In this document: positions 1 to 64,000 of the stretch, piece after piece
Layout of the letters: each line of letters opens with the position of its first letter
Numbering within the stretch: the first letter of the stretch is position 1
NCBI RefSeq assembly: GCF_000266885.1
Contig: NC_018020.1
Coordinates: 3,410,001 to 3,474,000, forward strand
Reading direction: 5' to 3'
DNA: 64,000 nt
Source of the DNA: Turneriella parva DSM 21527
Lineage (GTDB): Bacteria; Spirochaetota; Leptospiria; Turneriellales; Turneriellaceae
Made by a program: the position numbers and the translations under genes
The notes under the pieces: generated by a model
Databases searched by the model: none
Told to the model about the DNA's origin: nothing
Seen by the model: only the letters and a program-made list of their open reading frames with translations

Positions 1-52
1 AATGATTTTGCGGCAATTCTCAGGCTCTCTCCCCTGACTTATGGCCGTGAAT

Positions 53-184
53 CTATTTACTATCCCGACGTAATCGGTTAGACACCTGTTCAGCTATCAG
101 GCGCAACATGCCGACGGCGATTAAATATCCCGCACCAGTGAACGTGACGAGAAACGCAATCGTTGCCAATGGGCTCCTGCGCAC
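53..184 (-). CDS. Small single-TM membrane protein, paralogue of the 752-877 gene
   Basis: This short reading frame encodes about 38-43 residues and is homologous to the protein at 752-877: both contain the string TFTGAGYLIAVGM followed by RLIAEQV. It has one hydrophobic segment and a basic C-terminus. The start is uncertain. A GTG at 184 gives 43 residues. A TTG at 169 gives 38 residues and has AGGAG four bases upstream, so it is at least as likely. The function is unknown. The conservation of the protein frame in two diverged copies is the main reason to call it a gene. Confidence 0.5.
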   Translation of the reverse strand: MRRSPLATIAFLVTFTGAGYLIAVGMLRLIAEQVSNRLRRDSK

Positions 185-221
185 ATTCTAACAAGATTTA
201 TCAGCCCCGTCAAGAAATTGG

Positions 222-449
222 CTAAGCCGCCCGCTGTGTTCGCGACCTCAACGCACGAGTCGCGAGCAAGACCGCAACCCCCACCAGCGGGCCACCGTGC
301 AGCAGCAAATCGAACCAATCCATTGGCTGGTGCAGATAGCCGTCTTTGAGCAGCAGTAGCTTCTGCCACAGATGCGGAGTTTCACCGAACGGTAACAGCG
401 CCATGATAACGGCTCCAATGATCAGATAAGTGAAGTTGGGGGATTTCAT
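222..449 (-). CDS. Small two-TM membrane protein
   Basis: A 75-residue frame starting at MKSPNF. It has two hydrophobic segments (about residues 5-21 and 47-63) separated by a polar stretch with W and H, and an Arg-rich C-terminus that is probably cytoplasmic. A start 12 codons further upstream is possible, but it would add a non-hydrophobic leader. It lies upstream of the 53-184 gene on the same strand. No family is recognised. Confidence 0.45.
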   Translation of the reverse strand: MKSPNFTYLIIGAVIMALLPFGETPHLWQKLLLLKDGYLHQPMDWFDLLLHGGPLVGVAVLLATRALRSRTQRAA

Positions 450-511
450 GAGTGTAAGATAATCAGGCTGTGGCCTGGCGGCCACTATTATACCGTGGCG
501 GGTATGTATTC

Positions 512-558
512 AGCTATGGGCTTACTTGTGGTGAGCTTGTCGAACCAAGCCCATAGCT
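512..558. repeat. Intergenic inverted repeat, arms shared with 991-1016
   Basis: Perfect 12-bp arms AGCTATGGGCTT (512-523) and AAGCCCATAGCT (547-558) enclose a 23-base loop. The same arm sequence forms an uninterrupted 26-bp palindrome at 991-1016. The repeat lies between small genes and could be a terminator or a small dispersed repeat. No T-run follows. Confidence 0.6.
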
Positions 559-590
559 AAATGAGTTGGGGCCACAAATAGCATAGATCT

Positions 591-755
591 CTATTTCTTC
601 TTGATAAAGTCATAGATCGCCACCAACGATGTGGTCAGTGCAAGAAGGGTAATGAGAGTCTCAACGGTCTTCGCGTATTCTTTGTAGCTTTGTAAAAGCA
701 AGACTCCGCAAGCCAAAATTGCGAATCCGATCAATAACAGAATTCGTGAATTCAC
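591..755 (-). CDS. Small membrane protein (54 aa), translationally coupled
   Basis: GTG-initiated frame of 54 residues with two hydrophobic stretches (ILLLIGFAILACGVLLL and TLITLLALTTSLVAIYDF) and a KKK C-terminus. The start overlaps the stop of the upstream 41-residue gene as GTGA, which suggests coupled translation. The size and two-helix hairpin resemble holin-like or small toxin-like membrane proteins, but no family is recognised. Confidence 0.5.
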   Translation of the reverse strand: MNSRILLLIGFAILACGVLLLQSYKEYAKTVETLITLLALTTSLVAIYDFIKKK

Positions 756-877
756 TTGTTATCACGATTGAGTCGGCTTGCTACTTGTTCAGCGATTAGC
801 CGCGACATACCAACGGCAATTAAATAACCGGCGCCGGTGAAGGTTATGAGAAAAGCAATAGTTGCCAGCACGCTCAT
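752..877 (-). CDS. Small single-TM membrane protein (41 aa)
   Basis: ATG-initiated frame of 41 residues: a hydrophobic N-terminal helix (about residues 4-24) followed by a charged tail rich in R, N and D. It is the paralogue of 53-184. Upstream DNA (TCTAACAAGATTTATCAG and the following bases) is also shared by the two loci, so gene plus leader were duplicated together. It overlaps the downstream 54-residue gene by GTGA. Confidence 0.5.
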   Translation of the reverse strand: MSVLATIAFLITFTGAGYLIAVGMSRLIAEQVASRLNRDNK

Positions 878-990
878 GTATGCAATCTAACAAGATTTAT
901 CAGACCTGTCAAGAATTTGCCTAAGCCCCGAAACGGCGGTCGAGGGCTGTGTTTTCCTTTTTGCCCACGAATGAATTCGGCAATGCCTTT

Positions 991-1016
991 CAGCTATGGG
1001 CTTAAGCCCATAGCTG
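991..1016. repeat. Perfect 26-bp palindrome
   Basis: CAGCTATGGGCTT followed directly by its reverse complement. The arm is the same as in the stem-loop at 512-558. The region 878-1307 has no gene I can support. It holds this palindrome, a 12-bp stem hairpin (1044-1055 with 1061-1072) and the hairpin at 1214-1247. Confidence 0.6.
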
Positions 1017-1020
1017 GAAG

Positions 1021-1210
1021 ATTGGCGCACCTCACCCTCCCAGCCTCCCTCTCCACTATGTGGAGAGGGAGGAGAAAGACAGGTTACGCGAATCGGCAAA
1101 ATGCGTTCTGGCTCCCCTCTCTACATCGTGGCGAGGGGCTGGGGTGAGGTTATATCCCCCGCCCTTCGGGGACGCCCTCTCCTTTAGGAGCGGGTCACGC
1201 GGTGAGGTGC
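1021..1210. repeat. Intergenic CTCTCC/GGAGAG repeat
   Basis: Contains CCTCCCTCTCCA, a 5-base loop and its complement, then CTCCCCTCTC...GAGGGGCTGGGGTGAGG. A related block with CTCTCC-TAAA-GGAGAG and GGGGTGAGG lies at 12727-12805. This kind of CCCTCTCC/GGAGAGGG intergenic repeat is common in unrelated bacteria. No coding content is seen. Confidence 0.5.
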
Positions 1211-1213
1211 CTT

Positions 1214-1247
1214 CCTTTTGCCCCCGAATCAATTCGGGGGCAAAAGG
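1214..1247 (-). terminator. Long hairpin downstream of the Ig-like protein gene
   Basis: 16-bp perfect stem (1214-1229 with 1232-1247) with a two-base loop, containing TTTTGCCCCCGAAT. It lies about 60 bp past the stop of the 1308-5327 gene, so it may terminate the six-gene operon. The A-rich arm gives a modest U-run on the transcript. Confidence 0.5.
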
Positions 1248-1307
1248 GAAAGTTTCGGCAAAATATCTTTGTTTAGCATCGCAGCGGTGGTTGGCATGAC
1301 CTTTGCG

Positions 1308-4300
1308 CTACGGGCCGCTTATGATTTTTAACTCATCTAATCGTAGCACCCCTGTTGAAGCAATGGTGCCACCGGCTTGCGAAGTGGTATTTGTTGGTGC
1401 GACCCTAAACGTGACTGTTGCCGGGCCATCAATAGTAGGTACTGCGGACAAATCAGAAGTCCATTGATTAAAATTAGTGTTTGCTATGCTGCTAATGCTC
1501 CCGATTGCCGATGCATATCCGTCAACGCTGTAGTAAAGACTAAGATTTCCTGGGCCAGTGCCCGATACACGCACGGCGGCTCGAAATGTTTTCAGTTTCA
1601 GCGAATAACCCGCAGATATATCAACGACAAACTGCAGGTACTTCACTGTTGGCCCCACTGTACCATCGAGAGCAGTTACGCCAGCCGAAAAATTTCCAGC
1701 GGTGGAAGCTGCAGGTAGTGCCTGTGCAGCAGATACGCCCAAAACACAACCTAAAGTTATGCCACTCGCAGTCAGAGAAGAAATTGAATTTATTCCGGTG
1801 ACGGCGCTGGCCTGATTCGCGGTTGAAAAACCACTTGTCGCACAAGGTGCCTGCACAGAGGTCGGTGGTGACGCCGCCGTTGCAAAACCGAAGTACGTAA
1901 TATCGGTGTCCGCAGCGATTGGTGTCGGCCCTGCCCCCGTACCTGTAAACGTAGCCACGCCGGGACTTGTCGCGAGCAGCGCGCCATCACTACTGCGCGT
2001 TACACCTGAAACACAAACTTTGTACGAGGTGCTTGCAGTTTGCGCCGCCGTGGTCAATGTAACGACGCTGCCGGCACGAGATGCTGCAGAGACTGCAACG
2101 ACTGCGCCGGTGCCGCAAGAACTGGCAGCCAAAACAACCTCATAGTTGCCTGGTGTCTCGGCTTCAGCCTGATTTGGCGCAGCACTAAAGGTGACCGTCG
2201 CCGTTGTATTTCCTGTTGATACCGCAGAGTTTACATTGAACGCATCGGATGGTGTTGCGGTCGCTGTCACGCCCGTGCTGAGATAAGCACCGGTGTTATG
2301 TGTCGAGCACACCCGGTAATAGTACTGCGTGCCGTTGGTGAGGCCAGTGTGCACATAAGGCGAAGTGCTGCCGGTGTAGAGTGCCGTACCCGTGCAGTCT
2401 GCGGGTGAGCTGCCGGTCTGGCCCACGATTTTAACTCCACCGTTGCCATTGCCGACCGTAAACGCGATTGAGACCTGCGTGTTGCTGGGGGTTGCCGTTA
2501 CGCCGGTTGGCTCAGTGAGTGCGGTCGTTGTCCAGGTAGCGCTGTAGTCAGCGGCGAGCGCTGTCCCGGCGGAACTTGTGGCGCCGGTCGTTACACAATG
2601 CGCGTATGTTGTCAATGGCTTGAGAGTGGTTAATGCATATGTGAAGATGGTATTGCCACCACTGGCGGTCGGCGTACCGGTTGAAACGGTTGTTCCGCTG
2701 CAATTTGTTTCTTTGACCGTGTACGCGCCGTTGACACTCGCGACATTCATGGCTTTGTTAAACGTCACGCTGGCGCTGGGCGCAAAGGCTATGCCAGTCG
2801 CTGCACTTGCAGGCACCACTGTGCTCACAGTCGGCGGCGCAGTGTCGATCGGTACGCACGGATTATTGGCATTATCCAGAAACTGTATGTCATCGAAGGT
2901 CAGGTTATACGCTGCAGGGTTACCCCAGCGGATCCGAAAAGTATCCATGGAACCGCCCGCAAGGTTGTCGATACGGCATACTGCCGTCATCCAGGCACCA
3001 CCGGTGTTGATATCTGTCTGAGTATAACTGGCGCTCGCAGGCTCAATAGTTGTCGCCGTTGAAATGCTCGTAGCCAACTGATCATTGCCGATGCTGCAAT
3101 AATTGGCTGCGGTACCGCCCGCAGTTTGCAGCTGAATAGCAAAAGATCGGCCCGTGCTCGTGCCACGCACTTTTAGGCTAAGGCGTGAGCATGTACCCGC
3201 AAGCGGTGTAGCGTTCGTCGCGTAAGAGAGCACGTTGCCATTCGCCGATGTGGCTGCGGTCGTAATGTTTGCTCCACGGGTACCCTCGACTGGCGAAGTC
3301 GTATCCTGTGTGATATTTGTCGAAGCTGAGCCCGTAACGCCCCCACCGCCGCTGGGTGGTGTCCCATAGACCCAACCCGTTGGCTGGTTCGCCGTCGCCC
3401 ACGACTCAAAGTTGGCAAAATTACTCGTCTGCGTGGATGCACGCCATGATGCAGATGAAGCTGTTGCAAGTGCGAGCGAGGATGTGTTCTGTACTGCTGT
3501 CGTTACGCATGTTGTGTACTGGTTACCATCAACCAATTGTCCACCGGTCAATGTGAGTGTGAACGTCTTTTGTGCATTGCTGTTTGTAATGCCTCCTGTA
3601 GTTGCCAGAGCTGCGGCTGCACAATCAGTGCCGGCCACCACTTTGAATGAAGTCGACGTGACTGTCGCCGTCGTTATCGCCTGGTCGAAGCCAACGGAAA
3701 CCTGAGTTGATGCAGTATTAAAGCCACCACCATTCGCAGGGCTGAAGAAACTGATCGTTGGAGCTACGGTATAGGTCAGATTCTTAATGCCAAAGCCATT
3801 CTCTCCACCACCAGATGTTACACCGTCATAATTCGTTGTTCCCCCGGCACCTGTGCCATAGATGCGCAACTCAAGGTTGTTGCTAAAGCGCCCCATTACA
3901 GCCCGGCCGGGTGTAAAGACAATGCCATTAGCAAGCAAACTTGCGGCAAGAGCTGTATTTGTGACATTAATCGTCGTACTGCCACCGAAGCTGGCAGGGT
4001 AAACACCAGAGGCTAAGGCTCCAGTGATTGTCACAGGGGTGGTAAAGACATAGAGCCTTCCGTCCGCTCCGTTCACGAAGTCGGTGCTAAATGTGACATT
4101 TCCGCTTACGGTTGTCCCCAGATTTGCGAGATAATTTGCATTTGCAGACCCTTCGGTAAAATCACCTGCGGTGAATGGTTCAGAAACAAAACCGTTGATT
4201 GAGCCGTCGCAAATACTGCCCGCCGTCTTCTTAACAATTTGTAGCTGCTGATTGAATGATGCCACGCACAGATTGGCCCATACTGCGCCAGCGAAAGTGA

Positions 4301-5327
4301 TACGGTCACCTGGTGTCAGATTCAATGTCGTCGTGGGATTAACAGAACCCGTGAAGACAAAGATACCTGCGCCTGACTGAGTTTGTTGTATGTTGAACCC
4401 CATGTTCGATCCGTCACGATGAACCGAGGTCACCGTCACCTGAGGTAGCGTACATGCGGAGAGCGAATACCTGGTGTTATTTGTCGTCGGCGAACCCTGC
4501 TGCGTTTTTATATCCTCAATCGTACCACAGGCCGGCGTACCACTCCCATTCACACCACTGTTATAGTTGGGTACGGCATCGTATGTAAATATCTTATAGT
4601 AATAGGTTGTACCGTCTGTTAGGCCCGTATCATTGCACGTCGCCTGTGGTGTGGCGAGGTTGCCGCTGCAGGCAACGGTTGCCGTGGCGTCGCTCTGGTC
4701 GGTGATATCGTTTGTCGTCTTACGTAAAATTCGCACGCCTGCAAAATCTGAATCGGCAGGATTAGTCCAGCTGAGCACAAGGCGCCCGAGGGCAGGTTGT
4801 ACGGTAAAACCTGTCACGTTCGCTGGCGGGGTATTATCTACTGCCGAAGCTGTCCAGCTGACTAGGGCAGCCGTCAGTGCATTGCCAGCCACGTCAGTGA
4901 TCGCGCCAGTCACACAAGTCGAGTACTGTTGTGTTGCGATAAGCTGGCTGGCATTGAGAGTTATGGTGAAAGTCTGATTGCTGTTTGAGGCTACAGGCGC
5001 TGCCGAAGTGAGCTGCGTGCCCGTGCAATTGTTGCCGTTTTTTACATGAAATGAAGACGTCGTGACGTTAGCAACATTCATAGGTTCGCTGAAGGTGACC
5101 GAAATGAGCACAGCATTAGCAGCCAGAGTTCCGCCGTTCACGGGTGAATAGCTCGATACCGTCGGCGAGGTCGTATCATTGCTCGGCGTATTGACGATGC
5201 CCGATCCTGTAATACCACTTTCCGCATTATTCGCATTGTCCGTACGCCCACCACAATACGCTGCAAAGAGCGCGATGACGAGCACCATAGCCAGATTATG
5301 TCGCAGCTTTTTCATTTGTTTCTCCAA
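1308..5327 (-). CDS. Large secreted lipoprotein with Ig-like (Big_5) and FN3 repeats
   Basis: 1339 residues. The N-terminal signal has a hydrophobic core (MVLVIALFAAY) followed by C, G, G, so it is probably a spirochaetal lipoprotein. At least three bacterial Ig-like modules of the SbsA/Big_5 type are visible. Each has P-V/T-V-S, VTFSEPMN or VTFNKAMN, and a YxTCVTxAxxDxAGNAL-type ending, near residues 50-160, 520-630 and 830-930. FN3-like segments with DGTTYYYK and NGTQYYYR lie between them. Around residues 270-500 is an OB-fold-like region (GFNIQQTQSGAGIFVF ... GDRITFAG) resembling regions of secreted nucleases. It is the last gene of the 12.7-1.3 kb operon, 68 bp after the endonuclease I gene. 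The role is inferred: a surface protein that may bind DNA or hold the secreted enzymes. Confidence 0.8.
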   Translation of the reverse strand: MEKQMKKLRHNLAMVLVIALFAAYCGGRTDNANNAESGITGSGIVNTPSNDTTSPTVSSYSPVNGGTLAANAVLISVTFSEPMNVANVTTSSFHVKNGNNCTGTQLTSAAPVASNSNQTFTITLNASQLIATQQYSTCVTGAITDVAGNALTAALVSWTASAVDNTPPANVTGFTVQPALGRLVLSWTNPADSDFAGVRILRKTTNDITDQSDATATVACSGNLATPQATCNDTGLTDGTTYYYKIFTYDAVPNYNSGVNGSGTPACGTIEDIKTQQGSPTTNNTRYSLSACTLPQVTVTSVHRDGSNMGFNIQQTQSGAGIFVFTGSVNPTTTLNLTPGDRITFAGAVWANLCVASFNQQLQIVKKTAGSICDGSINGFVSEPFTAGDFTEGSANANYLANLGTTVSGNVTFSTDFVNGADGRLYVFTTPVTITGALASGVYPASFGGSTTINVTNTALAASLLANGIVFTPGRAVMGRFSNNLELRIYGTGAGGTTNYDGVTSGGGENGFGIKNLTYTVAPTISFFSPANGGGFNTASTQVSVGFDQAITTATVTSTSFKVVAGTDCAAAALATTGGITNSNAQKTFTLTLTGGQLVDGNQYTTCVTTAVQNTSSLALATASSASWRASTQTSNFANFESWATANQPTGWVYGTPPSGGGGVTGSASTNITQDTTSPVEGTRGANITTAATSANGNVLSYATNATPLAGTCSRLSLKVRGTSTGRSFAIQLQTAGGTAANYCSIGNDQLATSISTATTIEPASASYTQTDINTGGAWMTAVCRIDNLAGGSMDTFRIRWGNPAAYNLTFDDIQFLDNANNPCVPIDTAPPTVSTVVPASAATGIAFAPSASVTFNKAMNVASVNGAYTVKETNCSGTTVSTGTPTASGGNTIFTYALTTLKPLTTYAHCVTTGATSSAGTALAADYSATWTTTALTEPTGVTATPSNTQVSIAFTVGNGNGGVKIVGQTGSSPADCTGTALYTGSTSPYVHTGLTNGTQYYYRVCSTHNTGAYLSTGVTATATPSDAFNVNSAVSTGNTTATVTFSAAPNQAEAETPGNYEVVLAASSCGTGAVVAVSAASRAGSVVTLTTAAQTASTSYKVCVSGVTRSSDGALLATSPGVATFTGTGAGPTPIAADTDITYFGFATAASPPTSVQAPCATSGFSTANQASAVTGINSISSLTASGITLGCVLGVSAAQALPAASTAGNFSAGVTALDGTVGPTVKYLQFVVDISAGYSLKLKTFRAAVRVSGTGPGNLSLYYSVDGYASAIGSISSIANTNFNQWTSDLSAVPTIDGPATVTFRVAPTNTTSQAGGTIASTGVLRLDELKIISGP

Positions 5328-5395
5328 TGCTCTACTACACTATTACCACCGGAGCAACAAAAGTGCCAGCTTTTACACAGTGCACAATTGCCACT

Positions 5396-6547
5396 CTAAA
5401 AATCCGCAATTTTCGCAACCCATTCAGGATGGTCGACATATGGATTTCTGTTTCCCTGAATGCGGTGAATAAGATCATTGCGCGCGCGTTCGACGTCGTC
5501 GACCGGGTCGTCGTTGTGCCACTTGCGTAGCATGGTTTCTTGCCAGCCTTTTATGTTCGCCTTGTTCGCCGCGGCAACGTTTTGCCAGCAGGTGTCTTCA
5601 AGGTAGTAACGGGTTGCCATATAGAAATAGATGCGCGCAATATCGCCTTTAATTCCCGCGGGCGGCTCGAAGACTGTGAGGCCGGTGCACGGCACACGCG
5701 AATCGTCCCCGTCAAGGCAGGTCGGCGTTGCCGGAGTGATCGCTGCCACGTCGGGAGCGCCCGAAAGCGAAGGGTTGCAGGTTGCCCCACATGTGCCAGC
5801 ACCGCTCACCTCACCAAAAGGATTATCGCTCCTAATTGTGTTTGCATCACGGTTTGTCGGTATCACATGAACCATGTCAGCGTATGCCCGGTAATCCCAA
5901 TTCTTAGTAGGATAATCGTTAGCACCTTCATTGTTTGCATTATAGCAATAACTACCTGAGGCCGAGTCGTTAACGGGCGTAGCTCCGGCCGCATACCAGC
6001 TTTTGGGCCAACTGTGCTCACGATTATATTTATTCGAGCCTGAGCCAGGGTCTTGATCGCCGCCGCTGCTCGCAAAAAGTTCGGCAATATTTGTTCCCGG
6101 AACGGTTCGGCAGACCGAATTGTACCAATCAGTAATCTGTCGCGAGGTGCAATCAGTTCGCAGAGGATTTATGCCTCGGATCGCATAGGCGATATATGCA
6201 TCCCACATATCAAACCGGCCGTTCACAGGCAGCGAGAAATTATTCAGGTATGAGATGCTGTCACCAATATATGTAAACGTATAACCGGTCGGTTGGGCTA
6301 TTCCGTTTTCCTGGTATTTTATTACACGGTGATTCTTAATCTTGTTGTGCAATGTCGTCTTGAGCGCCGTATCAGATTGACACGAGTTCACTCCTATCCA
6401 AAAGCCGCGGTGATCATTGCTCACTACCGTGCAGCCGTCGTCGCTAATGTTCTTCGCGATTTCCAGCGAGTCGCCTTGGGTGTTAGTCGCGCATGCTGCG
6501 AGTCCGAGCGCAATCAAAACCAAAGCTGCGAAAAAATACTTTTTCAT
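5396..6547 (-). CDS. Endonuclease I family lipoprotein
   Basis: 383 residues from MKKYFF. A lipoprotein signal (LVLIALGLAAC) is followed by an endonuclease I domain (PF04231 type) with the active-site block NREHSWPKSW near residue 165 and the later DMVHVIPTNRDANTIRSDNP segment. Family members are Mg-dependent, broad-specificity secreted or periplasmic DNases. The start was chosen because its ATG overlaps the upstream stop as ATGA and begins a signal peptide. A longer frame reaching 6799 would only overlap the neighbour. The product is probably exported and membrane-anchored, and degrades extracellular DNA. Confidence 0.9.
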   Translation of the reverse strand: MKKYFFAALVLIALGLAACATNTQGDSLEIAKNISDDGCTVVSNDHRGFWIGVNSCQSDTALKTTLHNKIKNHRVIKYQENGIAQPTGYTFTYIGDSISYLNNFSLPVNGRFDMWDAYIAYAIRGINPLRTDCTSRQITDWYNSVCRTVPGTNIAELFASSGGDQDPGSGSNKYNREHSWPKSWYAAGATPVNDSASGSYCYNANNEGANDYPTKNWDYRAYADMVHVIPTNRDANTIRSDNPFGEVSGAGTCGATCNPSLSGAPDVAAITPATPTCLDGDDSRVPCTGLTVFEPPAGIKGDIARIYFYMATRYYLEDTCWQNVAAANKANIKGWQETMLRKWHNDDPVDDVERARNDLIHRIQGNRNPYVDHPEWVAKIADF

Positions 6548-7527
6548 CGTAGCGTCTCCACTTGCAGCTTCTGGCTGAGCATGATTAAGAGGTTTGCATC
6601 GGTTTGATTGTATTCGGGTGGAAAAACCGGGCCAGTGAGGCGCACCTTTGCGTCTTTTGCTATCGTATAGCTGAACATGTCGCCTGTGTCGAAGCCCGAT
6701 AAGGTGCCTGCACCGAGGTTTTTGCTCAGCTGAAACCTGATCGGTACCTTGAGCCCAGTGCACGTCTGCGCATCCGTTACACTCGTCGCACCGACACAAA
6801 TAGTCCCTTTGTATCCTGTTTGAAAGTTAAATTGAAACTCTCGGGCTTCACCGCTGACGCACTCGACAAACGAGGGAGAAGTCGTGACGTAACCTTCGAT
6901 CTGACGCACCTGATAGAGATCGGTTGCACGTACCAATGCCGCTGTCTGCTTCACATAACCAACCGAATTGCGGCTTGAAATAATCTGAATATTCTTAAAA
7001 TCAGTGATGACTGGAATCGTATTTGCGCCTGAACCGTATTTTTGCGCGCGCGTTGCGGTGAGGCGAATGCGGTCACCAAAAACTGCCATGTTTGCGGTTC
7101 GCGCATTGCTAATGTATTTCATGCTCGTGTTTTTCGCAATATCCTGCACAGGCGGTTCCTGCCCATAGGCAACAAGAATGCCCGAGGATGAATCATTCAA
7201 TACAAACGACCGCGCAAATACGGTATTCACCGCGGTGCAGCCATTGGTGCCTGTCGCAAAACCATAATCTGACGGAATCGATACAATGCCTTCAATCGGC
7301 GCGTCGGCAATCGGGCTATCGGCGGTGCCGCTTGCAGCCAGTGCATTGACTGTCGTCACCAGAGTACTGATAGAGCCGTTGAAGGCGATGGGGGTAGTCG
7401 AAAACGCAGGGTAAGTTGCTCCCTTGGCTTCATCAAAAATGTCTTTGTTGCGCTGCTCATATTCAGAGCCCGAGGTACAGGCAGCGAGCAGCACCAATGC
7501 AGGTAGAATCAAATTCAGCCTCTTCAT
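6544..7527 (-). CDS. Lipoprotein with OB-fold-like domains
   Basis: 327 residues with a signal peptide (LILPALVLLAAC) and lipobox. Two regions look like OB-fold strands of the kind found beside secreted nucleases: VFARSFVLNDSSSGILV followed by FGDRIRLTATRAQKYG, and IEGYVTTSPSF onwards. No catalytic motif is seen. It overlaps both neighbours by 4 bases (ATGA), placing it between the PLD protein and endonuclease I. It is inferred to be a nucleic-acid-binding partner of the enzymes. The family assignment is uncertain. Confidence 0.75.
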   Translation of the reverse strand: MKRLNLILPALVLLAACTSGSEYEQRNKDIFDEAKGATYPAFSTTPIAFNGSISTLVTTVNALAASGTADSPIADAPIEGIVSIPSDYGFATGTNGCTAVNTVFARSFVLNDSSSGILVAYGQEPPVQDIAKNTSMKYISNARTANMAVFGDRIRLTATRAQKYGSGANTIPVITDFKNIQIISSRNSVGYVKQTAALVRATDLYQVRQIEGYVTTSPSFVECVSGEAREFQFNFQTGYKGTICVGATSVTDAQTCTGLKVPIRFQLSKNLGAGTLSGFDTGDMFSYTIAKDAKVRLTGPVFPPEYNQTDANLLIMLSQKLQVETLR

Positions 7528-10472
7528 GGCAGCGCGCTCCAGCGTGAATTAATTTCGCCAGGTGTGGCAATTGTTCTGTCGCGATAATCAGCTTTGATGT
7601 ACGTGCCTTTACCACCGTTACCGCCGCTATCGGTCATGTTTTTGGTCGCATGTACCCAGCTCGCTGCAGAAGTACCGGCGCCGTATGTCGGTATACGCTC
7701 CATTGAAACCATGTAAGGGGTTTCAAAGCCGGCTGTATTGCAGACAAATTCCGCGTGATTTTCAAGTGAAAAAGCATAGAAGCTGTTTCCGGTTGAGGTT
7801 GCGTTTTGCGACAAGGTTATCTGCGTCCCGCTATCTATACTCAGTATGGTTGTACTTGCGGGAATGCCTGAACCAGAAACCCCATAGCCAACACGCAGAT
7901 ACGTAGTGGCAAAGGCAGCAGGTAATCCTGTGATTATTGCGCTACCACTGGTGCGAGAACCTTGCGCCGTTTTTGTAGCTGGAAAATTATCTGTTGAAAT
8001 CATTGGAAACACATTGCTGCCAGAATTAAGTTCGGTTCGCGTCAGGTCCGTCGTATCGACTGCTGCAGTTGTACCAAAAGTACCACTTCCGACTAGCGTG
8101 AATTGGAGCATTAAGCTGCGGACACCTGATGCCGTGGCATTTGCGCTTAAAGTCACTTGCGATGCTGAATCAATGGATTGAATTGTAGTGCCATTGGGCA
8201 CGCCCAGTGCAGAAACCGACATACCCGCTTGCAGGCTTGCAGTAGAAGATATGCCTGTTACTGTCGCAGTACCATTTGATAAGGTGCCAGCCCGGTACAA
8301 AATGCCGTGAAAGCCGCCCTTAAAGTATCTGACCTGATCATGAGCGGTTGCGCCAGCTGTCGGGGCCTGAGAAATGCCCGTGGCGTTGTTCACCGCTGCC
8401 CCCGTGCGGTTGCCGCCGGCGATATCGACCAAGTTACCGCGATTATCCCGCAGTTCAACCCAGAGCGACGTCAAATGCGTGTAGGTCGCCTCGTTACCTG
8501 CATGAATGTGGTATGGATTAAAATAGTTAGAGCCGCTGAATCGGTCGACTATTGCATCCCATGCTGAGCGGCAGCGGCCACCTTCGTCAAATGACGGATA
8601 GACAAACGTCAGTATGCTGCTGTTGCTCGCATAGAACTTTCCGCTGTATGGGTCTGTAAATGACGACGTCGTCACGTTCGCCCGGCCCGTGCTGCTGGTG
8701 CGGCGGTCGAACAGCGTGAAGAAGTTCGAGAGTCCATTCACAGGATTGTAATAGGTAATCTTGTTGGTGAATGACGCGGAGTTTGCCGGGTCATAGAGCA
8801 CAGACGCTGGGAAAAAGTAGCCGTCGGCGTTGAGGTCGTTGCGCTGGTCTGACTGCGTGACGACGAGAAAGCCTTTTGCGGGTATGAAGGTACCACCGGG
8901 AAGGCCCACAAGACCACGCTTCGCGAGTGATTCGTAACCGGGCCAACCGCTGGTGTAGACGCCGGGGTCGGTATAACTGTCGATTACGGGAAAGTACAGC
9001 GACCAAAAAGATACGTCGATGGCGCGATCAGTCGGGTTATAGAGTTCAATAAATTCGTTACCGTCATATGCAAAATAGTTGCTGCCAATCTTGCGGCTTG
9101 TGCCAGCGTAGTTCACCTCTGAAATGACGATTTTTTGGTAATCGCCGGTTTCGCGCGGCTGGTAGGTCACGATTCCCTGCTGCATCTCCTGGTTGGTCGG
9201 AAATCGCTTATTCATCGGCACGGCGTCGTTATAGATGCCCTGCCAGAATTGCATGTAGCGATCGACAATTGCCTGCGAATGTATCACGATTAGATTCTCG
9301 TCGTTGTTGTTGTTCGCATTCGGCGACCAGTTGAACGATCCCAAGAGCAGCTTTGCATTCGGCGTGCCTGCATCGATGACAATCGTCTTGTCGTGCAGGC
9401 GTCCGCCGCCTGCCTGCCAGTCACCGATATAGTTGTTGTTCTCGTTACCGTCGATCTTCAGGTCAAATGGCGAATAGCAGCGCGTATTCGCCTGTGTTGG
9501 GGTATCCCAGGTGTTGGTGCCATTCGGGAAAAACGGATTTGCATTACCGCCGTTCGCATTGCCTGAGCCTTGCTCGAATCCATAGGTATGCCCGCACGAT
9601 GTGGCTATTCGGTATACCTCGACATACTGGTTATGTGTCAGCTGCGAGCGATCCATGATGCCGCGCACAGAGCGTGAGCCGCCGTCTTGGTTATTTTGCT
9701 GAGTGAACTGTTTGTGTTTCTGAATAAAGAGGCGCCCCAGCTGGTCGTGTGTAAACGCGAAAATGGCAAAGTTGATGCTCTGCTGCGCCTCGGCCACGGC
9801 CTGCAAGAATCTGCTCATCGCATCTTCTTGCGGCGAAAAGTAAGCCTCGACGCGTACCTGCCCGACACTAAATACGTTGTTGTAATCTAAGCGTGCTTTC
9901 GCATGGCCAAAGCGGCCCGCCATCATTTGCTGGTGGTCGTTGATAAAGTCTTCGGCCATTTCTTTCGATTCGATGATCATCCACACGTTGTAGTTGCGGT
10001 CGATCTCTGAGTCGGTAATGTTTCCGGTACCGGTCATAATATAGCGGCGGTCGATTACGCAGAATTTGTTGTGTTGAATCGACTGCGCATTACCTGAGAG
10101 CAGTTTTGCGTTGGGGTAGCGGCGCAGAAGGTCTTCAAACTGGATATAGCCAATTTCGCCATATGCATAGGTGCCTGCATCACCTGCGAGCTGCACGTCG
10201 AGTCCGCGCTGCACTGCCCGTAAGACCGAGTCTTTAATCGATGCGCGGTAAAAACCATACATGGCCCAATAAACTTCTTTGCGCGCGTTGTCGATGAGGC
10301 TGGCCAGGCGGATATCGAACTCAGGCGGTTTATGCCCGCCCGGTTTGATTCCCGGGTAGTTTACATAAAGCTCGAACAAGCGGCCGTCTTTGTCTTCTTC
10401 GGTGGTGTTCACCTTGCTGCAGGTGCTGAAAACCAGCGCCGTTAAAGCCGCCAGTGCTATGCGGTATTTCAT
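7524..10472 (-). CDS. PLD-family lipoprotein with lamin-tail domain
   Basis: 982 residues. The signal peptide ends at a lipobox FSTC. Two complete HKD motifs are visible: QHNKFCVID (H134, K136, D141) followed by GTGN, and LHDKTIVID (H360, K362, D367) followed by GSFNWS. This makes it a full phospholipase D superfamily enzyme, acting on phospholipid or nucleic-acid phosphodiesters. From about residue 448, ISEVNYAG...GNEFIELYNPT is typical of a lamin-tail (LTD) domain, often found in secreted nucleases. The C-terminal third has repeated modules (GTATVTGISSTASLQAGMSV and a second copy with SGSAIITG). It is coupled by 4-base overlaps to both neighbours. Substrate unknown. Confidence 0.85.
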   Translation of the reverse strand: MKYRIALAALTALVFSTCSKVNTTEEDKDGRLFELYVNYPGIKPGGHKPPEFDIRLASLIDNARKEVYWAMYGFYRASIKDSVLRAVQRGLDVQLAGDAGTYAYGEIGYIQFEDLLRRYPNAKLLSGNAQSIQHNKFCVIDRRYIMTGTGNITDSEIDRNYNVWMIIESKEMAEDFINDHQQMMAGRFGHAKARLDYNNVFSVGQVRVEAYFSPQEDAMSRFLQAVAEAQQSINFAIFAFTHDQLGRLFIQKHKQFTQQNNQDGGSRSVRGIMDRSQLTHNQYVEVYRIATSCGHTYGFEQGSGNANGGNANPFFPNGTNTWDTPTQANTRCYSPFDLKIDGNENNNYIGDWQAGGGRLHDKTIVIDAGTPNAKLLLGSFNWSPNANNNNDENLIVIHSQAIVDRYMQFWQGIYNDAVPMNKRFPTNQEMQQGIVTYQPRETGDYQKIVISEVNYAGTSRKIGSNYFAYDGNEFIELYNPTDRAIDVSFWSLYFPVIDSYTDPGVYTSGWPGYESLAKRGLVGLPGGTFIPAKGFLVVTQSDQRNDLNADGYFFPASVLYDPANSASFTNKITYYNPVNGLSNFFTLFDRRTSSTGRANVTTSSFTDPYSGKFYASNSSILTFVYPSFDEGGRCRSAWDAIVDRFSGSNYFNPYHIHAGNEATYTHLTSLWVELRDNRGNLVDIAGGNRTGAAVNNATGISQAPTAGATAHDQVRYFKGGFHGILYRAGTLSNGTATVTGISSTASLQAGMSVSALGVPNGTTIQSIDSASQVTLSANATASGVRSLMLQFTLVGSGTFGTTAAVDTTDLTRTELNSGSNVFPMISTDNFPATKTAQGSRTSGSAIITGLPAAFATTYLRVGYGVSGSGIPASTTILSIDSGTQITLSQNATSTGNSFYAFSLENHAEFVCNTAGFETPYMVSMERIPTYGAGTSAASWVHATKNMTDSGGNGGKGTYIKADYRDRTIATPGEINSRWSALP

Positions 10473-11965
10473 AACGCGCCCCCTGCGTTGAAAAGTCGGT
10501 CGACGAGAGTGCTGAAGTCATTAAAGATTTTCATGTTGGTTTCTGTGCCGGCAGGCTCGACCATAATGACAAATGCATCGGTAATCGTGTAGAGGTCGTC
10601 TTGTGTGCGCTTGGGTTCTGCATCTTGACTTTGGCCGTCGTCGTAATAATAGCGCTTACGCAGGTCTGATGACATGACGATCAGGCGCGGCTTGCGCGCG
10701 CCTACGTCTGTCATGAACACGCTAAAAGGCAGGTTTGATGGGTGCTTGCGAAACTCTGCCGTAGAAGTGCTGGCAATCGCGTCTTGCAGCGTCTTGAGAT
10801 CGCAGTGGATCGAGATGGAGTTTATCTTGGCGTTGTTGAATACAGCTGTCCCGTTGGTGTCTTTGAAGGGTATGTTGATCGTCGTCGTGTTCAGGGTCGG
10901 GCATGAACCTGAGACGAGTGCATTATAGGGCGCATTGTAGGCAGTCCACGGTGAGGGTATCGCGGTGGGTGAACCATCCACCTCGGTGCCGACAACGCCC
11001 TTCACAGAAAAGGCCTGCCCAAACACCTGCGGTATGCGCGCCTTGTACTGCAGCGCATTCAGCACATGGCTGCGGTTGCTGTTATGGTTTGTCATGTCGG
11101 CGATGATATCCTGCGTGATGGCGCGCGAAGCAAATTTAATCGATTTTTCTGCACGCAAGAGTTCGGTGACGAGTGCAACCAGTGGTCTTTCTTGCGGGGC
11201 GAAATAGATATTGAAGATCAGATCGCCGAGGCGAAAGCGCGTGTTGGGGTCGGTAATGGTTTTACTATTACGAAACTTACCGAACGAGGGCACTCCTTCA
11301 TCGCCAAAAAGACCGCCGTAGACGAGTTGTTGCGCTTCGTTATAAAAATCGTTGCAGATGTCGAATGACTGAAACACGAAGACTATCGAAAACCCAGTGG
11401 AGAACGTTTCACTGTTCGCGCCTCCGGTTGAGATCCAACAGTTGTATTTGTCAGCGACGACGAAGTTATACTCTACCCGGCCGTCGTAAGGCTCGGCGTT
11501 GTACTTGAGGCTGCGGTTGAGTCGGTTAAAATTGAGACGGGTCGCAAGAATCTTGTTTTTCAGATTCTGGTTGGGCTCGGCTGCGGCCGTCGAAGTCGCG
11601 GTTGCATAATCAAGAAATTTATTGGCAGAGCGCTGGTTCTTGAGCGCGGCAAAGCCCGCATTGTTTTCGTTGCGCCTGTCGCCGCCGACCGCAACCTTAA
11701 GACCTGCATTCGCCTTGTCGATGAGTGCGCTGCTAATCTCGGTATCGGCGAGATCGTTGAAAACACCCACAACTTCGGTTTTTGCAGATGCGATAATGCT
11801 CAGCAGCTTCTCTTTGGCTTTCGCGTTGCCGCCGAGCCCGATATAGTAGTTCATCGACTGCGTGCTGAGTTCGGGGTCACTAGTCGTGGTCGCGCAGGTA
11901 CCGCGCATGAATGAAAAAAGACTCAACGTGAGCACCAGAGAAATATGTACGCGCGTCTGTTTCAT
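10469..11965 (-). CDS. PLD-like lipoprotein lacking HKD residues
   Basis: 498 residues from MKQTRVH, with a signal peptide ending RGTC. The fold resembles the PLD protein encoded next: TEVVGVFNDLADTEISSAL then VAVGGD in the first half, and IYFAPQERPLVALVTELL then IKFASRAITQD in the second, matching YFSPQEDAMSRFLQAV and INFAIFAFTHDQ. At the expected HKD positions it reads EYNFVVADKYNCWISTGGAN and SVFMTDVGARKPRLIVMSS, so the H and K are missing. It is probably a catalytically dead paralogue that partners or regulates the active PLD. The start was chosen by the ATGA overlap with the upstream gene and the signal peptide. Confidence 0.75.
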   Translation of the reverse strand: MKQTRVHISLVLTLSLFSFMRGTCATTTSDPELSTQSMNYYIGLGGNAKAKEKLLSIIASAKTEVVGVFNDLADTEISSALIDKANAGLKVAVGGDRRNENNAGFAALKNQRSANKFLDYATATSTAAAEPNQNLKNKILATRLNFNRLNRSLKYNAEPYDGRVEYNFVVADKYNCWISTGGANSETFSTGFSIVFVFQSFDICNDFYNEAQQLVYGGLFGDEGVPSFGKFRNSKTITDPNTRFRLGDLIFNIYFAPQERPLVALVTELLRAEKSIKFASRAITQDIIADMTNHNSNRSHVLNALQYKARIPQVFGQAFSVKGVVGTEVDGSPTAIPSPWTAYNAPYNALVSGSCPTLNTTTINIPFKDTNGTAVFNNAKINSISIHCDLKTLQDAIASTSTAEFRKHPSNLPFSVFMTDVGARKPRLIVMSSDLRKRYYYDDGQSQDAEPKRTQDDLYTITDAFVIMVEPAGTETNMKIFNDFSTLVDRLFNAGGAL

Positions 11966-12729
11966 TTGTAATCCGGTGTGTTTTTTTCGCCGGGCGTTGC
12001 GAACGTGCGCTGCGAGTAATCGGGGTGCACATAACGCCCACTGATGCCGATTTGCCCTGTGCCGCAGCCGGTGCCGTAGAGCGTGGTAATTTGTGAGGGG
12101 GATGTCTCGTTGCACGGCGTCGATGCATGCCAGGTTGAGACCGAACCGCCCTCTTCTTCAAACTGGTCTTCTGTTCTTTCCATCGACCGTGTCGTAAAAC
12201 CATCAACCGACCCTGAAAGCGGAAAGTTACGGCTCTGTGCATCGTCTGCTTCGGTGGTGTTGATGCCACTTTCCATGAGAAAGTTTTCGGCCGTGCGTGT
12301 TGTGATCGACCAGTTGCGTTCGGGAATTGAAAGACCTTCAAGCACCACAGGCGTATAATCGGCATTACCCTGGTCGCGAAATGCACCACCTGATTTGGCG
12401 ATAATCACCGCAAACTTTCCGGGCTGAATTGTGGTGTTACCGACTTTCGGTACATAGTATATTCTCTTTACATCGCCTGTGAGCTCTATGCGCCAATCGG
12501 CAATGTCAATCGGCTTATTGCAATCCGTATTCTGAATCTCGATAAAATCATCGTCGCCGTCATATGTTCCATCGTTTTTCATGGAACCCGCCCAGTTGAC
12601 CTCTCGAATCTCGGCGCAACCGCGTTTGCGGTCGACGTTGATTGCTGTCGGCCAGAGTTCGGTTACGGAAGAGGTGCAATTAGCGAATAATAATATTGAG
12701 GCTGCGAGCATACTGGTTGCGCACTTCAC
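11962..12729 (-). CDS. Lamin-tail-domain lipoprotein
   Basis: 255 residues from a GTG codon. The signal peptide ends LLFANC. An LTD-like core follows: IREVNWAGSM...DDDFIEIQN...IDIADWRIELTGD...PGKFAVI. The C-terminal TFATPGEKNTPDYK resembles the TIATPGEINSRW end of the 982-residue PLD protein. LTD domains are known in secreted nucleases and cell-surface proteins. It is the first gene of the operon. An ATG six codons in (12711) is an alternative start that would still give a signal peptide. The intergenic repeat lies immediately upstream. Confidence 0.75.
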   Translation of the reverse strand: MKCATSMLAASILLFANCTSSVTELWPTAINVDRKRGCAEIREVNWAGSMKNDGTYDGDDDFIEIQNTDCNKPIDIADWRIELTGDVKRIYYVPKVGNTTIQPGKFAVIIAKSGGAFRDQGNADYTPVVLEGLSIPERNWSITTRTAENFLMESGINTTEADDAQSRNFPLSGSVDGFTTRSMERTEDQFEEEGGSVSTWHASTPCNETSPSQITTLYGTGCGTGQIGISGRYVHPDYSQRTFATPGEKNTPDYK

Positions 12730-12805
12730 CCCCCTACCCTCTCTCCTAAAGGAGAGGGGGGGCTGAAGGCTTTGTGAAGCAAAGCCGCAAGCCGGGGTGA
12801 GGTTG
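12727..12805. repeat. Intergenic CTCTCC/GGAGAG repeat, second copy
   Basis: CTCTCC-TAAA-GGAGAG hairpin (12741-12756) followed by GGCTTTGTGAAGCAAAGCC, itself a short hairpin, and GGGGTGAGG. Same type as 1021-1210. It fills the 85-bp gap between the porin stop and the LTD lipoprotein start, and may act as terminator for the porin gene. Confidence 0.5.
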
Positions 12806-12814
12806 CTTTGCCCA

Positions 12815-14671
12815 TCAGAAAGATATTGTGCTCCTTAAGAAGATACCCATAAAGTCGGCGTCGGCCGGGCCGCCTTTGGGAACACCGTTCTTGCTGACAA
12901 TGTCTTCGATCGGGGTACTGAAGAAAGAACCCGGAATAAACATCGCCGCCGTCAGCTGAAACATCAGCAGTGTATTGGGAAAGTACTGGAGCGTCAGGTT
13001 GATCTCTTGCCCGAGGGCTTTGCCGAAACGTTGCTGCGCTTCGAGTTCGGCGCGTGAAACGTATGGGTTGTTGATGAGGTCGAGGTTGTTTGGGCTGAAG
13101 TTGACCGCAGTCGAGGCGGTATCTTGCACATGCCAGATGTCGGCGCGCACCACGTATTTCTTTGACATCTCGACACCGAAGCCTGCGTGCAGCATCAGCA
13201 CGCCCGATTTGCGGTTTGCGTCGAATGGGGTGTCGTCGATACCGTTGTAGCCGACGTAGCCTGAGGGGCGCACGCCCCAATAGCGGCGCATGAGTGTACC
13301 GCCGATGCGGTCACCACGCATCGAAATAAAGCCGTGAGAAATCATGTTGCCATTCTTGTCGTACTGTGGGCCCTGCGCGTAGAAAAAGTCCACTTCACCC
13401 AGGGGAGCAAGCCAGCCAAACAGGGTTTTCAGCCGGGCAGTTGTACCACCACCGAAACCGAAAGTTGTGTAGTCTGCAACCGGCTGGCCCTGGCGGCGAA
13501 GATCAGAACCGGTCGACATGGCACCATCGACATAGACGATCAGCTGGCTAAAGATCGGCACCTGTTCGTTGAGGTGGGCAGCCAGACGGGCACCAAATAG
13601 GCCCGACCAGTCGTTGTCAGAAAAATTGCCAATGCGGCCATTTTCTGAATAGTCAGAGCCACCTTTCGTGCCGCGTACACGCGCATAGAACGCGTACACA
13701 CGGGGGTCAAGTTTGAATTTCATGAGTTTCTTCATGAAGGGTTCACCCGAGGCCACGATGCCAGTGCGGTACGTCGAAACATCGCCGTTGAGGCCTGCGA
13801 GCTTGTTGGTCGTGTCGCGCGAGAAGTATTGAAATTCATCGTTCCAGCGGTCATTTTCGCCGGCGCCATAACTATTGGCACCCGAGTAGACGTCGACGCC
13901 GAGAATTTTTATATCAACCTTATCTTTCCAGTGCACATTGAAGACGACTGCGTCGAGCACGTCGCGCAGCATATAGTCGTTTTGTATGCCGCCGACGCTG
14001 AAGAACTGTCGGCCCATCACGACATCGGCGACAAGTCCGTTCAGATTAAAGAATTCCCAAAAAATATTCGCGCGCGCAATGCGCGTGCCGGGGTTTCCGT
14101 TACCCTGCAGCTGAAAGCTACCCCAGACGCCGTCGAAGCCAAACGACATCTCGACGCCCACGCGCTGCTTCGGAAACATGAACGAGGTATCAAACTTCGC
14201 GCGCGTCAAGGCGAGTCCCTGCTGGTCGTCGGTCGTGCGAATCTGAAAGTCGTTTGTGCTGTTGAGCTTTCTCAGGTCGGCGTTGTTGTATGAGTGAAAC
14301 TCCTGCAGCATGTTGAAGCCCCAGAGAAACTCAAACTCAGGTTTATCTTTGCGTACGGCAAACTGGCGCTCGAATTCATAGATCCACTGGCCTGTGCGGT
14401 CGATCGCCGCTTCAGACAATTGGTTGTCGCGCGTCGGTGCGCGTTTGTCTGCCTCTTTCTTCTCACCTTCTTTTTTAACTTCTGTCGGGGTGCCCTTTTC
14501 ATCTGCCTTCGGCTTTTCGGTTTTCTCTTGCTTAGGCTCTTCTTTTTCGTCTTCTAATTTCGGAATCTCAGGAAACGGTGCTTGCGCTATGAGCGCCGGG
14601 CTTCCCAGTATTGAGCCCAGGCAAAGCACCGCGATGAGCGGAGAGAAATAGTTATTCATTTTATTTTCCAT
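12815..14671 (-). CDS. Outer-membrane beta-barrel porin
   Basis: 618 residues. An N-terminal signal (PLIAVLCLGSILGSPALIAQA) is followed by a highly charged K/E/P linker (residues about 35-80). The rest is dominated by alternating hydrophobic/polar strands with frequent aromatic and Gly residues, ending in ...STISF with the C-terminal Phe expected for BAM-inserted barrels. It resembles leptospiral porins and alginate-export-type barrels in general look only. The charged linker may sit in the periplasm. It is transcribed divergently from the AMP nucleosidase gene, with about 236 bp between them holding the promoters. Confidence 0.75.
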   Translation of the reverse strand: MENKMNNYFSPLIAVLCLGSILGSPALIAQAPFPEIPKLEDEKEEPKQEKTEKPKADEKGTPTEVKKEGEKKEADKRAPTRDNQLSEAAIDRTGQWIYEFERQFAVRKDKPEFEFLWGFNMLQEFHSYNNADLRKLNSTNDFQIRTTDDQQGLALTRAKFDTSFMFPKQRVGVEMSFGFDGVWGSFQLQGNGNPGTRIARANIFWEFFNLNGLVADVVMGRQFFSVGGIQNDYMLRDVLDAVVFNVHWKDKVDIKILGVDVYSGANSYGAGENDRWNDEFQYFSRDTTNKLAGLNGDVSTYRTGIVASGEPFMKKLMKFKLDPRVYAFYARVRGTKGGSDYSENGRIGNFSDNDWSGLFGARLAAHLNEQVPIFSQLIVYVDGAMSTGSDLRRQGQPVADYTTFGFGGGTTARLKTLFGWLAPLGEVDFFYAQGPQYDKNGNMISHGFISMRGDRIGGTLMRRYWGVRPSGYVGYNGIDDTPFDANRKSGVLMLHAGFGVEMSKKYVVRADIWHVQDTASTAVNFSPNNLDLINNPYVSRAELEAQQRFGKALGQEINLTLQYFPNTLLMFQLTAAMFIPGSFFSTPIEDIVSKNGVPKGGPADADFMGIFLRSTISF

Positions 14672-14907
14672 GAGTTGAGTGTGGAGTCTTATAGCAAGCT
14701 ACTTGCCAATTCAGCACCTCTGTCATTTCGTCAGATGCCGAAGTGTTGTAAAGAGCGTTACTATAACTAGATGGACGACGACGAGTCGTCAATGCCATTA
14801 TTTGTAAATGGAGTAATAATGCAGTGATCATTTGTATACTCAAAGCATTAGAGAATGCGCCATTGCAATTCGCTTGACGTCGCTTGCAATTGCGCACGGC
14901 TGCGAAA

Positions 14908-16050
14908 ATGTCTGCCGCAGATCGCGCCGCTACTCTCATCGCAGAAATGTCTGCTCTCCACGATGCAGGCAATTATTCTCTGGTTGAAGTGACACGCCCC
15001 TGGTCGAAGTTTAACCCGACAATCAGCGGCGAATTCGCCGAGCCGAAAGCACTCTCATGGTATCTGAAGCGCGAGTTTGAGGGTTTGCTGTCACGCGGTG
15101 CGGAGATCCGAATTTCTGAATCACGCCGCCGCCGCGACCTCTTCGACCCAGAACTTTTCGAAAGCCTCAGCGAAGATGCATGGGATCTGCGTAAAAAGAA
15201 ACTGTTTCTCTTCACGGCCGAACGCATCGAACTCTCGCTGAACCGCCTGCACCACTATACATCCACACCTGCTACCGGTTTTCAACGGTACATTCTCTTC
15301 ACCAACTACCGCATGCACGTCGACGCGTTTTTGTCGCTCTACCCCAACTGCGTGAAGCCGACGAACCCCGGTGCGCAGATGGCAGCCTACCACCACGTGC
15401 TGCCCGACAACGCGGGCATTACGCTCATCAACATCGGTGTCGGCCCGGCGAACGCGAAGACGATCACAGACCACGTCGCGGTGCTGCGTCCCGATCTGAT
15501 GATGATGGTGGGCCATTGTGGTGGATTACGTAACCACCAGGATATCGGCGACTATGTGCTAGCATCTTCGTACATGCGAGCCGACCGCGTGATGGAAGAA
15601 GTGTTGCCGAACGAAATTCCCGTGATTCCGAATTTTCTGATCAACTCATACCTGCGCCGCGAGCTCGCCGACCGCAGCATTCCATACAGAATGGGCACGG
15701 TCTACACCACCGACAACCGCAATTGGGAGTTCAACCAGCGCCGCACCATCGACGCGATGAAGATGTCTCGTTCGATTGCGGTCGACATGGAATCGGCGAC
15801 GATTGCAGCCAATGGCTACCGCTACCGCATACCGCACGCAACGCTTTTGTGTGTGAGCGACAAGCCGCTGCACGGCCGGCCAAAACTCTCGGGTGAGGCA
15901 CAGGCGTTCTATGCCAACAGCAAAGAAAAGCACCTTGAAATAGCAATCCGCACCGTCGAAGCGATTCGCAGCGAATACCCACAGGGTCTGCCGAACGACG
16001 ATGTGCGCTCTTTTGATGAGCCATTATTGGGAAGTTCGGGAAACGACTAA
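14908..16050 (+). CDS. amn: AMP nucleosidase
   Basis: 380 residues from ATG 14908; a TTG eight codons upstream (14884) is possible. The protein hydrolyses AMP to adenine and ribose 5-phosphate in the cytoplasm. Features of the Amn family are visible: the N-terminal amn domain (about residues 1-140, RPWSKFNPTISGEFAEP) and the nucleoside-phosphorylase-like C-terminal domain with INIGVGPANAKTITDHVAVLRP, VGHCGGLR, VDMESATIAANGYRYRIP and VSDKPLHG. Length fits, though it is shorter than the E. coli protein. The stop codon lies in the loop of a strong hairpin. Confidence 0.9.
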   Translation: MSAADRAATLIAEMSALHDAGNYSLVEVTRPWSKFNPTISGEFAEPKALSWYLKREFEGLLSRGAEIRISESRRRRDLFDPELFESLSEDAWDLRKKKLFLFTAERIELSLNRLHHYTSTPATGFQRYILFTNYRMHVDAFLSLYPNCVKPTNPGAQMAAYHHVLPDNAGITLINIGVGPANAKTITDHVAVLRPDLMMMVGHCGGLRNHQDIGDYVLASSYMRADRVMEEVLPNEIPVIPNFLINSYLRRELADRSIPYRMGTVYTTDNRNWEFNQRRTIDAMKMSRSIAVDMESATIAANGYRYRIPHATLLCVSDKPLHGRPKLSGEAQAFYANSKEKHLEIAIRTVEAIRSEYPQGLPNDDVRSFDEPLLGSSGND

Positions 16051-16065
16051 CGTCGTTTCCCGAAC
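16034..16065. terminator. Hairpin containing the amn stop codon
   Basis: 14-bp perfect stem GTTCGGGAAACGAC / GTCGTTTCCCGAAC with loop TAAC. The TAA stop of amn is in the loop, and the last codons of the gene are in the stem. No clear T-run follows. It probably serves as the amn terminator, possibly together with the adjacent structured repeat. Confidence 0.6.
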
Positions 16066-16067
16066 AG

Positions 16068-16175
16068 CGCCAGCCTCGCGCCCCGAAAACGGGCAGGCAG
16101 CGAAGCGCTTTAGCAGTAGTTCGCCCTGCGAACTACGAGGCCTGCGCGTTTTCGGGAACAAGCGCGAGGCTGGCG
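16068..16175 (-). repeat. Structured intergenic repeat, copy A
   Basis: Outer arms CGCCAGCCTCGCG (16068-16080) and CGCGAGGCTGGCG (16163-16175) are perfect. A second stem CCCGAAAACG.GCAGGC pairs with 16139-16155 with one mismatch. Inside, read on the minus strand, is GCCTCG, a 7-bp hairpin (16117-16123 with 16129-16135), then CTGCTAAAGCG (16106-16116). It lies between the convergent amn and diguanylate cyclase genes. See copies B to E. Confidence 0.75.
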
Positions 16176-16179
16176 AAGG

Positions 16180-17637
16180 TTAAATCGAGACCTTATTTCT
16201 CCCTGTTCTCTTACTCTTATACAGCGCCTTATCAGCCCGGTCGAGAAACTTTTCCAGTGGGCTGCGGTTTGTGGCGTAACTGACGCCGACTGAGGCAGTC
16301 ACCTTAAGTTTACCGGTCGCCGTTTCGAAAGGCAGGCTGTCGACCGCGACGCGCACGCGCTCGGCAAGCAGAATGGCGTTTTCCCGATGCACCTGCGGTA
16401 TAAAGATGGCAAATTCTTCGCCGCCGATGCGTCCGAAAATTTCGCTTTCGCGCAAGACGCCGCGAATGCGCTGCACGGTTTCGCGCAGCACCTCGTCGCC
16501 GACGGCATGGCCGTGCTCGTCGTTGATCTTTTTGAAATGGTCGATATCCATCAGTAGCACCGAATGATGGTCGCCTGCTGACGCTTTCGCAAGTTCAATT
16601 TCGGCCAGGCGCTCGAAGCCGCGACGGTTCAGAATCTGCGTGAGCGGGTCTGTTTCGGCGACGTCGTTGAGTTTTTCGATCTCTTGTTCGACGGGTCTTA
16701 AAAATATGTAATTGCCGGCGACGTAGGCGAGCAAGAAAGTCGCAACCAGCGACAGGCAGAGCCCGAGAATCAGCGTGATCGCGTTGTGGTAGGCGTCGCG
16801 GTAGATTGCTGATTCCAGAAACCGCAGCGAAATATACATCGCCGCGCGATCTTCTGATTCAATACGCTGAAAGGTATAGACATAGCGTTTATCCGATTCG
16901 CGCACCCTCGCCGGTGAAATGGATTCACCGGCATTTTTGATGTGCTGCCAGATTTTTTCATTCGGGTATGGTTTGCCCATCAGCGAAGGTTCATTGTCGA
17001 GCTTCAGCGGATGTTGAAAAAGCACGACGCCTTTTGTGTCGAGCGCAGTAATCACTGATTTTTCGGGCAGGGTATATTCGGCGAACACGTCTTCGAGCCA
17101 TTCGACACTGACTGAAAGGTAGAGCACCGAGGCGAGTTCGCCGTCGCTGTTAATGATCGGCATGGCGGCGATGATACCGGGCTTGCCGCTGATCTTGCCG
17201 AATTGCAGTCCGCCGATCTGCGGCGAACGGGTTTGCACGACGAGTTGAAACCATTCGCGTTCTGCGACATTCACTTTGGCTTTGTGCGCCAGCCCCGAGC
17301 AGACGATGTCTCCATTGGGCCGAACTACGCCGGCATTGTCATAAACCGGATTGCTGGCAATAAACCGGGACATAAATGCAGGACAATCTTTGCCCGCATT
17401 GCGTACTTCGGGCAGCAACACCAGAATGCGCATGGACTGCATCGTCTGCGCAATGAGCTCATCTTGTTTTTCGGCAATGTGCGAAAGCAGCGATTTCGCG
17501 CGGTCGACTGCATCGAGTTTAGCCTGCTGAAACGAGCGGTAGGTAATAAAAAGCGCCGAGGCGAGTATCGGCATCACGGCGACAAAAATCACCGAAGCCA
17601 GCAAAAGCTTACGTTTGAGTAAATCGGGAATGCGCAT
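16180..17637 (-). CDS. Membrane diguanylate cyclase with periplasmic Cache-like sensor
   Basis: 485 residues. TM1 (about 11-33), a periplasmic sensor region of some 240 residues of Cache type (VFAEYTLPEKSVITALDTKGVVLFQHP), TM2 (about 286-312), then a GGDEF domain starting DPLTQILNRRGFERL. The active-site loop is GRIGGEEF (GGEEF, residues 405-409) and metal-binding DIDHFKKIND is present, so c-di-GMP synthesis is expected. The I-site position reads RESE (396-399) where the inhibitory consensus is RxxD, so product inhibition may be weakened. It is divergent from the downstream hydrolase gene. Confidence 0.9.
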   Translation of the reverse strand: MRIPDLLKRKLLLASVIFVAVMPILASALFITYRSFQQAKLDAVDRAKSLLSHIAEKQDELIAQTMQSMRILVLLPEVRNAGKDCPAFMSRFIASNPVYDNAGVVRPNGDIVCSGLAHKAKVNVAEREWFQLVVQTRSPQIGGLQFGKISGKPGIIAAMPIINSDGELASVLYLSVSVEWLEDVFAEYTLPEKSVITALDTKGVVLFQHPLKLDNEPSLMGKPYPNEKIWQHIKNAGESISPARVRESDKRYVYTFQRIESEDRAAMYISLRFLESAIYRDAYHNAITLILGLCLSLVATFLLAYVAGNYIFLRPVEQEIEKLNDVAETDPLTQILNRRGFERLAEIELAKASAGDHHSVLLMDIDHFKKINDEHGHAVGDEVLRETVQRIRGVLRESEIFGRIGGEEFAIFIPQVHRENAILLAERVRVAVDSLPFETATGKLKVTASVGVSYATNRSPLEKFLDRADKALYKSKRTGRNKVSI

Positions 17638-17719
17638 GCCGGCCGCGTGCAGAAAAAAAGGTCGAGAGGCACCTTCAAGTAATTCTTGACGAACAGATAA
17701 TGTACTGAAGACAAACTGA

Positions 17720-18622
17720 ATGTACAGCTTTGAACGCTATCCGGTACCGAAGGGGTATTTCACCGCCCGAGACGGTGTTCAGCTGCCCTGGTTTGAGTAC
17801 GGCAATCTCAAAGCCTCGCACACGATATTGTTTCTGAATGGCTTCACGTGTAACCAGTACAATATTGCCAAGGTTGTCGCCACATTGGGTGTCGACTATC
17901 GAATCGTGACATTCGACTATCGCGGTCAGGGGCTCGCCTACCGCGAACGTTACAAGAAAGTCTCGATCGACGCAGTGCTCGACGACATCGACGCGTTGCA
18001 CGAGCATATAGGCAGAATTCCGGTGCTGCTCTTCGGTTACAGCATGGGCTGCCAGCTCGCCGTCGAATGGAATTACCGCGACAACACGCGCGTCATCGGC
18101 CTCGTGCTGCTTTTAGGTATCTATGGAAACATCTTCGACTCTTTTCTGAACACGAAAATCTTCGCACCGATGCTGAATGCTACCTACCATGCATTCCCTT
18201 TTCTGAAGCCGATACTCAAGCGCACCTGGCGCACGGCGCACCGCCTGCCCTTTGCGATACGCCTCGCTCTCGGCAAGGGCACTCTGCTGAACCCCGACCG
18301 CGTGAACGAAGCCGAACTGCGGCCGTTTCTCGACCAGCTTGCAGAGCTCGATTTTGAATACATTTTGCATATGTCGCACGCCATTCACCACCACACGAAT
18401 GAAGGCCAGTTCGATCGCATCAAGGCGCCTTGCCTCATAATTTCCGGCGAAGCCGACCTCTTCGCGCTGCCGCAACATTCAGAACGCGTTCACCAGGCAG
18501 TCGCCGCGTCATGGTATTTCTCGATACCGGCCGGCACGCACAATGCAGTGCTTGAGCATTCTGAAGAGATTACGAGTTGGATAGCCGAGTTTTTACGCGA
18601 AAAGAATCTGGCTGCCGGGTGA
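17720..18622 (+). CDS. Alpha/beta hydrolase
   Basis: 300 residues, no signal peptide. Hydrolase hallmarks are FLNGFTCNQYN (oxyanion region), the nucleophile elbow GYSMG (Ser about 107), the acid in GEADLFALP and the catalytic His in GTHNAVLEH near the C-terminus. FDYRGQGLAYRE is typical of the MhpC/monoglyceride-lipase-like group. It is probably a cytoplasmic esterase or lipase; the substrate cannot be told. It converges with the CNNM-like gene, with only 16 bp between. Confidence 0.8.
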   Translation: MYSFERYPVPKGYFTARDGVQLPWFEYGNLKASHTILFLNGFTCNQYNIAKVVATLGVDYRIVTFDYRGQGLAYRERYKKVSIDAVLDDIDALHEHIGRIPVLLFGYSMGCQLAVEWNYRDNTRVIGLVLLLGIYGNIFDSFLNTKIFAPMLNATYHAFPFLKPILKRTWRTAHRLPFAIRLALGKGTLLNPDRVNEAELRPFLDQLAELDFEYILHMSHAIHHHTNEGQFDRIKAPCLIISGEADLFALPQHSERVHQAVAASWYFSIPAGTHNAVLEHSEEITSWIAEFLREKNLAAG

Positions 18623-18638
18623 GCGGCCATGCCTATTA

Positions 18639-19835
18639 TTACTGGCGCGCAAATGCACGTCTGGGCTTAAAATGCACACGACGCACGGCACGGCGTGATG
18701 CTTCGAGAATGGTGAATTTGCCGGGTGTGAGATCGAGCTCCTCACCTTTGAGGGGTATTCTGCCGCAGGCTGCGAGCAGATAACCTGCAAGAGTTTCGAA
18801 GTTTTCTTTTTGAATCGAGGCGTTGAATGCTTTGCTGAAATCGTCGATGTCCATAAGGCAGTCGACGGTAAAGCCCCCGGCTTCTGCAGCTTCCATATAA
18901 TGCGTCTCGAGCTTCTGGTCATGGCTGAAAATATCACCCACAAGTTCTTCGGCGAGATTTTCTTCTGTTACCATGCCGAGAATGAGACCATATTCATTTA
19001 CGACGAATACCATAGCTTCGCCGAGCTGCCGCATCTCTGAATGCAACTGCTCGACTTTGAGAGAATACGGAAAAAAATGCGCGGGCCGCATCACCTGCTT
19101 CACGCGCATGCTGCCGGTCTTGTCGAGCAGGTCGCGCAGGTCGATGTACCCTGCAATCTCTGCCGGTATCGTTTCGTAGACCGGGTAGCGCGAATAAGAA
19201 CTTTTTTCAAGCCCCTCGGCGCATTCGGCAAGTGTCGCGCTCGCGGGCAGCGAATAGAGTTCGCTCATCGGCGTCATGATCTCGCGAATCGTCGTGCTTG
19301 AATACGTCGCGAGCGACTCGGTGAGCGGCAATTTGCTTTCACCCGTATGCTCTGATATAAAGCGAAACACTTCGAGGCGGGCGTCATCGTGCTTTTCAGT
19401 GCCGACTTTGCCAATGAGGCGTGAAATCTTGAGAAAGACATAGCTCAGCGGTAACAGCAGGTAGTAGAACATCCAGATAATAAAGTAGGATTTCTCAAGC
19501 AAGAGCAGGTTCTTGCGCCGTCCGATGGCTTTCGGCAATGCTTCTGAAAGCAGAAAGAACAGCGCAAGCTCCATCAAAAAAACAAGAGCCTTGTACTGCC
19601 ATTCGCGTTCAGGTGGCAGCAACGAATCGAGCGCGAGCGTACCGATGACTATCGCAAGATTATTGCCCGTGAGCAGCATCGCGATAATGTCATTCTTCTG
19701 CAAGAACAGCTTTTCGAGGCGCGCGCGGTTGCCCCGCGTGACATTCAGTGCCGACAAGCTGAAGAAAGCCACTTCGGTCGCGGCGAAAAAAGCGGCAACA
19801 ATCAGGCAGGCGATAAAGATGGCGATGCTAAGCAT
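18639..19835 (-). CDS. CNNM/CorC-like membrane protein with CBS domains
   Basis: 398 residues. An N-terminal DUF21/CNNM membrane domain (FFAATEVAFFSLSALNVTRGNRARLEKLF, about 1-170, several helices) is followed by a CBS pair (IREIMTPMSELYSLP, VFVVNEYGLILGMVTEENLAEELVGDI) and a CorC-type C-terminal domain (GEELDLTPGKFTILEASRRAVRRVH). The family is implicated in Mg2+ or cation transport and was once called hemolysin-like. It overlaps the upstream paralogue by 8 bp. Confidence 0.85.
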   Translation of the reverse strand: MLSIAIFIACLIVAAFFAATEVAFFSLSALNVTRGNRARLEKLFLQKNDIIAMLLTGNNLAIVIGTLALDSLLPPEREWQYKALVFLMELALFFLLSEALPKAIGRRKNLLLLEKSYFIIWMFYYLLLPLSYVFLKISRLIGKVGTEKHDDARLEVFRFISEHTGESKLPLTESLATYSSTTIREIMTPMSELYSLPASATLAECAEGLEKSSYSRYPVYETIPAEIAGYIDLRDLLDKTGSMRVKQVMRPAHFFPYSLKVEQLHSEMRQLGEAMVFVVNEYGLILGMVTEENLAEELVGDIFSHDQKLETHYMEAAEAGGFTVDCLMDIDDFSKAFNASIQKENFETLAGYLLAACGRIPLKGEELDLTPGKFTILEASRRAVRRVHFKPRRAFARQ

Positions 19836-21060
19836 TCTTTTTTACTACCAATACGAAGTCGCGAATACGGTGCTCTTCGACGCGAAATGACTTAAAGATG
19901 AGTGAGCCGATCTCGACTTCTTTATCGCCATGAGGGAAACCATCGAGCCGCTCGAGAATGAAGCCTCCGATTGTTTCACTGATTTCAGCGTTGAGGTTCG
20001 AACGAAAAATTTCATTGAACCGGTCGAGCGGCATCTGCGCCGAAACCCGGTAGCGGCGCGAATCAAGCTGCGTCAGGTACTGATCTTTGGGTGTCGCGGT
20101 AAAACTCGCGCCCAGAATGTGGTTGATAATGCCGCGCAGCGTCACAGCACCGATGAACGCGCCCGCTTCATCGACGACAACGGCGAGGTCGCGACGGTTT
20201 TGCATAAGCGCCGAAAGAGCCTCGCTCAGCGAGAATGATGCCGGCAAAAACTCGACTGGATGCATTTTGTCGCTGAGGTCTTTCTTGCGGGCGAGCAGCA
20301 GCTGTACAACCCCGCGCAGGTATACCACACCTTCTATCTCTACCGAGTTCTTGCGGTAGATGACGGCAAAATTATGCGGTGAACCGATAAAGGCCTTTCG
20401 TGCCTGCACGACGCTCGTGCCTTCGGGCAACATCAGCGCCTGCGAACGCGGAATCATCGCCGAGTAGATGTCGTTATGGTAAAACGCGATCGAGCGCGAG
20501 AGCATCAGCATCTCTTCTGCCCGCAAAAGGCCGTGGTCTTCGGCGAACCTGACCGCTTCGACGAGCTCGCTTTCGCTGAGTGTGCTCTTCACCGGCTTCA
20601 AGGGTTTCACCAACGCCGCCGTCAGCCTGTCGAAGGGTATCGTGACCCGCCCCGTGAAACGAAACCAGACCCTGAGCGGCAGGTGCAAAATTCTCACCCA
20701 GGTATCCTTAAAGATGAGGGCGATGATCTTGGGTATGACTTCGCCGAACGTGAGCACGTAGAGTGTGATCACGAGCGACAGCACAATCTCGCGGTGCGCA
20801 AAATTGCCGAATTCCGCGGTTATGATCGTCTCCGCAAGATTCGTCATGGCAATGTTGACGATCAGGTTGCCGAGCAAGAGGCCGGTAATGATGCGTTCGG
20901 GGCGCTTGAGCCACGCGATAATATTCTTTCGCAGCTTATGGTGAAACCGTTCGCCACCGATGCGCTGCAGACGGCCGATATCCTGAGAGAAGATGGCGGC
21001 TTCGCTGCCCGAATAAAAGGCGCTGAGCAGCGTGAGCACGATGATCAGCAGCGCGAACAT
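19828..21060 (-). CDS. CNNM/CorC-like membrane protein, tandem paralogue
   Basis: 410 residues with the same architecture as its downstream neighbour: CNNM membrane domain (FYSGSEAAIFSQD, LLLGNLIVNIAMTN, TFGEVIPKIIAL), CBS pair (YSAMIPRSQALMLPEG; LAVVVDEAGAFIGAVTLRGIINHILG) and CorC-type tail. Sequence identity to the neighbour is low, so the duplication is old. Possibly they work as a heteromeric ion transporter; that is inference. Confidence 0.85.
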   Translation of the reverse strand: MFALLIIVLTLLSAFYSGSEAAIFSQDIGRLQRIGGERFHHKLRKNIIAWLKRPERIITGLLLGNLIVNIAMTNLAETIITAEFGNFAHREIVLSLVITLYVLTFGEVIPKIIALIFKDTWVRILHLPLRVWFRFTGRVTIPFDRLTAALVKPLKPVKSTLSESELVEAVRFAEDHGLLRAEEMLMLSRSIAFYHNDIYSAMIPRSQALMLPEGTSVVQARKAFIGSPHNFAVIYRKNSVEIEGVVYLRGVVQLLLARKKDLSDKMHPVEFLPASFSLSEALSALMQNRRDLAVVVDEAGAFIGAVTLRGIINHILGASFTATPKDQYLTQLDSRRYRVSAQMPLDRFNEIFRSNLNAEISETIGGFILERLDGFPHGDKEVEIGSLIFKSFRVEEHRIRDFVLVVKKNA

Positions 21061-21061
21061 G

Positions 21062-21496
21062 CTAATATCGCAGATCGCGCAGCGCTGCTTCGTTGATGGC
21101 CGCGAGCTCTGCGACGAATGAATCGCGAATTTTGCGAATCTTGCGCAACGTCACGGGTTTGGGCAAGCCCGCTCCGTTTGCCCCTCTGGGCAACTCGCCT
21201 TCGGCGAGGCGGGTTATCGCCTTCATTTTTACCTGATACGTGATGCCCTGCTGCAATGAATCGCGCAGGCGATCGTTATCATAGTCCCACCTGTCTTGGC
21301 GGTAGCGCAAAAAAAGTATTGAACCATCGGCATCGTAAAAGACCAGATAGTCGTTATCGGTCGCCATGAATTTCAAAAAGAGCGCTGCTGCGTTACTCTG
21401 TTCGGCCGCGGCTTTTTCGAGTGTCACATCACCGGGAGCGAAAAATGCGCCGAGGCCGGTGAAACTCAAAAAAAAACCGAGCAGCAGAATGCGCAC
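21062..21496 (-). CDS. Small secreted protein of unknown function
   Basis: 144 residues with an N-terminal hydrophobic signal (MRILLLGFFLSFTGLGAFFAPG), then a polar domain with FLKFMATDNDYLVFYDADGSILFLRYRQD. No family recognised. It starts on the stop base of the HEAT-repeat gene and ends 1 bp before the CNNM gene start, so it is co-transcribed. Confidence 0.65.
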   Translation of the reverse strand: MRILLLGFFLSFTGLGAFFAPGDVTLEKAAAEQSNAAALFLKFMATDNDYLVFYDADGSILFLRYRQDRWDYDNDRLRDSLQQGITYQVKMKAITRLAEGELPRGANGAGLPKPVTLRKIRKIRDSFVAELAAINEAALRDLRY

Positions 21497-22719
21497 TACT
21501 TTTCCTTTTCGGTTTCGGGTGTTGAGGTCGGCACGGACTTATCGCCGTCGAGCAGCGCGAGCGCCTTTTTTGCTTCTTTCTGAACCTTCATCGATGGGTC
21601 GAACTTTGATTTATATTCGAGCAGCTCGCGCGATTCGGCAATTTTCAGCTGGCCGATCTGGTGAATAGCGCGCACGCGCACCAACTCGTCGTCGTCTCGC
21701 GCCATCGCATACAGAATTTCACGCACCTCGTTGTCTTTGAGCAGAATTAGGCTTGCGATGATCTGCATACGAAAGCGGGTATATCGCTTTTTTTCATCAG
21801 AGCTCTTGAGTTCTTCTATTTTCGTAAGTGTTTCTTTGAGAATGGGCTTTGCTTCAGCAATTTCCGCTTTGCCGAGAGCATAAGCCGCCGAACCGCGTAC
21901 GGTCAGCGGCTCGGCTTCGTCTTTATAGAGTTTCAGAACCTGCGATTTGGTGGTTTCGCTCCAGGGTTTGGTTTCACCGAGGTATTTCAGAATACCGCTG
22001 CGGTAATCGGCATAGGTGTCAGCGGCGTTGAGTTTCTCCATCAGAAACGGCTGTAGCGAGCTGTCTTTGTAGATTGTCAGCAAATGGACTGCGTCAGGTA
22101 AACGGTTACCGGGCTTTGAGAAATCCTGCTCTTTGATTTCTTTAATGATTGCTGGCAGCGCCGATGCGGGTTTCTTTTTCGCGAGCGCCCCGACAGTTGA
22201 GAAGAAGAGCTGCTCGTTATTCTTGTCGCCGAGAAAGCGCGTGAGCTCTTCGTCGAGGTCGTTAAACGGGGCGCCGCCGATAAATTCGGCCATCTTGCGC
22301 AGCACGAGAGGGTCAGGCGATGAGCAGGTTTTTTTGAGCTCTGGCAGAAGCGATTTCTGTTCGGCAGTGTTTAAGCGCGTCAGCGTATTCAGCGCATCGC
22401 GCACCTGCTGCGAGTTGCCAAATTTCAGCGCCTCGCGAATGCGCAATAGAAGCGCGTCATGGTTCACGGTCTGGTTTCCAGCTGCCGGGGCTGGCGCAGA
22501 TGCACCAGGCGATTGCGGCTGTGCAGCACCGGGGCTCTCAGCCTTCTTTGCAGGTTCTGCGGCAGGTTTAGCCGAAGGGGCGGCCTGGCCGGCAACAGAG
22601 GGCGCAGTGGGCACACTGGCAGGGACCGGCGCGGCAGTTGCTTTCTTTTTTGCAGCAGCCGGCCCGACGACGAGCACGACTGCCAGCAGACCTATGAGGG
22701 TTCTATTTGCCAGTTTGAT
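21496..22719 (-). CDS. Secreted HEAT-repeat protein with Ala/Pro-rich linker
   Basis: About 408 residues. A signal-like helix (LANRTLIGLLAVVLVVGPAAA) is followed by an A/P/K-rich stretch of about 80 residues and then HEAT-like helical repeats. Each is around 35 residues, for example PLTVRGSAAYALGKAEIAEAKPIL and ELVRVRAIHQIGQLKIAESRELL. Likely periplasmic scaffold. There is no ATG, GTG or TTG near the signal. The nearest good spacing is GGAG seven bases before an ATC at 22719, overlapping hisE by 17 bp. The nearest in-frame ATG upstream (22812) would lie deep inside hisE. The start is therefore uncertain. Confidence 0.7.
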   Translation of the reverse strand: MKLANRTLIGLLAVVLVVGPAAAKKKATAAPVPASVPTAPSVAGQAAPSAKPAAEPAKKAESPGAAQPQSPGASAPAPAAGNQTVNHDALLLRIREALKFGNSQQVRDALNTLTRLNTAEQKSLLPELKKTCSSPDPLVLRKMAEFIGGAPFNDLDEELTRFLGDKNNEQLFFSTVGALAKKKPASALPAIIKEIKEQDFSKPGNRLPDAVHLLTIYKDSSLQPFLMEKLNAADTYADYRSGILKYLGETKPWSETTKSQVLKLYKDEAEPLTVRGSAAYALGKAEIAEAKPILKETLTKIEELKSSDEKKRYTRFRMQIIASLILLKDNEVREILYAMARDDDELVRVRAIHQIGQLKIAESRELLEYKSKFDPSMKVQKEAKKALALLDGDKSVPTSTPETEKEK

Positions 22720-23053
22720 GGCGCCGCTCCAGTTCGGCAATGATATCGCCGAGCGACCAGCCCTGTGCGACGAGCGACACCAAAAAGTGATAAAGTAAGT
22801 CAGCGCCTTCATAGATTGCCCTTTGTTTATCGGCATTTTGCGACTCGGAGTCGCTAATTTTGCCGTCGCCATGGAGGGCGTTACTTGCGGCAATTTGGGC
22901 ATCTAATATATACTCAATTGCCTCTTCACCGACTTTCTGCAGAATCTTCTGCGGCCCTGATTCGAAGAGTTTGGTGGTGTAAGAACCCGCCGGACGCTCG
23001 TCAAAACGCTGTTTGAGCAGATTTTCGAGCGATTCGAGAAATTGGGTATTCAT
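22703..23053 (-). CDS. hisE: Phosphoribosyl-ATP pyrophosphatase
   Basis: 116 residues, full length for HisE. It converts phosphoribosyl-ATP to phosphoribosyl-AMP in histidine synthesis. Visible family motifs are GSYTTKLFESG, QKVGEEAIEYIL (metal-binding E residues) and EGADLLYHFLVSLVAQGWSLGDI. No other his gene is in the window, so it is embedded in a lipid-transport operon. Confidence 0.93.
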   Translation of the reverse strand: MNTQFLESLENLLKQRFDERPAGSYTTKLFESGPQKILQKVGEEAIEYILDAQIAASNALHGDGKISDSESQNADKQRAIYEGADLLYHFLVSLVAQGWSLGDIIAELERRHQTGK

Positions 23054-23068
23054 GCCAGTGCCGTTCCG

Positions 23069-23503
23069 CTACTTCTTGTCGTAGATGAATTTGCCGATCA
23101 TTTCTTCGAGATCGACGACCGACTCGGTCTCGCTGATCTCTTGGCCGTTCGTGAGCACCGCGTCGTCGGCGCCGGGAGTAATCTTCACAAATTTTTCTCC
23201 GATCAGCCCGCGGGTTCTGATCGCCGCTATTGAATCGGCGGGGATTCCCACATGTTTATCGATGCGCAAGACCAGACGCGCACGGTTCTCTTTGAGCACG
23301 ATGTCGGTCGCATTGCCGATCTGTACACCCGCAATTTCTACCGTGGCGCCCGGCTTCAGGCCCGAGGTGGATTGAAAATCGGCATAGAGCACATACCTGC
23401 TATCGCCAAATATCCGCAGCCCCCCAATCGAGAGCGCAACGTAGGCGAAACAGAAAAGCCCAAACGCCAGAAAGAGCCCCGTGTAGAATTCAGTACGTTT
23501 CAT
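23069..23503 (-). CDS. mlaD: MlaD-like MCE-domain lipid transport protein
   Basis: 144 residues from MKRTEFYTG, chosen because AGAGGAAAT lies just upstream. One N-terminal TM helix (about 8-28) is followed by an MCE domain (VLYADFQSTSGLKPGATVEIAGVQIGNATDI ... IRTRGLIGEKFVKITPG). In the Mla system the MCE protein is the periplasmic ring that passes phospholipids between outer and inner membranes. It is encoded just downstream of mlaE and mlaF. Confidence 0.9.
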   Translation of the reverse strand: MKRTEFYTGLFLAFGLFCFAYVALSIGGLRIFGDSRYVLYADFQSTSGLKPGATVEIAGVQIGNATDIVLKENRARLVLRIDKHVGIPADSIAAIRTRGLIGEKFVKITPGADDAVLTNGQEISETESVVDLEEMIGKFIYDKK

Positions 23504-23531
23504 ATTTCCTCTCAAAGTACATTTAAAGATA

Positions 23532-24272
23532 TCATGCGGATAAAATTCTCTTCAGCCAGCCGCCCGCTTTGCCGACTTTGCCCGCGTCAACCACCGTTTC
23601 GATTTTGCCGCCGTGCATCACAGCGATGCGGTGCCCTGCGCGAAAAATACGCGGAATGTCATGGCTGACAATCAAAGCTGTATACTTGAGCCTTGCCTGC
23701 ATCTCATTAAAAAGATCGTAAATACTTTCGCAGGTTTCGGGGTCAAGGCCTGTAGTCGGTTCGTCGAACAGCATAATCTGCGGTTCGAGCTGTAACGCAC
23801 GGGCGAGCGCCACGCGGCGCTGCATACCGCCCGAAAGCTCTGCCGGCATCTTGTGGCGCGCGTCGCTGAGCCGCATTTCTGCGAGCGAAGCCATGACCTT
23901 ATCTTCAATTTCAGCAGCTGTCATTTTGGTTTTTTCGCGCAGCGGCAGGGCGACATTTCCGAAAACGCTCAGTGAATCGAAGAGCGCAGCGCCCTGAAAC
24001 ACGACACCATAGCGCGAGCGCACTTTTTTCATTTCAGATTCGCTGACGCTGAGTATACTTCTGCCCTCGACGATGACTTCGCCCTCATCGGGGCGTATAA
24101 ACCCGAGAATATATTTCAGCATCACGCTCTTGCCGGCCCCGCTCGAGCCGACTACGACTGTCGTCTTGCCCTGTTCGAGCGCAAAGTCGAGATTGCGGTG
24201 CACGACCTGACCACCGAGTGCTTTGGTGATTCCCTTCAGTTCGATAGCGTACGCGGGTTGCTGTTTCGCCAT
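23532..24272 (-). CDS. mlaF: MlaF-like ABC transporter ATPase
   Basis: 246 residues. Walker A VGSSGAGKS, signature LSGGMQRRVALARAL, Walker B IMLFDEPTTGLDP and the H-loop IVSHD are all present. It powers MCE-type phospholipid transport together with MlaE. Its start overlaps the mlaE stop by one base. Confidence 0.93.
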   Translation of the reverse strand: MAKQQPAYAIELKGITKALGGQVVHRNLDFALEQGKTTVVVGSSGAGKSVMLKYILGFIRPDEGEVIVEGRSILSVSESEMKKVRSRYGVVFQGAALFDSLSVFGNVALPLREKTKMTAAEIEDKVMASLAEMRLSDARHKMPAELSGGMQRRVALARALQLEPQIMLFDEPTTGLDPETCESIYDLFNEMQARLKYTALIVSHDIPRIFRAGHRIAVMHGGKIETVVDAGKVGKAGGWLKRILSA

Positions 24273-25039
24273 CAGATGAGCACCGCCGTCAAAAGATAGT
24301 CGATGAGCAGAACACCAACCGATGAAATCACGACCGCAAAGGTGGTCGTGCGCGAGAGCGCGAGAGCCCCCCTGCCCGCATATTCATGTACATAGAGCCC
24401 GCGAAACGCGCAAACCGCCACAACATACAGCGCGAAGACCACAGATTTGACGAATGCCATACGCACCGTCGCGTAGTCGACCACATCGCGCATGCTCTGG
24501 TAATAATCACCGGGGCTGACGCCCAAAATCAGGCACCCTGATACATAACCACCGATAATGCCGCTGGCGGCAAAAATGAATACCAGCAGTGGCATCGCGA
24601 CAAGCGCCGCGACAATCTTGGGGGATATCAAATAGTTATAGACATCGATCGCCAGACACTCCAGCGCCTCGATCTGTTCTGAAAGCCGCATGACGCCGAT
24701 CTCGGCGCAGAGGGCTGAGCCGGCACGGCCGACAATGAGCAACGCCGTCAGAACCGGTGCAAGTTCTGCCAGCAGGCTCTTGGCAATCAGTGAACCGAGA
24801 AAGCCATCGGCGCCAAAGCGCTTGAGGGTGTGGTAACCCTGCAGGCCCAGAACCATGCCGGTAAAGCAGCCGGTGAAAAGCACGATCGCGACAGATTGCC
24901 AGCCAATCGTATAGATTTCAAACGATATTTTTTGCGGACGAAATGGGCGCTGAAAGATACCGCGAAAAGAGCGCACGACGAAGATCGCGACAGAACCGGC
25001 CTCGACAAGCGTACCGGTGATGATATTGAGCGGCTGCAA
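24272..25039 (-). CDS. mlaE: MlaE-like ABC transporter permease
   Basis: 255 residues with five or so TM helices. Family features: FTGCFTGMVLGLQGYHTLKRFGA near residues 56-78, LAPVLTALLIVGRAGSALCAEIGVMRLSEQIEALE and the C-terminal VVISSVGVLLIDYLLTAVLI. It is the inner-membrane component of the Mla/MCE lipid transporter. It is downstream of the acyltransferase fusion gene, linking lipid synthesis and transport. Confidence 0.93.
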   Translation of the reverse strand: MQPLNIITGTLVEAGSVAIFVVRSFRGIFQRPFRPQKISFEIYTIGWQSVAIVLFTGCFTGMVLGLQGYHTLKRFGADGFLGSLIAKSLLAELAPVLTALLIVGRAGSALCAEIGVMRLSEQIEALECLAIDVYNYLISPKIVAALVAMPLLVFIFAASGIIGGYVSGCLILGVSPGDYYQSMRDVVDYATVRMAFVKSVVFALYVVAVCAFRGLYVHEYAGRGALALSRTTTFAVVISSVGVLLIDYLLTAVLI

Positions 25040-25081
25040 CGTCGGTAGCAGGCTAATCGCGCTTTCGGGCGAAAAGCCTTT

Positions 25082-27151
25082 TCAATCCCGAAACTGCACA
25101 GAACGCGACTGGCCAAAGGTCAGCGCGATGCGTTCGATAGCATCTTCGAGATTCTTATCGTCGGCGATAACGTCGTGAATCGCCTTCGCGATGGGGTATT
25201 TCTCTTCGCGCAGCTTCACGAGCCGCGGCAGCGCTTTAATGCCATAGACACCGCTCAGCATCTTTTTTTTGTCATGCGATTCGAACACATAGTCGTGCCC
25301 GTATTGCCGGTCATGGCTGTCGAGGCCGAAACAGCTGAGCATCAGGTCGGTAATGCCGGCAACCCCCGCAAGGGTCGACTTGCGGCCGCCCATCTCGACG
25401 ACCATGTTGGCCATTTCAGCTGAAATGCGGTGCGCGAGGTGAAACAGCGTGCTGTCGTTATTGCCACCCAGGTATTTTTCGTAATAGCCGTCGACGAGGC
25501 CTACGCCGAGGGCGTAGATGTTCTTTAAAGCTCCGCCTAACTGCACCCCGCGCACGTCGTATGGGTTAACCGCCGGTCTTGTGAACACGTAGCCGGTCGT
25601 GAAAAAGTCGATGAGATCGTTCACGAGCGAGGTATTGATCGCTGCGAGTTCGAAGCCGCCGGGCTTGCGTTCGAGAATCTGTTCAGGGTAATTGGCACCA
25701 GACAAGACCGCGAAGCGGGCCGGGTTGATCTTATGTATCTTTTCGAGATCCTCAAAAATGAGGCCGTACTTTGAGCCGGTAAAACCTTTCACGATGCCGA
25801 CGATTGTCGCAAAGCTCTGGTTCAGAATCGGCGTCATCAGTTCGTAGTACTGTTCAATCTCCCAGGGCCTTACTCCCTGAATATAGATAGAGCATTTCAG
25901 CAGGTCTTTGGGTTCAGAGGTGAACGCGATATTCGGCGGCAGTTTGAAGAGCGGAAAATTCGTCACGTCGGTGTTCACTTCGTTGAACGTGCGCGCCTTT
26001 TCTGCGTCGGGTAAAAAGATGCGAATATTCACCTGCTTATTCGCGAGCACCGCAGCCATCGCGGTCGCATACGGGCTATGGCCGATGATGCCGACCTCGG
26101 CGTGCGGGGTTGAACCTGCCTTGATAAGAATATTTTTCTTCTTGGTCTTGCCGTCATCGAGATAGAGGTTGCGGTAGGTGCCATGCATGTGGCGGTCGAG
26201 ATTTTGCCCGATGAGCAGCGCGAGGCTGTCGATGACGAACTGTTTCTTGTTTTCGACCTCGGGAATTTCAAGCCGCGGAATCGACGCTGGAAAATTCTCT
26301 GCACCGTCACCGTGCAGTTTGCCGACGAGAATCGGTTTGCCGATCACAAGCTTGCCCGTCGCCTGCTGAAACAAGAAACTTTCTGCAGGCAGAATCTTGT
26401 CGGTGCCGACGAGCGAGATCGGCACAATGACTTTATTCATCACATAGTGATAAACGGTATCGACGAACGTGATGAGCCGGCCTGTGCGCGAGCGGGTACC
26501 TTCGGGAAAAATACAAATGACCTTGCCCTGCTTCTGTAGATCGGCTGCCTGTCTGAAAGAGCGCATGTTGATGCGCGTCATGACGTCGGCCATGCCCGGG
26601 TTGTCGGTCATGTCGCGTTTTGAGCAGACGAGCAGGCTTTCGATGGTGTAAAGGCCGAGGCGGGTAAAGTCGGCAAGAAACACCAGGCGTCCGCCGATGA
26701 AAACCATCGAGTCGGCGAGCTTACGCGCCTCTTTGCTATGGTTGTAAAGCAGGCCATAGATCGCCGCCGTATCAAAATGGCTCAGGTGGTTCGAGACGAT
26801 CGTGACGGGATATTTACCCAGTAGTGGCAGAATTTCTGCGAGATTCTCTTCGCCTTCGATATGAAACTTTTTCAGCATCGGTGAAAGAAACTCGATCATA
26901 AAGTCGCGAATCGAATCATCGCGTTTGGTAAATACACCCACTTCAGCGAGTTTACTTTCGTCTGAAAATGTTTCAATGACCCGGGGCACCGGGGTTTCTA
27001 CCGAAAGCTTCAGGTAGCGAATCAGCATTTCGCGCGCCTTGTCTTCTTTCATGCCATTCTGCATGAAGATATCTATATTTTTGAAGAATTCGCGCTGCCA
27101 GGGTGCGTAAGTGCCGCCGTCGAGTGCATGCTCTTTTGGGTCTTTAGACAT
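25082..27151 (-). CDS. Acyltransferase fused to glycerol-3-phosphate dehydrogenase
   Basis: 689 residues with two parts. Residues about 80-330 are a PlsC/PlsB-type acyltransferase: VSNHLSHFDTAAIYG (NHx4D), FIGGRLVF, IFPEGTRSRTGR and VPISLVGTDK. Residues about 345-670 are a GpsA-like G3P dehydrogenase: nucleotide-binding start VGIIGHSPYATAMAAVLA, catalytic-type VQLGGALKNIYALGVGLVDG with the conserved K, and GVAGITDLMLSCFGLDSHDRQYG. GHSPYA departs from the usual GxGxxG. If both halves are active, one protein could make G3P from DHAP and acylate it, the first step of phospholipid synthesis. It is the first gene of the nine-gene cluster. Confidence 0.85.
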   Translation of the reverse strand: MSKDPKEHALDGGTYAPWQREFFKNIDIFMQNGMKEDKAREMLIRYLKLSVETPVPRVIETFSDESKLAEVGVFTKRDDSIRDFMIEFLSPMLKKFHIEGEENLAEILPLLGKYPVTIVSNHLSHFDTAAIYGLLYNHSKEARKLADSMVFIGGRLVFLADFTRLGLYTIESLLVCSKRDMTDNPGMADVMTRINMRSFRQAADLQKQGKVICIFPEGTRSRTGRLITFVDTVYHYVMNKVIVPISLVGTDKILPAESFLFQQATGKLVIGKPILVGKLHGDGAENFPASIPRLEIPEVENKKQFVIDSLALLIGQNLDRHMHGTYRNLYLDDGKTKKKNILIKAGSTPHAEVGIIGHSPYATAMAAVLANKQVNIRIFLPDAEKARTFNEVNTDVTNFPLFKLPPNIAFTSEPKDLLKCSIYIQGVRPWEIEQYYELMTPILNQSFATIVGIVKGFTGSKYGLIFEDLEKIHKINPARFAVLSGANYPEQILERKPGGFELAAINTSLVNDLIDFFTTGYVFTRPAVNPYDVRGVQLGGALKNIYALGVGLVDGYYEKYLGGNNDSTLFHLAHRISAEMANMVVEMGGRKSTLAGVAGITDLMLSCFGLDSHDRQYGHDYVFESHDKKKMLSGVYGIKALPRLVKLREEKYPIAKAIHDVIADDKNLEDAIERIALTFGQSRSVQFRD

Positions 27152-27221
27152 AGCGTTGAAGCAGATAAAAAATGACGGGACAAGTCAAGAGAAATTGCCC
27201 ATTGATTGACACCGCCAAGCC

Positions 27222-27926
27222 ATGAGCGGGATTTACCCTCCTATGTCGACCGGCGAGATACGTTCGTCTAATATTCTCAGAATCGGCTCAAGCACGCTTG
27301 TCGAACTCGAAGAAAAGGTTAAGGCGCTGCGCACGATTAACCTGAACGTCAAAAAGCGCCGGTTCATCATCTGCCGCGAAGACATCAAGGTTGCCTCGGG
27401 TGAAGTCATTATACCCAAAGGCAGCGACATCGATATCTCGAAGGTGATGCTGCTCAAGCGCCACTTCAAACCCGAGCACCAGATCAGAACGTTTCAGCCC
27501 GACGAAGGTATCGTGTTGGTATCCGACATGAGTACCCCTGTAGGTATTCAGTTTTCCATGGATCTTGTCACGCAGGTCATGAACATTGGCGGCGGTGCGT
27601 ACGAAGCCTTTATCGACCGGGTAGATTCATTCAAAGAATTTGCGGCACTCTACAACAAGGCGCTTTTTCCCAAACTTGCAGTCGTCGGCTACATACCCCC
27701 GCAGCCAGAGCGCATTAAAGAAGAAATGGCTTTTTATCAGCTGATTGCCCGCACCGACCCCTATATCCGCATGCTCGAGATTATGCACACGCAGATTAAG
27801 CCCCACCCGGTTATTCCGCGAATGCGCAATATTGCGATCAACCCCGAAGACCGGGATTCATGGAAACGCTTCATTCTTGAAATCATTACTGAATATACGA
27901 AAGCCTACTCTATCGAACAACGCTGA
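27222..27926 (+). CDS. Conserved hypothetical cytoplasmic protein
   Basis: 234 residues, no signal or TM. The first part contains KKRRFIICREDIKVASGEVIIPKGSDIDISKV, a compact beta-rich stretch resembling a small barrel. The second half is helical with DSFKEFAALYNKALFPKLAVVGYIPPQPERIKEEMAFY. No family recognised. It is divergent from the acyltransferase fusion gene (70-bp gap). An ATG seven codons in (27243) is an alternative start. Confidence 0.65.
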   Translation: MSGIYPPMSTGEIRSSNILRIGSSTLVELEEKVKALRTINLNVKKRRFIICREDIKVASGEVIIPKGSDIDISKVMLLKRHFKPEHQIRTFQPDEGIVLVSDMSTPVGIQFSMDLVTQVMNIGGGAYEAFIDRVDSFKEFAALYNKALFPKLAVVGYIPPQPERIKEEMAFYQLIARTDPYIRMLEIMHTQIKPHPVIPRMRNIAINPEDRDSWKRFILEIITEYTKAYSIEQR

Positions 27927-27982
27927 TACAGGGGCGTCGACCCTTACAGGCCATAAAGGCGCTCAGGCGGATTTTCGTCGTG

Positions 27983-28187
27983 GCCAGGCGGGAACTCGCG
28001 AAGCATAACACACAAGGCGCATTTTCTTGGCTATGCGAATTGCGATGCCGGGGCGGCAAATCAGTGCAAATTCGGGCGGCTTTGCGCCCCTCGCATAGCG
28101 AATCGCTTCGATTCGCGGAGGAATTTGCTTTGATTAGCAGTTCGCATGGGCAAGAAAATGCGCTTCAGCGAGTTCCCGCCTGGTCAC
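27983..28187. repeat. Long imperfect inverted repeat between genes
   Basis: Arms of about 60 bases: CCAGGCGGGAACTCGC ... GCGCATTTTCTTGG at the left pairs with CAAGAAAATGCGCTTCAGCG then AGTTCCCGCCTGG at the right. Inside are GCGAATCG-CTT-CGATTCGC and further complementary pieces, plus CTGCTAATCAAAGC on the minus strand, which is similar to but not the same as the copy A-E core. It occupies most of the 320-bp gap 27927-28246. No gene is supported there. Confidence 0.6.
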
Positions 28188-28246
28188 CCCCCCGTACTGA
28201 AAATGGCTCGTGAATCCGCGCTGCACGACCGACGCTTAGAACAGGC

Positions 28247-28924
28247 ATGCGCGCGCGATACCTTACGCTGCTGCTTTTTTATCTTGTCTGCCTGCCAGAA
28301 AACACTGCGGCCAAAGTGACCGTCACCGGCTCTGCGGTGTCGCATTTCGAACACGGTTTAGCAGCGCACAACCGCGCCGATCTAAAGGCAGCTGAGTTTC
28401 ACTACGCCAGGGCTCTGCAGCTTGACGGCACGCTGGTTTCAGCGGCGATCAACCTGGCAATCGTCTACGAGGCCTGGCATAAAGACGAACTCGCGCTGAA
28501 ATTCTACAACGAAGCCGTGCGCGTGTCGCCCCGCTCATTCGCGGCACGCTACAACCGCGGCCAATACCTGCAGAAACAAGGGGAGCTCGCTGCCGCCCGG
28601 GAAGATTATCGGGTCGCCCTCGAGGTTAAGCCCGACGAGGCGTCGCTCTACATTAATCTTGCGGCGATTGAACTCAAACTTTTCGAAACCGAGCTCGACG
28701 TTCGGCTAATCACTGCTGCAGAGAAAAATCTGAGACAGGCAGAGCGCTTGAAGTCGAAAAGCCCTGCCCTCTACTTTAACCGCGCACGCCTCTTTGAACT
28801 CCACAACTTTCCCGCGCGTGCGCGCACGGCCTACCGGGAGGCGATGCGCTACTATCCCGAAACGAGCGTTGAATACCAGACCTGTCTTAACCGTGCAGAA
28901 AGATTAAGCCGGCAACTGAAGTAA
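28247..28924 (+). CDS. Periplasmic TPR-repeat protein
   Basis: 225 residues. A signal peptide (YLTLLLFYLVCLPENTAA) is followed by about four tetratricopeptide repeats, for example AVSHFEHGLAAHNRADLKAA, AINLAIVYEAWHKDELALKF and RYNRGQYLQKQGELAAAREDY. It is probably a secreted protein-protein interaction scaffold. Specific partner unknown. It is transcribed alone and converges with the P83/100 gene. Confidence 0.8.
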   Translation: MRARYLTLLLFYLVCLPENTAAKVTVTGSAVSHFEHGLAAHNRADLKAAEFHYARALQLDGTLVSAAINLAIVYEAWHKDELALKFYNEAVRVSPRSFAARYNRGQYLQKQGELAAAREDYRVALEVKPDEASLYINLAAIELKLFETELDVRLITAAEKNLRQAERLKSKSPALYFNRARLFELHNFPARARTAYREAMRYYPETSVEYQTCLNRAERLSRQLK

Positions 28925-28936
28925 ATTTATTCGGGC

Positions 28937-29064
28937 TTACCTAAAAGGCGCAAAGAAACGCAAGCCTCGGAGATCACCGCAGGTGATCTCCTGCTAAAGC
29001 GGCCGAAACGGCCTGCTTGCAATTCTTTTTCGGCCGTTGGCCGAATTCGCGGCGTTTTAGGCAA
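28937..29064 (+). repeat. Structured intergenic repeat, copy B
   Basis: Outer arms TACCTAAAAGGCGC and GCGGCGTTTTAGG pair imperfectly, with inner AAAGAAACGCAAG pairing with CTTGCAATTCTTT. The core is GCCTCG, hairpin GAGATCACC-GCA-GGTGATCTC (28970-28990), CTGCTAAAGCG (28991-29001), then hairpin GGCCG-AAA-CGGCC. It lies between the convergent TPR and P83/100 genes and could double as terminator. Confidence 0.75.
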
Positions 29065-29070
29065 TCCCCA

Positions 29071-30639
29071 CTAGGGAACTATATTTCCCGCTGATTTTAA
29101 ATCAGACCGGTTCAGCACTTCGATCTTGCGGTCGGCGCCGTTGACGTAGATCGTGTCTTCGTGAAACGAAAAGAACGTGTCTTCGTGCAGCGCGACTTCG
29201 GAGCGTTGCAGCAGCTTCAGCTCTTTGTCGAATTTGCCGAGGTAGAACGTGCCGTTCTTGTTCAGAATTGCATAAATCTCGTTTTCGCGCACTTCGACGA
29301 AGCCGCGCCAGAAGATCTCGTCTGATCCGTACTGCTTGTCGACGAGAGTCTCACCGTCGAGTTTCACCAGGTAGTGCGAGGTCGTTGTCGCAGATCTTTT
29401 CTCGCCAATGACAACAACATCTTTGTCTACCACGTCGTATTTCTTACCGACAATTCCCGCAAACGGTGATTTCACCTTCACCTTGCGCTCTTTCGGGTCA
29501 ATAATGTAGAAATCGTTACGGTATTTGCCGTCGGTCGAATAGTCGCGCACGCGCAGATAATACATTTTGCCGCCGAAAACGCCGTCTTCTTTGCGGTTGT
29601 TTTTCTGCGCTTCTTCGCGTTTTTTCAGTTCTTGTTCTTTCGAGTCGAGGCGCGCCTCTTTTTGCGCAGCCGTTTCATTCTTGCGCGTTGCATTTGCGGC
29701 CTTGTCGTCTTGTACTGATTTTTTGTTCTCTGCAACTTCGTTCTTTTTCTCGGCTACCTTTTTCTCTTCTTTCGCTGTCTTCTCTTCGTCTTTTTTCAGG
29801 TTATCTTTCTCTTTGGCGAGCTCGTCTTCTTTCTTCTTCAATTCTTCATCTTTTTTCGCTTTGTCATTCGGGTCGGGATTTTCAGCGTTCTTTTTCTTCT
29901 CTTCGTTCAGCCGCTGTTCTTTTTTACTGATATCGTCGCGGCGTTTTGTCAGTTCTTCTTTTTTCTTTTCGAGCCGCTCTTCTTTCTTTTTGACTTCTTT
30001 GTCTTGTAGTTTGGTGATATTTTCGCGGTCTTTGACGCCTTTGTCCTTTTCGTCTTTGCGCACCTTATCCATCACGTCTTTTTCGCCGATTTTGCCGGCG
30101 TCAGGTTTAGCATCGTCAGAAAGCGGAATCACTATACGCGATTTACCCGGCCAGCCCTTGTAGCTGAGGTCGAGACCGGCATTCGAAGCCGAGAGGTGCT
30201 TCAGCACTGCACTCTTGTAGTGTTCTTTGAAATAGCCCAGATTCTTGCGGTAAAACCCGTTATAATAGGTTATAAACACCGCGAGTGATTTTGCATCTTC
30301 TGCGCTGTACGAATAGCGCTGCTGCAGATACGCTGCGATAATGCGGCGTACGTTCTTGATATGGTCGACGCGCGCATCTTTGCCGATGACTATGATGTCG
30401 GCGTCAAACTTGTCGTCCCCTGCGCCGGTCGCATGGATAACCGAATAACTGCCAAACTTGCCCTGCGAAGCGAGTGAGGTACCGATGCCCTGAATTGCCG
30501 AAACCGAATCACCCCCCGCTTGTTGCGGATTGTTAATGAACTTAACGCCAGACTTGGTCTTGACTTCTTCTTCATCGACCGTAAGGGAAAAGAGCGGTGC
30601 GGCAAAACACAGCGCCGCCAGCAGAACATTTCGTAGCAT
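29071..30639 (-). CDS. P83/100-family lysine-rich coiled-coil protein
   Basis: 522 residues. Signal peptide (VLLAALCFAAPLFS). The N-terminal domain is about residues 20-190. A very charged K/E/D coiled-coil follows (about 195-360, repeated KKKEERLEKKKEEL type). The C-terminal domain starts MYYLRVRDYSTDGKYRNDFYIIDP and is beta-rich and propeller-like. This matches the spirochaetal P83/100 antigen family known in Borrelia, Treponema and Leptospira. Likely periplasmic. This is a strong taxonomic marker for a spirochaete. Confidence 0.88.
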   Translation of the reverse strand: MLRNVLLAALCFAAPLFSLTVDEEEVKTKSGVKFINNPQQAGGDSVSAIQGIGTSLASQGKFGSYSVIHATGAGDDKFDADIIVIGKDARVDHIKNVRRIIAAYLQQRYSYSAEDAKSLAVFITYYNGFYRKNLGYFKEHYKSAVLKHLSASNAGLDLSYKGWPGKSRIVIPLSDDAKPDAGKIGEKDVMDKVRKDEKDKGVKDRENITKLQDKEVKKKEERLEKKKEELTKRRDDISKKEQRLNEEKKKNAENPDPNDKAKKDEELKKKEDELAKEKDNLKKDEEKTAKEEKKVAEKKNEVAENKKSVQDDKAANATRKNETAAQKEARLDSKEQELKKREEAQKNNRKEDGVFGGKMYYLRVRDYSTDGKYRNDFYIIDPKERKVKVKSPFAGIVGKKYDVVDKDVVVIGEKRSATTTSHYLVKLDGETLVDKQYGSDEIFWRGFVEVRENEIYAILNKNGTFYLGKFDKELKLLQRSEVALHEDTFFSFHEDTIYVNGADRKIEVLNRSDLKSAGNIVP

Positions 30640-30748
30640 AGCGCAGTGTTCTAAAGGCGACGAAATTTACAAGTCAAATTAGCCCGCAGATGCGTTGCGA
30701 AAACCTGCAGGCGGGCGAAGCGAAGCAGAACTCCGAAACCGGCCGCTT

Positions 30749-31354
30749 TTACTCAGCCGTAATATCTGCTACCTGAAGCGCGAAGTGGTAGGTTTGCGCC
30801 TTCGCGCCCTGGCTTATATTCAACACGACCTGCGCCGTCTTGCCGGCATGCGCCTTCTTCACTTCTTCGAGATCGCCGGCCTCGGCGAAAAAGCCGCCGC
30901 CGTCAAAGCCAGGCGAGAGCTGGCCTGCAATGCCACCCGAGTTATCACCCTTTTGCTGGCCCGGGCGAATCCAACTGTCGACGCCGACCTGCGGGGGCAC
31001 AAGAATAAAGTCATCGCCTTTGGCAATGGCACCGTTACCGGGGTGCACAGGGTCAAAGGCATTGCCGGCAGGGCTGATAAGGTAAGAACGCGCGAAGTTG
31101 ATTGTCAGCTCTTTGGTTGACTTGTTAAAAATGCGGAAATAGAACGTCAGCGGGCCCGGGCTCCAATCGATTTTGAAATCCGCATTTTCAAAAGTCAGCG
31201 GCTTAGCAATGCGCGCTGAAACGTCGCTTAACGAATCGCCCTGACTGACCTTTTGCAGTTGAAATTTGTAGTACGCCCGCGGCGAACCACACGCCACTAC
31301 GAGTACTAAAGAGAACAGCGCGAACGCGCTGGTAGAGTTTTTTGTTCGGTGCAT
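30749..31354 (-). CDS. Hypothetical lipoprotein
   Basis: 201 residues. The signal ends LVLVVAC-GS (lipobox), followed by a beta-rich domain with FENADFKIDWSPGPLTFYFRIFNKSTKELTINFARSYLISPAGNAFDP, suggestive of an Ig-like sandwich. No family recognised. It is the gene upstream of the P83/100 gene on the same strand, 109 bp away, and is divergent from the DUF3015 pair. Confidence 0.7.
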   Translation of the reverse strand: MHRTKNSTSAFALFSLVLVVACGSPRAYYKFQLQKVSQGDSLSDVSARIAKPLTFENADFKIDWSPGPLTFYFRIFNKSTKELTINFARSYLISPAGNAFDPVHPGNGAIAKGDDFILVPPQVGVDSWIRPGQQKGDNSGGIAGQLSPGFDGGGFFAEAGDLEEVKKAHAGKTAQVVLNISQGAKAQTYHFALQVADITAE

Positions 31355-31485
31355 AATGGCCTAAATTGCAGAACCTGACACCACGGCAACGCGCCTTTAA
31401 TTTTATGATTGGCGTAACCGCATACATTTGCTCAATGCCACTCGGCAGCCAGCGAACTTTCGCCAGGCTGACTTCAGGAGGAAAA

Positions 31486-31986
31486 ATGAAGAAATCTCTA
31501 TCTCTTTCATTGGCTGCAGCAGCAGTTCTCTCGCTCACTGTGCCCAGCGCAGTTTCAGCGGGTGGCTACGGCGCAGCAGGTTGCGGTTTGGGAGCGGTTG
31601 TTTTTGGTTCGAAACCCGGTATGATCCAGGTTCTCGCGGCTACAACAAACGGTACATTCGCTTCACAGACATTCGGTATCACTACCGGTACGTCTGAGTG
31701 CGGTGGCGGCGTGGTAAAAGTTCAGTCAGAACAGAAAATCTACGCTTACAACAACTTTGGCCAGCTGCAAAAAGAAATCGCACAGGGTCGTGGCGAAAGA
31801 CTGCAAACGCTCGCATACCTCATGGGTTGCAACGCTAAAACAGTTGAAAGCTTCAGCTCAGTTGCACAGAAGAACTACGGCACCATTTTCGCCGGTGAAA
31901 CGACAGATTCAGACGTGATGCTTGATCGCGTGCGCGCAGCGGCTAAATCAGACGCAGTGCTCTCGGCTCAGTGCTCAGCGCTCTAA
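31486..31986 (+). CDS. DUF3015 family secreted protein
   Basis: 166 residues from MKKSLSLSL. The start is set by AGGAGGAAAA directly upstream. Signal peptide, then GGYGAAGCGLGAVVFGSKPGMIQVLAATTN and SQTFGITTGTSECGGGVV, typical of DUF3015. Conserved Cys residues suggest disulfides. Expected periplasmic or outer-membrane-associated; function unknown. It is followed after 20 bp by a paralogue. Confidence 0.88.
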   Translation: MKKSLSLSLAAAAVLSLTVPSAVSAGGYGAAGCGLGAVVFGSKPGMIQVLAATTNGTFASQTFGITTGTSECGGGVVKVQSEQKIYAYNNFGQLQKEIAQGRGERLQTLAYLMGCNAKTVESFSSVAQKNYGTIFAGETTDSDVMLDRVRAAAKSDAVLSAQCSAL

Positions 31987-32006
31987 GCAAAAGGTAAGGT
32001 AAACAC

Positions 32007-32504
32007 ATGAAAAAATCTACAACAACTATTGCTATTCTGTTTGCTGCTTCAATGGCAGCACCCGCGGCGATTTCAGCAGGCGGCTACGGCGCAGCAGGCT
32101 GCGGTCTCGGTGCCATCGTGTTTGGTTCAAAACCCGGCATGATTCAGGTTCTCGCTGCGACAACAAACGCGACTTTCTACAGCCAGACTTTCGGCATCAC
32201 CACAGGCACTTCTGAGTGCGGTGGCGGCGTGGTAAAAGTTCAGGCAGAGCAGAAAGTTTATGCGTACAACAACTTCGGCCAGCTGCAGAAAGAAATTGCG
32301 CAGGGGCGTGGCGAAAGACTGCAGACACTCGCATACCTCATGGGCTGCGATGCAAAAGCAGTTGATGCATTCGGTGCAGCAGCACAGAAAAACTACTCGG
32401 CTATCTTCTCAGATAAGTCTGTAGATTCTGACGCAATGCTCGAGCGCGTACGTTCAGCTGTGCAGTCAGATGCAGCAGTTGCTTCACAGTGCTCAGCACT
32501 TTAA
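32007..32504 (+). CDS. DUF3015 family secreted protein, tandem paralogue
   Basis: 165 residues, nearly identical in the DUF3015 core to the preceding protein, but diverged in the signal peptide and C-terminal part. The AAGGTAAGGT upstream of the ATG serves as a ribosome binding site. The tandem duplicate is probably co-transcribed with its neighbour and with the downstream DUF4105 gene. Confidence 0.88.
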   Translation: MKKSTTTIAILFAASMAAPAAISAGGYGAAGCGLGAIVFGSKPGMIQVLAATTNATFYSQTFGITTGTSECGGGVVKVQAEQKVYAYNNFGQLQKEIAQGRGERLQTLAYLMGCDAKAVDAFGAAAQKNYSAIFSDKSVDSDAMLERVRSAVQSDAAVASQCSAL

Positions 32505-32513
32505 GAAATCAGA

Positions 32514-34439
32514 CTGAATAAAACGCTGATTTTTGCACTCGTCGCCGGCATAAGCCCGGCGGCGGGGCTTTTTTCGCAGCACCCGATTCAGGGTGTCTTG
32601 CGGGAACTCTACGCAAAAGAACTCATCTACAAGGCGCATAGCCTCAAAACAGCCGAAAGTACTGCCTGGCGCAGGCTTGTGCATTACGATAGCTTTCTCG
32701 GCCGCACGCGCAGCGAAGCGCGCGACAAGGTTGCAGGCGAATTTTTCGCCTCAGAAAAGGGCTTAACCGACCCCGAAGCTGAACTCGACGCGACAATTAT
32801 GGCGCTCTTCACCGATCTCAAAGAACCGGAACCGGCCCGCTGCCGGTATCCCGCGCGCGAGATCTTTCTCGTTAAAGCCCTGGGTATCGATAAAACGAAG
32901 CTGCCACCCGTGAATTGTATCAAGTATAAAGATTGGCGGGCCTCAATGTCGGCCAATTCGGTGAGTGTCGTTTTTGCCAGCTTCTATATGGGCAACCCGT
33001 CATCGATGTTTGGCCATACTTTTTTACGATTCCATAACAAAGACCGAAGTGCGCTGCTCGATGCATCTTTTAATTACGCCGCAATCGCCGAAGAAGGTAA
33101 CGCCATCGCCTACGCATGGCTCGGCATGACCGGCGGCTTCATGGGGCAATATTCGATGCACCCCTATTACGTCAAAATCAACGAGTACAACGACATGGAA
33201 AGCCGCGACCTGTGGGAGTTTCCGCTCGATGTGACGCCCGACGAACTCGATTTTATGCAGGCGCACCTGTGGGAGCTCAGCTCGGCATTTTTTCCCTATT
33301 ATTACCTCGATGAAAACTGCTCTTACCAGTTATTGACCTTGCTTGAAGCCACGCGCCCGGGCCTCAACCTCACGAGCCGCTGGTCGCTCTTTGTGACTCC
33401 TACTGACACATTGCACACCATGAAAGAAGCCGGTCTCATTGCCAAAGAGGGCCGCTACCGTGCAGCGGTGTTTACCCGTTACTTTACATTCTTTGAGAAC
33501 GCGTCGCCTATCGCGCGCGAAACCTTCAGATCGATTCGCGACACACGCACGCTGCCTACAGGCAACCAGACCGACGACGTTGTCGCTGTCGACATGCTGC
33601 TCGAGTTCTACAAATACAGCAACGATTACAACATGGCGAACTGGCTGCCTGCCGATGCAGAGCACTACCAGTCGCTGCTCGCCTGGCGCGCCAAAGCGCC
33701 GCAAGATTCTGGACTTGAAGCGCTCGTGAAGGCCGACCCTGACAAAAACCCGCTGAGCGGCTTTAAATCGACCGAAATTCGCGGCGGCTATTTTCAGGCA
33801 GATAATGCCGGTTCTGCGATCTTCGGCATTCGACCCGCGCTGCGCGAACTGCACGATGTCTCACGCGGCTTTTCACCCTGGTCGCAGATTCAGATCATGG
33901 GTTTTTCGCTGTCGTACACACCGCAGACACAGCTATTGAGGCTCGAAGATTTCACGGTCGTCGACATTCTCGCGCTCGCGCCGTGGCAGGCGCATGTCAA
34001 AAAGCTATCGTACCGTTTACGCACAGGCCTCTTTCGCCACGATGAGTTTTTAAAACAGACGGATTCAACCCTCTCATGGGACTCGACAGCCGGCGCGGGT
34101 TTCACTCTGCCTTTTCTGAATACTTTTGGCTGGTTTGGCATGGCGCAGGCAACCGCGCAGGTCGGCAGCCTCTGGGAGAACACGCTGCGCATAGCACCCG
34201 GCATCTTAACCGGCTTTAAAGCAAACTGGTCTACGCGGTTCGCAAGTTCGCTGGCGTATGAAATCGATTATGGCATCATCTCGAATTCAACTGCCCTTCA
34301 GCGCATCGACTTTAAGAATGCGATCGGTGTTTGGGGCAATTGGGTGCTCGAAGTCGATCTGCTCTATGCATTCGCGCGCCCGCAACAAATCACCAGCGAC
34401 TATCTGCGCGTCACCGCACTTGCGAAGACGTATTTCTGA
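32514..34439 (+). CDS. DUF4105 (Lnb-like) secreted protein with non-ATG start
   Basis: About 641 residues. The DUF4105 domain is clear: VVFASFYMGNPSSMFGHTFLRFH, a putative Cys-His site, and DENCSYQLLTLLEATRPG. The family is related to the Lnb N-terminal periplasmic domain and is thought to be hydrolase-like. The C-terminal 230 residues look like beta strands of a barrel. No ATG/GTG/TTG precedes a signal, but the frame upstream reads NKTLIFALVAGISPAAGLFSQ after a CTG at 32514, a convincing signal peptide. CTG initiation is therefore suggested. TTG 32598 would drop the signal. Confidence 0.75.
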   Translation: MNKTLIFALVAGISPAAGLFSQHPIQGVLRELYAKELIYKAHSLKTAESTAWRRLVHYDSFLGRTRSEARDKVAGEFFASEKGLTDPEAELDATIMALFTDLKEPEPARCRYPAREIFLVKALGIDKTKLPPVNCIKYKDWRASMSANSVSVVFASFYMGNPSSMFGHTFLRFHNKDRSALLDASFNYAAIAEEGNAIAYAWLGMTGGFMGQYSMHPYYVKINEYNDMESRDLWEFPLDVTPDELDFMQAHLWELSSAFFPYYYLDENCSYQLLTLLEATRPGLNLTSRWSLFVTPTDTLHTMKEAGLIAKEGRYRAAVFTRYFTFFENASPIARETFRSIRDTRTLPTGNQTDDVVAVDMLLEFYKYSNDYNMANWLPADAEHYQSLLAWRAKAPQDSGLEALVKADPDKNPLSGFKSTEIRGGYFQADNAGSAIFGIRPALRELHDVSRGFSPWSQIQIMGFSLSYTPQTQLLRLEDFTVVDILALAPWQAHVKKLSYRLRTGLFRHDEFLKQTDSTLSWDSTAGAGFTLPFLNTFGWFGMAQATAQVGSLWENTLRIAPGILTGFKANWSTRFASSLAYEIDYGIISNSTALQRIDFKNAIGVWGNWVLEVDLLYAFARPQQITSDYLRVTALAKTYF

Positions 34440-35275
34440 TGCGTAAGGGCTCTTCTACACCGATTCGAAGTTTGTCGGTCGCGACGCTGCTCACGCTGGC
34501 TATCGGCTGCAACTCAGTCTTTTACCAAGGTGACCACGAAACGTGGCGCCCGCCCGAAAAGTTTAACATCAGCTGCTCGCGCACCCGAATTCTTTCCATC
34601 GACGGCACGCAGCTCATGACGATGTTCTGCCCGACACCGCGCAAAGATGTCAATAAAGGTATCATCATTCAGTTTCACGGCAATGCGCAGAACATGAACG
34701 CACACTACCAGTTTCTTGCGTGGATGCTCGGGGAAGGCTATTCACTCGCGACGTTCGACTACCGCGGCTATGGCGAATCTGACGGCCTCAGCGAACGCGA
34801 CGGCGTGCACGAAGACGCGATTACCTACATTCGCCACCTGCGCGCAAAATACCCGAATGAACGCCGCATCTTCTATGGCCAGAGCCTTGGCGGCGCGGTA
34901 CTGATGGGCGCGCTCGTCGACGAAGGCCTCAAAAATGAGGAGCTCTATGTGTTCGAAGGCACGTTCGCCTCTTACCAGCGCGCTGCGCGCACTGCACTCG
35001 CGAACAAATGGTTTCTCTGGCCGCTGCAATGGCTTGCATGGGTGCTCGTCACCGACAACCACGCGCCAGAAGGCCGCTTGTCGCTCTTCACTCCCCATCG
35101 GGTACTTCTGATTCATGGCAGCGCCGACCCGGTTGTGCCCTTACAACACGGCAAACGCATCGCGGCTGAGATGCAAAAAGAGCTGTGGATCATCGAAGGC
35201 GGCAAGCACCTCGACACCTGGCACAAAGACTATGGTAAACTGCGTAGCGAACTGTTAAATAGACTGAGGGAATAA
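34439..35275 (+). CDS. Alpha/beta hydrolase lipoprotein
   Basis: 278 residues from MRKGSS. The start overlaps the DUF4105 stop (TGATG). The signal ends LTLAIGC (lipobox). The hydrolase core has IIQFHGNAQNMNAHY, DYRGYGESDG, nucleophile GQSLGG, acid in HGSADPVVPLQHG and His in GGKHLDTW. It resembles the FrsA/BAAT-like esterases found anchored in outer membranes. The stop codon lies in the bidirectional hairpin. Confidence 0.8.
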   Translation: MRKGSSTPIRSLSVATLLTLAIGCNSVFYQGDHETWRPPEKFNISCSRTRILSIDGTQLMTMFCPTPRKDVNKGIIIQFHGNAQNMNAHYQFLAWMLGEGYSLATFDYRGYGESDGLSERDGVHEDAITYIRHLRAKYPNERRIFYGQSLGGAVLMGALVDEGLKNEELYVFEGTFASYQRAARTALANKWFLWPLQWLAWVLVTDNHAPEGRLSLFTPHRVLLIHGSADPVVPLQHGKRIAAEMQKELWIIEGGKHLDTWHKDYGKLRSELLNRLRE

Positions 35276-35295
35276 CCCATTCGGGTTATTCCCTC
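35266..35295. terminator. Bidirectional hairpin shared by two convergent genes
   Basis: Perfect 13-bp stem GAGGGAATAACCC / GGGTTATTCCCTC with loop ATTC. Both convergent genes end within it, each using the GGGAATAA of its own arm as final codons and stop. Confidence 0.75.
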
Positions 35296-35690
35296 CATTC
35301 ACCACTGCCGACGAGAATATAGCGCACCTGCGCTGCGAGGTGCTCGATATCGCCGCCGAGGCAAAAACCGACGATATTGCCATAACGAAAGAGCGGAGTG
35401 CGTGACTCAGTAGATTCTTCGGCAATCGTGTTCGCAATCTCATCGTCGCTGTAGCGCTTCAGCCAGCAGACGACGCGGTTCTTTTCAGAATAGAACGCCC
35501 ACGCGGTGTCGCTGCGATATGCCTCGATAAATCTGTAATGTGGCAACAGGTTCAGCTTCGCGACAATCTCTTTAAAAAGTTTATCGTCGTGCGTGCCCGT
35601 GCCGAAGAATTTTTCATAGAGCGATTGCGATTTCGCAGCGGCTATAGGCGAGAACAGTGTCAAAGCCAACAACACAACGAATGGGCGCAT
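35286..35690 (-). CDS. Hypothetical secreted protein
   Basis: 134 residues from MRPFVVLL. Signal peptide (VVLLALTLFSPIAAA) then a soluble domain with AFYSEKNRVVCWLKRYSDDEIANTIAEES and two Cys. The start was chosen because the longer frame (to 35750) adds a basic leader before the signal. No family recognised. The structured repeat copy C is upstream. Confidence 0.6.
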   Translation of the reverse strand: MRPFVVLLALTLFSPIAAAKSQSLYEKFFGTGTHDDKLFKEIVAKLNLLPHYRFIEAYRSDTAWAFYSEKNRVVCWLKRYSDDEIANTIAEESTESRTPLFRYGNIVGFCLGGDIEHLAAQVRYILVGSGEWRE

Positions 35691-35696
35691 AAAGGC

Positions 35697-35846
35697 CGCG
35701 CGATTTGTTTGGGGCAATATCATTATTTTGACTCGTCTCGATCGCATCACAAAACCGAAAGCCTCGCAACTTTGCCGAGCAAAGTTGCTGCTAAAGCGGC
35801 GAAGACGCCTGCTTTCGGCCTTGTGATGCCCCGAAACAAATCGCGC
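35697..35846 (+). repeat. Structured intergenic repeat, copy C
   Basis: Nested arms: outermost GCGCGATTTGTTTGGGG against CCCCGAAACAAATCGCGC, then GCATCACAAAACCGAAAGC (35744-35762) against GCTTTCGGCCTTGTGATGC (35811-35829). The core is GCCTCG, hairpin CAACTTTG-CCGAG-CAAAGTTG, CTGCTAAAGCG (35788-35798), hairpin GGCG-AAGA-CGCC. It sits between ilvB and the next gene. Confidence 0.75.
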
Positions 35847-35852
35847 TGCGCC

Positions 35853-37616
35853 TCAGCGTTTCTCGACGCGGTTCAGGTGGACAAGCATCTCTGAACCCTT
35901 GTCTGACTTCGTCTTGAAGTCGACCATCTGGTCATAGCGCGCGCCCGAAGCGATCATCGGGTAAACCTTCTCTTGCTCGGGTATTGTCACCTCGAGCAGC
36001 GCCGAGGTCTTGCTGTTGATCAGAAAGTCGAGCCCCGCCGAGAGTTCGGACTGCTTATCGATGCGCCGCGCCGGAATGTCATAACCCGAGCAAATTTTTA
36101 CAAAATCCGGATTATAGTTCATCACAGATTGCGAAAAGCGGTTCTCGTAAAACAGCTCTTGCCACTGCCTCACCATGCCCAAAAAGCCATTATTAAAGAG
36201 CAGAATTTTTACCGGTATCTGGTACATCGCGAGCGTCGCCAGCTCTTGCATGCACATCTGAAAGCTGCCGTCGCCCGAAATCACGAACACGTCTTTATCG
36301 GGCCGGCCGAGCTTCGCGCCAATCGCAGCGGGAAAGCCAAAGCCCATCGTGCCGAGACCGCCCGAAGTGATCCAGTTGCGCGGTTCATTGAATGTGTAAT
36401 ACTGTGCAGCCCACATCTGGTGCTGGCCGACGTCGGTCGTGATTACCGCCTGCCCGCGCGTCTTTTTCCAGAGTTCGTAGATCGTTTGCTGCGGCTTGAT
36501 CGACCCGGGTTCGACGTTGAAGCGCAGCGGGTTCTCTTCTTTCAGTTTTGTGATACGTTCAACCCAGTTTTTGCGCGTCTGCTTTTTGACGCGTTTGATG
36601 AGTTCAAGCAAGACATCTTTCAGATCACCCACAATGTGAATGTCAACCGGTATGCGCTTATTGATCTCCGCCTCGTCAATATCGATCATCGCCCGCGTTG
36701 CATTGCGCGCAAAGTCCTGCGCGTTTAGGGCAACGCGGTCGTCGAAGCGCGCGCCGAGTGCGAGCATGAAATCACATTCGAGAATTGCCTTGTTCGCATA
36801 CGCGGTGCCGTGCATACCCGCCATGCCGAGCGAGAGTTTGTGCTCTGCGGGAAAAGCGCCGAGCCCCATCAGTGTCATATAGACCGGAATCTCTGCCTTT
36901 TCGGCGAGTTCGCGTATCTCTTTGTATGCATTGCCGGTGATTGCACCGCCGCCGACGTATAAAAGCGGCTTCTCTGCGCGAGCGATTGCATCGACAAGAC
37001 GGTCGAAATCCCCCTTGATTTTGGGTTTCTGGTAGTGCCGAGCCGCGAGGCGCATTTCAGGCTTAAAGACCTTCGTTTTTGCCACCTGTATATCTTTCGG
37101 AAAATCAATCAGCGCCGGCCCGGGGCGCAGCGACGTTGCGACCGTAATCGCCTCTTGCGTCACACGCGCAACATCGTCTGCGCTGCGAACGAGCGCATTG
37201 TATTTCGTGATCGGAATCGTCATACCATACGTATCACATTCCTGAAACGCGTCGGTGCCGATAACACCCGTGGCGACCTGGCCCGTCAGCGCGAGAAGCG
37301 GCACGCTGTCCATCTTGGCGTCGGTGATACCGGTGATGAGGTTCGTCGCACCCGGGCCCGACGTCGCAATACACATGCCGAGCTTACCGGTCGCTTTCGC
37401 ATAACCTTCAGCCGCATGCACAGCGCCCTGCTCATGGCGCACGAGAATATGTTTGATCTTCGACGAGTGTACCTCGTCGTAAAAAGGCAGAATCGCCCCA
37501 CCGGGATAACCCCAGCAGATATCGACGCCGTTTTTCTGCAGCACGTCGAGCATCACCTGAGAACCGTTTTTCTCAGTCGTTTTCGCCTCAATCTTAGTCT
37601 TCGCCCCGTCTGCCAT
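35853..37616 (-). CDS. ilvB: Acetolactate synthase large subunit
   Basis: 587 residues, full length. TPP/FAD enzyme that makes acetolactate or acetohydroxybutyrate in branched-chain amino-acid synthesis. Visible are the catalytic Glu in [40 protein letters not shown], and the TPP motif [24 protein letters not shown]...NN. No small subunit gene (ilvH) is next to it. The 316-bp upstream region contains the nested repeat D rather than an obvious leader peptide. Confidence 0.95.
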
Positions 37617-37653
37617 AGCTCTCTCTATTGCCAGAAAGACAGGGCGTCAATAA

Positions 37654-37905
37654 CAGTGCACTTGTCAGGTGCCGGCTCCGAAAATGCCGACGGGCAGCGC
37701 AGCGCTTTAGCAGGCGTTGGCCGAAAAGGCGCGCATTCGGCCCGGACGGCCGAAAAGAAAACCAAAAGCAGGCCGCTTCGGCCGCTTTAGCAGGAAATCG
37801 CGAAGCGATTTCCGAGGCTTGTGGTTTTCTTGCGCCTTTTTGGCCAATGCCGAGGCCCGGCGGCATTTTCGGCATCTTCAAGCCGGTGCCTGACAAGTGC
37901 CACTG
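37654..37905 (-). repeat. Structured intergenic repeat, copy D: two nested units
   Basis: Outer arms CAGTGCACTTGTCAGGTGCCGG (left) and CCGGTGCCTGACAAGTGCCACTG (right), then CCGAAAATGCCG against CGGCATTTTCGG. Read on the minus strand, the outer unit has GCCTCG, a long hairpin, and CTGCTAAAGCG (37703-37713). Its long hairpin stem is GCATTGGCCAAAAAGGCGC against GCGCCTTTTCGGCCAACGC. Within that stem lies a complete second unit: AAGAAAACC... arms, GCCTCG, GAAATCG-CTTCG-CGATTTC, CTGCTAAAGCG (37783-37793), GGCCG-AAG-CGGCC. No gene is present in 37617-37932. Confidence 0.75.
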
Positions 37906-37932
37906 CAATGGCTCATGTCATTAAACACCTGC

Positions 37933-38580
37933 TCAACTCGTCGATACTTCGTCTTCTTGATACGGTATAACATACCGCCCCTCATCAATATGAGTCAACG
38001 CCCGCTCTTTCACGAGCCTCTCCACCTTCACCCGACTGAGGCTGCGAATGCGCTGGTTGATCTCTCTCAGTAACTTTTCAGCCGCCCCGCGGTCGAGCAC
38101 CAAATGTGGCTCGTCGGCCATCGCCAGCGCTCCCTTAATGATTTCACGCCTGTTCTTTAGCCAATCAATAGCAGTCTGACGGTCGTCTTCACGGTGTCGC
38201 AAATGGTCGGCCTCGACCTGTGCAAAGAGCAGCCTGATCGCCGCACCCACCTCACCCCGGCGCGCCAGAATCTGCGTGCGCAGGCCACACAGCGCATTTT
38301 CGAGTGCCTTAACCAGCTTTTCATAATTGCGTTCCAGATCGCTCTGCGCGGCAATGTCGGCGTACTGGTCAAATTCATTCGGGTGAACGTCGGTGCGCGT
38401 CGTGAAGCGTTCGGCAGGCCAATTGCCAGGTGGCGCATAGCCGCGGATTTCCATAGCTACTGCAAGCTCTGCCGCAGCGGCATATTCATGCCGCAACGCG
38501 TCATAACGCTCTTGCAGCGAGGCAATTCGCTCACCCGACCTCCAGATCGAAACATCCGCCGGATCAGGTGGACAACCCAT
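37933..38580 (-). CDS. Hypothetical protein, mostly helical
   Basis: 215 residues from MGCPPDP; a start 26 codons upstream is possible. No signal. Long amphipathic helices with many charged residues (SLQERYDALRHEYAAAAEL, NYEKLVKALENALCGLRTQI), then a C-terminal segment NQRIRSLSRVKVERLVKERALTHIDEGRYVIPYQ. No family recognised. It is divergent from the lipase-like gene. Confidence 0.6.
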   Translation of the reverse strand: MGCPPDPADVSIWRSGERIASLQERYDALRHEYAAAAELAVAMEIRGYAPPGNWPAERFTTRTDVHPNEFDQYADIAAQSDLERNYEKLVKALENALCGLRTQILARRGEVGAAIRLLFAQVEADHLRHREDDRQTAIDWLKNRREIIKGALAMADEPHLVLDRGAAEKLLREINQRIRSLSRVKVERLVKERALTHIDEGRYVIPYQEDEVSTS

Positions 38581-38708
38581 ATTACGAGACGCGTCAGGCC
38601 CACCATCTGCCGGGACAAGCCGTTTCGGGGATAAATCCTCCTGAAACCAAGGGGACACACCGGCCCAAAAGCCTTTACGTCTCTGCTGTGGGCCCGATCA
38701 GGGACAGC

Positions 38709-39578
38709 ATGGCCGACCACCTGACGTTCTTGCCTGAAAAATCACCCTCGCGCAATGTGGTGGTTCAGATTCTGTTCGAAATTATCTACGGCATCATCTA
38801 TTTCGTGCTCTACATACCCGGCCTGCTCGTGCGCCCCGGCGACATTACCGAGGGCGACAAACGCGCCGTCGTGCTCGTCTCGGGTTTTTTCGGCTCGCCG
38901 CTCACCTGGCTTAAATGCCGCGCCGCGCTCGCCGCGCAGGGGCACCCCGTCTACGTCGTGCGCCTCGGCTTTCAGTTTGGCAACCTGCGTAGCTACAGCG
39001 AAAAGCTGCAGCGCTTTCTCGAAGAGAATAATCTCAGCGACGTCTACCTCGTCTGCCACTCTATGGGCGGGCTTGTCGCCGCACACATGGGCTACCGCGG
39101 GCGCGACCGTACGCGCAAGATCTTTACGCTCGGCACCCCGTTTCGCGGCCACCCGCTCACCTTTCTGTTTCCAGTCACTTTTGCAACGCTGCAGATGAAC
39201 CCGCTCTCTCCCTTCATGCGCGAAACGAAAGATAAATACCGCACTCTTTCGAGCATTCAGGCCGTGTTCGCACGCTTCGATGAAATACTCTTCTTAAAGA
39301 AGCTGAACATTCCCGGCCGCTTCGACGACGTCAAACTCGCCCAGATAGGCCATGCAAACCTCTTCATGGGCCCTGCAGGCATCGAGTGCATCACCGAACT
39401 CATCGCCGCTGAAGAAGCGAAAGACCCGAAACCAGTGCCCGTAAAAGATGCGAACGGCAAGGTTCTGCAGGCCACCGCGAAGGTAGCTCAAAAATCCCCT
39501 GCCCGCGCGGCTGTCACCAAGCCCAAAAAGCCGAAGAAAGCTGCGAAGCCAAAACCGGCGAAAAAGCGACGTAAATAG
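38709..39578 (+). CDS. Alpha/beta hydrolase (triacylglycerol-lipase-like) with basic tail
   Basis: 289 residues from MADHLTF, with AGGGACA upstream. A hydrophobic N-terminal stretch (VVVQILFEIIYGIIYFVLYIPGLLV) may anchor it in the membrane. The hydrolase part has LVSGFFGSPLTW, the nucleophile CHSMGGLVAAHM and GTPFRGHPLTF, as in bacterial lipases/PGAP1-like proteins. A Lys/Ala/Pro-rich tail (about residues 240-289) may bind nucleic acid or acidic lipids. Substrate unknown. Confidence 0.75.
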   Translation: MADHLTFLPEKSPSRNVVVQILFEIIYGIIYFVLYIPGLLVRPGDITEGDKRAVVLVSGFFGSPLTWLKCRAALAAQGHPVYVVRLGFQFGNLRSYSEKLQRFLEENNLSDVYLVCHSMGGLVAAHMGYRGRDRTRKIFTLGTPFRGHPLTFLFPVTFATLQMNPLSPFMRETKDKYRTLSSIQAVFARFDEILFLKKLNIPGRFDDVKLAQIGHANLFMGPAGIECITELIAAEEAKDPKPVPVKDANGKVLQATAKVAQKSPARAAVTKPKKPKKAAKPKPAKKRRK

Positions 39579-39582
39579 GGAT

Positions 39583-40699
39583 TGTCTAAACAATAGCCAC
39601 TCATGCTCGAGGCGGTTGGCAGATTCCAAAACGAAGTGCGAAAGGGATAAAGTAATGTAAGGCCGCTCCCGGGTTTCGAGGTTGATTTGCGAAAAACGAC
39701 CACGGAGCCCCCGGATGCGACCCTACGTTCAACTATCAAATGATGAAAGACTGCGTATAGAAGAAAGCCTTGCTGAGGGCCTCAAGGCCAGCCAAATCGC
39801 CAGAAATCTTAAGCGACACCCGAGCACTATTTTTCGAGAGATTCGGCGTAATTCAATGCCACGACATTACAGCGCGCGGTGCGCCAGAGACGAGGCGCGA
39901 AAGCGCCAGACTAATACCAACGCCGCGAAGGTTACACCAGAGCTTTGGTCAGAGATCGGAGCATCGCTCAAGTCGACGCTGTCACCAGAACAGATCGCAG
40001 GCCGCATGCGCCTAGAACGTTTCGACGGTGTCTGCATGCAGACGATTTACAATCATGTGCGCAAGAAATCCGGCACATCGAATTTTTATCGCCTGTGCCT
40101 GCGCCGCAAAGGCAAACCATACAAGCGCAAAGTGAGGATTGAGGCTGAAAACAAAGGGTTTTTTCGCATTCACGACCTGCCAGCCGAAGCTTTGACGCGA
40201 CGCAAACCCGGCTACTGGGAGGGCGATTTGGTCGAGGGTAAAATGGGCACCGGGCAGATTGCAACTTTCGTCGAAAGGCATTCGCGTTACTTGCTCGCGG
40301 CGAAACTGGAGCGCAAATTGGTGACACAGTTTAACGCTGCAGCGCGCGACCTATTCGCCGACATCGATAACGAACGGCTGCGGGGTATCATTTACGATCG
40401 GGGCACCGAGATGAGTGGCTACCGCGACCTGCAGCAAGTGCTGAACTGCGGCATCTACTTTTGTGACCCCGGCTCGCCATGGCAGAGAGGTACGAACGAA
40501 AACACGAACGGCCTGCTGCGCGAGTCTTTTCCCAAAGGCACAGATTTTCGGCGCATCGACCAGGAACAGGTTGACGCAGCGCTTAAATTACTAAATAACC
40601 GACCACGCAAGCGGCTGAATTACCGAACCCCGGCCGAGGTCTACTTTCGCAGCCCTATCGCACTTCGTTTTGGAATGTAAGGTTGAGATTTCTTAGACA
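39583..40699 (+). mobile_element. IS30-family insertion sequence
   Basis: The element carries one transposase gene. Strong inverted repeats are ATTCCAAAACGAAGTGCGA at 39623-39641 and TCGCACTTCGTTTTGGAAT at 40658-40676. The right one overlaps the end of the transposase gene, and the stop codon falls just outside it. Outer TGTCTAA (39583-39589) and TTAGACA (40693-40699) could be the true tips. I see no clear target duplication at either choice. Confidence 0.75.
39715..40680 (+). CDS. IS30-family transposase
   Basis: 321 residues from MRPYVQLSND. N-terminal HTH (ERLRIEESLAEGLKASQIARNLKRHPSTIFREIRRN) typical of IS30; catalytic DDE core with D in YWEGDLVEG, D in IIYDRGTEM and E in RGTNENTNGLLRE. 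C-terminal LNNRPRKRLNYRTPAEV is the standard IS30 ending. It appears intact. Confidence 0.93.
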   Translation: MRPYVQLSNDERLRIEESLAEGLKASQIARNLKRHPSTIFREIRRNSMPRHYSARCARDEARKRQTNTNAAKVTPELWSEIGASLKSTLSPEQIAGRMRLERFDGVCMQTIYNHVRKKSGTSNFYRLCLRRKGKPYKRKVRIEAENKGFFRIHDLPAEALTRRKPGYWEGDLVEGKMGTGQIATFVERHSRYLLAAKLERKLVTQFNAAARDLFADIDNERLRGIIYDRGTEMSGYRDLQQVLNCGIYFCDPGSPWQRGTNENTNGLLRESFPKGTDFRRIDQEQVDAALKLLNNRPRKRLNYRTPAEVYFRSPIALRFGM

Positions 40700-40768
40700 C
40701 CCCTCAATTTGGTTGACGCAATATCGATTACTACATCGTTTTTCGATAGATCGATCGATGGAGGTGGC

Positions 40769-40975
40769 ATGGCTATCGTGAAAGTTTCACCTAAATTTCA
40801 GGTTGTGATTCCGAAACAAGTCAGAGAAGATTCTGGCATCAAAGCGGGCTCCAAAATGGACATCTTTGCCTACGATGGCCGTATAGAACTCGTACCGATT
40901 AAGCCTATCAAACAGCTTAAAGCCAGCTTACCTGGACTGAATACGCAAATCGATCGAGAATCTGACCGGTTGTGA
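40769..40975 (+). CDS. vapB: AbrB/MazE-type antitoxin
   Basis: 68 residues, with GGAGGTGG just upstream of the ATG. The swapped-hairpin DNA-binding motif is KVSPKFQVVIPKQVREDSGIKAGSKMDIF. It is paired with the PIN toxin by a GTGA overlap. Upstream (40723-40759) are several TCGAT repeats which may form the operator. The C-terminal tail would neutralise the toxin. Confidence 0.88.
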   Translation: MAIVKVSPKFQVVIPKQVREDSGIKAGSKMDIFAYDGRIELVPIKPIKQLKASLPGLNTQIDRESDRL

Positions 40976-41358
40976 ACATCGTCGATTCTTCGTGCTGGCT
41001 CGAATACCTTTCGGGAAGCGCGACCGGTGACGTGGTAGCGCCGCTTATTGAAGAAACGAATAAGCTCGTCGTGCCAGTCATCACGATCTATGAAGTCTTC
41101 AAGAAGCTGCTCACTGAAGCCGGCGAAGAGCAGGCGCTCAAAGTCGCTGCGCACATGAAACTCGACAGAGTCATTGACGTGAACCTCACTGTCTCACTCG
41201 AAGCCGCCAAGTTCAGCAAGCTGCACAAGCTACCCATGGCCGATGCCCTGATCTATGCTACCGCCCGCTTAGAGAATTGCACACTCTGGACGCAAGATGC
41301 ACACTTCGAAACGCTCGAAGGTGTGCGGTTCTTACCGAAGAAGAATCAGCGAAACTGA
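40972..41358 (+). CDS. vapC: PIN-domain toxin
   Basis: 128 residues from a GTG overlapping vapB. PIN acidic residues are visible: D in IVDSSCWLEYL, E in IYEVFKKLL, D in MADALIYATA and D in LWTQDAHF. VapC toxins are Mg-dependent RNases, often cutting tRNA or rRNA. It forms a complete toxin-antitoxin pair next to an IS30 element, suggesting recent acquisition. Confidence 0.9.
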   Translation: MNIVDSSCWLEYLSGSATGDVVAPLIEETNKLVVPVITIYEVFKKLLTEAGEEQALKVAAHMKLDRVIDVNLTVSLEAAKFSKLHKLPMADALIYATARLENCTLWTQDAHFETLEGVRFLPKKNQRN

Positions 41359-41360
41359 CC

Positions 41361-41389
41361 TAACAGGTTCCTTTTTCAGAAACCTGTTA
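41361..41389. terminator. Hairpin at the purN/vapC convergent ends
   Basis: TAACAGGTT (41361-41369) and AACCTGTTA (41381-41389) with an internal CCTTTTTCAG. It overlaps the final codons of purN and follows the vapC stop, so it may serve both. Confidence 0.6.
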
Positions 41390-41996
41390 AAAATTTCTGC
41401 AGCGTCTGCCAATAGAGCGCATGCTCGGCCGCCAGAATGCGCCGGCTGAGCGCCCCCACTGTATCACCTGGCTTCACCTCGACCGCTGCCTGCGCCAGAA
41501 TCTTACCCGTGTCAACACCCGCATCGACCAGATGAATCGTGCACCCCGTTAGCTTCACGCCATACTCCAGCGCCTGCTGCTGCGCGTTCATACCGGGAAA
41601 CGCCGGCAATATCGAAGGGTGCACATTCAGAATCTTACCCGCATACGCCTTCAGCATCGGCGCTGATAAAATACGCAGATAACCAGCACAAACAACAACT
41701 TCAACCCCGGCCTCTCTGAGCCTGGCCGCCAGGCGCGTATCAAATGCCTCGCGCGCCTCGCCCTTCGCTCGAAGCATCACCTCGGCGCGCACACCAAAAC
41801 CGCGTGCAACCTCGATACCCTTCGCCTCACGGTCACTCACGACCAGCACGCAGTCAGCCTTAAGCTTACCCTCGCGTATTTTCTGCAGCAGAGCCTGCAT
41901 GTTGCTGCCACGGCCCGAAATCAAGATTGCGATACGACGCAGCGGCTTCTTCAACCGCGCGGAATCTGAACGAAAAAAATCCTTCAGGGTGCGCAT
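41376..41996 (-). CDS. purN: Phosphoribosylglycinamide formyltransferase
   Basis: 206 residues from MRTLKDFF. Folate-dependent GAR transformylase of purine synthesis. Visible are ILISGRGSNMQALLQ, the catalytic N/H in LNVHPSILPAFPG and the D in VDAGVDTGKILAQ. A short N-terminal extension of about 20 residues precedes the domain. The start lies just after the thioesterase stop. A longer frame would overlap that gene. Confidence 0.92.
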   Translation of the reverse strand: MRTLKDFFRSDSARLKKPLRRIAILISGRGSNMQALLQKIREGKLKADCVLVVSDREAKGIEVARGFGVRAEVMLRAKGEAREAFDTRLAARLREAGVEVVVCAGYLRILSAPMLKAYAGKILNVHPSILPAFPGMNAQQQALEYGVKLTGCTIHLVDAGVDTGKILAQAAVEVKPGDTVGALSRRILAAEHALYWQTLQKFLTGF

Positions 41997-42000
41997 CGAA

Positions 42001-42462
42001 TCAGACAACCACCAGCCGGTCGCCCTCGAGCTTTTTCGCCATCGCCGTGAACTCACCGCTCACCCGCACCGGCTTATTCGTCTTCAGATTGACAGCCACC
42101 TGCGTCGAATTACCGCGCGCCAAAAGCTGCCCCGTCGCCTTGTTAAAAATACCATATTCGGCCTCGAGAAAAATTTTGCGAATCGCCGTGTAACGAATGC
42201 CAATCATCAGCGTCTCGTGCAGCCGCCCCTGCCCCTTGAACTCAATATTCGTGTTCGCGAGCACCGTCGAAAAACCGTCAAATACCTCGGCGTTCTCCGC
42301 AGGTATACCCGCCAGTTCGGCGAGCTTAAAGTAATACGCGATACGTCCCTCTTCGAAATAGTTCAAATACACACTGTTATTCACATGGTTATACGCGTCG
42401 AGATCGCGCCAGCGCACGACCGTCTCGACCACCACCGAAAAATCTTTCCAGGGCTCGCTCAT
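42001..42462 (-). CDS. Acyl-CoA thioesterase (4HBT/YbgC-like)
   Basis: 153 residues. Hotdog-fold thioesterase with the active-site segment VRWRDLDAYNHVNNSVYLNYFEEGRIAYY (catalytic D). It probably hydrolyses acyl-CoA. It overlaps the upstream epimerase-type gene by 4 bases (ATGA). Confidence 0.85.
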   Translation of the reverse strand: MSEPWKDFSVVVETVVRWRDLDAYNHVNNSVYLNYFEEGRIAYYFKLAELAGIPAENAEVFDGFSTVLANTNIEFKGQGRLHETLMIGIRYTAIRKIFLEAEYGIFNKATGQLLARGNSTQVAVNLKTNKPVRVSGEFTAMAKKLEGDRLVVV

Positions 42463-43436
42463 GCCCGGTTCTTCACCTCAGCCGCAAAATACGCCAGCGT
42501 GCGCGTTAACCCCTCTTCGAGCTCGACCCTGGGTTTCCAGCCCAAGAGCTTTTCAGCGCGGTCGATCACCGGGCGCCGCATCTTCGGGTCGTCAGATGGC
42601 AGAGGGTGGTTTTCCGTATCGAGCTTCTTGCCCGAAACCTTCTCAAGCACTGTCACCAGTTCGCGTATCGAAAACTCATGAGGATTTCCCAAATTCACGG
42701 GGCCGTCATAGTTAGCACGTTCAAGCTCCGCCAACGCCATGATTCCCGCCACCAGGTCAGAGACATAACAAAACGAACGCGTCTGCGCGCCATTGCCATA
42801 GATCGGCACCTTTTTCCCCAACGCCGCCGCCACGCAGAAATTCGAAATCACGCGCCCATCATCGGGATGCATGAACTCTCCATATGTATTAAAAATCCGA
42901 AATAACCGTGCATCCACACTCTTATAACGCACATAATCCGCGCACAGCGTCTCTGCCGCGCGCTTGCCTTCATCATAACAGCTGCGCACGCCCACGGTAT
43001 TCACGTTGCCCCAATAGCTCTCGCGCTGCGGATGCTCCAACGGGTCGCCATAGATCTCAGAAGTCGACGCGTGCAGCAGCCTCGCCCCCTGGCTTTCGGC
43101 AATTTTCAGCATGTTGCTGATACCAAAAACCGAAGTCTCCCACGTATAAACCGGATCTTTCTGGTAATGCGGCGGTGAAGCAGGGCAAGCCAGGTTAAAC
43201 ACCACATGCACTTTGCCAAACTTTAACCCGGACGCATCAGCAACCGTGACAGTGCGAATATCCAGAGGTGCAAAATCTATCTCACCCCTAATTTCAGCCA
43301 GGTTCGATTCGCGTCCCGTGTGCAGGTTGTCCCAAACGGTAATTTTATACCCACGCTTAAGCAACTCGCGTACGAGGTGCGCACCAATAAACCCCGCACC
43401 GCCGGTTACCAGCGCGTGCTTTCCCTGACCTGTCAT
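42459..43436 (-). CDS. UDP-glucuronate decarboxylase-like SDR protein
   Basis: 325 residues. NAD-binding GGAGFIGAHLVRELL, catalytic S/T, Y and K (LLHASTSEIYGDP, then SCYDEGKRAAETL with YxxxK) and FNTYGEFMHPDDGRVISNFC as in UXS/RmlB-type enzymes. The order and motifs best fit UDP-xylose synthase-type decarboxylases of surface polysaccharide synthesis. A related UDP-sugar epimerase is the alternative. Confidence 0.85.
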   Translation of the reverse strand: MTGQGKHALVTGGAGFIGAHLVRELLKRGYKITVWDNLHTGRESNLAEIRGEIDFAPLDIRTVTVADASGLKFGKVHVVFNLACPASPPHYQKDPVYTWETSVFGISNMLKIAESQGARLLHASTSEIYGDPLEHPQRESYWGNVNTVGVRSCYDEGKRAAETLCADYVRYKSVDARLFRIFNTYGEFMHPDDGRVISNFCVAAALGKKVPIYGNGAQTRSFCYVSDLVAGIMALAELERANYDGPVNLGNPHEFSIRELVTVLEKVSGKKLDTENHPLPSDDPKMRRPVIDRAEKLLGWKPRVELEEGLTRTLAYFAAEVKNRA

Positions 43437-43475
43437 TCGTGCAGTCTTGCCAAGCGAGACACCGCCACAATCATT

Positions 43476-43928
43476 CTACCCGGTCAGCTGCATCCAGGGC
43501 AGTTCGCAATCGGTTAGGTTGTCCGTGAGCCGCCAAAAAGTCAGACTTTCTTCCAATATGCCGGCCGCCGAATCCCAAACCACAGGCACTATGCTATAGT
43601 TAGCACAAAACCGGGGCAGATGACGCCGCCGCTCGGGTTTCAGCCACAACTTGATCAATAAATACACGAGCGACGAAACGCTAACACGCAGCGCCGCCGC
43701 CGCAAAATGCAACGCATCATACTCACCCGGCCAAAAACGCGTGCAAACGATCTCAAACCCCTCACCCGCCCGATTATACCGCCGCGTCACTCCTCGTCGC
43801 ACACGCCCACGCATCGCCAAACGTAAAAACCGCTCATTAAACCCCAGAATTTCCCGCTTCCGCCGCCGCCAATACGGCGCCACTGAAACCGGCAAACTCA
43901 CACTCGTCATCAACTTACTCTTAGCCAT
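43476..43928 (-). CDS. Probable DUF1564 protein
   Basis: 150 residues. The central part TRRYNRAGEGFEIVCTRFWPGEYDALHFAAAALRVSVSSLVYLLIKLWL resembles the DUF1564 pattern (RY...GQ.L.R..FRP...D...L...LG.S...LF..LL), a family I know mainly from Leptospira. It is basic at the N-terminus and may bind nucleic acid. It has an intact frame, is close to the recombinase locus and is divergent from pdhA. Family assignment is from memory of the pattern. Confidence 0.6.
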   Translation of the reverse strand: MAKSKLMTSVSLPVSVAPYWRRRKREILGFNERFLRLAMRGRVRRGVTRRYNRAGEGFEIVCTRFWPGEYDALHFAAAALRVSVSSLVYLLIKLWLKPERRRHLPRFCANYSIVPVVWDSAAGILEESLTFWRLTDNLTDCELPWMQLTG

Positions 43929-44039
43929 CTATAATATAAATACCAGAAACATGCGGATTTTTCTCACGCATGAACCCATTTCCCTGAAAAAGCCGGCACT
44001 GCCCTACGTGGATTTGCAAGCAGGCTCCGGAAAAATATT

Positions 44040-44139
44040 CCGAAAAAGTGAAAAGCCTCGTCGTTTGCGAAGGCAAACGACTGCTAAAGCGCGCCGTCGC
44101 TTGATACCCAAGCGACTCTGCTGCTTTTCACTTTTTCGG
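44040..44139 (+). repeat. Structured intergenic repeat, copy E
   Basis: Perfect 17-bp outer arms CCGAAAAAGTGAAAAGC (44040-44056) and GCTTTTCACTTTTTCGG (44123-44139). The core is GCCTCG, hairpin TCGTTTGC-GAAG-GCAAACGA, CTGCTAAAGCG (44081-44091), then a larger hairpin GTCGCTTG-ATACC-CAAGCGAC. It lies in the promoter/leader region of pdhA, unlike the other copies, which are near gene ends. Confidence 0.75.
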
Positions 44140-44152
44140 TTTCCGTCGCCAG

Positions 44153-44183
44153 CGAGCAGGTTCCCGTTCCAGGAACCTGCTCG
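44153..44183 (+). promoter_or_regulatory. Leader hairpin before pdhA
   Basis: CGAGCAGGTTCC (44153-44164) pairs with GGAACCTGCTCG (44172-44183), 31 bp before the pdhA start codon. With copy E it makes the 280-bp pdhA leader highly structured. It may affect pdhA expression; no known riboswitch is recognised. Confidence 0.45.
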
Positions 44184-44214
44184 ACAACCTACATCCTCAT
44201 CTCTCCCTTTACCC

Positions 44215-45171
44215 ATGAGCGCCGCAGCCGACCGCCTCTTCTCTATGTACCAAAAAATGCTGCTCATTCGCCGCTTCGAAGAAGCAGCTGCCAAAGCCTA
44301 TGCCACAGGCAAGATCCGCGGCTTCTGCCACCTCTACATAGGCGAAGAACCCGTCGCCGTCGGCGCCATCGAAAACCTCGAACCACAAGACTACGTCATC
44401 GCTACGTACCGCGAACACGGCCACGCCCTCGCGCGCGGCATGACGCCCCGCGAAATCATGGCAGAACTGTTCGGCAAAGCCACCGGCTGCAGCAAAGGCC
44501 TCGGCGGCTCGATGCACCTCTTCTCGCGCGCACTCAACTTCACCGGCGGACACGGCATCGTCGGCGGCCATGTCGCCGTCGCCGCCGGGCACGCCTTCGC
44601 CGCGAAATACCGCGGCACCCGCGCCGTCACACTCTGCTTCATCGGCGAAGGTGGCACCAACATCGGTGGCTTCTATGAGGGCCTCACCTACGCCTCGCTC
44701 TGGAACCTGCCCGCCGTCTTCATCATTGAAAACAACCTCTACGCCATGGGAACTCCCCTCTACCGCTCGCAGCCCACATACGACCTCACCCGCAAAGCCG
44801 ACGCTTTCAATATGCCCTCACACCGCATCGACGCCTTCAACGTCGAAACCGTATACGACACCGTCCGCAAAGCCGTCGTGCGCGCACGCTCAGGCCAGGG
44901 CCCCACACTCATCGAAATGATCACCTACCGCTTTCGCGGCCATAGCATGTCAGACCCCGCGAAATACCGCCCGCCCGGTGAACTCGAAGAAATGAAAGAA
45001 AAAGACCCGCTCGACACCACCCGCGAACGCCTCAAAACCCTCGGCATCAGCGACGCCGCACTCACTGACCTCGACCAGAAAATCGACGCCACCGTTGAAG
45101 ACGCCGTGCAGTTCGCCGACGCCTCTCCCGAACTCACTTACGACGAAATGAAAAAATACGTTTTCTCATAA
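44215..45171 (+). CDS. pdhA: Pyruvate dehydrogenase E1 component alpha subunit
   Basis: 318 residues from MSAAADRLF. TPP-dependent dehydrogenase alpha chain: MLLIRRFEEAAAKAY, RGFCHLYIGEEPVAVGA, YREHGHALARGM, and the TPP motif IGEGGTNIGGFYEGLTYASLWNLPAVFIIENN. YRFRGHSMSDPAKYR carries the phosphorylation-loop-like segment. The beta subunit gene normally paired with it is absent. Instead the recombinase gene converges and overlaps the last 6 bp of pdhA, suggesting the neighbourhood was rearranged. Confidence 0.92.
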   Translation: MSAAADRLFSMYQKMLLIRRFEEAAAKAYATGKIRGFCHLYIGEEPVAVGAIENLEPQDYVIATYREHGHALARGMTPREIMAELFGKATGCSKGLGGSMHLFSRALNFTGGHGIVGGHVAVAAGHAFAAKYRGTRAVTLCFIGEGGTNIGGFYEGLTYASLWNLPAVFIIENNLYAMGTPLYRSQPTYDLTRKADAFNMPSHRIDAFNVETVYDTVRKAVVRARSGQGPTLIEMITYRFRGHSMSDPAKYRPPGELEEMKEKDPLDTTRERLKTLGISDAALTDLDQKIDATVEDAVQFADASPELTYDEMKKYVFS

Positions 45172-46266
45172 CGGACTCTTCACGTTCTGCAGCGTCCGCC
45201 GCGCCACGCCCGTATATATCGTCGTTGTCTGAATATGTTTATGCCCTAACAGCTTCTGTATCACCCGTAAGTCCGTGCCTCCCTCAAGCAAATGTGTCGC
45301 GAAGCTGTGCCGCATGCTATGACACGAAACATCCTTCTGAATACCCGCCTTCTTCTTCGCTTGCGCAAACACATGCTGCAACGTGCGCGCACTCACCGCC
45401 TTACCCGCACGCTGGTTCGACCAGAACAGCATCTCATTACCGCGCCGCCCCTCTGAAAGCTCCTGCAACGCCGGTATAATCGATTCAGAAAAAACCGAAT
45501 AACGATCTTTCTTGCCCTTAGCCATACGCACCCGCAAAGTCAGATTTTCAAAATTAATATCCTCAACCCGCAGCTTGATTACCTCAGACACCCGTAAGCC
45601 AGAACCGTACATCACCGCCAGCATCGAACGATGCTTCAAATTCGTCGTCACCCGCAACAAACGCGCCACCTCGCCCTTCGTCAGCACCTGCGGCAACGCA
45701 TGCCGCTTGCGAATACCCATCAGCATCGGCAACAGCCGCGGCTCGCCCAAAACCTCTGAAAAATACGCGTGCAGCGCCGCCTTCAAAACCCGCAAATAGA
45801 TGGATGTCACCTTCTTCTGCGACACCAACTCATCAACATAACGAAAAATCTCATCGTCCGTCACACTCTGCAGACTGCGCCCTCGCCCCCCAAGCCATCG
45901 CGAAAAATGCTCTAAACGCGAAACATAACTGCGCACCGTCGCCTGCGAATAATCCTTAATCCGCAACGCCCGCTCAAACCTGTCTGCATCCCATACCCGC
46001 AATGAGGATTTCTGGGCCTCACGTACCGGCACGCCCGGTACAACCGGCGCCGCAAGATCGACCCCATCTCGCGCATCCCGCTCCATTTCACGAAACACCC
46101 CCCGCCGCCGACCACCACTGTTATAATATTCAGCCAACTCGCGAAACTCAACACTGCCCGGCACTATCCCCCGCCGCCGCATAAAACCCGCCAAAAACAA
46201 ATTCGACGCAAACTCCAGATCGCCCCCCAACTCCTCCCGCAACACCCCCAAAATTCCCGACCCCAT
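45166..46266 (-). CDS. Xer-type tyrosine recombinase at the head of the cassette array
   Basis: 366 residues. All catalytic residues are visible: R in GSGLRVSEV, K in GKKDRYS, H..R in CHSMRHSFATH, H in LGHKHIQTT and Y in TIYTGV. It ends NVKSPL, like many IntI and archaeal/spirochaetal Xer proteins. The core-binding SAM-like domain runs about 90-175 (RALRIKDYSQATVRSYVSRLEHFSRWLG). The N-terminal 85 residues are extra; the real start could be internal (for example MERDARD, residue 61). The IntI-specific insertion before the HxxR motif is missing: LQELSEGRRGNEMLFWSNQRAGKAVS runs directly on. Its position, divergent from the array, is exactly that of an integron integrase. Confidence 0.88.
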   Translation of the reverse strand: MGSGILGVLREELGGDLEFASNLFLAGFMRRRGIVPGSVEFRELAEYYNSGGRRRGVFREMERDARDGVDLAAPVVPGVPVREAQKSSLRVWDADRFERALRIKDYSQATVRSYVSRLEHFSRWLGGRGRSLQSVTDDEIFRYVDELVSQKKVTSIYLRVLKAALHAYFSEVLGEPRLLPMLMGIRKRHALPQVLTKGEVARLLRVTTNLKHRSMLAVMYGSGLRVSEVIKLRVEDINFENLTLRVRMAKGKKDRYSVFSESIIPALQELSEGRRGNEMLFWSNQRAGKAVSARTLQHVFAQAKKKAGIQKDVSCHSMRHSFATHLLEGGTDLRVIQKLLGHKHIQTTTIYTGVARRTLQNVKSPL

Positions 46267-46435
46267 ATTTTATCACGCCACAATATAGAACATAAATAGA
46301 ACAACAATCTTTTTTCACATTTCCCCCACCCTCAACCACAAATCACGCAATTTTCCGTCGCAATAACATAACCACCGCCGATCCCCCAAAAAAATCCTTG
46401 CCCCACAACCTTTCCCGCCATTCAGGGAATAAACG
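46267..46435 (+). promoter_or_regulatory. attI-like recombination region and integrase/array promoter zone
   Basis: 169 bp between the recombinase start and the first cassette joint (G at 46435, followed by TTGCCC). No ORF. It is C-rich on the plus strand, with CATAAATAGAAC and TATAGAAC stretches near the recombinase start. It would hold the array insertion site (ending AAAC-GTTGCCC) and the promoters for both directions. No convincing -35/-10 pair could be picked for the array. Confidence 0.45.
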
Positions 46436-46707
46436 TTGCCCGCCATGCCTATGCGTGGCCGAAAAATAGAAGAGTTACTGTGTGCAGTCGAGCTTGCGGC
46501 TTGCTATTTCGATGAAGATTAGAGTTTGGCGACTGGCGCAAGCACGACTGCTCGGTTGGCGCTCCTGGCTTCGAGGTTTGTCTGCGTCAGAAATCCTACT
46601 ATTTGTTCGAATTCGGTATTGCGGCTTCGCAGGCCACGCATCGCGAGCTTGAGAGCGACTAGCCCCTGCCCGATCGATGCGACGTCGCGCTCGCGAGTCG
46701 GCACGCC

Positions 46708-46900
46708 GGGCAACAGATTTTACAAGCTGCGCCGCCATTCGCTACGCGAAAGGCGTGCTCGGTCTCGGCGACGAAGATGCGTCGACGCCCGCAGCTCAGT
46801 TGAGCTTTGTTTGCGGGCGCGCCGCAGTCGCCTTCGACACAATTTGGGTTGCGCCGAAGACGGCACACCCCAAATCGTCTTGCAAAATCAAACGTTGCCC
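46708..46900 (+). repeat. attC-like site 1 (193 bp)
   Basis: Left box GGGCAAC, then AGATTTTACAAG; right side CTTGCAAAATCAAAC, then GTTGCCC. The inner arms (TTTTACAAG / CTTGCAAAA) and outer boxes pair imperfectly, with different spacers on the two sides as in attC sites. The centre has hairpin-forming GCCGCCATTCGC...GGCGCGCCGCAG sequence. Confidence 0.8.
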
Positions 46901-47166
46901 GCCATGCCTATGCGTGGCCGAAAAATAGAAGAGTTACTGTGTGCAGTCGAGCTTGCGGCTTGCTATTTGGGTGAAGATTAGAGTTTGGCGGCTGGCGCAA
47001 GCACGACTGCTCGGTTGGCGCTCCTAGTATCGAGGTTCGTGAGCGTCAGAAATCCTGCTGTTTGTTCGAATTCGGTATTGCGGCTTCGCAGGCCACGCAT
47101 CGCGAGCTTGGGAGCGATTGGCCCCTGCCCGATCGAAGGTCTGTAGCGCTCGCTAGCCGGCACGGC

Positions 47167-47359
47167 GGGCAACAGATTTTACAAGCTGCGCCGCCATTCG
47201 CTACGCGAAAGGCGTGCTCGGTCTCGGCGACGAAGATGCGTCGACGCCCGCAGCTCAGTTGAGCTTTATTGGCGGGCGCGCCGCAGTCGCCTTCGACACA
47301 ATTTGGGTTGCGCCGAAGACGCCGCACCCCAAATCGTCTTGCAAAATCAAACGTTGCCC
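47167..47359 (+). repeat. attC-like site 2 (193 bp)
   Basis: Same structure as site 1: GGGCAAC at 47167 and GTTGCCC at 47353. Confidence 0.8.
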
Positions 47360-47625
47360 GCCATGCCTATGCGTGGCCGAAAAATAGAAGAAGCACTGTG
47401 TGCAGTCGAGCTTGCGGCTTGCTATTTGCGTGAAGATTAGAGTTTGCCGGTTGGCGCAAGCACGACTGCTCGGTGGGCGCTCCTGGTATCGAGGTTCGTG
47501 AGCGTCAGAAATCCTACTATTTGTTCGAATTCGGTATTGCGGCTTCGCAGGCCACGCATCGCGAGCTTGAGAGCGATTGGCCCCTGCCCGATCAATGCGA
47601 CGTCGCGCTCGCGAGTCGGCACGGC

Positions 47626-47818
47626 GGGCAACAGATTTTACAAGCTGCGCCGCCATTCGCTACGCGAAAGGCGTGCTCGGTCTCGGCGACGAAGATGCGT
47701 CGACGCCCGCAGCTCGGTTGAGCTTCATTGGCGGGTGCGCCGCAGTCGCCTTCGACACAATTTGGGTTGCGCCGAAGACGGCACACCCCAAATCGTCTAG
47801 TAAAATCTAACGTTGCCC
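47626..47818 (+). repeat. attC-like site 3 (193 bp)
   Basis: Same structure as site 1: GGGCAAC at 47626 and GTTGCCC at 47812. Ends TAGTAAAATCTAAC before the joint. Confidence 0.8.
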
Positions 47819-48084
47819 GCCATGCCTATGCGTGGCCGAAAAATAGAAGAGATACTGTGTGCAGTCGAGCTTGCGGCTTGCTATTTCGATGAAGATTAGA
47901 GTTTGGCGACTGGCGCAAGCACGACTGCTCGGTGGGCGCTCCTGGTTTCGAGGTTCGTGAGCGTCAGAAATCCTGCTATTTGTTCGAATTCGGTATTGCG
48001 GCTTCGCAGGCCACGCATCGCGAGCTTGAAAGCAATAGGCCCCTGCCCGATCGATGCGACGTCGCGCTCGCGAGTCGGCACGGC

Positions 48085-48277
48085 GGGCAACAGATTTTAC
48101 AAGCTGCGCCGCCATTCGCTACGCGAAAGGCGTGCTCGGTCTCGGCGACGAAGATGCGTCGACGCCCGCAGCTCAGTTGAGCTTTATTGGCGGGCGCGCC
48201 GCAGTCGCCTTCGACACAATTTGGGTTGCGCCGAAGACGGCACACCCCAAATCGTCTTGTAAAATCTAACGTTAGCT
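48085..48277 (+). repeat. attC-like site 4 (193 bp)
   Basis: GGGCAAC at 48085. The right box is GTTAGCT (48271), which belongs to the next cassette and so does not match the left box. This mismatch is expected in an integrated array where the neighbour is a different cassette. Confidence 0.8.
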
Positions 48278-48297
48278 GCCATTAGTGTCGATTTATG

Positions 48298-48323
48298 TTG
48301 ACATCCCCGCCATCCTTGGCGGG
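48298..48323 (+). promoter_or_regulatory. Conserved cassette leader: TTGACA plus hairpin (cassette 5)
   Basis: TTGACA followed by a CCCGCCA-TCCT-TGGCGGG hairpin (48306-48323), ending exactly 12 bases before the GTG start of the ankyrin gene. The same arrangement is found in cassette 10 (60253-60279), with a stem one pair different and the same TCCT loop. The TTGACA may be a -35 box, but no good -10 is seen at 17 bases. Confidence 0.55.
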
Positions 48324-48335
48324 CATCAAATCTTA

Positions 48336-48842
48336 GTGCAATTTTCTCATGTCAAATCACTTGGCTTGGTTTCATTTTTTTGCTGCATGTGCCGCGGCGC
48401 AGAAATAATAATACCACAATCAGAACTAGCTGAAGCCGCGCATGACTGTAACCTAGACCGAATAAAAACCCTACTGTCCCAGAATGTAGATCCAAATCAA
48501 TTTGATTCCCAAGGTGATACTATTCTGAACATTTCTACTCGCTGCGATTCTGGTGTAACAAAATACCTTATAGAAAAGGGCGCAAATCTGTCCTTAAAAT
48601 CCAAGGAGGGCTCCCATACAGCATTAATGAGCGCAGCTTTTTGGGAGAATGAACAAACCGTGGATTTACTAATTCGATATGGAGTGAATCCTTTTGATGC
48701 AGATGACATTGGCATGACTGCTCGACAGAGAATTGAATCCTATATGTTAAAAGAAGGTTCTACCCGGAAATATAGAAAAATTGTGAAAAGGCTTCAAAAA
48801 TATGAGATTCAGTTTGGCGCCCCAAAAAGCCCTTCAAGGTAG
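48336..48842 (+). CDS. Ankyrin-repeat protein (cassette 5)
   Basis: 168 residues from GTG 48336, chosen because its distance from the leader hairpin is the same as for the cassette 10 ATG. The short N-terminal hydrophobic segment (LGLVSFFCCMC) could be a signal or lipobox. Then three ankyrin-type repeats: ELAEAAHDCNLDRIKTLLSQNVDPNQFDSQGDT, YLIEKGANLSLKSKEGSHTALMSAAFWEN, QTVDLLIRYGVNPFDADDIGMTARQ. The protein probably mediates protein binding. AT-rich codon use unlike the backbone. Followed by a TCCGGCC-type region and its attC-like site. Confidence 0.8.
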   Translation: MQFSHVKSLGLVSFFCCMCRGAEIIIPQSELAEAAHDCNLDRIKTLLSQNVDPNQFDSQGDTILNISTRCDSGVTKYLIEKGANLSLKSKEGSHTALMSAAFWENEQTVDLLIRYGVNPFDADDIGMTARQRIESYMLKEGSTRKYRKIVKRLQKYEIQFGAPKSPSR

Positions 48843-48916
48843 AAATAAAATACCCCCAATAGTTTCGACTCCGGCCTCCGTGCCGAAGTCGATTATTACA
48901 GTGCGACACTAACGGC

Positions 48917-49132
48917 AGCTAACAAAATTTACCTGCTGCGCTCCCTGCGGTGCCGTGGCTCCTCGGGTGCTCGGCCCTACGCGCCAAAGATGCCCTGCGC
49001 CCGGCCAAGCGGGAGCTTGGTTTTGCCGGGCTCGGGCAGGCGCTTCGGGCACATTTGGTGACGCTAAAGGGCTTTACAGGCTGAAATAATGACACAAGCG
49101 TCACCAAAAGTCAGGTAAATTCCGCGTTCTAA
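48917..49132 (+). repeat. attC-like site 5 (216 bp)
   Basis: AGCTAAC-AAA-ATTTACC at the left, GGTAAAT-TCCGC-GTTCTAA at the right. Spacers of 3 and 5 bases on the two sides break the symmetry as in attC. GGCAGCTAAC matches the cassette's own start GTTAGCTGCC over 10 bp. Very similar to sites 8 and 10, including the inner TTGGTGACGC/GCGTCACCAA stem. Confidence 0.82.
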
Positions 49133-49678
49133 GCCATTGCCTAGCGTCGCGAAGAGAAGCATTACCACTAAGAGCGCCTCATCATTGCACGACATTTCCA
49201 AGCTTGAAAGCTAGTCGTGTAACGACTGCTACAATTGAAGATCGCGACGCTCCGCGATCGCTGCAGAATTTCACACCGGCTTATTCGCAAAACCCGCTAA
49301 GAGTTATCGGCGCGATGGATCAGGTTTCGCCTCGCACTGCGTTCGCGAGTTTAGGTTTATTCGTACGCGGCGGGAATTAGCGAGAGCTCGCGAACTCCGC
49401 TTTTTGCAGACCTCGCGCCGCTCGTCAGGTAAAGTGCGGGTTTTGCGAACACGCCACGACCTGCCCCCAAGCGATCGCTTGACGGCAACGGCTTAGAACA
49501 AATTTTACAAGCTGCGCCGCCATTCGCTTCGCGAAAGGCGTGCTCGGTCTCGGCGACGAAGATGCGTCGATGCCTGCGCTCTGTCGAGCTTAGTTGGCAG
49601 GCGCGCCGCAGTCGCCTTCGACACAATTTGGGTTGCGCCGAAGACGGCACACCCCAAATCGTCTTGTAAAATCAAGCG
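49127..49678 (+). mobile_element. Cassette 6: no gene recognised, structured
   Basis: 552 bp. No convincing ORF on either strand. Contains GATCGCG-ACGCTC-CGCGATC, and TTCGCAAAACCCGC (49287-49300) facing GCGGGTTTTGCGAA (49437-49450). Homologous along most of its length to cassette 7, which keeps both stems. Could encode a structured RNA. Confidence 0.65.
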
Positions 49679-49684
49679 TTCTAT
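49493..49684 (+). repeat. attC-like site 6 (192 bp)
   Basis: TTAGAAC-AAATTTTACAAGC at the left and CTTGTAAAATC-AAGC-GTTCTAT at the right. The middle is nearly the same as sites 1-4. GGCTTAGAAC pairs with the cassette start GTTCTAAGCC. Confidence 0.8.
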
Positions 49685-50255
49685 GTCATTGCCTAGCGTC
49701 GCGAAGAGGTAGAAAGGCCGAAGAGCCCTTCGTCATTGTAAGCTCCTTCCAGGTTTCAACGCGGGTTGTGTAACGACTGCTACAGATGAAGATCGCGACG
49801 CTCCGCGATCGCTGCAAGAGTTTTACCCAGGCGTATTCGCAAAACCCGCGAAGAGTTGTCGGCGCGATGGATCAGGTTTCGTCTTGCGCTACGTTCGCGA
49901 GCCTTCGTTCATTCGTACGCGGCGGGAATTACGGAAAGCTTGCGAACTCCGCTTTTCGCAGACCTCGCGCCGCTCGTCAGGTAAAGTGCGGGTTTTGCGA
50001 ACACGCCACAGCCCTGCCCCCCAAGCGACCGCTTGACGGCAACGACATAGAACAAATTTTACGCGCTGCGCCGCGACCACTGCGTTGGGTCGCGTGCTCG
50101 GCCCTGCGCGCCAAAGATGCCTTCGTCGCACAAACGGGACGTTTGTTTGGTGCTCCTCAGGCAGGCGCTCCGGGCACATGCGCTTCGCGTAAAACGCAAT
50201 GGTTGAAATGCAAAACACTTTACACCCGCAGGCGCACGTCAGCGTAAAATTAACG
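49679..50255 (+). mobile_element. Cassette 7: homologue of cassette 6, no gene recognised
   Basis: 577 bp. Shares with cassette 6 the opening TCATTGCCTAGCGTCGCGAAG-like region, the GATCGCGACGCTCCGCGATC hairpin and the TTCGCAAAACCCGC/GCGGGTTTTGCGAA pair, but carries a different attC-like site type (B). An ORF of 153 codons (49786-50247, plus) spans it, but it runs through the attC-like site and is not conserved in cassette 6. Confidence 0.65.
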
Positions 50256-50261
50256 TTAGGC
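50047..50261 (+). repeat. attC-like site 7 (215 bp)
   Basis: ATAGAAC-AAATTTTACGC at the left, GCGTAAAATTAAC-GTTAGGC at the right. GACATAGAAC pairs with the cassette start GTTCTATGTC. Confidence 0.8.
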
Positions 50262-50296
50262 GCCATGGGCATAAATATTTTTGGTTTACCAGGAAC

Positions 50297-50980
50297 ATGA
50301 TATCGATCTTCAGAGAAGAGTTTCCTACTGCGCTTGGTACTTTTGAGATAAGTATTTTAAGTACTGATTCAGATGCTAAAGCATCCGATGCCGCGTCAGT
50401 TAACAAAGATGTTATTAACGTCACTTCGCGATCATACCAGATTACGATATTCAGACAATTACTTGACTTAAACCTTGGGAATAACTCCAGTGTTTTAAAC
50501 AGAGTAGCTTGGTGCTTATTTTTCCAAAAGTCTCACTCAAACTACGAAAAATTGAAAATTCGGCTTGAATTGAATTCCCACGATCAAGAGATTACTCAAG
50601 GCCCGAGCTCAGGTCAATATCTTGATGCGATTTCATACAATGACTCAAAGTACCAAATACATTTAGGCACAGAGGACGGTGAAGTACTAATGGAAAGAGC
50701 AAAGGCAAGAGATTGGCTGCCTTTTCGGTATTCGAAATACCTAAATTTCGATACTCAAACACGAAACATTCACATTGGTAGCTTTACCGAATACACAGAA
50801 AGAGGCTTTTTAACCCGAGTACCTAATCTGCGTCCTGGAGAGAAAGCCTATTTTCATTTCATTCTTGCTGGGAAGCATTATGATGAAGATAACGTTGATA
50901 CGTGGTTAGCAGTAGACATGAGTAAGAAGCAGCTTTTAAGAGATTACACGAATATTTTACCGAATGCCCACGGCGCCTAA
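50297..50980 (+). CDS. Hypothetical protein (cassette 8)
   Basis: 227 residues, ATG preceded by CCAGGAAC. No signal or TM, mixed alpha/beta. The sequence has SYQITIFRQLLDLNLGNNSSVLNRVAWCLFFQKSH and YFHFILAGKHYDEDNVDTWLAVDMSK. No family recognised. The stop codon TAA is within the left box GCCTAAC of the attC-like site, so gene and site are tightly joined. AT-rich compared with the backbone, suggesting transfer. Confidence 0.75.
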   Translation: MISIFREEFPTALGTFEISILSTDSDAKASDAASVNKDVINVTSRSYQITIFRQLLDLNLGNNSSVLNRVAWCLFFQKSHSNYEKLKIRLELNSHDQEITQGPSSGQYLDAISYNDSKYQIHLGTEDGEVLMERAKARDWLPFRYSKYLNFDTQTRNIHIGSFTEYTERGFLTRVPNLRPGEKAYFHFILAGKHYDEDNVDTWLAVDMSKKQLLRDYTNILPNAHGA

Positions 50981-51188
50981 CAAAATTTACCTGCTGCGCT
51001 CCCTGCGGTGCCGTAGCTCCTCGGGTGCTCGGCCCTGCGCGCCAAAGATGCCTTCGTCGCACAAACGGGACGTTTGTTTGGTGCTCCTCAGGCAGGCGCT
51101 TCGGGCACATTTGGTGACGCAATTTGGCTTTACAGATTGAAATAATGACACAAGCGTCACCAAACGTCAGGTAAATTCCACGTTGTAC
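50975..51188 (+). repeat. attC-like site 8 (214 bp)
   Basis: GCCTAAC-AAA-ATTTACC ... GGTAAAT-TCCAC-GTTGTAC. GGCGCCTAAC pairs with the cassette start GTTAGGCGCC. Nearly the same as sites 5 and 10. Confidence 0.82.
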
Positions 51189-51278
51189 GCAATACCGCGC
51201 CAAGAGGTAAGAAGTTAGAAAGACCGGGAGGTTATGTGATCGATCGCGCCCCCAAGAGCGCCCGGCGTCCATGCCGGT

Positions 51279-51449
51279 CGCGAACGGGGCATTTACACGA
51301 CGTTTTGGCTGGAGGCGTCTTCGCCGCGCAGACCCGAGTACGCGCGACGAGCGAAGCGAGTCTCCGTCTTCGGTGGAGCCCACGGCACCGCAGTCGAACC
51401 TGGCGGTCATCGACCGACAGGCAAGCGCAGAGTGTAAATTTTGTTCTCT
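51279..51449 (-). repeat. Inverted attC-like site (171 bp)
   Basis: On the minus strand: AGAGAAC-AAA-ATTTACAC ... GTGTAAAT-GCCCC-GTTCGCG. The 3- and 5-base spacers match the other sites, but the orientation is opposite. It lies 90 bp from site 8, tail to tail, and directly downstream of the minus-strand diiron gene. The expected partner start (complement of its left box, GTTCTCTGCAG) was not found on the minus strand further up the region. Confidence 0.7.
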
Positions 51450-51534
51450 GCAGTGGAGTGGCTTAACCGGAATTTTACGGAAGACTTGTTTTGCCATGGC
51501 AGGCGAAACAAGGTTATGCAGAAATTGAGCGGTA

Positions 51535-52647
51535 TTACCTGATCAGGTCTTCTGCCGTCAAATGATTGGCAGATTTGCCATGCTCAAATTTCAGTATCCC
51601 CAACTGTTCGTATTTTGGTCTGATACGATCAGATAAAAGGCCTATCTCTTTAAGGTTTGGCACCATGCGGGTAAAGAGCTGAGTTCTGAAATCTTGCATG
51701 ATTTCGGATGTATCAACCATCTTCAACCACGCATTTCGGCTGATACCGTGTGCGAAATATTCTTCATAGATTTCCATAAATTGGAAGCGATTGCGCAGAA
51801 GTACGGATACTTCATAGGCCCAATCCTCCCGATCCCGACGTTTGCTCTCAGATATCTCTTTTGTGAAATAATCGCGCAATGCTACGACGCCGTAATGCAC
51901 ATGGCGAGCTTCATCGGCGATCACCAGCTTCAACAGTTCTTTGAGTAAGGGTTCATGCGTGTGTTTATAGATCATGCCAAAAGCACCCAGCGCCAGGCCT
52001 TCAATCATAATCTGCATTCCCAGAAATTTTAGGTCCCAGTCTGAACCGGCTGTGATGGAACGCAAAATGACAAACAGGTTATCGTTCACATGGTACAATT
52101 TTTTCAATTTTGTAAGCAGATACTTTGAGAATACTTCGACATGACGGCCTTCATCGACTACCTGCGTTGAACCGTATAACTTGGCATCAAACCACGGCGT
52201 TGCTTCAACCGTTTCACCCGCGATGTACAGTGCACCCTGTTCGCCGTGCAGAAACTGTGAAAGCATCCAGCTGATCGTCGAATGGACAATTTCTTCACGC
52301 TTTGATTTATCTTTCGGATAAAATGACTCACCGAAACCCGGTACAAATTTTTCAGGAAAAATCGGTTTTTCCAGATTTGCTGTATCTACGTTGGCAGTCC
52401 AGGGCAGGTCTTCTGCATCCCATTGCGCTTTGTAGGCGCGGCGGTACAGTTTCTTAAATTCGGGATTGCCAGTATTTTCGTATGTCCAGTCGTAAAAGAC
52501 TTCATGCCCGGATGCAATTTTAAGTGTATTACTTTTCCCCCCATTAAGTACATACCCTGCAACCGCCGACGGCATTAGGTCAAGCGCGACCCTCGGGTTG
52601 CGTCCGATCATGCCCCCGATCGCGCTTACATCATCTGCTAAACTCAT
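51535..52647 (-). CDS. Ferritin-like diiron oxygenase
   Basis: 370 residues. The metal ligands of a diiron four-helix protein are visible: E136 (HGEQG), E166xxH169 (DEGRH), E216 (MIEGLAL) and E246xxH249 (DEARH). The order is that of R2-like and AurF-like oxygenases, which oxidise or hydroxylate amino or acyl substrates. Substrate unknown. The last gene of the minus-strand trio, after acyl-CoA dehydrogenase and a thioesterase, so lipid or acyl-thioester metabolism is likely. It is directly upstream of the inverted attC-like site. Confidence 0.8.
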   Translation of the reverse strand: MSLADDVSAIGGMIGRNPRVALDLMPSAVAGYVLNGGKSNTLKIASGHEVFYDWTYENTGNPEFKKLYRRAYKAQWDAEDLPWTANVDTANLEKPIFPEKFVPGFGESFYPKDKSKREEIVHSTISWMLSQFLHGEQGALYIAGETVEATPWFDAKLYGSTQVVDEGRHVEVFSKYLLTKLKKLYHVNDNLFVILRSITAGSDWDLKFLGMQIMIEGLALGAFGMIYKHTHEPLLKELLKLVIADEARHVHYGVVALRDYFTKEISESKRRDREDWAYEVSVLLRNRFQFMEIYEEYFAHGISRNAWLKMVDTSEIMQDFRTQLFTRMVPNLKEIGLLSDRIRPKYEQLGILKFEHGKSANHLTAEDLIR

Positions 52648-52701
52648 AAATCCCTCCTGAATTTTTTAATTTTGTTGAATTGAGAACTTGCATATGATTG
52701 A

Positions 52702-54444
52702 TTAAGCCGCGATAGATAGTGCAATCTGAACACCACCAAGATAGCGGCGACTGAGTGCCGAAAAGTACTTGGCTATGCGAGCTTTATCAGCCGCAATGCT
52801 GAGTTGTTTTTCAGCGGCAATTTGTGCCTGCTGGCACAGTAGGATATTGCAGAACAGGTAAGCAAAGGCGGTAACCACGTCAATTGCGAGCGCTTCTTTT
52901 CCTGCCCGATCTTTATATACTGGTACTAATCGTATGAATTGATCAAAATCTGACTCGAGTTGTTTGCGGTTGTCGGCTTCGGGTAGTTTGCCAATTTCTG
53001 CGCTGATGTATTCGTACAAAATCCCCCCGAGCCGACTACCTTCGACAATGGCCCCAATCGCGGCGACTGCCTGCAACTGTGTTGTGCCTTCGTAAATTGT
53101 GGTAATGCGGGCATCGCGGTAGATGCGCGCAATATCAAACTCTTCGGTATAGCCGGAACCTCCGAAAATTTGTAGCGCATGGTACGCCACTGTATTGGCT
53201 GATTCTGAATTAAACAGTTTCGCCGTGGGGGTGAGCAACTTTGCCAGTTTATCGAGCCTGATAATCTCCGGCCGCTTACGAATCGCTCGTTCAGCCTCAC
53301 CTTCGCGGACGAGTTTTTTAACTAACCCATCATAGTGATCCACAACCTCGCAGGCACGATACGCCAATGCTCGCATCGCGTGGACATAGGCTTCGTTGTC
53401 GTCGAGAATGCGCTTCACCGGCGGCAAGTTTTCAATGGTATTGCCAAATTGGACGCGCTCGGCGGCATATTTCTTACCTTCTTCGTATGCGGCTTGGGCG
53501 ATGCCGACCGACTGAACCGCGATGCCCATGCGGGCACCGTTCATCATTTGGATCGCATATTTGACGAGACCTAAGCCTTCTTCACCGATGAGCTGCGCTT
53601 TGCTTTTTTCAAAAACAATCTCGCAAGTTGGGGAAGTATGCAAACCCATCTTTTCTTCGATTCGGGTGACTTCGATTTCATCGCTGTGCACCAGAAAGAA
53701 GGATAAGCCCTTTGCGCCGGGACCGGCACTGCGCGCCAGAGTCAGTATCATACTGGGGCGCTCGTTTAAGCCGCAGGCATGGGTAATAAACCGCTTTGTC
53801 CCTGTAAGAGTCCAATTACCATCATTGTCTTTTACAGCCTTCGTTGTGACGCGCGACAGATCACTACCGTAATTGGGCTCGGTCAATGCCATGGCACCAC
53901 ACACCTCGCCAGCCGCCATTTTCGGAACCCAGGTCTTAATCATATTTTCGTCACCGAAACGCTCTATCACTTCGGCCAGATTAAAGCAACTGGCACTGAT
54001 TCCGAAGGCGACGTCGGCGCGGCTCAGCATTTCAAAAACTGCGCTCGAACCGGTCAAGTTCATTTGCAGACCACCGTTCTGGCGTGATATGTTGGTACCG
54101 AGCATGCCGGATTTTACTATCAGATCGACAATGCGCTGTGTATCGGGCGGAAAATTGACTTTTCCGCTGACCAAATGGATGCCATGCTTTTCCATCGCGC
54201 GCGCAGAAGGTGAAATTTCTTCACCACAAATTTTGCCGATCTGTGACCAAACGGCGGCATACCCCTCAAGACATTCAGCCGTGCTCGCAGGGGCAAACTC
54301 CAGTAGCTTGTTGCCATTTTGCTTGAATGCGGCTGCATCAACAAAGCCCTGCTCTTGCAGCGGGATCAAAGTTTCCCAATCAACAAAATGTTCAATATTA
54401 AATCGTAAATCCGCATTGTCTTCAAAGTAATTGCCCTTGATCAT
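52702..54444 (-). CDS. Acyl-CoA dehydrogenase
   Basis: 580 residues. FAD-binding motifs MALTEPNYGSDLSRVTTKA and ALTGTKRFITHA-like WTLTGTKRFITHACG, then QFGNTIENLPPVKRILDDNEAYVHAM; catalytic Glu in ARITTIYEGTTQLQAVAAIG. Domain order is the normal one, with a C-terminal extension of about 130 residues that suits the FadE5/ACAD long-type. It oxidises acyl-CoA. 32 bp downstream of the thioesterase gene, so an operon. Confidence 0.92.
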   Translation of the reverse strand: MIKGNYFEDNADLRFNIEHFVDWETLIPLQEQGFVDAAAFKQNGNKLLEFAPASTAECLEGYAAVWSQIGKICGEEISPSARAMEKHGIHLVSGKVNFPPDTQRIVDLIVKSGMLGTNISRQNGGLQMNLTGSSAVFEMLSRADVAFGISASCFNLAEVIERFGDENMIKTWVPKMAAGEVCGAMALTEPNYGSDLSRVTTKAVKDNDGNWTLTGTKRFITHACGLNERPSMILTLARSAGPGAKGLSFFLVHSDEIEVTRIEEKMGLHTSPTCEIVFEKSKAQLIGEEGLGLVKYAIQMMNGARMGIAVQSVGIAQAAYEEGKKYAAERVQFGNTIENLPPVKRILDDNEAYVHAMRALAYRACEVVDHYDGLVKKLVREGEAERAIRKRPEIIRLDKLAKLLTPTAKLFNSESANTVAYHALQIFGGSGYTEEFDIARIYRDARITTIYEGTTQLQAVAAIGAIVEGSRLGGILYEYISAEIGKLPEADNRKQLESDFDQFIRLVPVYKDRAGKEALAIDVVTAFAYLFCNILLCQQAQIAAEKQLSIAADKARIAKYFSALSRRYLGGVQIALSIAA

Positions 54445-54475
54445 TTTTGAACCTTATGGCACCCGTAGCGTTGTG

Positions 54476-55027
54476 TCATGCCTTGCCCGCTTCAAGAATT
54501 TGCGATACCGAATGACCATTTTGCCGCATTTTATTGAACGACGCAAATTTTGAAAAACGCTGGTGCGACTGAATCAGAAGCGCTTCGGGAATGCGGATAA
54601 AGACTGCCGTCGCAGAAGTATACAGTTTACCCTCGGCGTCAAATATCTGCCCTACGGTATAAATCCGTCTGGTATCGATGCGTTCTGTTTTACCGGCGCA
54701 ATAGAATGTCTGGTTGAGGGGGATGGATTTTCTGAGCGAGACGTTGATATTTGCCGCGAGTACGGGATAGCCGTTGCACCAAGCCGCACCGCCCATGGCT
54801 TCGTCGAGAATCGCTGAAGTAAAGCCGCCGTGGACGTGATCGGGCGGGCCTTCGGCGTTATCGCCCATGCGCATTTCCATCAGCAGCATGCCGGTGGCTT
54901 CGTGAAAATATTGCCTGCTTTCAATCAAGTCGGTCGAGTGGGACATGAAGCGCGATATGGCATCAGGAATATGTGTCGATTCCGCAATGCATGCCGAAAT
55001 ATCCTGAATATCAAATAAGGTTTTCAT
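54476..55027 (-). CDS. PaaI-like thioesterase
   Basis: 183 residues. Hotdog-fold thioesterase: MRMGDNAEGPPDHVHGGFTSAILDEAMGGAAW with the HGG..AxxDE motif. Short N-terminal region. It probably cleaves acyl-CoA. First gene of the minus-strand trio and divergent from the TetR gene, so likely controlled by it. Confidence 0.88.
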   Translation of the reverse strand: MKTLFDIQDISACIAESTHIPDAISRFMSHSTDLIESRQYFHEATGMLLMEMRMGDNAEGPPDHVHGGFTSAILDEAMGGAAWCNGYPVLAANINVSLRKSIPLNQTFYCAGKTERIDTRRIYTVGQIFDAEGKLYTSATAVFIRIPEALLIQSHQRFSKFASFNKMRQNGHSVSQILEAGKA

Positions 55028-55222
55028 TTCTCCGGCCTCAGCGAGGCGCGGGCTGTAGTTCTTGCTTTTTTCATATTTTAGTATGTGCTAAATTAAAACA
55101 TGGCGTCAACAAATTTCCCCCCTTCTGGCGCCTGCAAAAAACGCCAGCCCATACCCCTTCATCTTGACGAATCTTAAAGAACTTGCCTGCGGATAAATAA
55201 TCACGACCTTGCCGCATAATTC
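55028..55222. promoter_or_regulatory. Divergent promoter with candidate TetR operator
   Basis: 195 bp between the thioesterase and tetR genes. TTTAG-TATGTG-CTAAA (55077-55092) is an inverted repeat of the size bound by TetR-family repressors, lying in AT-rich DNA about 50 bp from the thioesterase start. A second hairpin CTGGCG...CGCCAG is at 55125-55147. Confidence 0.45.
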
Positions 55223-55846
55223 ATGGTGCGAGATAAAAAAGGAACGCTGCCGACCGCGCCCAAAAAGAGGGTATGGAACAGAACAGCCAAGACCCGTATG
55301 AAAATCTTAAACGGCGCGGCCGTGGCTTTTTCCGCCCGCGGTTACTATGGCACAAGCCTCGTCGAGCTCAGCAAGCGAACAGGCGCCGAACAGGCCAGCA
55401 TCTACTACCACTTTCAAAGCAAAGAAAACCTCTTCAAGAAATGCCTGATTTATACGCATTTAATGGTCATCAGGGGCCTCAGGCGCGATTTGAACCGCAC
55501 TGAAGGGCTCAGGGAAGAGCTGGTGTCGATATTTAATACCCTGGCGAATTATTCAGATGTCTATCCGGAGAGGATCGCCCTAATATTCCAACTTGTATAT
55601 TCGGCCCCTAAGACCATAGCGGTATTCTACACGAGAAAATATGGCGGTAATTTCCGATCACTGATAGAAGCTGCATTCGATCGAAATCCGCCGAAAAGCG
55701 GGAGGGGGGTAAAGCAATCCTTGATGATTGACATGCTCTACAGCTTTATCCTAAGTCTTTCAGCGCCGGCCGTACGCAATGACAGGCGACTGATGGCGCC
55801 CCGTGCCGTGGATTTTATTCTACAAGACAAAATTCATCCAAATTAG
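55223..55846 (+). CDS. TetR-family transcriptional regulator
   Basis: 207 residues. HTH at about 25-70: RMKILNGAAVAFSARGYYGTSLVELSKRTGAEQASIYYHFQSKENLFKKCL. C-terminal ligand-binding domain. It is divergent from the acyl-CoA genes and probably represses them in response to an acyl-CoA or fatty acid. A genuine ATG start (GTGCGAG follows). Confidence 0.9.
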   Translation: MVRDKKGTLPTAPKKRVWNRTAKTRMKILNGAAVAFSARGYYGTSLVELSKRTGAEQASIYYHFQSKENLFKKCLIYTHLMVIRGLRRDLNRTEGLREELVSIFNTLANYSDVYPERIALIFQLVYSAPKTIAVFYTRKYGGNFRSLIEAAFDRNPPKSGRGVKQSLMIDMLYSFILSLSAPAVRNDRRLMAPRAVDFILQDKIHPN

Positions 55847-55896
55847 AGTATTTAATAAATTATTGACTGACTGAATCGAATGCCATAGGTGCCCCT

Positions 55897-57051
55897 ATGG
55901 TTCAGCTGCGACAGGTAAATGAGCAAACCAACACAGAAATATTGCTTGGCTTTCAGCACACGGTCGGCCGTCACTGCGGCTCCACTTCGCTACAAGACGT
56001 CGTCAACTATGGCGGTTGGCCGCTCAGCGAAGCGGCCTGTTTTGGGCTCGCTTCTGGCATGGCGCACTATTATAAATCCGCGGCTGCCGAAATTCCGCTT
56101 GGCATTTTTATGGGGCGATGCCGTGACCTCGAAAACAATTTCTTAAAAAATTGTGAAATTGACTTCGAGCGAATCGAGTTTAAGACTTTCACAGATTTAG
56201 AAGCGCATATTCAGCAGAAAATCCAAGCGGGTGTTCCTGTACTCTTGCAAGGCGATGTCGCCGGGTTGCCCTATTATAAATCACCCATGCATTTTCCCGG
56301 GCATAAGTTCGTCGTTTGTGGTTACAATGATAGAAAATACACCATTGCAGATACCGCGTTTGCTGAACTACAGGTCGTCTCGGCGCAAGATCTTGATAAA
56401 TGTACAGCCTATTCAAATGCGATGTGGGCTGGAGCGTATACGGCTTACGATCTCGGGACATTACCCGAGTTGACGGTCGACCTTGGTGCAAAAGCAGTCT
56501 CACGCGCTATTTATCAGCAAATCCGTGAGTTGTCTTCTTCAGGTGAGGCTTTTTTTCTTTCGTGGCATCGTGCTCATGAAGCGTGGTTAAGCAGCTCTGA
56601 TTTCACCTCCCAGGCAGACGACAAAGATTTCGCCCTGGGCGGCCGTTTTTTTTATCAGGTGATAGAAAAACGCGGCACGGGGGGCGGGGCGTTCAGGGGG
56701 ATTTATCTCGATTTTGTGAATGAACTCGTAAATGATCGGGTTTTTCCCTTTCCTGTTTTGCAGAAAATTTTCAGCTCGCAGGGGCGAGCGCTGGAATTAC
56801 TGGCAGATTTGCAGAGGTCGGTTCGCTTGAGCCGCGAGAGGCTTTCCAAGATTGCAGATTTCTATAAGATGTTGGCTTTCAGGAAAATTACGCGCGGCGA
56901 CGCAAAGACTCAGATCCGCAGGCAGCTAAAGAATCTCTGGCATTTTGAGCGAAGTACAAACGACATTCTCTGTTTGCTGGCGACGGAGTTTGTGCCTGAT
57001 TTTCAGATTTCGGGTGAAATATTCAAGATTACACAACGGAGGATTTTATGA
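55897..57051 (+). CDS. BtrH-like / DUF4872 protein
   Basis: 384 residues. The N-terminal half resembles BtrH N-terminal (PF14399) proteins, relatives of C39-type cysteine peptidase folds and of acyltransferases in butirosin synthesis: GRHCGSTSLQDVVNYGGWPLSEAACFGLASGM with Cys and His, and GVPVLLQGDVAGLPYYKSPMHFPGHKFVVCGYND. The C-terminal half matches the DUF4872 type. It is 4 bp overlapped with the next gene (ATGA), so co-translated. It may transfer an acyl group from a carrier protein. Confidence 0.75.
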   Translation: MVQLRQVNEQTNTEILLGFQHTVGRHCGSTSLQDVVNYGGWPLSEAACFGLASGMAHYYKSAAAEIPLGIFMGRCRDLENNFLKNCEIDFERIEFKTFTDLEAHIQQKIQAGVPVLLQGDVAGLPYYKSPMHFPGHKFVVCGYNDRKYTIADTAFAELQVVSAQDLDKCTAYSNAMWAGAYTAYDLGTLPELTVDLGAKAVSRAIYQQIRELSSSGEAFFLSWHRAHEAWLSSSDFTSQADDKDFALGGRFFYQVIEKRGTGGGAFRGIYLDFVNELVNDRVFPFPVLQKIFSSQGRALELLADLQRSVRLSRERLSKIADFYKMLAFRKITRGDAKTQIRRQLKNLWHFERSTNDILCLLATEFVPDFQISGEIFKITQRRIL

Positions 57052-57893
57052 AAAAATTAGAAAAGATTGCACATGCCGGCAGGACAAAGCTTACGGTACG
57101 GAAGCTAAAACTCGAATACCCTAACGGCGTGCCGCGGCATTGGCTGAAACAAAGCGGCTTGTTGACACATGTAATGAACTCGCTAAGCCTTATGTTTCCC
57201 GAAGGTGAACGCTTTTTTATCCGGAGCGTCAATCGTTTCGCCAGCCAAACGCACGACGAAACGCTGCGCGAAGCCATTAAAGATTTTGCAGGTCAGGAAA
57301 CACAGCACGGTAAGCAACACGAAAAATTCAATACCTTTTTGAAGCAGCATGGTTACGAGTATGAGCGGTTCATTGCAGGCGTGGAAAATTTTGTTTTTGA
57401 GGAGTTCGAACCTTTTATGACTGAAAAGGTATGGGATAAAATAGGTCTTTCAGTCACCGCTGCGGCGGAGCATATGACGGCCACGTGGGCTGCCCATTTT
57501 CTTAAGAATCGTGCGGCGCTGGCCGACGTACCGGAAGAAATCCGTGCCTTATTTCTCTGGCATGCGGTCGAAGAAATTGAGCACAAAGATGTGGCATTCG
57601 ACCTGCTCCAGGATGTAGACGACAGTTATTTCACCCGCATGGTTGGCCTCGGCTTTATTGCCGTCGGCGTACCGCTGTTAATCGGAATTATTGCAACTCA
57701 TTTCATTAAGCAGGATGCAACGCTTACCAGGGTCGATTTGATAAAGGATATACCCAAATTATTCTTCGAAAAAGAAAGTCTTGGGCGGATGTTTGTGGCG
57801 TCGTGCGTCCAATACTTGAAGCCGGATTTTCATCCGCGCGATATCAAGGATGAACACCTCATCCATGACTATCTTCAACGGCAAAGCGCCTGA
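57048..57893 (+). CDS. PF10118-type metal-dependent hydrolase-like protein
   Basis: 281 residues. PF10118/COG3687 pattern: FPEGERFFIRSVNRFA, FAGQETQHGKQHEKFN, TAAAEHMTATWAAHFL and WHAVEEIEHKDVAFDLL; E and H residues suggest a diiron four-helix bundle. One C-terminal hydrophobic segment (LGFIAVGVPLLIGIIATHF) may anchor it in the membrane. It is the second diiron protein of this region. Confidence 0.85.
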   Translation: MKKLEKIAHAGRTKLTVRKLKLEYPNGVPRHWLKQSGLLTHVMNSLSLMFPEGERFFIRSVNRFASQTHDETLREAIKDFAGQETQHGKQHEKFNTFLKQHGYEYERFIAGVENFVFEEFEPFMTEKVWDKIGLSVTAAAEHMTATWAAHFLKNRAALADVPEEIRALFLWHAVEEIEHKDVAFDLLQDVDDSYFTRMVGLGFIAVGVPLLIGIIATHFIKQDATLTRVDLIKDIPKLFFEKESLGRMFVASCVQYLKPDFHPRDIKDEHLIHDYLQRQSA

Positions 57894-57930
57894 TATGAAT
57901 GGATCATTTTTTGGCCAAAGGGTGCTTCAG

Positions 57931-59177
57931 TAGTGTTCGGTAGAAAGTAAAAATATCGCTGTTTGACCCGTGTCCGAAATTTATTGGGAATTGCAAAACA
58001 ACCAATAAAACGGGGGATCAAACGCGATGGGACATCAAAATACAAGCTTTTCACAACTGCAACGACAATTCGACCGACATGAGTTCGGCGCACTGGCGCA
58101 AAAACACTTCAAGGCAAATTCCGGGCGGCGCCTGACCCACTGGGGGCATTTTTCGTTTTGGATGTTTGCTCTTTTGACCAAGGCTAAGTCGCTGCGGTTT
58201 GCTGTGGAGCAATTGAATGCAATGCCTGAAAAACTTTACCATATGGGTTTTAAATCGGTCAAACTGAGCACAATTTCGGAAGCAAATTCGAAGCGATCTT
58301 ACGAATTCTATCGATCATTATTTTTTGTGATTTTTTATCGGTTGAAAAAATCGCTGCCACGAACAGTGCAAAAAGCAATTCGTGTTTTGGATTCAACAAC
58401 GATTACTTTTAGCGACACCCGCTTTAAGTGGGCAAAATTCCGTTCTTCTAAAAAAGGCATCAAAGTGCATGTGCTATTCGATCAGCAGAACGAGATTCCA
58501 CGAAATCTGAAAATCACAAATGCGAATAGATCCGATGTAAAGTTGGCGCACCAATTTTCGTTTCTGAAGGGAATCATTTACGTTTTTGATCGCGCCTATA
58601 CAGACTTCAAATTATGGCGAAAAATCCACGAAAATAAGGCTTTTTTTGTGATTCGGGCCAAAACAAATCTGCTTCTGACGACACTGAAATCCGAAATCAT
58701 ACATGATGTTCCCGGCGTTTTAGAAAAGCAAACAGTAGCGTTGTTGGGTGATGTAAAAGGTGAGTTCGGTGAGCATCTGTTTTTATTTCGCCTTGTGGAT
58801 ATTAAAACCCAAAAGGAAATCAAAGTAATTACCAACAACCCGAAACTCTCTGCCGAGGAAGTTTCTGATATTTATCGCAAGCGCTGGAGTATTGAAATTT
58901 TCTTCAAGTGGCTGAAACAAAATATCCAGGTGAAACGCATGTATGGAATATCCGAAAACGCCGTGAAACTTCAGATTTGGCTTGCAATGATTCTTTATAT
59001 CTTACTCTGGCAAATGCACCATGTAACTGTCCGCACCAAGACAAAATTTACCGAATTTCTCCGAGCGTTCCAAGCCCGTATTGTCTTATCCATTCAACCA
59101 AGAAAGCCCGTCGTCGGCCAATCGCCGCCGAAAACCAACCCCCAGCAAGCCAGATTCGAATTTTCTGCCGAACACTA
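57931..59177 (+). mobile_element. IS4-type insertion sequence
   Basis: 1247 bp. Terminal inverted repeats TAGTGTTCGGTAGAAA (57931-57946) and TTTCTGCCGAACACTA (59162-59177), one mismatch. It carries one transposase gene whose stop codon ends one base outside the right repeat. No target duplication is seen, and only the 3' part of a doxX gene lies to its right, suggesting a deletion at insertion. Confidence 0.8.
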
Positions 59178-59178
59178 A
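58027..59178 (+). CDS. IS4-family transposase
   Basis: 383 residues. DDE residues: D in VLDSTTITF, D in VFDRAYTD, and the YREK signature YRKRWSIEIFFKWLKQNI (Y-2-R-3-E-6-K). The N-terminal part (FSQLQRQFDRHEFGALAQKH) is the DUF4372-type region common in this group. The frame is intact. Confidence 0.92.
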   Translation: MGHQNTSFSQLQRQFDRHEFGALAQKHFKANSGRRLTHWGHFSFWMFALLTKAKSLRFAVEQLNAMPEKLYHMGFKSVKLSTISEANSKRSYEFYRSLFFVIFYRLKKSLPRTVQKAIRVLDSTTITFSDTRFKWAKFRSSKKGIKVHVLFDQQNEIPRNLKITNANRSDVKLAHQFSFLKGIIYVFDRAYTDFKLWRKIHENKAFFVIRAKTNLLLTTLKSEIIHDVPGVLEKQTVALLGDVKGEFGEHLFLFRLVDIKTQKEIKVITNNPKLSAEEVSDIYRKRWSIEIFFKWLKQNIQVKRMYGISENAVKLQIWLAMILYILLWQMHHVTVRTKTKFTEFLRAFQARIVLSIQPRKPVVGQSPPKTNPQQARFEFSAEH

Positions 59179-59382
59179 TGACTCACTGCTGCTATCTTAT
59201 TTCTTATTCCCCGAACATCATCATTAGGAGTTTTATTATTAAGTGCACATATGGGCGGTGCGATCGCCACACACATGGAACATGGCGAAATGTATTTGCC
59301 GCAAGCAATTATTTTGTTGCTGGTTTGGGGTGCTAACTATTTGCGCAATCCAGAAATGCTAGATTCCTTCACAAAACAGTAA
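59179..59382 (+). pseudogene. doxX-like gene remnant, 3' part only
   Basis: Frame reads AAILFLIPRTSSLGVLLLSA then HMGGAIATHMEHGEMYLPQA and ILLLVWGANYLRNPEML, typical of the end of DoxX-like membrane proteins. The 5' part is missing: the IS right end is directly adjacent and no doxX N-terminus is found left of the IS. Confidence 0.75.
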
Positions 59383-59397
59383 TCTAGGAATAATTTT

Positions 59398-59859
59398 ATG
59401 CTAAAAATCGGTGATCTTATTCATGACTTTACGGCACCAGATCAACTCGGCAAGCCCATGACGCTTACGAATTTGCTGCAAGGTGGCCCGGTCGTAATCT
59501 TTTTCTATCCCCGTGCTATGACTGCGGGCTGTACCGCGCAGAGTTGCCATTTTCGGGATTTAGCACAAGACTTTCACGCAGTGGGTGCGTCAATAGTCGG
59601 CATCAGTAGCGACAGCGTCGAGCGGCAGGCAACGTTCGATCAAAAGCACAGATTCGGATTCCCTTTACTCTCTGATCCCGACCGAATAATCGCAAAACAA
59701 TTCGGGGTAAAACGCCTTGGGCCATTATTTAACCGGCGTGCTACGTTTGTCATCGGTAAAGATAGTCGGGTAATACAGGTGATTGCAAGTGAGCTCAGTA
59801 TGAGTAAACACGCGGATGTCGCGATTGAAACGCTTAGGCATCTGCCTAAAAGCACTTGA
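59398..59859 (+). CDS. Peroxiredoxin (BCP/PrxQ-like)
   Basis: 153 residues. Thiol peroxidase with peroxidatic C45 in TAGCTAQSC and C50 five residues later, as in 2-Cys PrxQ proteins; FYPRAMTAGCT replaces the usual YPKDFTPGCT. It reduces peroxides using thioredoxin. It is 15 bp after the doxX remnant, likely once in one transcription unit (oxidative-stress pair). Confidence 0.88.
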   Translation: MLKIGDLIHDFTAPDQLGKPMTLTNLLQGGPVVIFFYPRAMTAGCTAQSCHFRDLAQDFHAVGASIVGISSDSVERQATFDQKHRFGFPLLSDPDRIIAKQFGVKRLGPLFNRRATFVIGKDSRVIQVIASELSMSKHADVAIETLRHLPKST

Positions 59860-59900
59860 GCTCTGCCTGCAACTTACGGGAACCCACACCGTCAACTCAT

Positions 59901-59930
59901 GCCACCGCTTGTGGGCGCACAAGCGGTGGC
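59901..59930 (+). terminator. Strong hairpin after the peroxiredoxin gene
   Basis: 13-bp stem GCCACCGCTTGTG / CACAAGCGGTGGC with loop GGCG, about 40 bp past the peroxiredoxin stop and before attC-like site 9. No T-run follows. Confidence 0.6.
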
Positions 59931-60009
59931 CCGCCTCCGCCCTCGTGGCTCCGGCGGGAAATGGGGCGCGAGAAGACCAAGAAGCAAAGCCGAAGAGGCG
60001 CGGTACTGC

Positions 60010-60233
60010 GTACAACAAAATTTACCCGCTGCGCTCGCTGCGGTGCCGTGGCTCCTCGCGTGCTCGGGTCTGCGCGGCAAAGATCGCGGACGGCGCGCAA
60101 GCGGGACGCTTGCTTTTGCGCGCCGCCGCGAGCCGCTCCGACCACATTGATGGTGCTTAGTATGTGGCTTTTCAAGTAAGCCCGGCTTTATTGCGTGGCG
60201 CACCATCAACGTCGGGTAAATTCCACGTTAGCT
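60010..60233 (+). repeat. attC-like site 9 (224 bp)
   Basis: GTACAAC-AAA-ATTTACCCG ... CGGGTAAAT-TCCAC-GTTAGCT. Its left box, with 13 further bases, matches the start of the cassette at 51182 (19 of 20). Confidence 0.8.
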
Positions 60234-60252
60234 GCCATAGGCGCTAACATGA

Positions 60253-60279
60253 TTGACATCCCCGGCCATCCTTGGCCGG
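60253..60279 (+). promoter_or_regulatory. Conserved cassette leader: TTGACA plus hairpin (cassette 10)
   Basis: TTGACA, then CCGGCCA-TCCT-TGGCCGG (60262-60279), 12 bases before the ATG. Counterpart of 48298-48323; the stem sequence differs, the pairing and loop do not. Confidence 0.55.
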
Positions 60280-60291
60280 CCTCTATTTAGA

Positions 60292-61116
60292 ATGGGTGTA
60301 TGGGGGACTGGGATTGCTTCGAATGATGTCTTTAAAGATATTTATGGCGAATTCTTAGATAAATTTAATCAAGGCGCGCCTGTCTCTGAAATTACAAAGC
60401 AAATAAGCGCAGCCTATAGTTCGCTTATTGATGACCCTGATGAATCTAATGAACTCTACTTTGCTCTTGCCAAAGCTCAATGGGATTGCGGTTCTCTGGA
60501 TAAAGCAATACTTGAAAAAGTTACAGATCTGATAAACTCAGGTGCTGAATTACAACGTTGGCAGAGTTTGGGAGCTTCGCAGGCTCAGCTCAAAAAGCGT
60601 GAAACAGCAATGCAAGACTTTCTGGCACTAATTAAAGAGCCGAATCCAAAACCCCGAAAGCCGAAGCCTGTTAAATTAGTTAATGCAATTTTTGCAAAGG
60701 GTGACTGCCTGGCTATTCCGCTAACTGATGGTAGATTCGGGGCTGCGCTCGTGTTAGCAGCTGAAGAACAGACTCAGTTTGGTCTTAACCTTCTGGTGGC
60801 AGTAGATTTTCTTTCGGTCGATAAACCGAATGTCCAAGATATCCTGAAAGGGCGTTGCTTAAATAGGCATTTACAAGATATGCAGCCAAGTCCTGATCTG
60901 CAATATTGTTATGCAAAAGATTTTAAGAAATCGAAATATCAAATGGAGAAGATAGGTGAAATTCAGTTTGAAAAACTATTTCTCCCAAAAAATGCACGAT
61001 CAGTCTATGGCCGGTGGGATACTTTTGCTGACGCGATCGCATCTGAAAAGGCGCGAAATACTAATGAACCTGACGCACTGAAAATATCAAAATTTATCAA
61101 AAAAACATGGTTCTGA
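60292..61116 (+). CDS. DUF4259/Imm26-like protein (cassette 10)
   Basis: 274 residues from MGVWGTGIASND, the usual opening of DUF4259-like proteins. From about residue 130 a second domain reads NAIFAKGDCLAIPLTDGRFGAALVLAAEEQ, like the Imm26 immunity-protein family. It could therefore be an immunity or toxin-neutralising protein, or a generic cassette protein of that fold. A longer frame starts upstream (60253) but would read through the leader hairpin. Confidence 0.7.
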   Translation: MGVWGTGIASNDVFKDIYGEFLDKFNQGAPVSEITKQISAAYSSLIDDPDESNELYFALAKAQWDCGSLDKAILEKVTDLINSGAELQRWQSLGASQAQLKKRETAMQDFLALIKEPNPKPRKPKPVKLVNAIFAKGDCLAIPLTDGRFGAALVLAAEEQTQFGLNLLVAVDFLSVDKPNVQDILKGRCLNRHLQDMQPSPDLQYCYAKDFKKSKYQMEKIGEIQFEKLFLPKNARSVYGRWDTFADAIASEKARNTNEPDALKISKFIKKTWF

Positions 61117-61167
61117 TTAACCGTCAAAACATCCGTGTTTTGACGGTTCCGTATGCGCGCCTACGGC

Positions 61168-61383
61168 AGCTAACAAAATTTACCTGCTGCGCTCCCTGCG
61201 GTGCCGTAGCTCCTCGGGTGCTCGGCCCTACGCGCCCAAGATGCCCTGCGCCCGGCCAAGCGGGAGCTTGGTTTTGCCGGGCTCGGGCAGGCGCTTCGGG
61301 CACATTTGGTGACGCAAATAGGCTTTACAGGTTGAAATAATGACACATGCGTCACCAAACGTCAGGTAAATTCCGCGTTGTAC
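61168..61383 (+). repeat. attC-like site 10 (216 bp)
   Basis: AGCTAAC-AAA-ATTTACC ... GGTAAAT-TCCGC-GTTGTAC. GGCAGCTAAC matches the cassette start GTTAGCTGCC. Nearly the same as site 5. Confidence 0.82.
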
Positions 61384-61457
61384 GCAATGCCGCAAGATCA
61401 GAAACCCTCTACTAAAATCATCTTTACGTAGACAGAGATAGATCAGATTTTAAAATT

Positions 61458-62171
61458 ATGGCCACTTATCTTTTTATAGCGAAGCCTGAATATAATCCAG
61501 AGTTAGTCAATAAGACCGAGGGTGCTAATTGGAGTTGTGGCAAAAAGACGAAACCGGGTGACACAGCCTTGGTTTACGTTACCGGCAAAGGAATTTGTCT
61601 TGAATGGCGGCTCGTTTCAAAGCCAAAAGAGAATGCCAGGTGGGGTTATGCCTGCCGAGTCAAGCTCGTCCGCCGCATAGAACCACCTATTTCGTTCCCA
61701 GAGTTACGTGAAAAGATACAATGGAAACCGATAGAGTTAAGGTTCCGCGGCTACAATACATTATCCATACCAGATGAGGTTCTTCGACAACTCGCGAAAC
61801 TAAGAAGAAACATAACGACCGTATTTCAACCTGAGGATGACTCCTTTGAAAAAGACCTTAGAAAATCTCTGAATCTTACTGCGAAAGAGAGGCGAGAGCG
61901 CCTTGCAAAAGCCAAAATTAAGCCTTTGAAGCGCAAATCCACAGCGACTGTTTTTCAACGAAATCCGGATGTTGTCGCAGAAGTACTGGCGCGCGCCAAA
62001 GGCCGATGTGAGTCATGCAAGAAACCAGCACCGTTTAAGCGCGTATCAGATGGGTCACCGTATTTAGAGGTTCATCACCTTATTCGCTTAATAGATGGTG
62101 GCGATGACTCAGTCGCAAACGCGACCGCCTTATGCCCAAACTGCCACAGAAGAATGCACTTTGGTCAATGA
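61458..62171 (+). CDS. HNH endonuclease with N-terminal EVE-like domain (cassette 11)
   Basis: 237 residues. N-terminal part (about 1-110) has FIAKPEYNPELV...WSCGKKTKPGDTALVYVTGKGICLEWRLVSKP, resembling EVE/PUA-like readers of modified bases. C-terminal HNH domain: CESC, YLEVHHLIRLIDGGDDSVANATALCPNCHRRMH (zinc Cys pairs, HH and N). The combination is that of modification-dependent restriction enzymes (McrA-like), so an anti-phage role is likely. Cassette-borne. Confidence 0.85.
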   Translation: MATYLFIAKPEYNPELVNKTEGANWSCGKKTKPGDTALVYVTGKGICLEWRLVSKPKENARWGYACRVKLVRRIEPPISFPELREKIQWKPIELRFRGYNTLSIPDEVLRQLAKLRRNITTVFQPEDDSFEKDLRKSLNLTAKERRERLAKAKIKPLKRKSTATVFQRNPDVVAEVLARAKGRCESCKKPAPFKRVSDGSPYLEVHHLIRLIDGGDDSVANATALCPNCHRRMHFGQ

Positions 62172-62187
62172 ACCGATGCGGCACTGC

Positions 62188-62412
62188 GTACAACAAGATT
62201 TACCTGCTGCGCTCGCTGCGGTGCCGTGGCTCCTCGCGTGCTCGGCCTCCGGTGGCCTGAAATGCGTTGACGCCCGCGCTCTATCGAGCTTAATTGGCGG
62301 GCGCAACGCAGCCACCTGCGGCACATCGATGGCGCGCCAAGAGCGGCTTCCGTAAGAAGACCGTATTTATTGTGCGGCGCACCATCGACGTCAGGTAAAT
62401 CCAACGTTGTGT
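62188..62412 (+). repeat. attC-like site 11 (225 bp)
   Basis: GTACAAC-AAG-ATTTACCTG ... CAGGTAAAT-CCAAC-GTTGTGT. GCGGCACTGCGTACAAC matches the cassette start GTTGTACGCAATGCCGC at 16 of 17. Confidence 0.8.
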
Positions 62413-62449
62413 GCAATGCCGCAAAAAGTTTTTCAAGAGGATAAGATTT

Positions 62450-62956
62450 GTGATTAAAGATTTTGAACGATACAAGAATATATACGATGAGGTAGCAGAA
62501 TATACTTTCATGGATTGGCATGAGCCGCGCTCATTTTTCTCAAAAGAAACTGCACCGAAAATTGGCGAGGTGGGCATATATATTTTCAAAGCCAAAACTC
62601 TAAAGCAATTTAACCAGAAATATAATACAAGAATCCATAGCTCGATCTTCTATGTTGGTCGGACTCAACACCTCCAACAACGCATGCGCGGGCATTTCCG
62701 CGGTGGGGAGGTTGATTCGGCTCCAGTCGCAAAGAAAATTCTAGAGAAGCTGGAACCAAAATTCGCAGGCAAAACCTATAAGGCGTTGGCGAAAGATAAG
62801 ACCTATAAAGCTAAGCTAATCAATCTACAAGCACAGCTAGTTGGGGACATCATGGTTTCTTTTATTGAAGAAACTGATCATCCCAGACAGGCTCTGAAAG
62901 AGATATTATTCTCACTACGCTTCGAATCAGATTTCAATGCATGGCATACTCACTAG
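62450..62956 (+). CDS. GIY-YIG-like nuclease (cassette 12)
   Basis: 168 residues from GTG 62450, preceded by AGAGGATAAG. Contains GIYIFKA and, about 30 residues later, FYVGRTQHLQQRMRGHF, the GIY...YIG-like pair with Arg. No clear second catalytic Glu motif is visible, so activity is not certain. Probably a nuclease of restriction or mobile type. A longer frame (62411) reads into the cassette joint. Confidence 0.75.
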   Translation: MIKDFERYKNIYDEVAEYTFMDWHEPRSFFSKETAPKIGEVGIYIFKAKTLKQFNQKYNTRIHSSIFYVGRTQHLQQRMRGHFRGGEVDSAPVAKKILEKLEPKFAGKTYKALAKDKTYKAKLINLQAQLVGDIMVSFIEETDHPRQALKEILFSLRFESDFNAWHTH

Positions 62957-62965
62957 CGGCACTGC

Positions 62966-63158
62966 ACACAACAAATTTTACAAGCTGCGCCCCTGCGGTG
63001 CCGTGGCTCCTCGGGTGCTCGGGGTTGCGCGGCGAAGATCGTGGATGGCGCACAAGCGGGACGCTTGTTTTGTGCGCCACCACGAGCCGCTGCACCCACA
63101 TTTTGACTTGAAGCGAAGACGCATCAAGTCAAAACGTCTTGTAAAATCCGCGTTGTAT
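62966..63158 (+). repeat. attC-like site 12 (193 bp)
   Basis: ACACAAC-AAATTTTACAAGC ... CTTGTAAAATCCGC-GTTGTAT. GCACACAAC matches the cassette start GTTGTGTGC. Middle region differs from sites 1-4. Confidence 0.8.
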
Positions 63159-63205
63159 GCAATGTGCGAATTTTTTGTTCTTAAAGCTTTAATAAGGGGC
63201 AGCAA

Positions 63206-64000
63206 ATGAATTCAATTCTAGGATCAGCTTTAATCGGCGGCGTTGCAGGATTTATAGGTTTCTTCCTCGCATCACGGATACTCGGTACGCAGCGTAAGAA
63301 AGCTGCGCAGATAGTAGGCCTTATACTTATGTCCGTTTTCACTGCATTGGGAAACGCTTTTATTCTACCAACCTTCAAAGGACAGGATATTAAAGCACAA
63401 TTAAAGCCTTACCTAGAGGATGAAATGACACGTCCCATGGTGGATGCGATTAGAGAATTTGATCCGCCAACTTATGAAGCATTCTTAGATGAAATGACTA
63501 AGATCATTCAAGCGTACCCAAATGGACCGCAAGAAAAGGTAGATTTGCTGGGTAGATCAGCCGGAGCCAGATTATCCGCAAAATACTATCGAGCCGCATC
63601 AGACGATGCACTTCTTGCACATTTATCCAACACTATACGGACAATTAGAAAGCTAAGTGATGTTTCACCAAATAACGGCGTTCGGCTAATTTTTCCGGAA
63701 ACATTCGGCTCAGTGCAGTATACCTCTCTTCCACCAGAGCAAAAAGAAATCATGAAACAATTTATGAGCACCGTACGCGAATTGGTTAGATCATCGATGG
63801 TCAATCCAACCAATAAAGAACATTCCTTTGGCTCATACTACCTTGAAACGTATCGAACCGCATATTTACGCGCCCATCCCGAGCTCGTTCGTCAGTTTTC
63901 TAATCTCAACTCACTTAAAACAGAACCCGAGCAAAGGGACTTCTTGAACAATTTTTCACTCTTTCTGGAGGGGATGCTGAAACTCCCCAAGAAGCAGGCA
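63206..64000 (+). CDS. Membrane protein, cassette 13, cut by window end
   Basis: 265 codons, open to the window edge. ATG with AAGGGGCAGC upstream. N-terminal region has two TM helices (ILGSALIGGVAGFIGFFLA and AQIVGLILMSVFTALGNAFIL), then a soluble domain with EFDPPTYEAFLDEMTKIIQAY and FLNNFSLFLEGMLKLPKK. No family recognised. AT-rich. The right end and attC-like site are outside the window. Confidence 0.7.
   Translation, partial: MNSILGSALIGGVAGFIGFFLASRILGTQRKKAAQIVGLILMSVFTALGNAFILPTFKGQDIKAQLKPYLEDEMTRPMVDAIREFDPPTYEAFLDEMTKIIQAYPNGPQEKVDLLGRSAGARLSAKYYRAASDDALLAHLSNTIRTIRKLSDVSPNNGVRLIFPETFGSVQYTSLPPEQKEIMKQFMSTVRELVRSSMVNPTNKEHSFGSYYLETYRTAYLRAHPELVRQFSNLNSLKTEPEQRDFLNNFSLFLEGMLKLPKKQA

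Follow-up and report, generated by a model that had tools for sequence, protein, structure and literature searches.

bcr1 of the Bacillus cereus group is a dispersed repeat of ~150 bp that is restricted to one species group and combines a conserved structure with features of a mobile element, and integron attC sites have variable stems, constant unpaired bases and one strand that folds better than the other. bcr1 is listed among the repeats in the accessible part of PMC2267715. QMITE2 of Coxiella burnetii, a prokaryotic MITE, has target duplications of 7–9 bp, as given in the available text of a review of such elements in which nesting is not mentioned (the word ‘nested’ occurs 0 times; PMC10969869). 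For Turneriella parva, the spirochaete studied here, the portion of the genome paper at our disposal reports zero CRISPR repeats and makes no mention of palindromes, transposons or intergenic sequence (PMC3746428).

We analysed a 64,000-nt stretch of T. parva DNA (‘the window’; positions 3410001–3474000 of the larger of the two contigs that make up the 4,409,302-bp genome), with positions counted from its first letter. The original prediction was that a repeat unit in this window contains an entire second unit in its hairpin, and this proved exact to the base: positions 37654–37905 form a single palindrome, opening with CAGTG at 37654 and closing with CACTG at 37905, whose P2 hairpin encloses a complete second unit. 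Each copy of the repeat consists of a long palindrome, P1, with a three-way junction at its tip, and on the better-folding strand (R, here the + strand) the core reads P1-GC, AGC-P3-GCT, TTAGCA, G-P2-C, GAG and GC-P1'. Both units have the form GCCTCG-hairpin-CTGCTAAAGCG-hairpin-CTGC on the – strand, with CTGCTAAAGCG at 37703–37713 and 37783–37793; from the outside inwards this strand runs through a long stem, GC, CTC, a hairpin arm, TGCTAA, a short hairpin, GC and the return of the stem. The outer unit, read on the + strand, comprises the 5′ arm of P1 (37654–37695), hairpin P3 (AGCGCAGCGCT; 37696–37706), the near-invariant junction strand TTAGCA (TGCTAA on the – strand; 37707–37712), P2 (37713–37851), the junction strand GAG (37852–37854) and the 3′ arm of P1 (37855–37905), which bears the longer unpaired run of an internal loop. 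P2 is enlarged by the inner unit to 139 nt, as against ~20–45 nt in other copies, and despite this all consensus junction letters of the outer unit are intact. The inner core gave a covariance-model match of 72.3 bits on the – strand (37758–37828) and has its own P3 (37770–37786), TTAGCA (37787–37792), P2 (GGAAATCGCGAAGCGATTTCC; 37793–37813) and GAG (CTC on the – strand; 37814–37816), all given on the + strand. An extra hairpin, P4, read by eye in the P1 arm of the inner unit (37736–37754, +), has counterparts that are similar in kind and place, again by eye, in the copy at 28991 and in L044, L046 and L037. The 252-nt composite has a predicted folding energy of –164.2 kcal/mol (z –12.4), and none of 200 shuffled sequences folded as low.

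The two units belong to a large family. Allowing one mismatch, the 11-mer CTGCTAAAGCG occurs nine times in the window where 1.69 occurrences are expected, a count that none of 100 shuffles reached, and exact matches across the genome number 48, whereas the reversed control gives 13. Three of the 48 exact sites (in L010, L018 and L020) lack paired arms and look like chance; for the repeat itself, a chance origin was ruled out by the motif counts together with the covariation described below. A covariance model, R1, built on 26 short copies (alignment A2), matched at least 53 places in the T. parva genome, 50 of them at an E-value of 1.1e-5 or better, with 150 of 2542 first-look candidates scored. 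Copies are mostly solitary and intergenic. In the window, simple copies include those of the core at 16087–16151 (– strand) and 28954–29026 (+), the latter being closest in build to the inner unit, a copy at 35751–35822 (+) with terminal repeats of the GCGATTTGTT family, which is mobile in the related genome G006, and a copy of subfamily A at 44045–44134 (+), recognisable by RCAGGCTCCGG...GCCTGC plus a 3′ hairpin.

Five genomes in a phylum-wide draw of 149 matched R1, four from the genus and one weakly; a match in G122 (E 2.7e-4), whose fold lacks a clear canonical form, was set aside. Nine of 13 family genomes contain the exact pattern, or eight when G011, whose single match shows no P2 stem by eye, is not counted. 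These eight are the complete set of seven from the genus, plus G010, which belongs to a different one. R1-type copies are likewise present in all six sister genomes and in one further genus. Wider pattern scans stayed at chance level, with best scores of 18.5 bits for genome contigs (the 80 loci listed, of at least 115 stretches) and 16.7 bits for viral contigs (40 loci). No Rfam family scored above its gathering score, the matches being tRNAs and others at chance level, and no description of the repeat family was found in the accessible portions of the literature searched. As far as searched, the family of dispersed intergenic elements thus appears confined to this corner of the spirochaetes. 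One copy occupies the same place in T. parva and G005 (L031 and L274), indicating that copies can persist through speciation. We conclude that this is an undescribed family of dispersed, folded, MITE- or REP-like repeats; with its unusually constant three-armed core, it is more interesting than the single nesting from which it came to light.

Evidence on how family members move came from the sister species. Elements with GGGCGCGCGATTT-type terminal inverted repeats, found in G003, G006 and G001, are 156–177 bp long and, as is usual for MITEs, short and non-coding; nine near-identical copies in G006 share the ends GGGGCGCGGGATTTGTT.../...AACAAATCCCGCGCCCC, and related ends occur in G003 and G001. 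Among 19 terminal-repeat pairs, a number that includes at least two seemingly spurious ones (L237, of 194 bp, and L240), 11 are flanked exactly at their ends by an 8-bp direct repeat matching at seven or more of eight positions, compared with none of 2000 mixed pairings; with three bases of leeway the figures become 14 of 19 pairs and 1.6% of 2000 mixed pairings. Examples of the duplicated words are CCTATCGA, ATAACTAT, GCAACCGT and ACCGCCGC. These flanks show that core-bearing elements in the sister species move by means of terminal inverted repeats, with 8-bp target duplications. Two 74-bp forms, L302 and L308, lack the core and otherwise match L306; since the duplication around L302 is intact, the ends must be able to move in its absence. 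The search for an autonomous partner or a transposase came up empty, the single unpaired ends in the draft genomes leading to no transposase gene. T. parva copies are mostly older-looking, and most have no clear target duplication. Subfamily A, of which 16 copies were aligned, is bounded by RCAGGCTCCGG and its 3′ hairpin and shows no visible duplications. In G010 (L175, L184 and L192), the core with an AT-rich P2 lies between ends of the TGACAACCGCC/GGCGGTTGTCA type, a further terminal-repeat family.

Further builds were seen in T. parva. CTGCTAA, the core heptamer, recurs at the right border of several members of subfamily A (L009, L022 and L032, for example), with its complement at their left border, and in places these borders supply the stop codon of the neighbouring gene; the heptamers are perhaps a trace of older nesting. 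In L039, also of subfamily A (G000:C1:3170158-3171168), the flanks continue the palindrome (GAATGAGTGTTTA and TTAAACACTCATTC) in place of the usual 3′ hairpin. At L038/L263 (G000:C1:3111387-3112474), two units stand in tandem; the pair is partly decayed, and both of the joining strands carry extra helices.

We consider the composite to be two MITE-like elements, most likely with one inserted into the P2 loop of the other, and the folded core to be constrained, a reading to which we give a probability of about two in three. The second element would have entered the P2 loop of the first by transposition of the kind seen in the family, and would have been tolerated there because the outer end of P2 is probably the least constrained part of the core. 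Simple forms are the rule elsewhere: only this pair is nested among the 48 exact motif sites, and the copy at 28991 shares both the extra P1 hairpin and the arm sequence with the inner unit, showing that the inner kind exists alone. In the sister species G001 the same two neighbouring genes (ilvB, 87% identical, and the upstream gene, 37% identical) flank a gap of ~55 bp that contains no element, the opposite of a composite carried by relatives as one fixed unit. Since this orthologous gap (L277) lacks the whole composite and any palindrome, either the T. parva line acquired the composite or the line of G001 lost it. In G006 the gap upstream of ilvB (L280) is occupied by another long palindrome, whose ends (GGGGCGCGGGATAAATCCGGTGGG type) are similar and whose junction (GCC ... 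TCGCATAA) is a variant one; it may represent a class that is sister to the core.

Between the outer and inner stems, TTGGCCGA lies on one side (37717–37724, +) and TTGGCCAA on the other (37840–37847, +), each exactly 8 bp, the length of the duplications in relatives; if this is a target duplication, the inner unit would be AAAGGCGC...GCGCCTTT at 37725–37839 (+). Such a duplication fits insertion into the P2 loop and is suggestive but weak, the word being self-palindromic: a self-palindromic 8-mer in palindromic arms yields a direct repeat automatically, and such 8-mers are expected at ~1 in 256 per position, one being present in a 35-nt arm. With the inner unit removed, the outer P2 has only 6 bp, which is unusually short, and the minimum-energy fold of the remainder is not the canonical junction. 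No clear target duplication was seen at the outer ends of the composite, and the search for a second copy of those ends found none, the composite itself being only a palindrome. By eye, the copy at 28991 has no matching duplication either.

The composite might instead have grown in place, without transposition, if template switching (quasipalindrome correction) or recombination of neighbouring copies had lengthened P2 and joined it to P1 of another unit. The stem does run unbroken from the outer P2 into the inner P1, with no remnant of a loop and, P4 apart, few mismatches; the palindromic flank around L039 may have formed in this way, and L038/L263 offers a tandem partial copy. However, the inner unit is complete in itself, with a junction, P2, P3 and P4 of its own as in the free copy at 28991, and family members in relatives demonstrably move by terminal repeats and 8-bp duplications. 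We therefore regard growth in place as unlikely, although it is the alternative that fares best against insertion.

Insertion of one element into another at this locus does not establish a rule. The original reading is right about an element within an element here, but its broader idea, that hairpin loops of existing copies are where new ones insert or grow, is not supported: this is the one complete nesting, and the well-marked insertions in relatives lie at ordinary 8-bp targets. The family sequence examined contained no second complete nesting, the sole other close pair being the 3′ hairpin of L032. P2 loops and junctions of other copies have accepted hairpins: a palindrome of GTAG...CTAC-like sequence lies in the P2 loop of L011, L040 and L259, two extra hairpins lie in the CTC strand of L017, L028 and L038, and one lies in the TGCTAA strand of L261 and L263 (and, by eye, in G004:C6). 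These copies show tolerance of inserts, not targeting, and we conclude that the nesting is a single case and that hairpin loops are not established as a habitual target.

The constraint on the core is seen in how the copies vary. In an alignment of 81 distinct copies, 93.3% of pair cells are standard pairs, compared with 71.3% after shuffling, and 412 cells have changed on both sides, compared with 117; in slid controls, 31–51% were paired. Stem sequences differ between copies and covary, and the unpaired junction letters are near-invariant: CTC, TGCTAA and the start of P3 are 96–100% constant, and hardly any variation is seen in the first letters of P3 (AGCG) or in the feet of P1 (GC-GC) and P2 (G-C). 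Pair 6 of P2 is T-A in 80 of 80 copies, and the neighbouring pairs vary. The spacing among the conserved blocks is highly variable, so the constant letters meet only on folding. Taken together, these results show that the junction letters are constrained and that the stems covary.

Covariation of this kind could come solely from template switching that keeps DNA palindromes perfect, in which case the core need have no function as a folded strand. Consistent with this, two-sided changes (the 412 cells) far exceed one-sided changes that keep a pair, as copying of an arm in a single step would give. However, template switching predicts neither the near-invariant unpaired junction letters nor the invariant pair 6 of P2, nor does it predict a mismatch bias concentrated in the 13 bp nearest the junction, and we judge it quite improbable as the whole explanation.

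That bias bears on which strand folds. Watson-Crick stems are blind to strand, but mismatches are not, since A.C read from one strand becomes a G.T wobble when read from its complement. On the CTGC strand, P2 has no G.T and 16 A.C cells; P1 has 13 G.T and 30 A.C cells, several of the 13 coming from rows (L017 and L028 in alignment A3) that are misaligned by their extra helices. Arm cells divide 22:3 between A.C and G.T within 13 bp of the junction, 16:9 at 13–25 bp and 31:25 at greater distances. The counts include related, non-independent copies, but the A.C cells are spread over many columns and copies. In 58 of 67 elements the complement of the CTGC strand gives the more stable fold, and its G-U pairs number 152, to 79 on the CTGC strand. 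The excess of A.C near the junction and the better folding of the complement indicate that the functional strand is most likely R, the complement of the one first described, and that the constraint is local to the core. Selection for a folded RNA or a folded single-stranded DNA would leave such a mismatch pattern. The fading of this strand bias away from the junction also provides a simple test, from sequence alone, of which strand of a palindromic repeat is the functional one; other MITEs and REPs could be examined in the same way.

If the folded strand is what matters, the core may be read by a trans-acting factor, as RNA or as single-stranded DNA. The terminal repeats lie at the foot of P1, and transposable ends would carry a core that their movement may not need. 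We put forward, tentatively and at somewhat short of even odds, that the core represents a class of structured nucleic acid that is new, in which the junction is fixed, both of the long joining strands may carry extra helices and the stems are freely exchangeable. It would have spread through the genus on the ends of unrelated transposons and been kept for a function of its own, one for which the transposon has no need, the nesting being a by-product of a tolerant P2. Were the core a recognition element on several transposon families, it would be represented by dozens of copies with rewritten stems and a fixed junction, alongside mobile copies that lack it; such a natural experiment would separate what a mobile repeat needs for movement from its cargo.

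A cis-acting role in mRNA, for example as a terminator, a 3′-end stabiliser or an ilvB leader, is improbable. In T. parva, 20 of 42 occupied gaps lie between convergent genes, compared with 5 of 46 control gaps no shorter than 60 bp (p 1.5e-4, with a rough gene caller), and the composite directly precedes ilvB. A candidate ilvB leader motif has been described in Leptospira (in the available text of PMC8632094); the T. parva element, for its part, lies beside many other genes. Against a cis-acting role, only 3 of 32 placed copies in the relatives are convergent (10 more were unplaced), orientation is even, there is no Rfam match, copies adjoin many different genes, and the ilvB of G001 has no element. 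Copies are R-sense relative to genes by 11 to 4 in T. parva and 5 to 8 in the relatives; pooled over both, 16 R-sense and 12 antisense copies give no orientation bias that would mark an RNA function (p 0.57). No bias with respect to the replication strand was seen by eye among the R1 matches. We read the convergent enrichment as old T. parva copies surviving where they are least harmful, rather than as a function at gene ends. A scan of 40 sources for tRNA genes showed a copy adjoining such genes in four of them (L006, L007, L326 and L330).

That the elements are REP/BIME repeats mobilised by the Y1 (RAYT-type) transposases of the genome is highly improbable: the T. parva genome does have three PF01797 genes, and intergenic palindromes at gene ends are REP-like, but each Y1 gene is flanked by a different palindrome of its own, the core is absent from all three loci, PF01797 was not found in three of the eight carriers (G005, G006 and G010, drafts 82–88% complete), which together with the differing palindromes led us to reject such a drive, and movement of the family leaves 8-bp duplications, which Y1 transposases are not known to make. 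The three Y1 genes (L051 1380–1990, L052 1200–2000 and L053 1160–2100, in G000:C1 near 4295927, 24872 and 1284493, respectively) have the REP-like palindromes TGTAGGGGTAGGTTTAAACCTACCCCTACA, GTTGCCACGGGTTTAAACCCGTGGCAAC and TTGCCACCGAATTAATTCGGTGGCAA, and are apparently three separate REP-transposase systems in one genome.

The family described here resembles integron attC sites in its stem and strand features; its members are dispersed single sites and form no cassette array. The likeness to bcr1 is wider, taking in dispersal, restriction to one group, a length of ~150 bp, a conserved structure and features of a mobile element; bcr1 differs in structure and sequence, and in the present family the stems turn over about a fixed junction. 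With the REP/BIME repeats of RAYT systems, as presented in the accessible part of PMC3733652, it shares intergenic palindromes at gene ends, but it has no GTAG/CGTC foot tag by eye and no link to a Y1 gene, and in related genomes it leaves 8-bp duplications. The prokaryotic MITEs, in the available text of PMC10969869, are likewise 60–200 bp long and non-coding, with terminal inverted repeats, target duplications and a stable stem-loop on transcription; here no parent insertion sequence was found and, unlike in MITEs, several families of terminal repeats share one constant three-way-junction core.

Follow-up and report, generated by a model that had tools for sequence, protein, structure and literature searches.

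A composite 9-kb cassette in a large integron-like array of Turneriella parva, with a second copy in another genus

Integron cassettes are commonly taught as single-gene units. As of 2013, the most genes reported between two attC sites were three (PMC3607928), and the largest array at that time was the Vibrio vulnificus superintegron, with 219 cassettes in about 150 kb (PMC3856429). The additional domain of the integrase is the hallmark by which IntI is recognised (PMC8352920). An extrahelical base in the L arm is a canonical feature of attC sites, and it has been described as such (PMC7790495). The genome paper of Turneriella parva does not mention an integron (PMC3746428). Furthermore, in the literature searched, which did not extend to supplements and subscription papers, no paper named T. 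parva together with an integron, and the lineage was not listed as an integron carrier.

The window studied here is a stretch of 64,000 nucleotides of T. parva DSM 21527 (NC_018020.1, positions 3,410,001 to 3,474,000), whose genome consists of 4,384,015 and 25,287 bp. The integron-like array of this genome spans about 211 kb of the chromosome (G000:C1:3,456,712-3,667,997) and is among the largest described. Compared with the Vibrio vulnificus superintegron, it was similar in cassette number (215 cassettes and at least 216 attC-like sites) but longer, was carried by a spirochaete, and had attC sites of about 180-218 bp and another type of recombinase. Like the sedentary chromosomal integrons of, for example, Vibrio and Treponema, it lies in one orientation beside a tyrosine recombinase gene, its hairpins have R''AAC...GTTR' cores with the crossover at G^TT, the cassette starts are complementary to their own R'', and cassettes are transferred as discrete units. 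The two ends of the same cassette matched at 14 or more of 17 positions in 97.7% of the 215 cassettes, against 8.7% of mismatched pairs, and this complementarity generally extended to position 17-18. In nearly all array cassettes, the start box had A at position 11, where the reverse-complemented end box had G. In addition, the start boxes of the whole array had a conserved G at position 8; this G and the position-11 mismatch (a T-G pair on the bottom strand) were also observed in other families of the class. The attC sites within an array were up to about 98% alike. The one-base bulge of the L arm was absent from all 216 sites of the array, 197 of which had at least eight uninterrupted pairs, in a test run without a canonical array as control. 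A few cassettes were heavily duplicated: a 458-bp cassette with the start box GTTGCCCGCCATGCC, for example at window positions 46436-46894, had 50 copies in the array, and the start box GTTCTATGTCATTGC occurred 26 times. Lone attC-like sites were also observed at a distance from the array, at G000:C1:1045858, 1359861, 2057039 and 2575074, among others.

The ninth cassette of the array was 9,045 bp long, from G^TT to G^TT (51183-60227, plus strand), beginning with the T that follows the G of R' in the preceding site and ending with the G of its own R'. It was the longest of the 215 cassettes, followed by cassettes of 8,439 and 5,281 bp, and the median was 818 bp. The R' GTT of the preceding attC (50979-51184, plus strand) forms the left crossover point, and the cassette's own attC (60014-60229, plus strand) folded far better on the bottom strand than shuffled sequences did (z -4.3). 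Both read on the plus strand, GTTGTACGCAATACCGCGCC (the start box, 51182-51201) and GGCGCGGTACTGCGTACAAC (the end box at the R'' flank, 59997-60016) constitute an inverted repeat of 95%, with 19 of 20 positions paired and a single mismatch at position 11 (A versus G in the reverse complement). No other cassette end matched the start box at more than 16/20, and no other start matched the end box at 16/20 or above; on the 17-position scale, the own pair scored 17 and the best other match 15. Matching own ends are a rule of the array, and yet the match was also specific to this pair. Two criteria of an integron cassette were thereby fulfilled, namely a start complementary to the own R'' and G^TT limits with one attC at the 3' end. 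Apart from a reversed site at 51283-51445, no further attC was found inside the cassette on either strand.

The first-pass annotation had proposed that boundaries 9 kb apart pair at 19 of 20 bases, and that the unit was among the largest cassettes or else a cassette into which an operon island had been inserted. The pairing held, with limits exact from G^TT to G^TT, and both halves of the second statement were supported. The match would have been refuted as coincidental if the end boxes were common elsewhere in unpaired combinations, which was not so for these boxes. The match was not coincidental, because the boxes do not recur unpaired and a second genus has the whole unit with identical ends, between other neighbours. 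The word integron requires a caveat, since the IntI additional domain is missing from the recombinase beside the array.

The second copy was found in JAGRNJ010000104.1 (L092) of the metagenome-assembled genome (MAG) HKST-UBA14 (G009; Leptospiraceae), which belongs to the same family as T. parva and to another genus. The two copies had 23 differences in 9,045 bp, or about 99.7% identity. On the left, differences were present again up to 51179; on the right, they set in at 60230. These limits are the G^TT cores, and both flanks of the unit differed between the two genomes. The attC of the left-hand neighbour in the MAG was of another type, with little likeness to the left-hand attC of the window. 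This contig is not a stray piece of the T. parva strain studied here, because its left flank was not found in the T. parva genome and the attC of that flank has an 86% relative on another contig of HKST-UBA14. As a yardstick of vertical descent, recA of the two genomes was 73% identical in DNA and 77% in protein. It follows that the unit was transferred recently as a single cassette, since the identity is confined to the G^TT limits, the flanks differ and recA is at 73%. The 9,045-bp unit is thus mobile as a discrete unit between the arrays of two genera; the evidence is comparative only, and excision is untested. The attC of the unit was like those of the genus Turneriella (95.8% to a site in G006), and this likeness suggests the genus Turneriella as the donor side, with the direction not shown. 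A weakness of the comparison is that the second copy stands on a short contig (9.6 kb, coverage about 6) of a MAG of 170 contigs that is about 88% complete. An undisrupted outer cassette, with the truncated gene and the peroxiredoxin, was searched for in 61 genomes and not found; only the same composite was present in HKST-UBA14.

The cassette differs from usual integron cassettes in having about eight genes, an inverted attC and its own regulator. It starts with a leader (51183-51282, plus strand), 28 bp of which were found again in the leader of a G006 cassette. On the minus strand follow an AurF/R2-like putative diiron oxygenase (51535-52647), an acyl-CoA dehydrogenase (52702-54444; Pfam PF00441, PF02770, PF02771) and a 4HBT-family thioesterase (54476-55027; PF03061). 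Divergent from this lipid operon, on the plus strand, are a TetR-family regulator (55223-55846; PF00440), a BtrH-like (DarH-related) putative acyltransferase (55897-57051; PF14399 and PF16169, with NF053550 below its cut-off) and a PF10118 predicted metal-dependent hydrolase (57048-57893), which was 99% identical in G009:C5 and 69% in G009:C156. An IS4-family insertion sequence (57927-59181, plus strand; transposase 58027-59178, terminal repeats 19/22) comes next, then a 3' gene remnant cut by the IS junction (59239-59379, plus strand) and a peroxiredoxin of the AhpC/TSA (BCP/PrxQ) type (59398-59859, plus strand; PF00578), which was probably the original cargo of the outer cassette. The AurF-like gene had weak PF11583 and NCBIfam matches, the former below threshold (22.4 bits, cut-off 29.6); it had a 91% identical copy in JAGRNJ010000084.1 (L093) of HKST-UBA14, a 74% identical chromosomal paralogue in its own genome and chromosomal relatives across the class. 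The insertion sequence was present as a single copy both in the T. parva genome and in the MAG, and had no target-site duplication. The GC content of the cassette genes was 46-50%, in line with the rest of the array (48.9%) and lower than that of the neighbouring chromosome (53.6%); the IS4-family element had 42%. Expression from internal promoters, for acyl-chain modification, is probable, as inferred from the gene families. No match was found to plasmids, nor to Rfam within 45000-64000, and no PADLOC defence gene was detected among the five proteins scanned.

Concerning the genes that the first-pass annotation had named, the acyl-CoA dehydrogenase, thioesterase, TetR, BtrH, PF10118 and peroxiredoxin calls held on Pfam evidence, and the diiron oxygenase held only in part, on the sub-threshold AurF match. 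The doxX identity of 59239-59379 was unconfirmed and was rejected as unsupported, as there was no Pfam match. The transposase and the reversed attC had been overlooked. The first-pass annotation had also proposed a comparison of GC with the other cassettes, in which the genes of the 9-kb cassette resembled those of the rest of the array.

Across the 211 kb of the array, the attC at 51283-51445 (minus strand) was the only one found in reversed orientation; it lies directly after the AurF-like gene. Its R'' box was a normal member of the end boxes of the array, and its R' side was not. On the minus strand, neither the window nor the array yielded a mate with the start box GTTCTCTGCARTGG, so the edge of the embedded cassette opposite the reversed attC has been lost. 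The leader motif at the insertion point of this site was not shared by other cassettes of the array. The contig L093 carried the same six genes, with 74% DNA identity in the oxygenase-dehydrogenase-thioesterase part, and there, too, an attC comes after the AurF-like gene, oriented relative to it as in the window. The two attC sites were 92% alike over 36 nt of the 3' arm and had a terminator-like hairpin in common. The lipid block is probably an older cassette, because the reversed attC follows the operon and the homologous operon in L093 has an attC in the same relative orientation. It is inferred that this older cassette was probably embedded backwards in the outer peroxiredoxin cassette.

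The gene adjoining the start of the array encodes an IntI/Xer-like tyrosine recombinase (45166-46266, minus strand). Between it and the first cassette lies a presumed attI region (46400-46437, plus strand, with GTT at 46435), inferred by position only. Unlike the integrases of integrons, the recombinase lacks the IntI additional domain: its alignment with IntI4 continued on either side of a gap covering that domain, and it scored 190 bits against TIGR02249 (cut-off 265). The spacing between GLRVSE and HSMRH was 93 residues, compared with 133 in 17 of 18 Spirochaetota IntI and 182 in the other one. The 19 homologues aligned from other genomes likewise lacked the domain. Cassettes obeying the same end-box rule stood beside homologues in G005, G006, G015, G017, G018, G031 and G034, and arrays beside this recombinase type occurred in four families, that of the window included. 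In the other genomes no array was found near the recombinase gene, and in several the contig ends at the gene. No TIGR02249 match above the cut-off was found in the whole T. parva genome or in the sampled genomes of the class; such matches occurred in 26 of the 247 genomes sampled from the phylum, all 26 outside this class. In the tree, the 20 recombinases clustered together (92/83) next to the IntI group (100/99); the outgroup consisted of only three Xer sequences, two of them long-branched. The clade is class-wide in Leptospirae, lacks the I2 domain and, with so few outgroups, appears to be sister to IntI. That the recombinase moves the array cassettes is inferred from its position. Strict membership among integrons is not met, because the additional domain is missing. 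A bolder reading, which may as easily be wrong as right, is that Leptospirae have integron-like systems whose recombinase is sister to IntI and never had or has lost I2, whose attC-like sites lack the L-arm bulge, and which can mobilise 9-kb clusters between genera; if so, no product of such a system would be clearer than the 9-kb cassette. The domain missing here is thought to have enabled integrons, and the order of events in their origin would thus become testable.

As a whole, the best explanation, which we consider likely, is that the segment is a true mobile cassette, composite in structure and belonging to an integron-like system, with an inverted older lipid cassette inside. The outer cassette would have been small, consisting of the leader, the truncated gene, the peroxiredoxin and its attC. 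The older cassette would consist of two divergent operons, one with the AurF-like, acyl-CoA dehydrogenase and thioesterase genes and the other with TetR, BtrH-like and PF10118; it probably entered inverted and still carries its own decayed attC. The IS4-family element sits at the expected other edge of the insert, and an IS-linked deletion probably removed that edge, as inferred. Judging from the junctions, movement would most likely proceed by excision as a circle, in which the complementary ends of about 18 nt would close one long attC arm; in this view the circle junction would be GTTGTACGC joined to the cassette's own R'', and the circle would integrate at a G^TT of another array. Against this explanation, excision has no circle and no read-level or experimental evidence in its support. 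Moreover, synthetic excision tests reached about 3 kb, with excision falling as length increased (PMC5371416).

Among the other explanations, a role of the insertion sequence in the first entry of the island or in shaping the cassette interior remains possible. With the other edge missing, an inverted site-specific insertion cannot be distinguished from an IS-mediated or homologous rearrangement. The element resembles the IS4 family in its transposase and terminal inverted repeats at 57927-59181, but differs in being a single copy, in lacking a target duplication and in not standing at the borders of the mobile unit. A composite transposon that carried the lipid genes into the array, with incidental attC ends, is very improbable. 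The lipid block does have one IS4-family copy at its right edge. However, each genome has one copy, inside the unit and none at the left edge, so the requirement of two flanking IS copies is not met, and the limits of transfer are the G^TT points of attC rather than IS ends, which refutes this account for transfer of the whole unit.

Homologous recombination between the attC repeats of two arrays, instead of the array recombinase, is feasible given the likeness of sites within an array, but it can hardly explain the transfer: the left-hand attC of the MAG is of a different type from that of the window, and identity breaks off at the core G^TT rather than at some point inside an attC. The fusion of several cassettes through loss of internal attC sites has in its favour the reversed attC and the fact that wide gaps between attC sites can stem from missed or lost sites. 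It is nevertheless most unlikely, since outer ends matching at 19/20 are not expected from the merging of different cassettes, no further internal attC was present on either strand, and the entire unit moved to another genus with identical outer ends and precise shared junctions. Contamination of the MAG by a Turneriella strain, to which its fragmentation, incompleteness and the 99.7% identity might point, is scarcely credible, given the flank missing from T. parva and its attC match to another contig of HKST-UBA14, the second lipid operon of 74% identity in the same MAG, and the fact that a contaminant strain would still show the cassette between other neighbours.

Overall, the 9-kb cassette is real, mobile on comparative evidence, composite and larger than usually described, while its excision and the role of the recombinase are inferred. 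Integron-like systems can hence move gene clusters and not single genes alone, and one cassette can be nested in another. That a cassette with several genes and a regulator of its own has crossed a genus boundary intact means that arrays can spread whole pathways.

Two further large segments were observed. In JAGRNJ010000084.1 (L093:70-13612), 13.5 kb lay between two attC sites with no convincing internal site, containing lipid operons together with an AcrB-type pump, a fatty acid desaturase and a SpoIIE phosphatase; it was considered as an even larger cassette, and its ends agreed over 11 nt only. The second-largest cassette of the T. parva array (8.4 kb; L016:4483-12739, equal to G000:C1:3594483-3602739) carried three fatty acid hydroxylases, methyltransferases, AraC- and ArsR-type regulators and a nucleotide cyclase. 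Since this cassette is also multi-gene and contains fatty acid hydroxylases, large lipid-themed cassettes may possibly recur.
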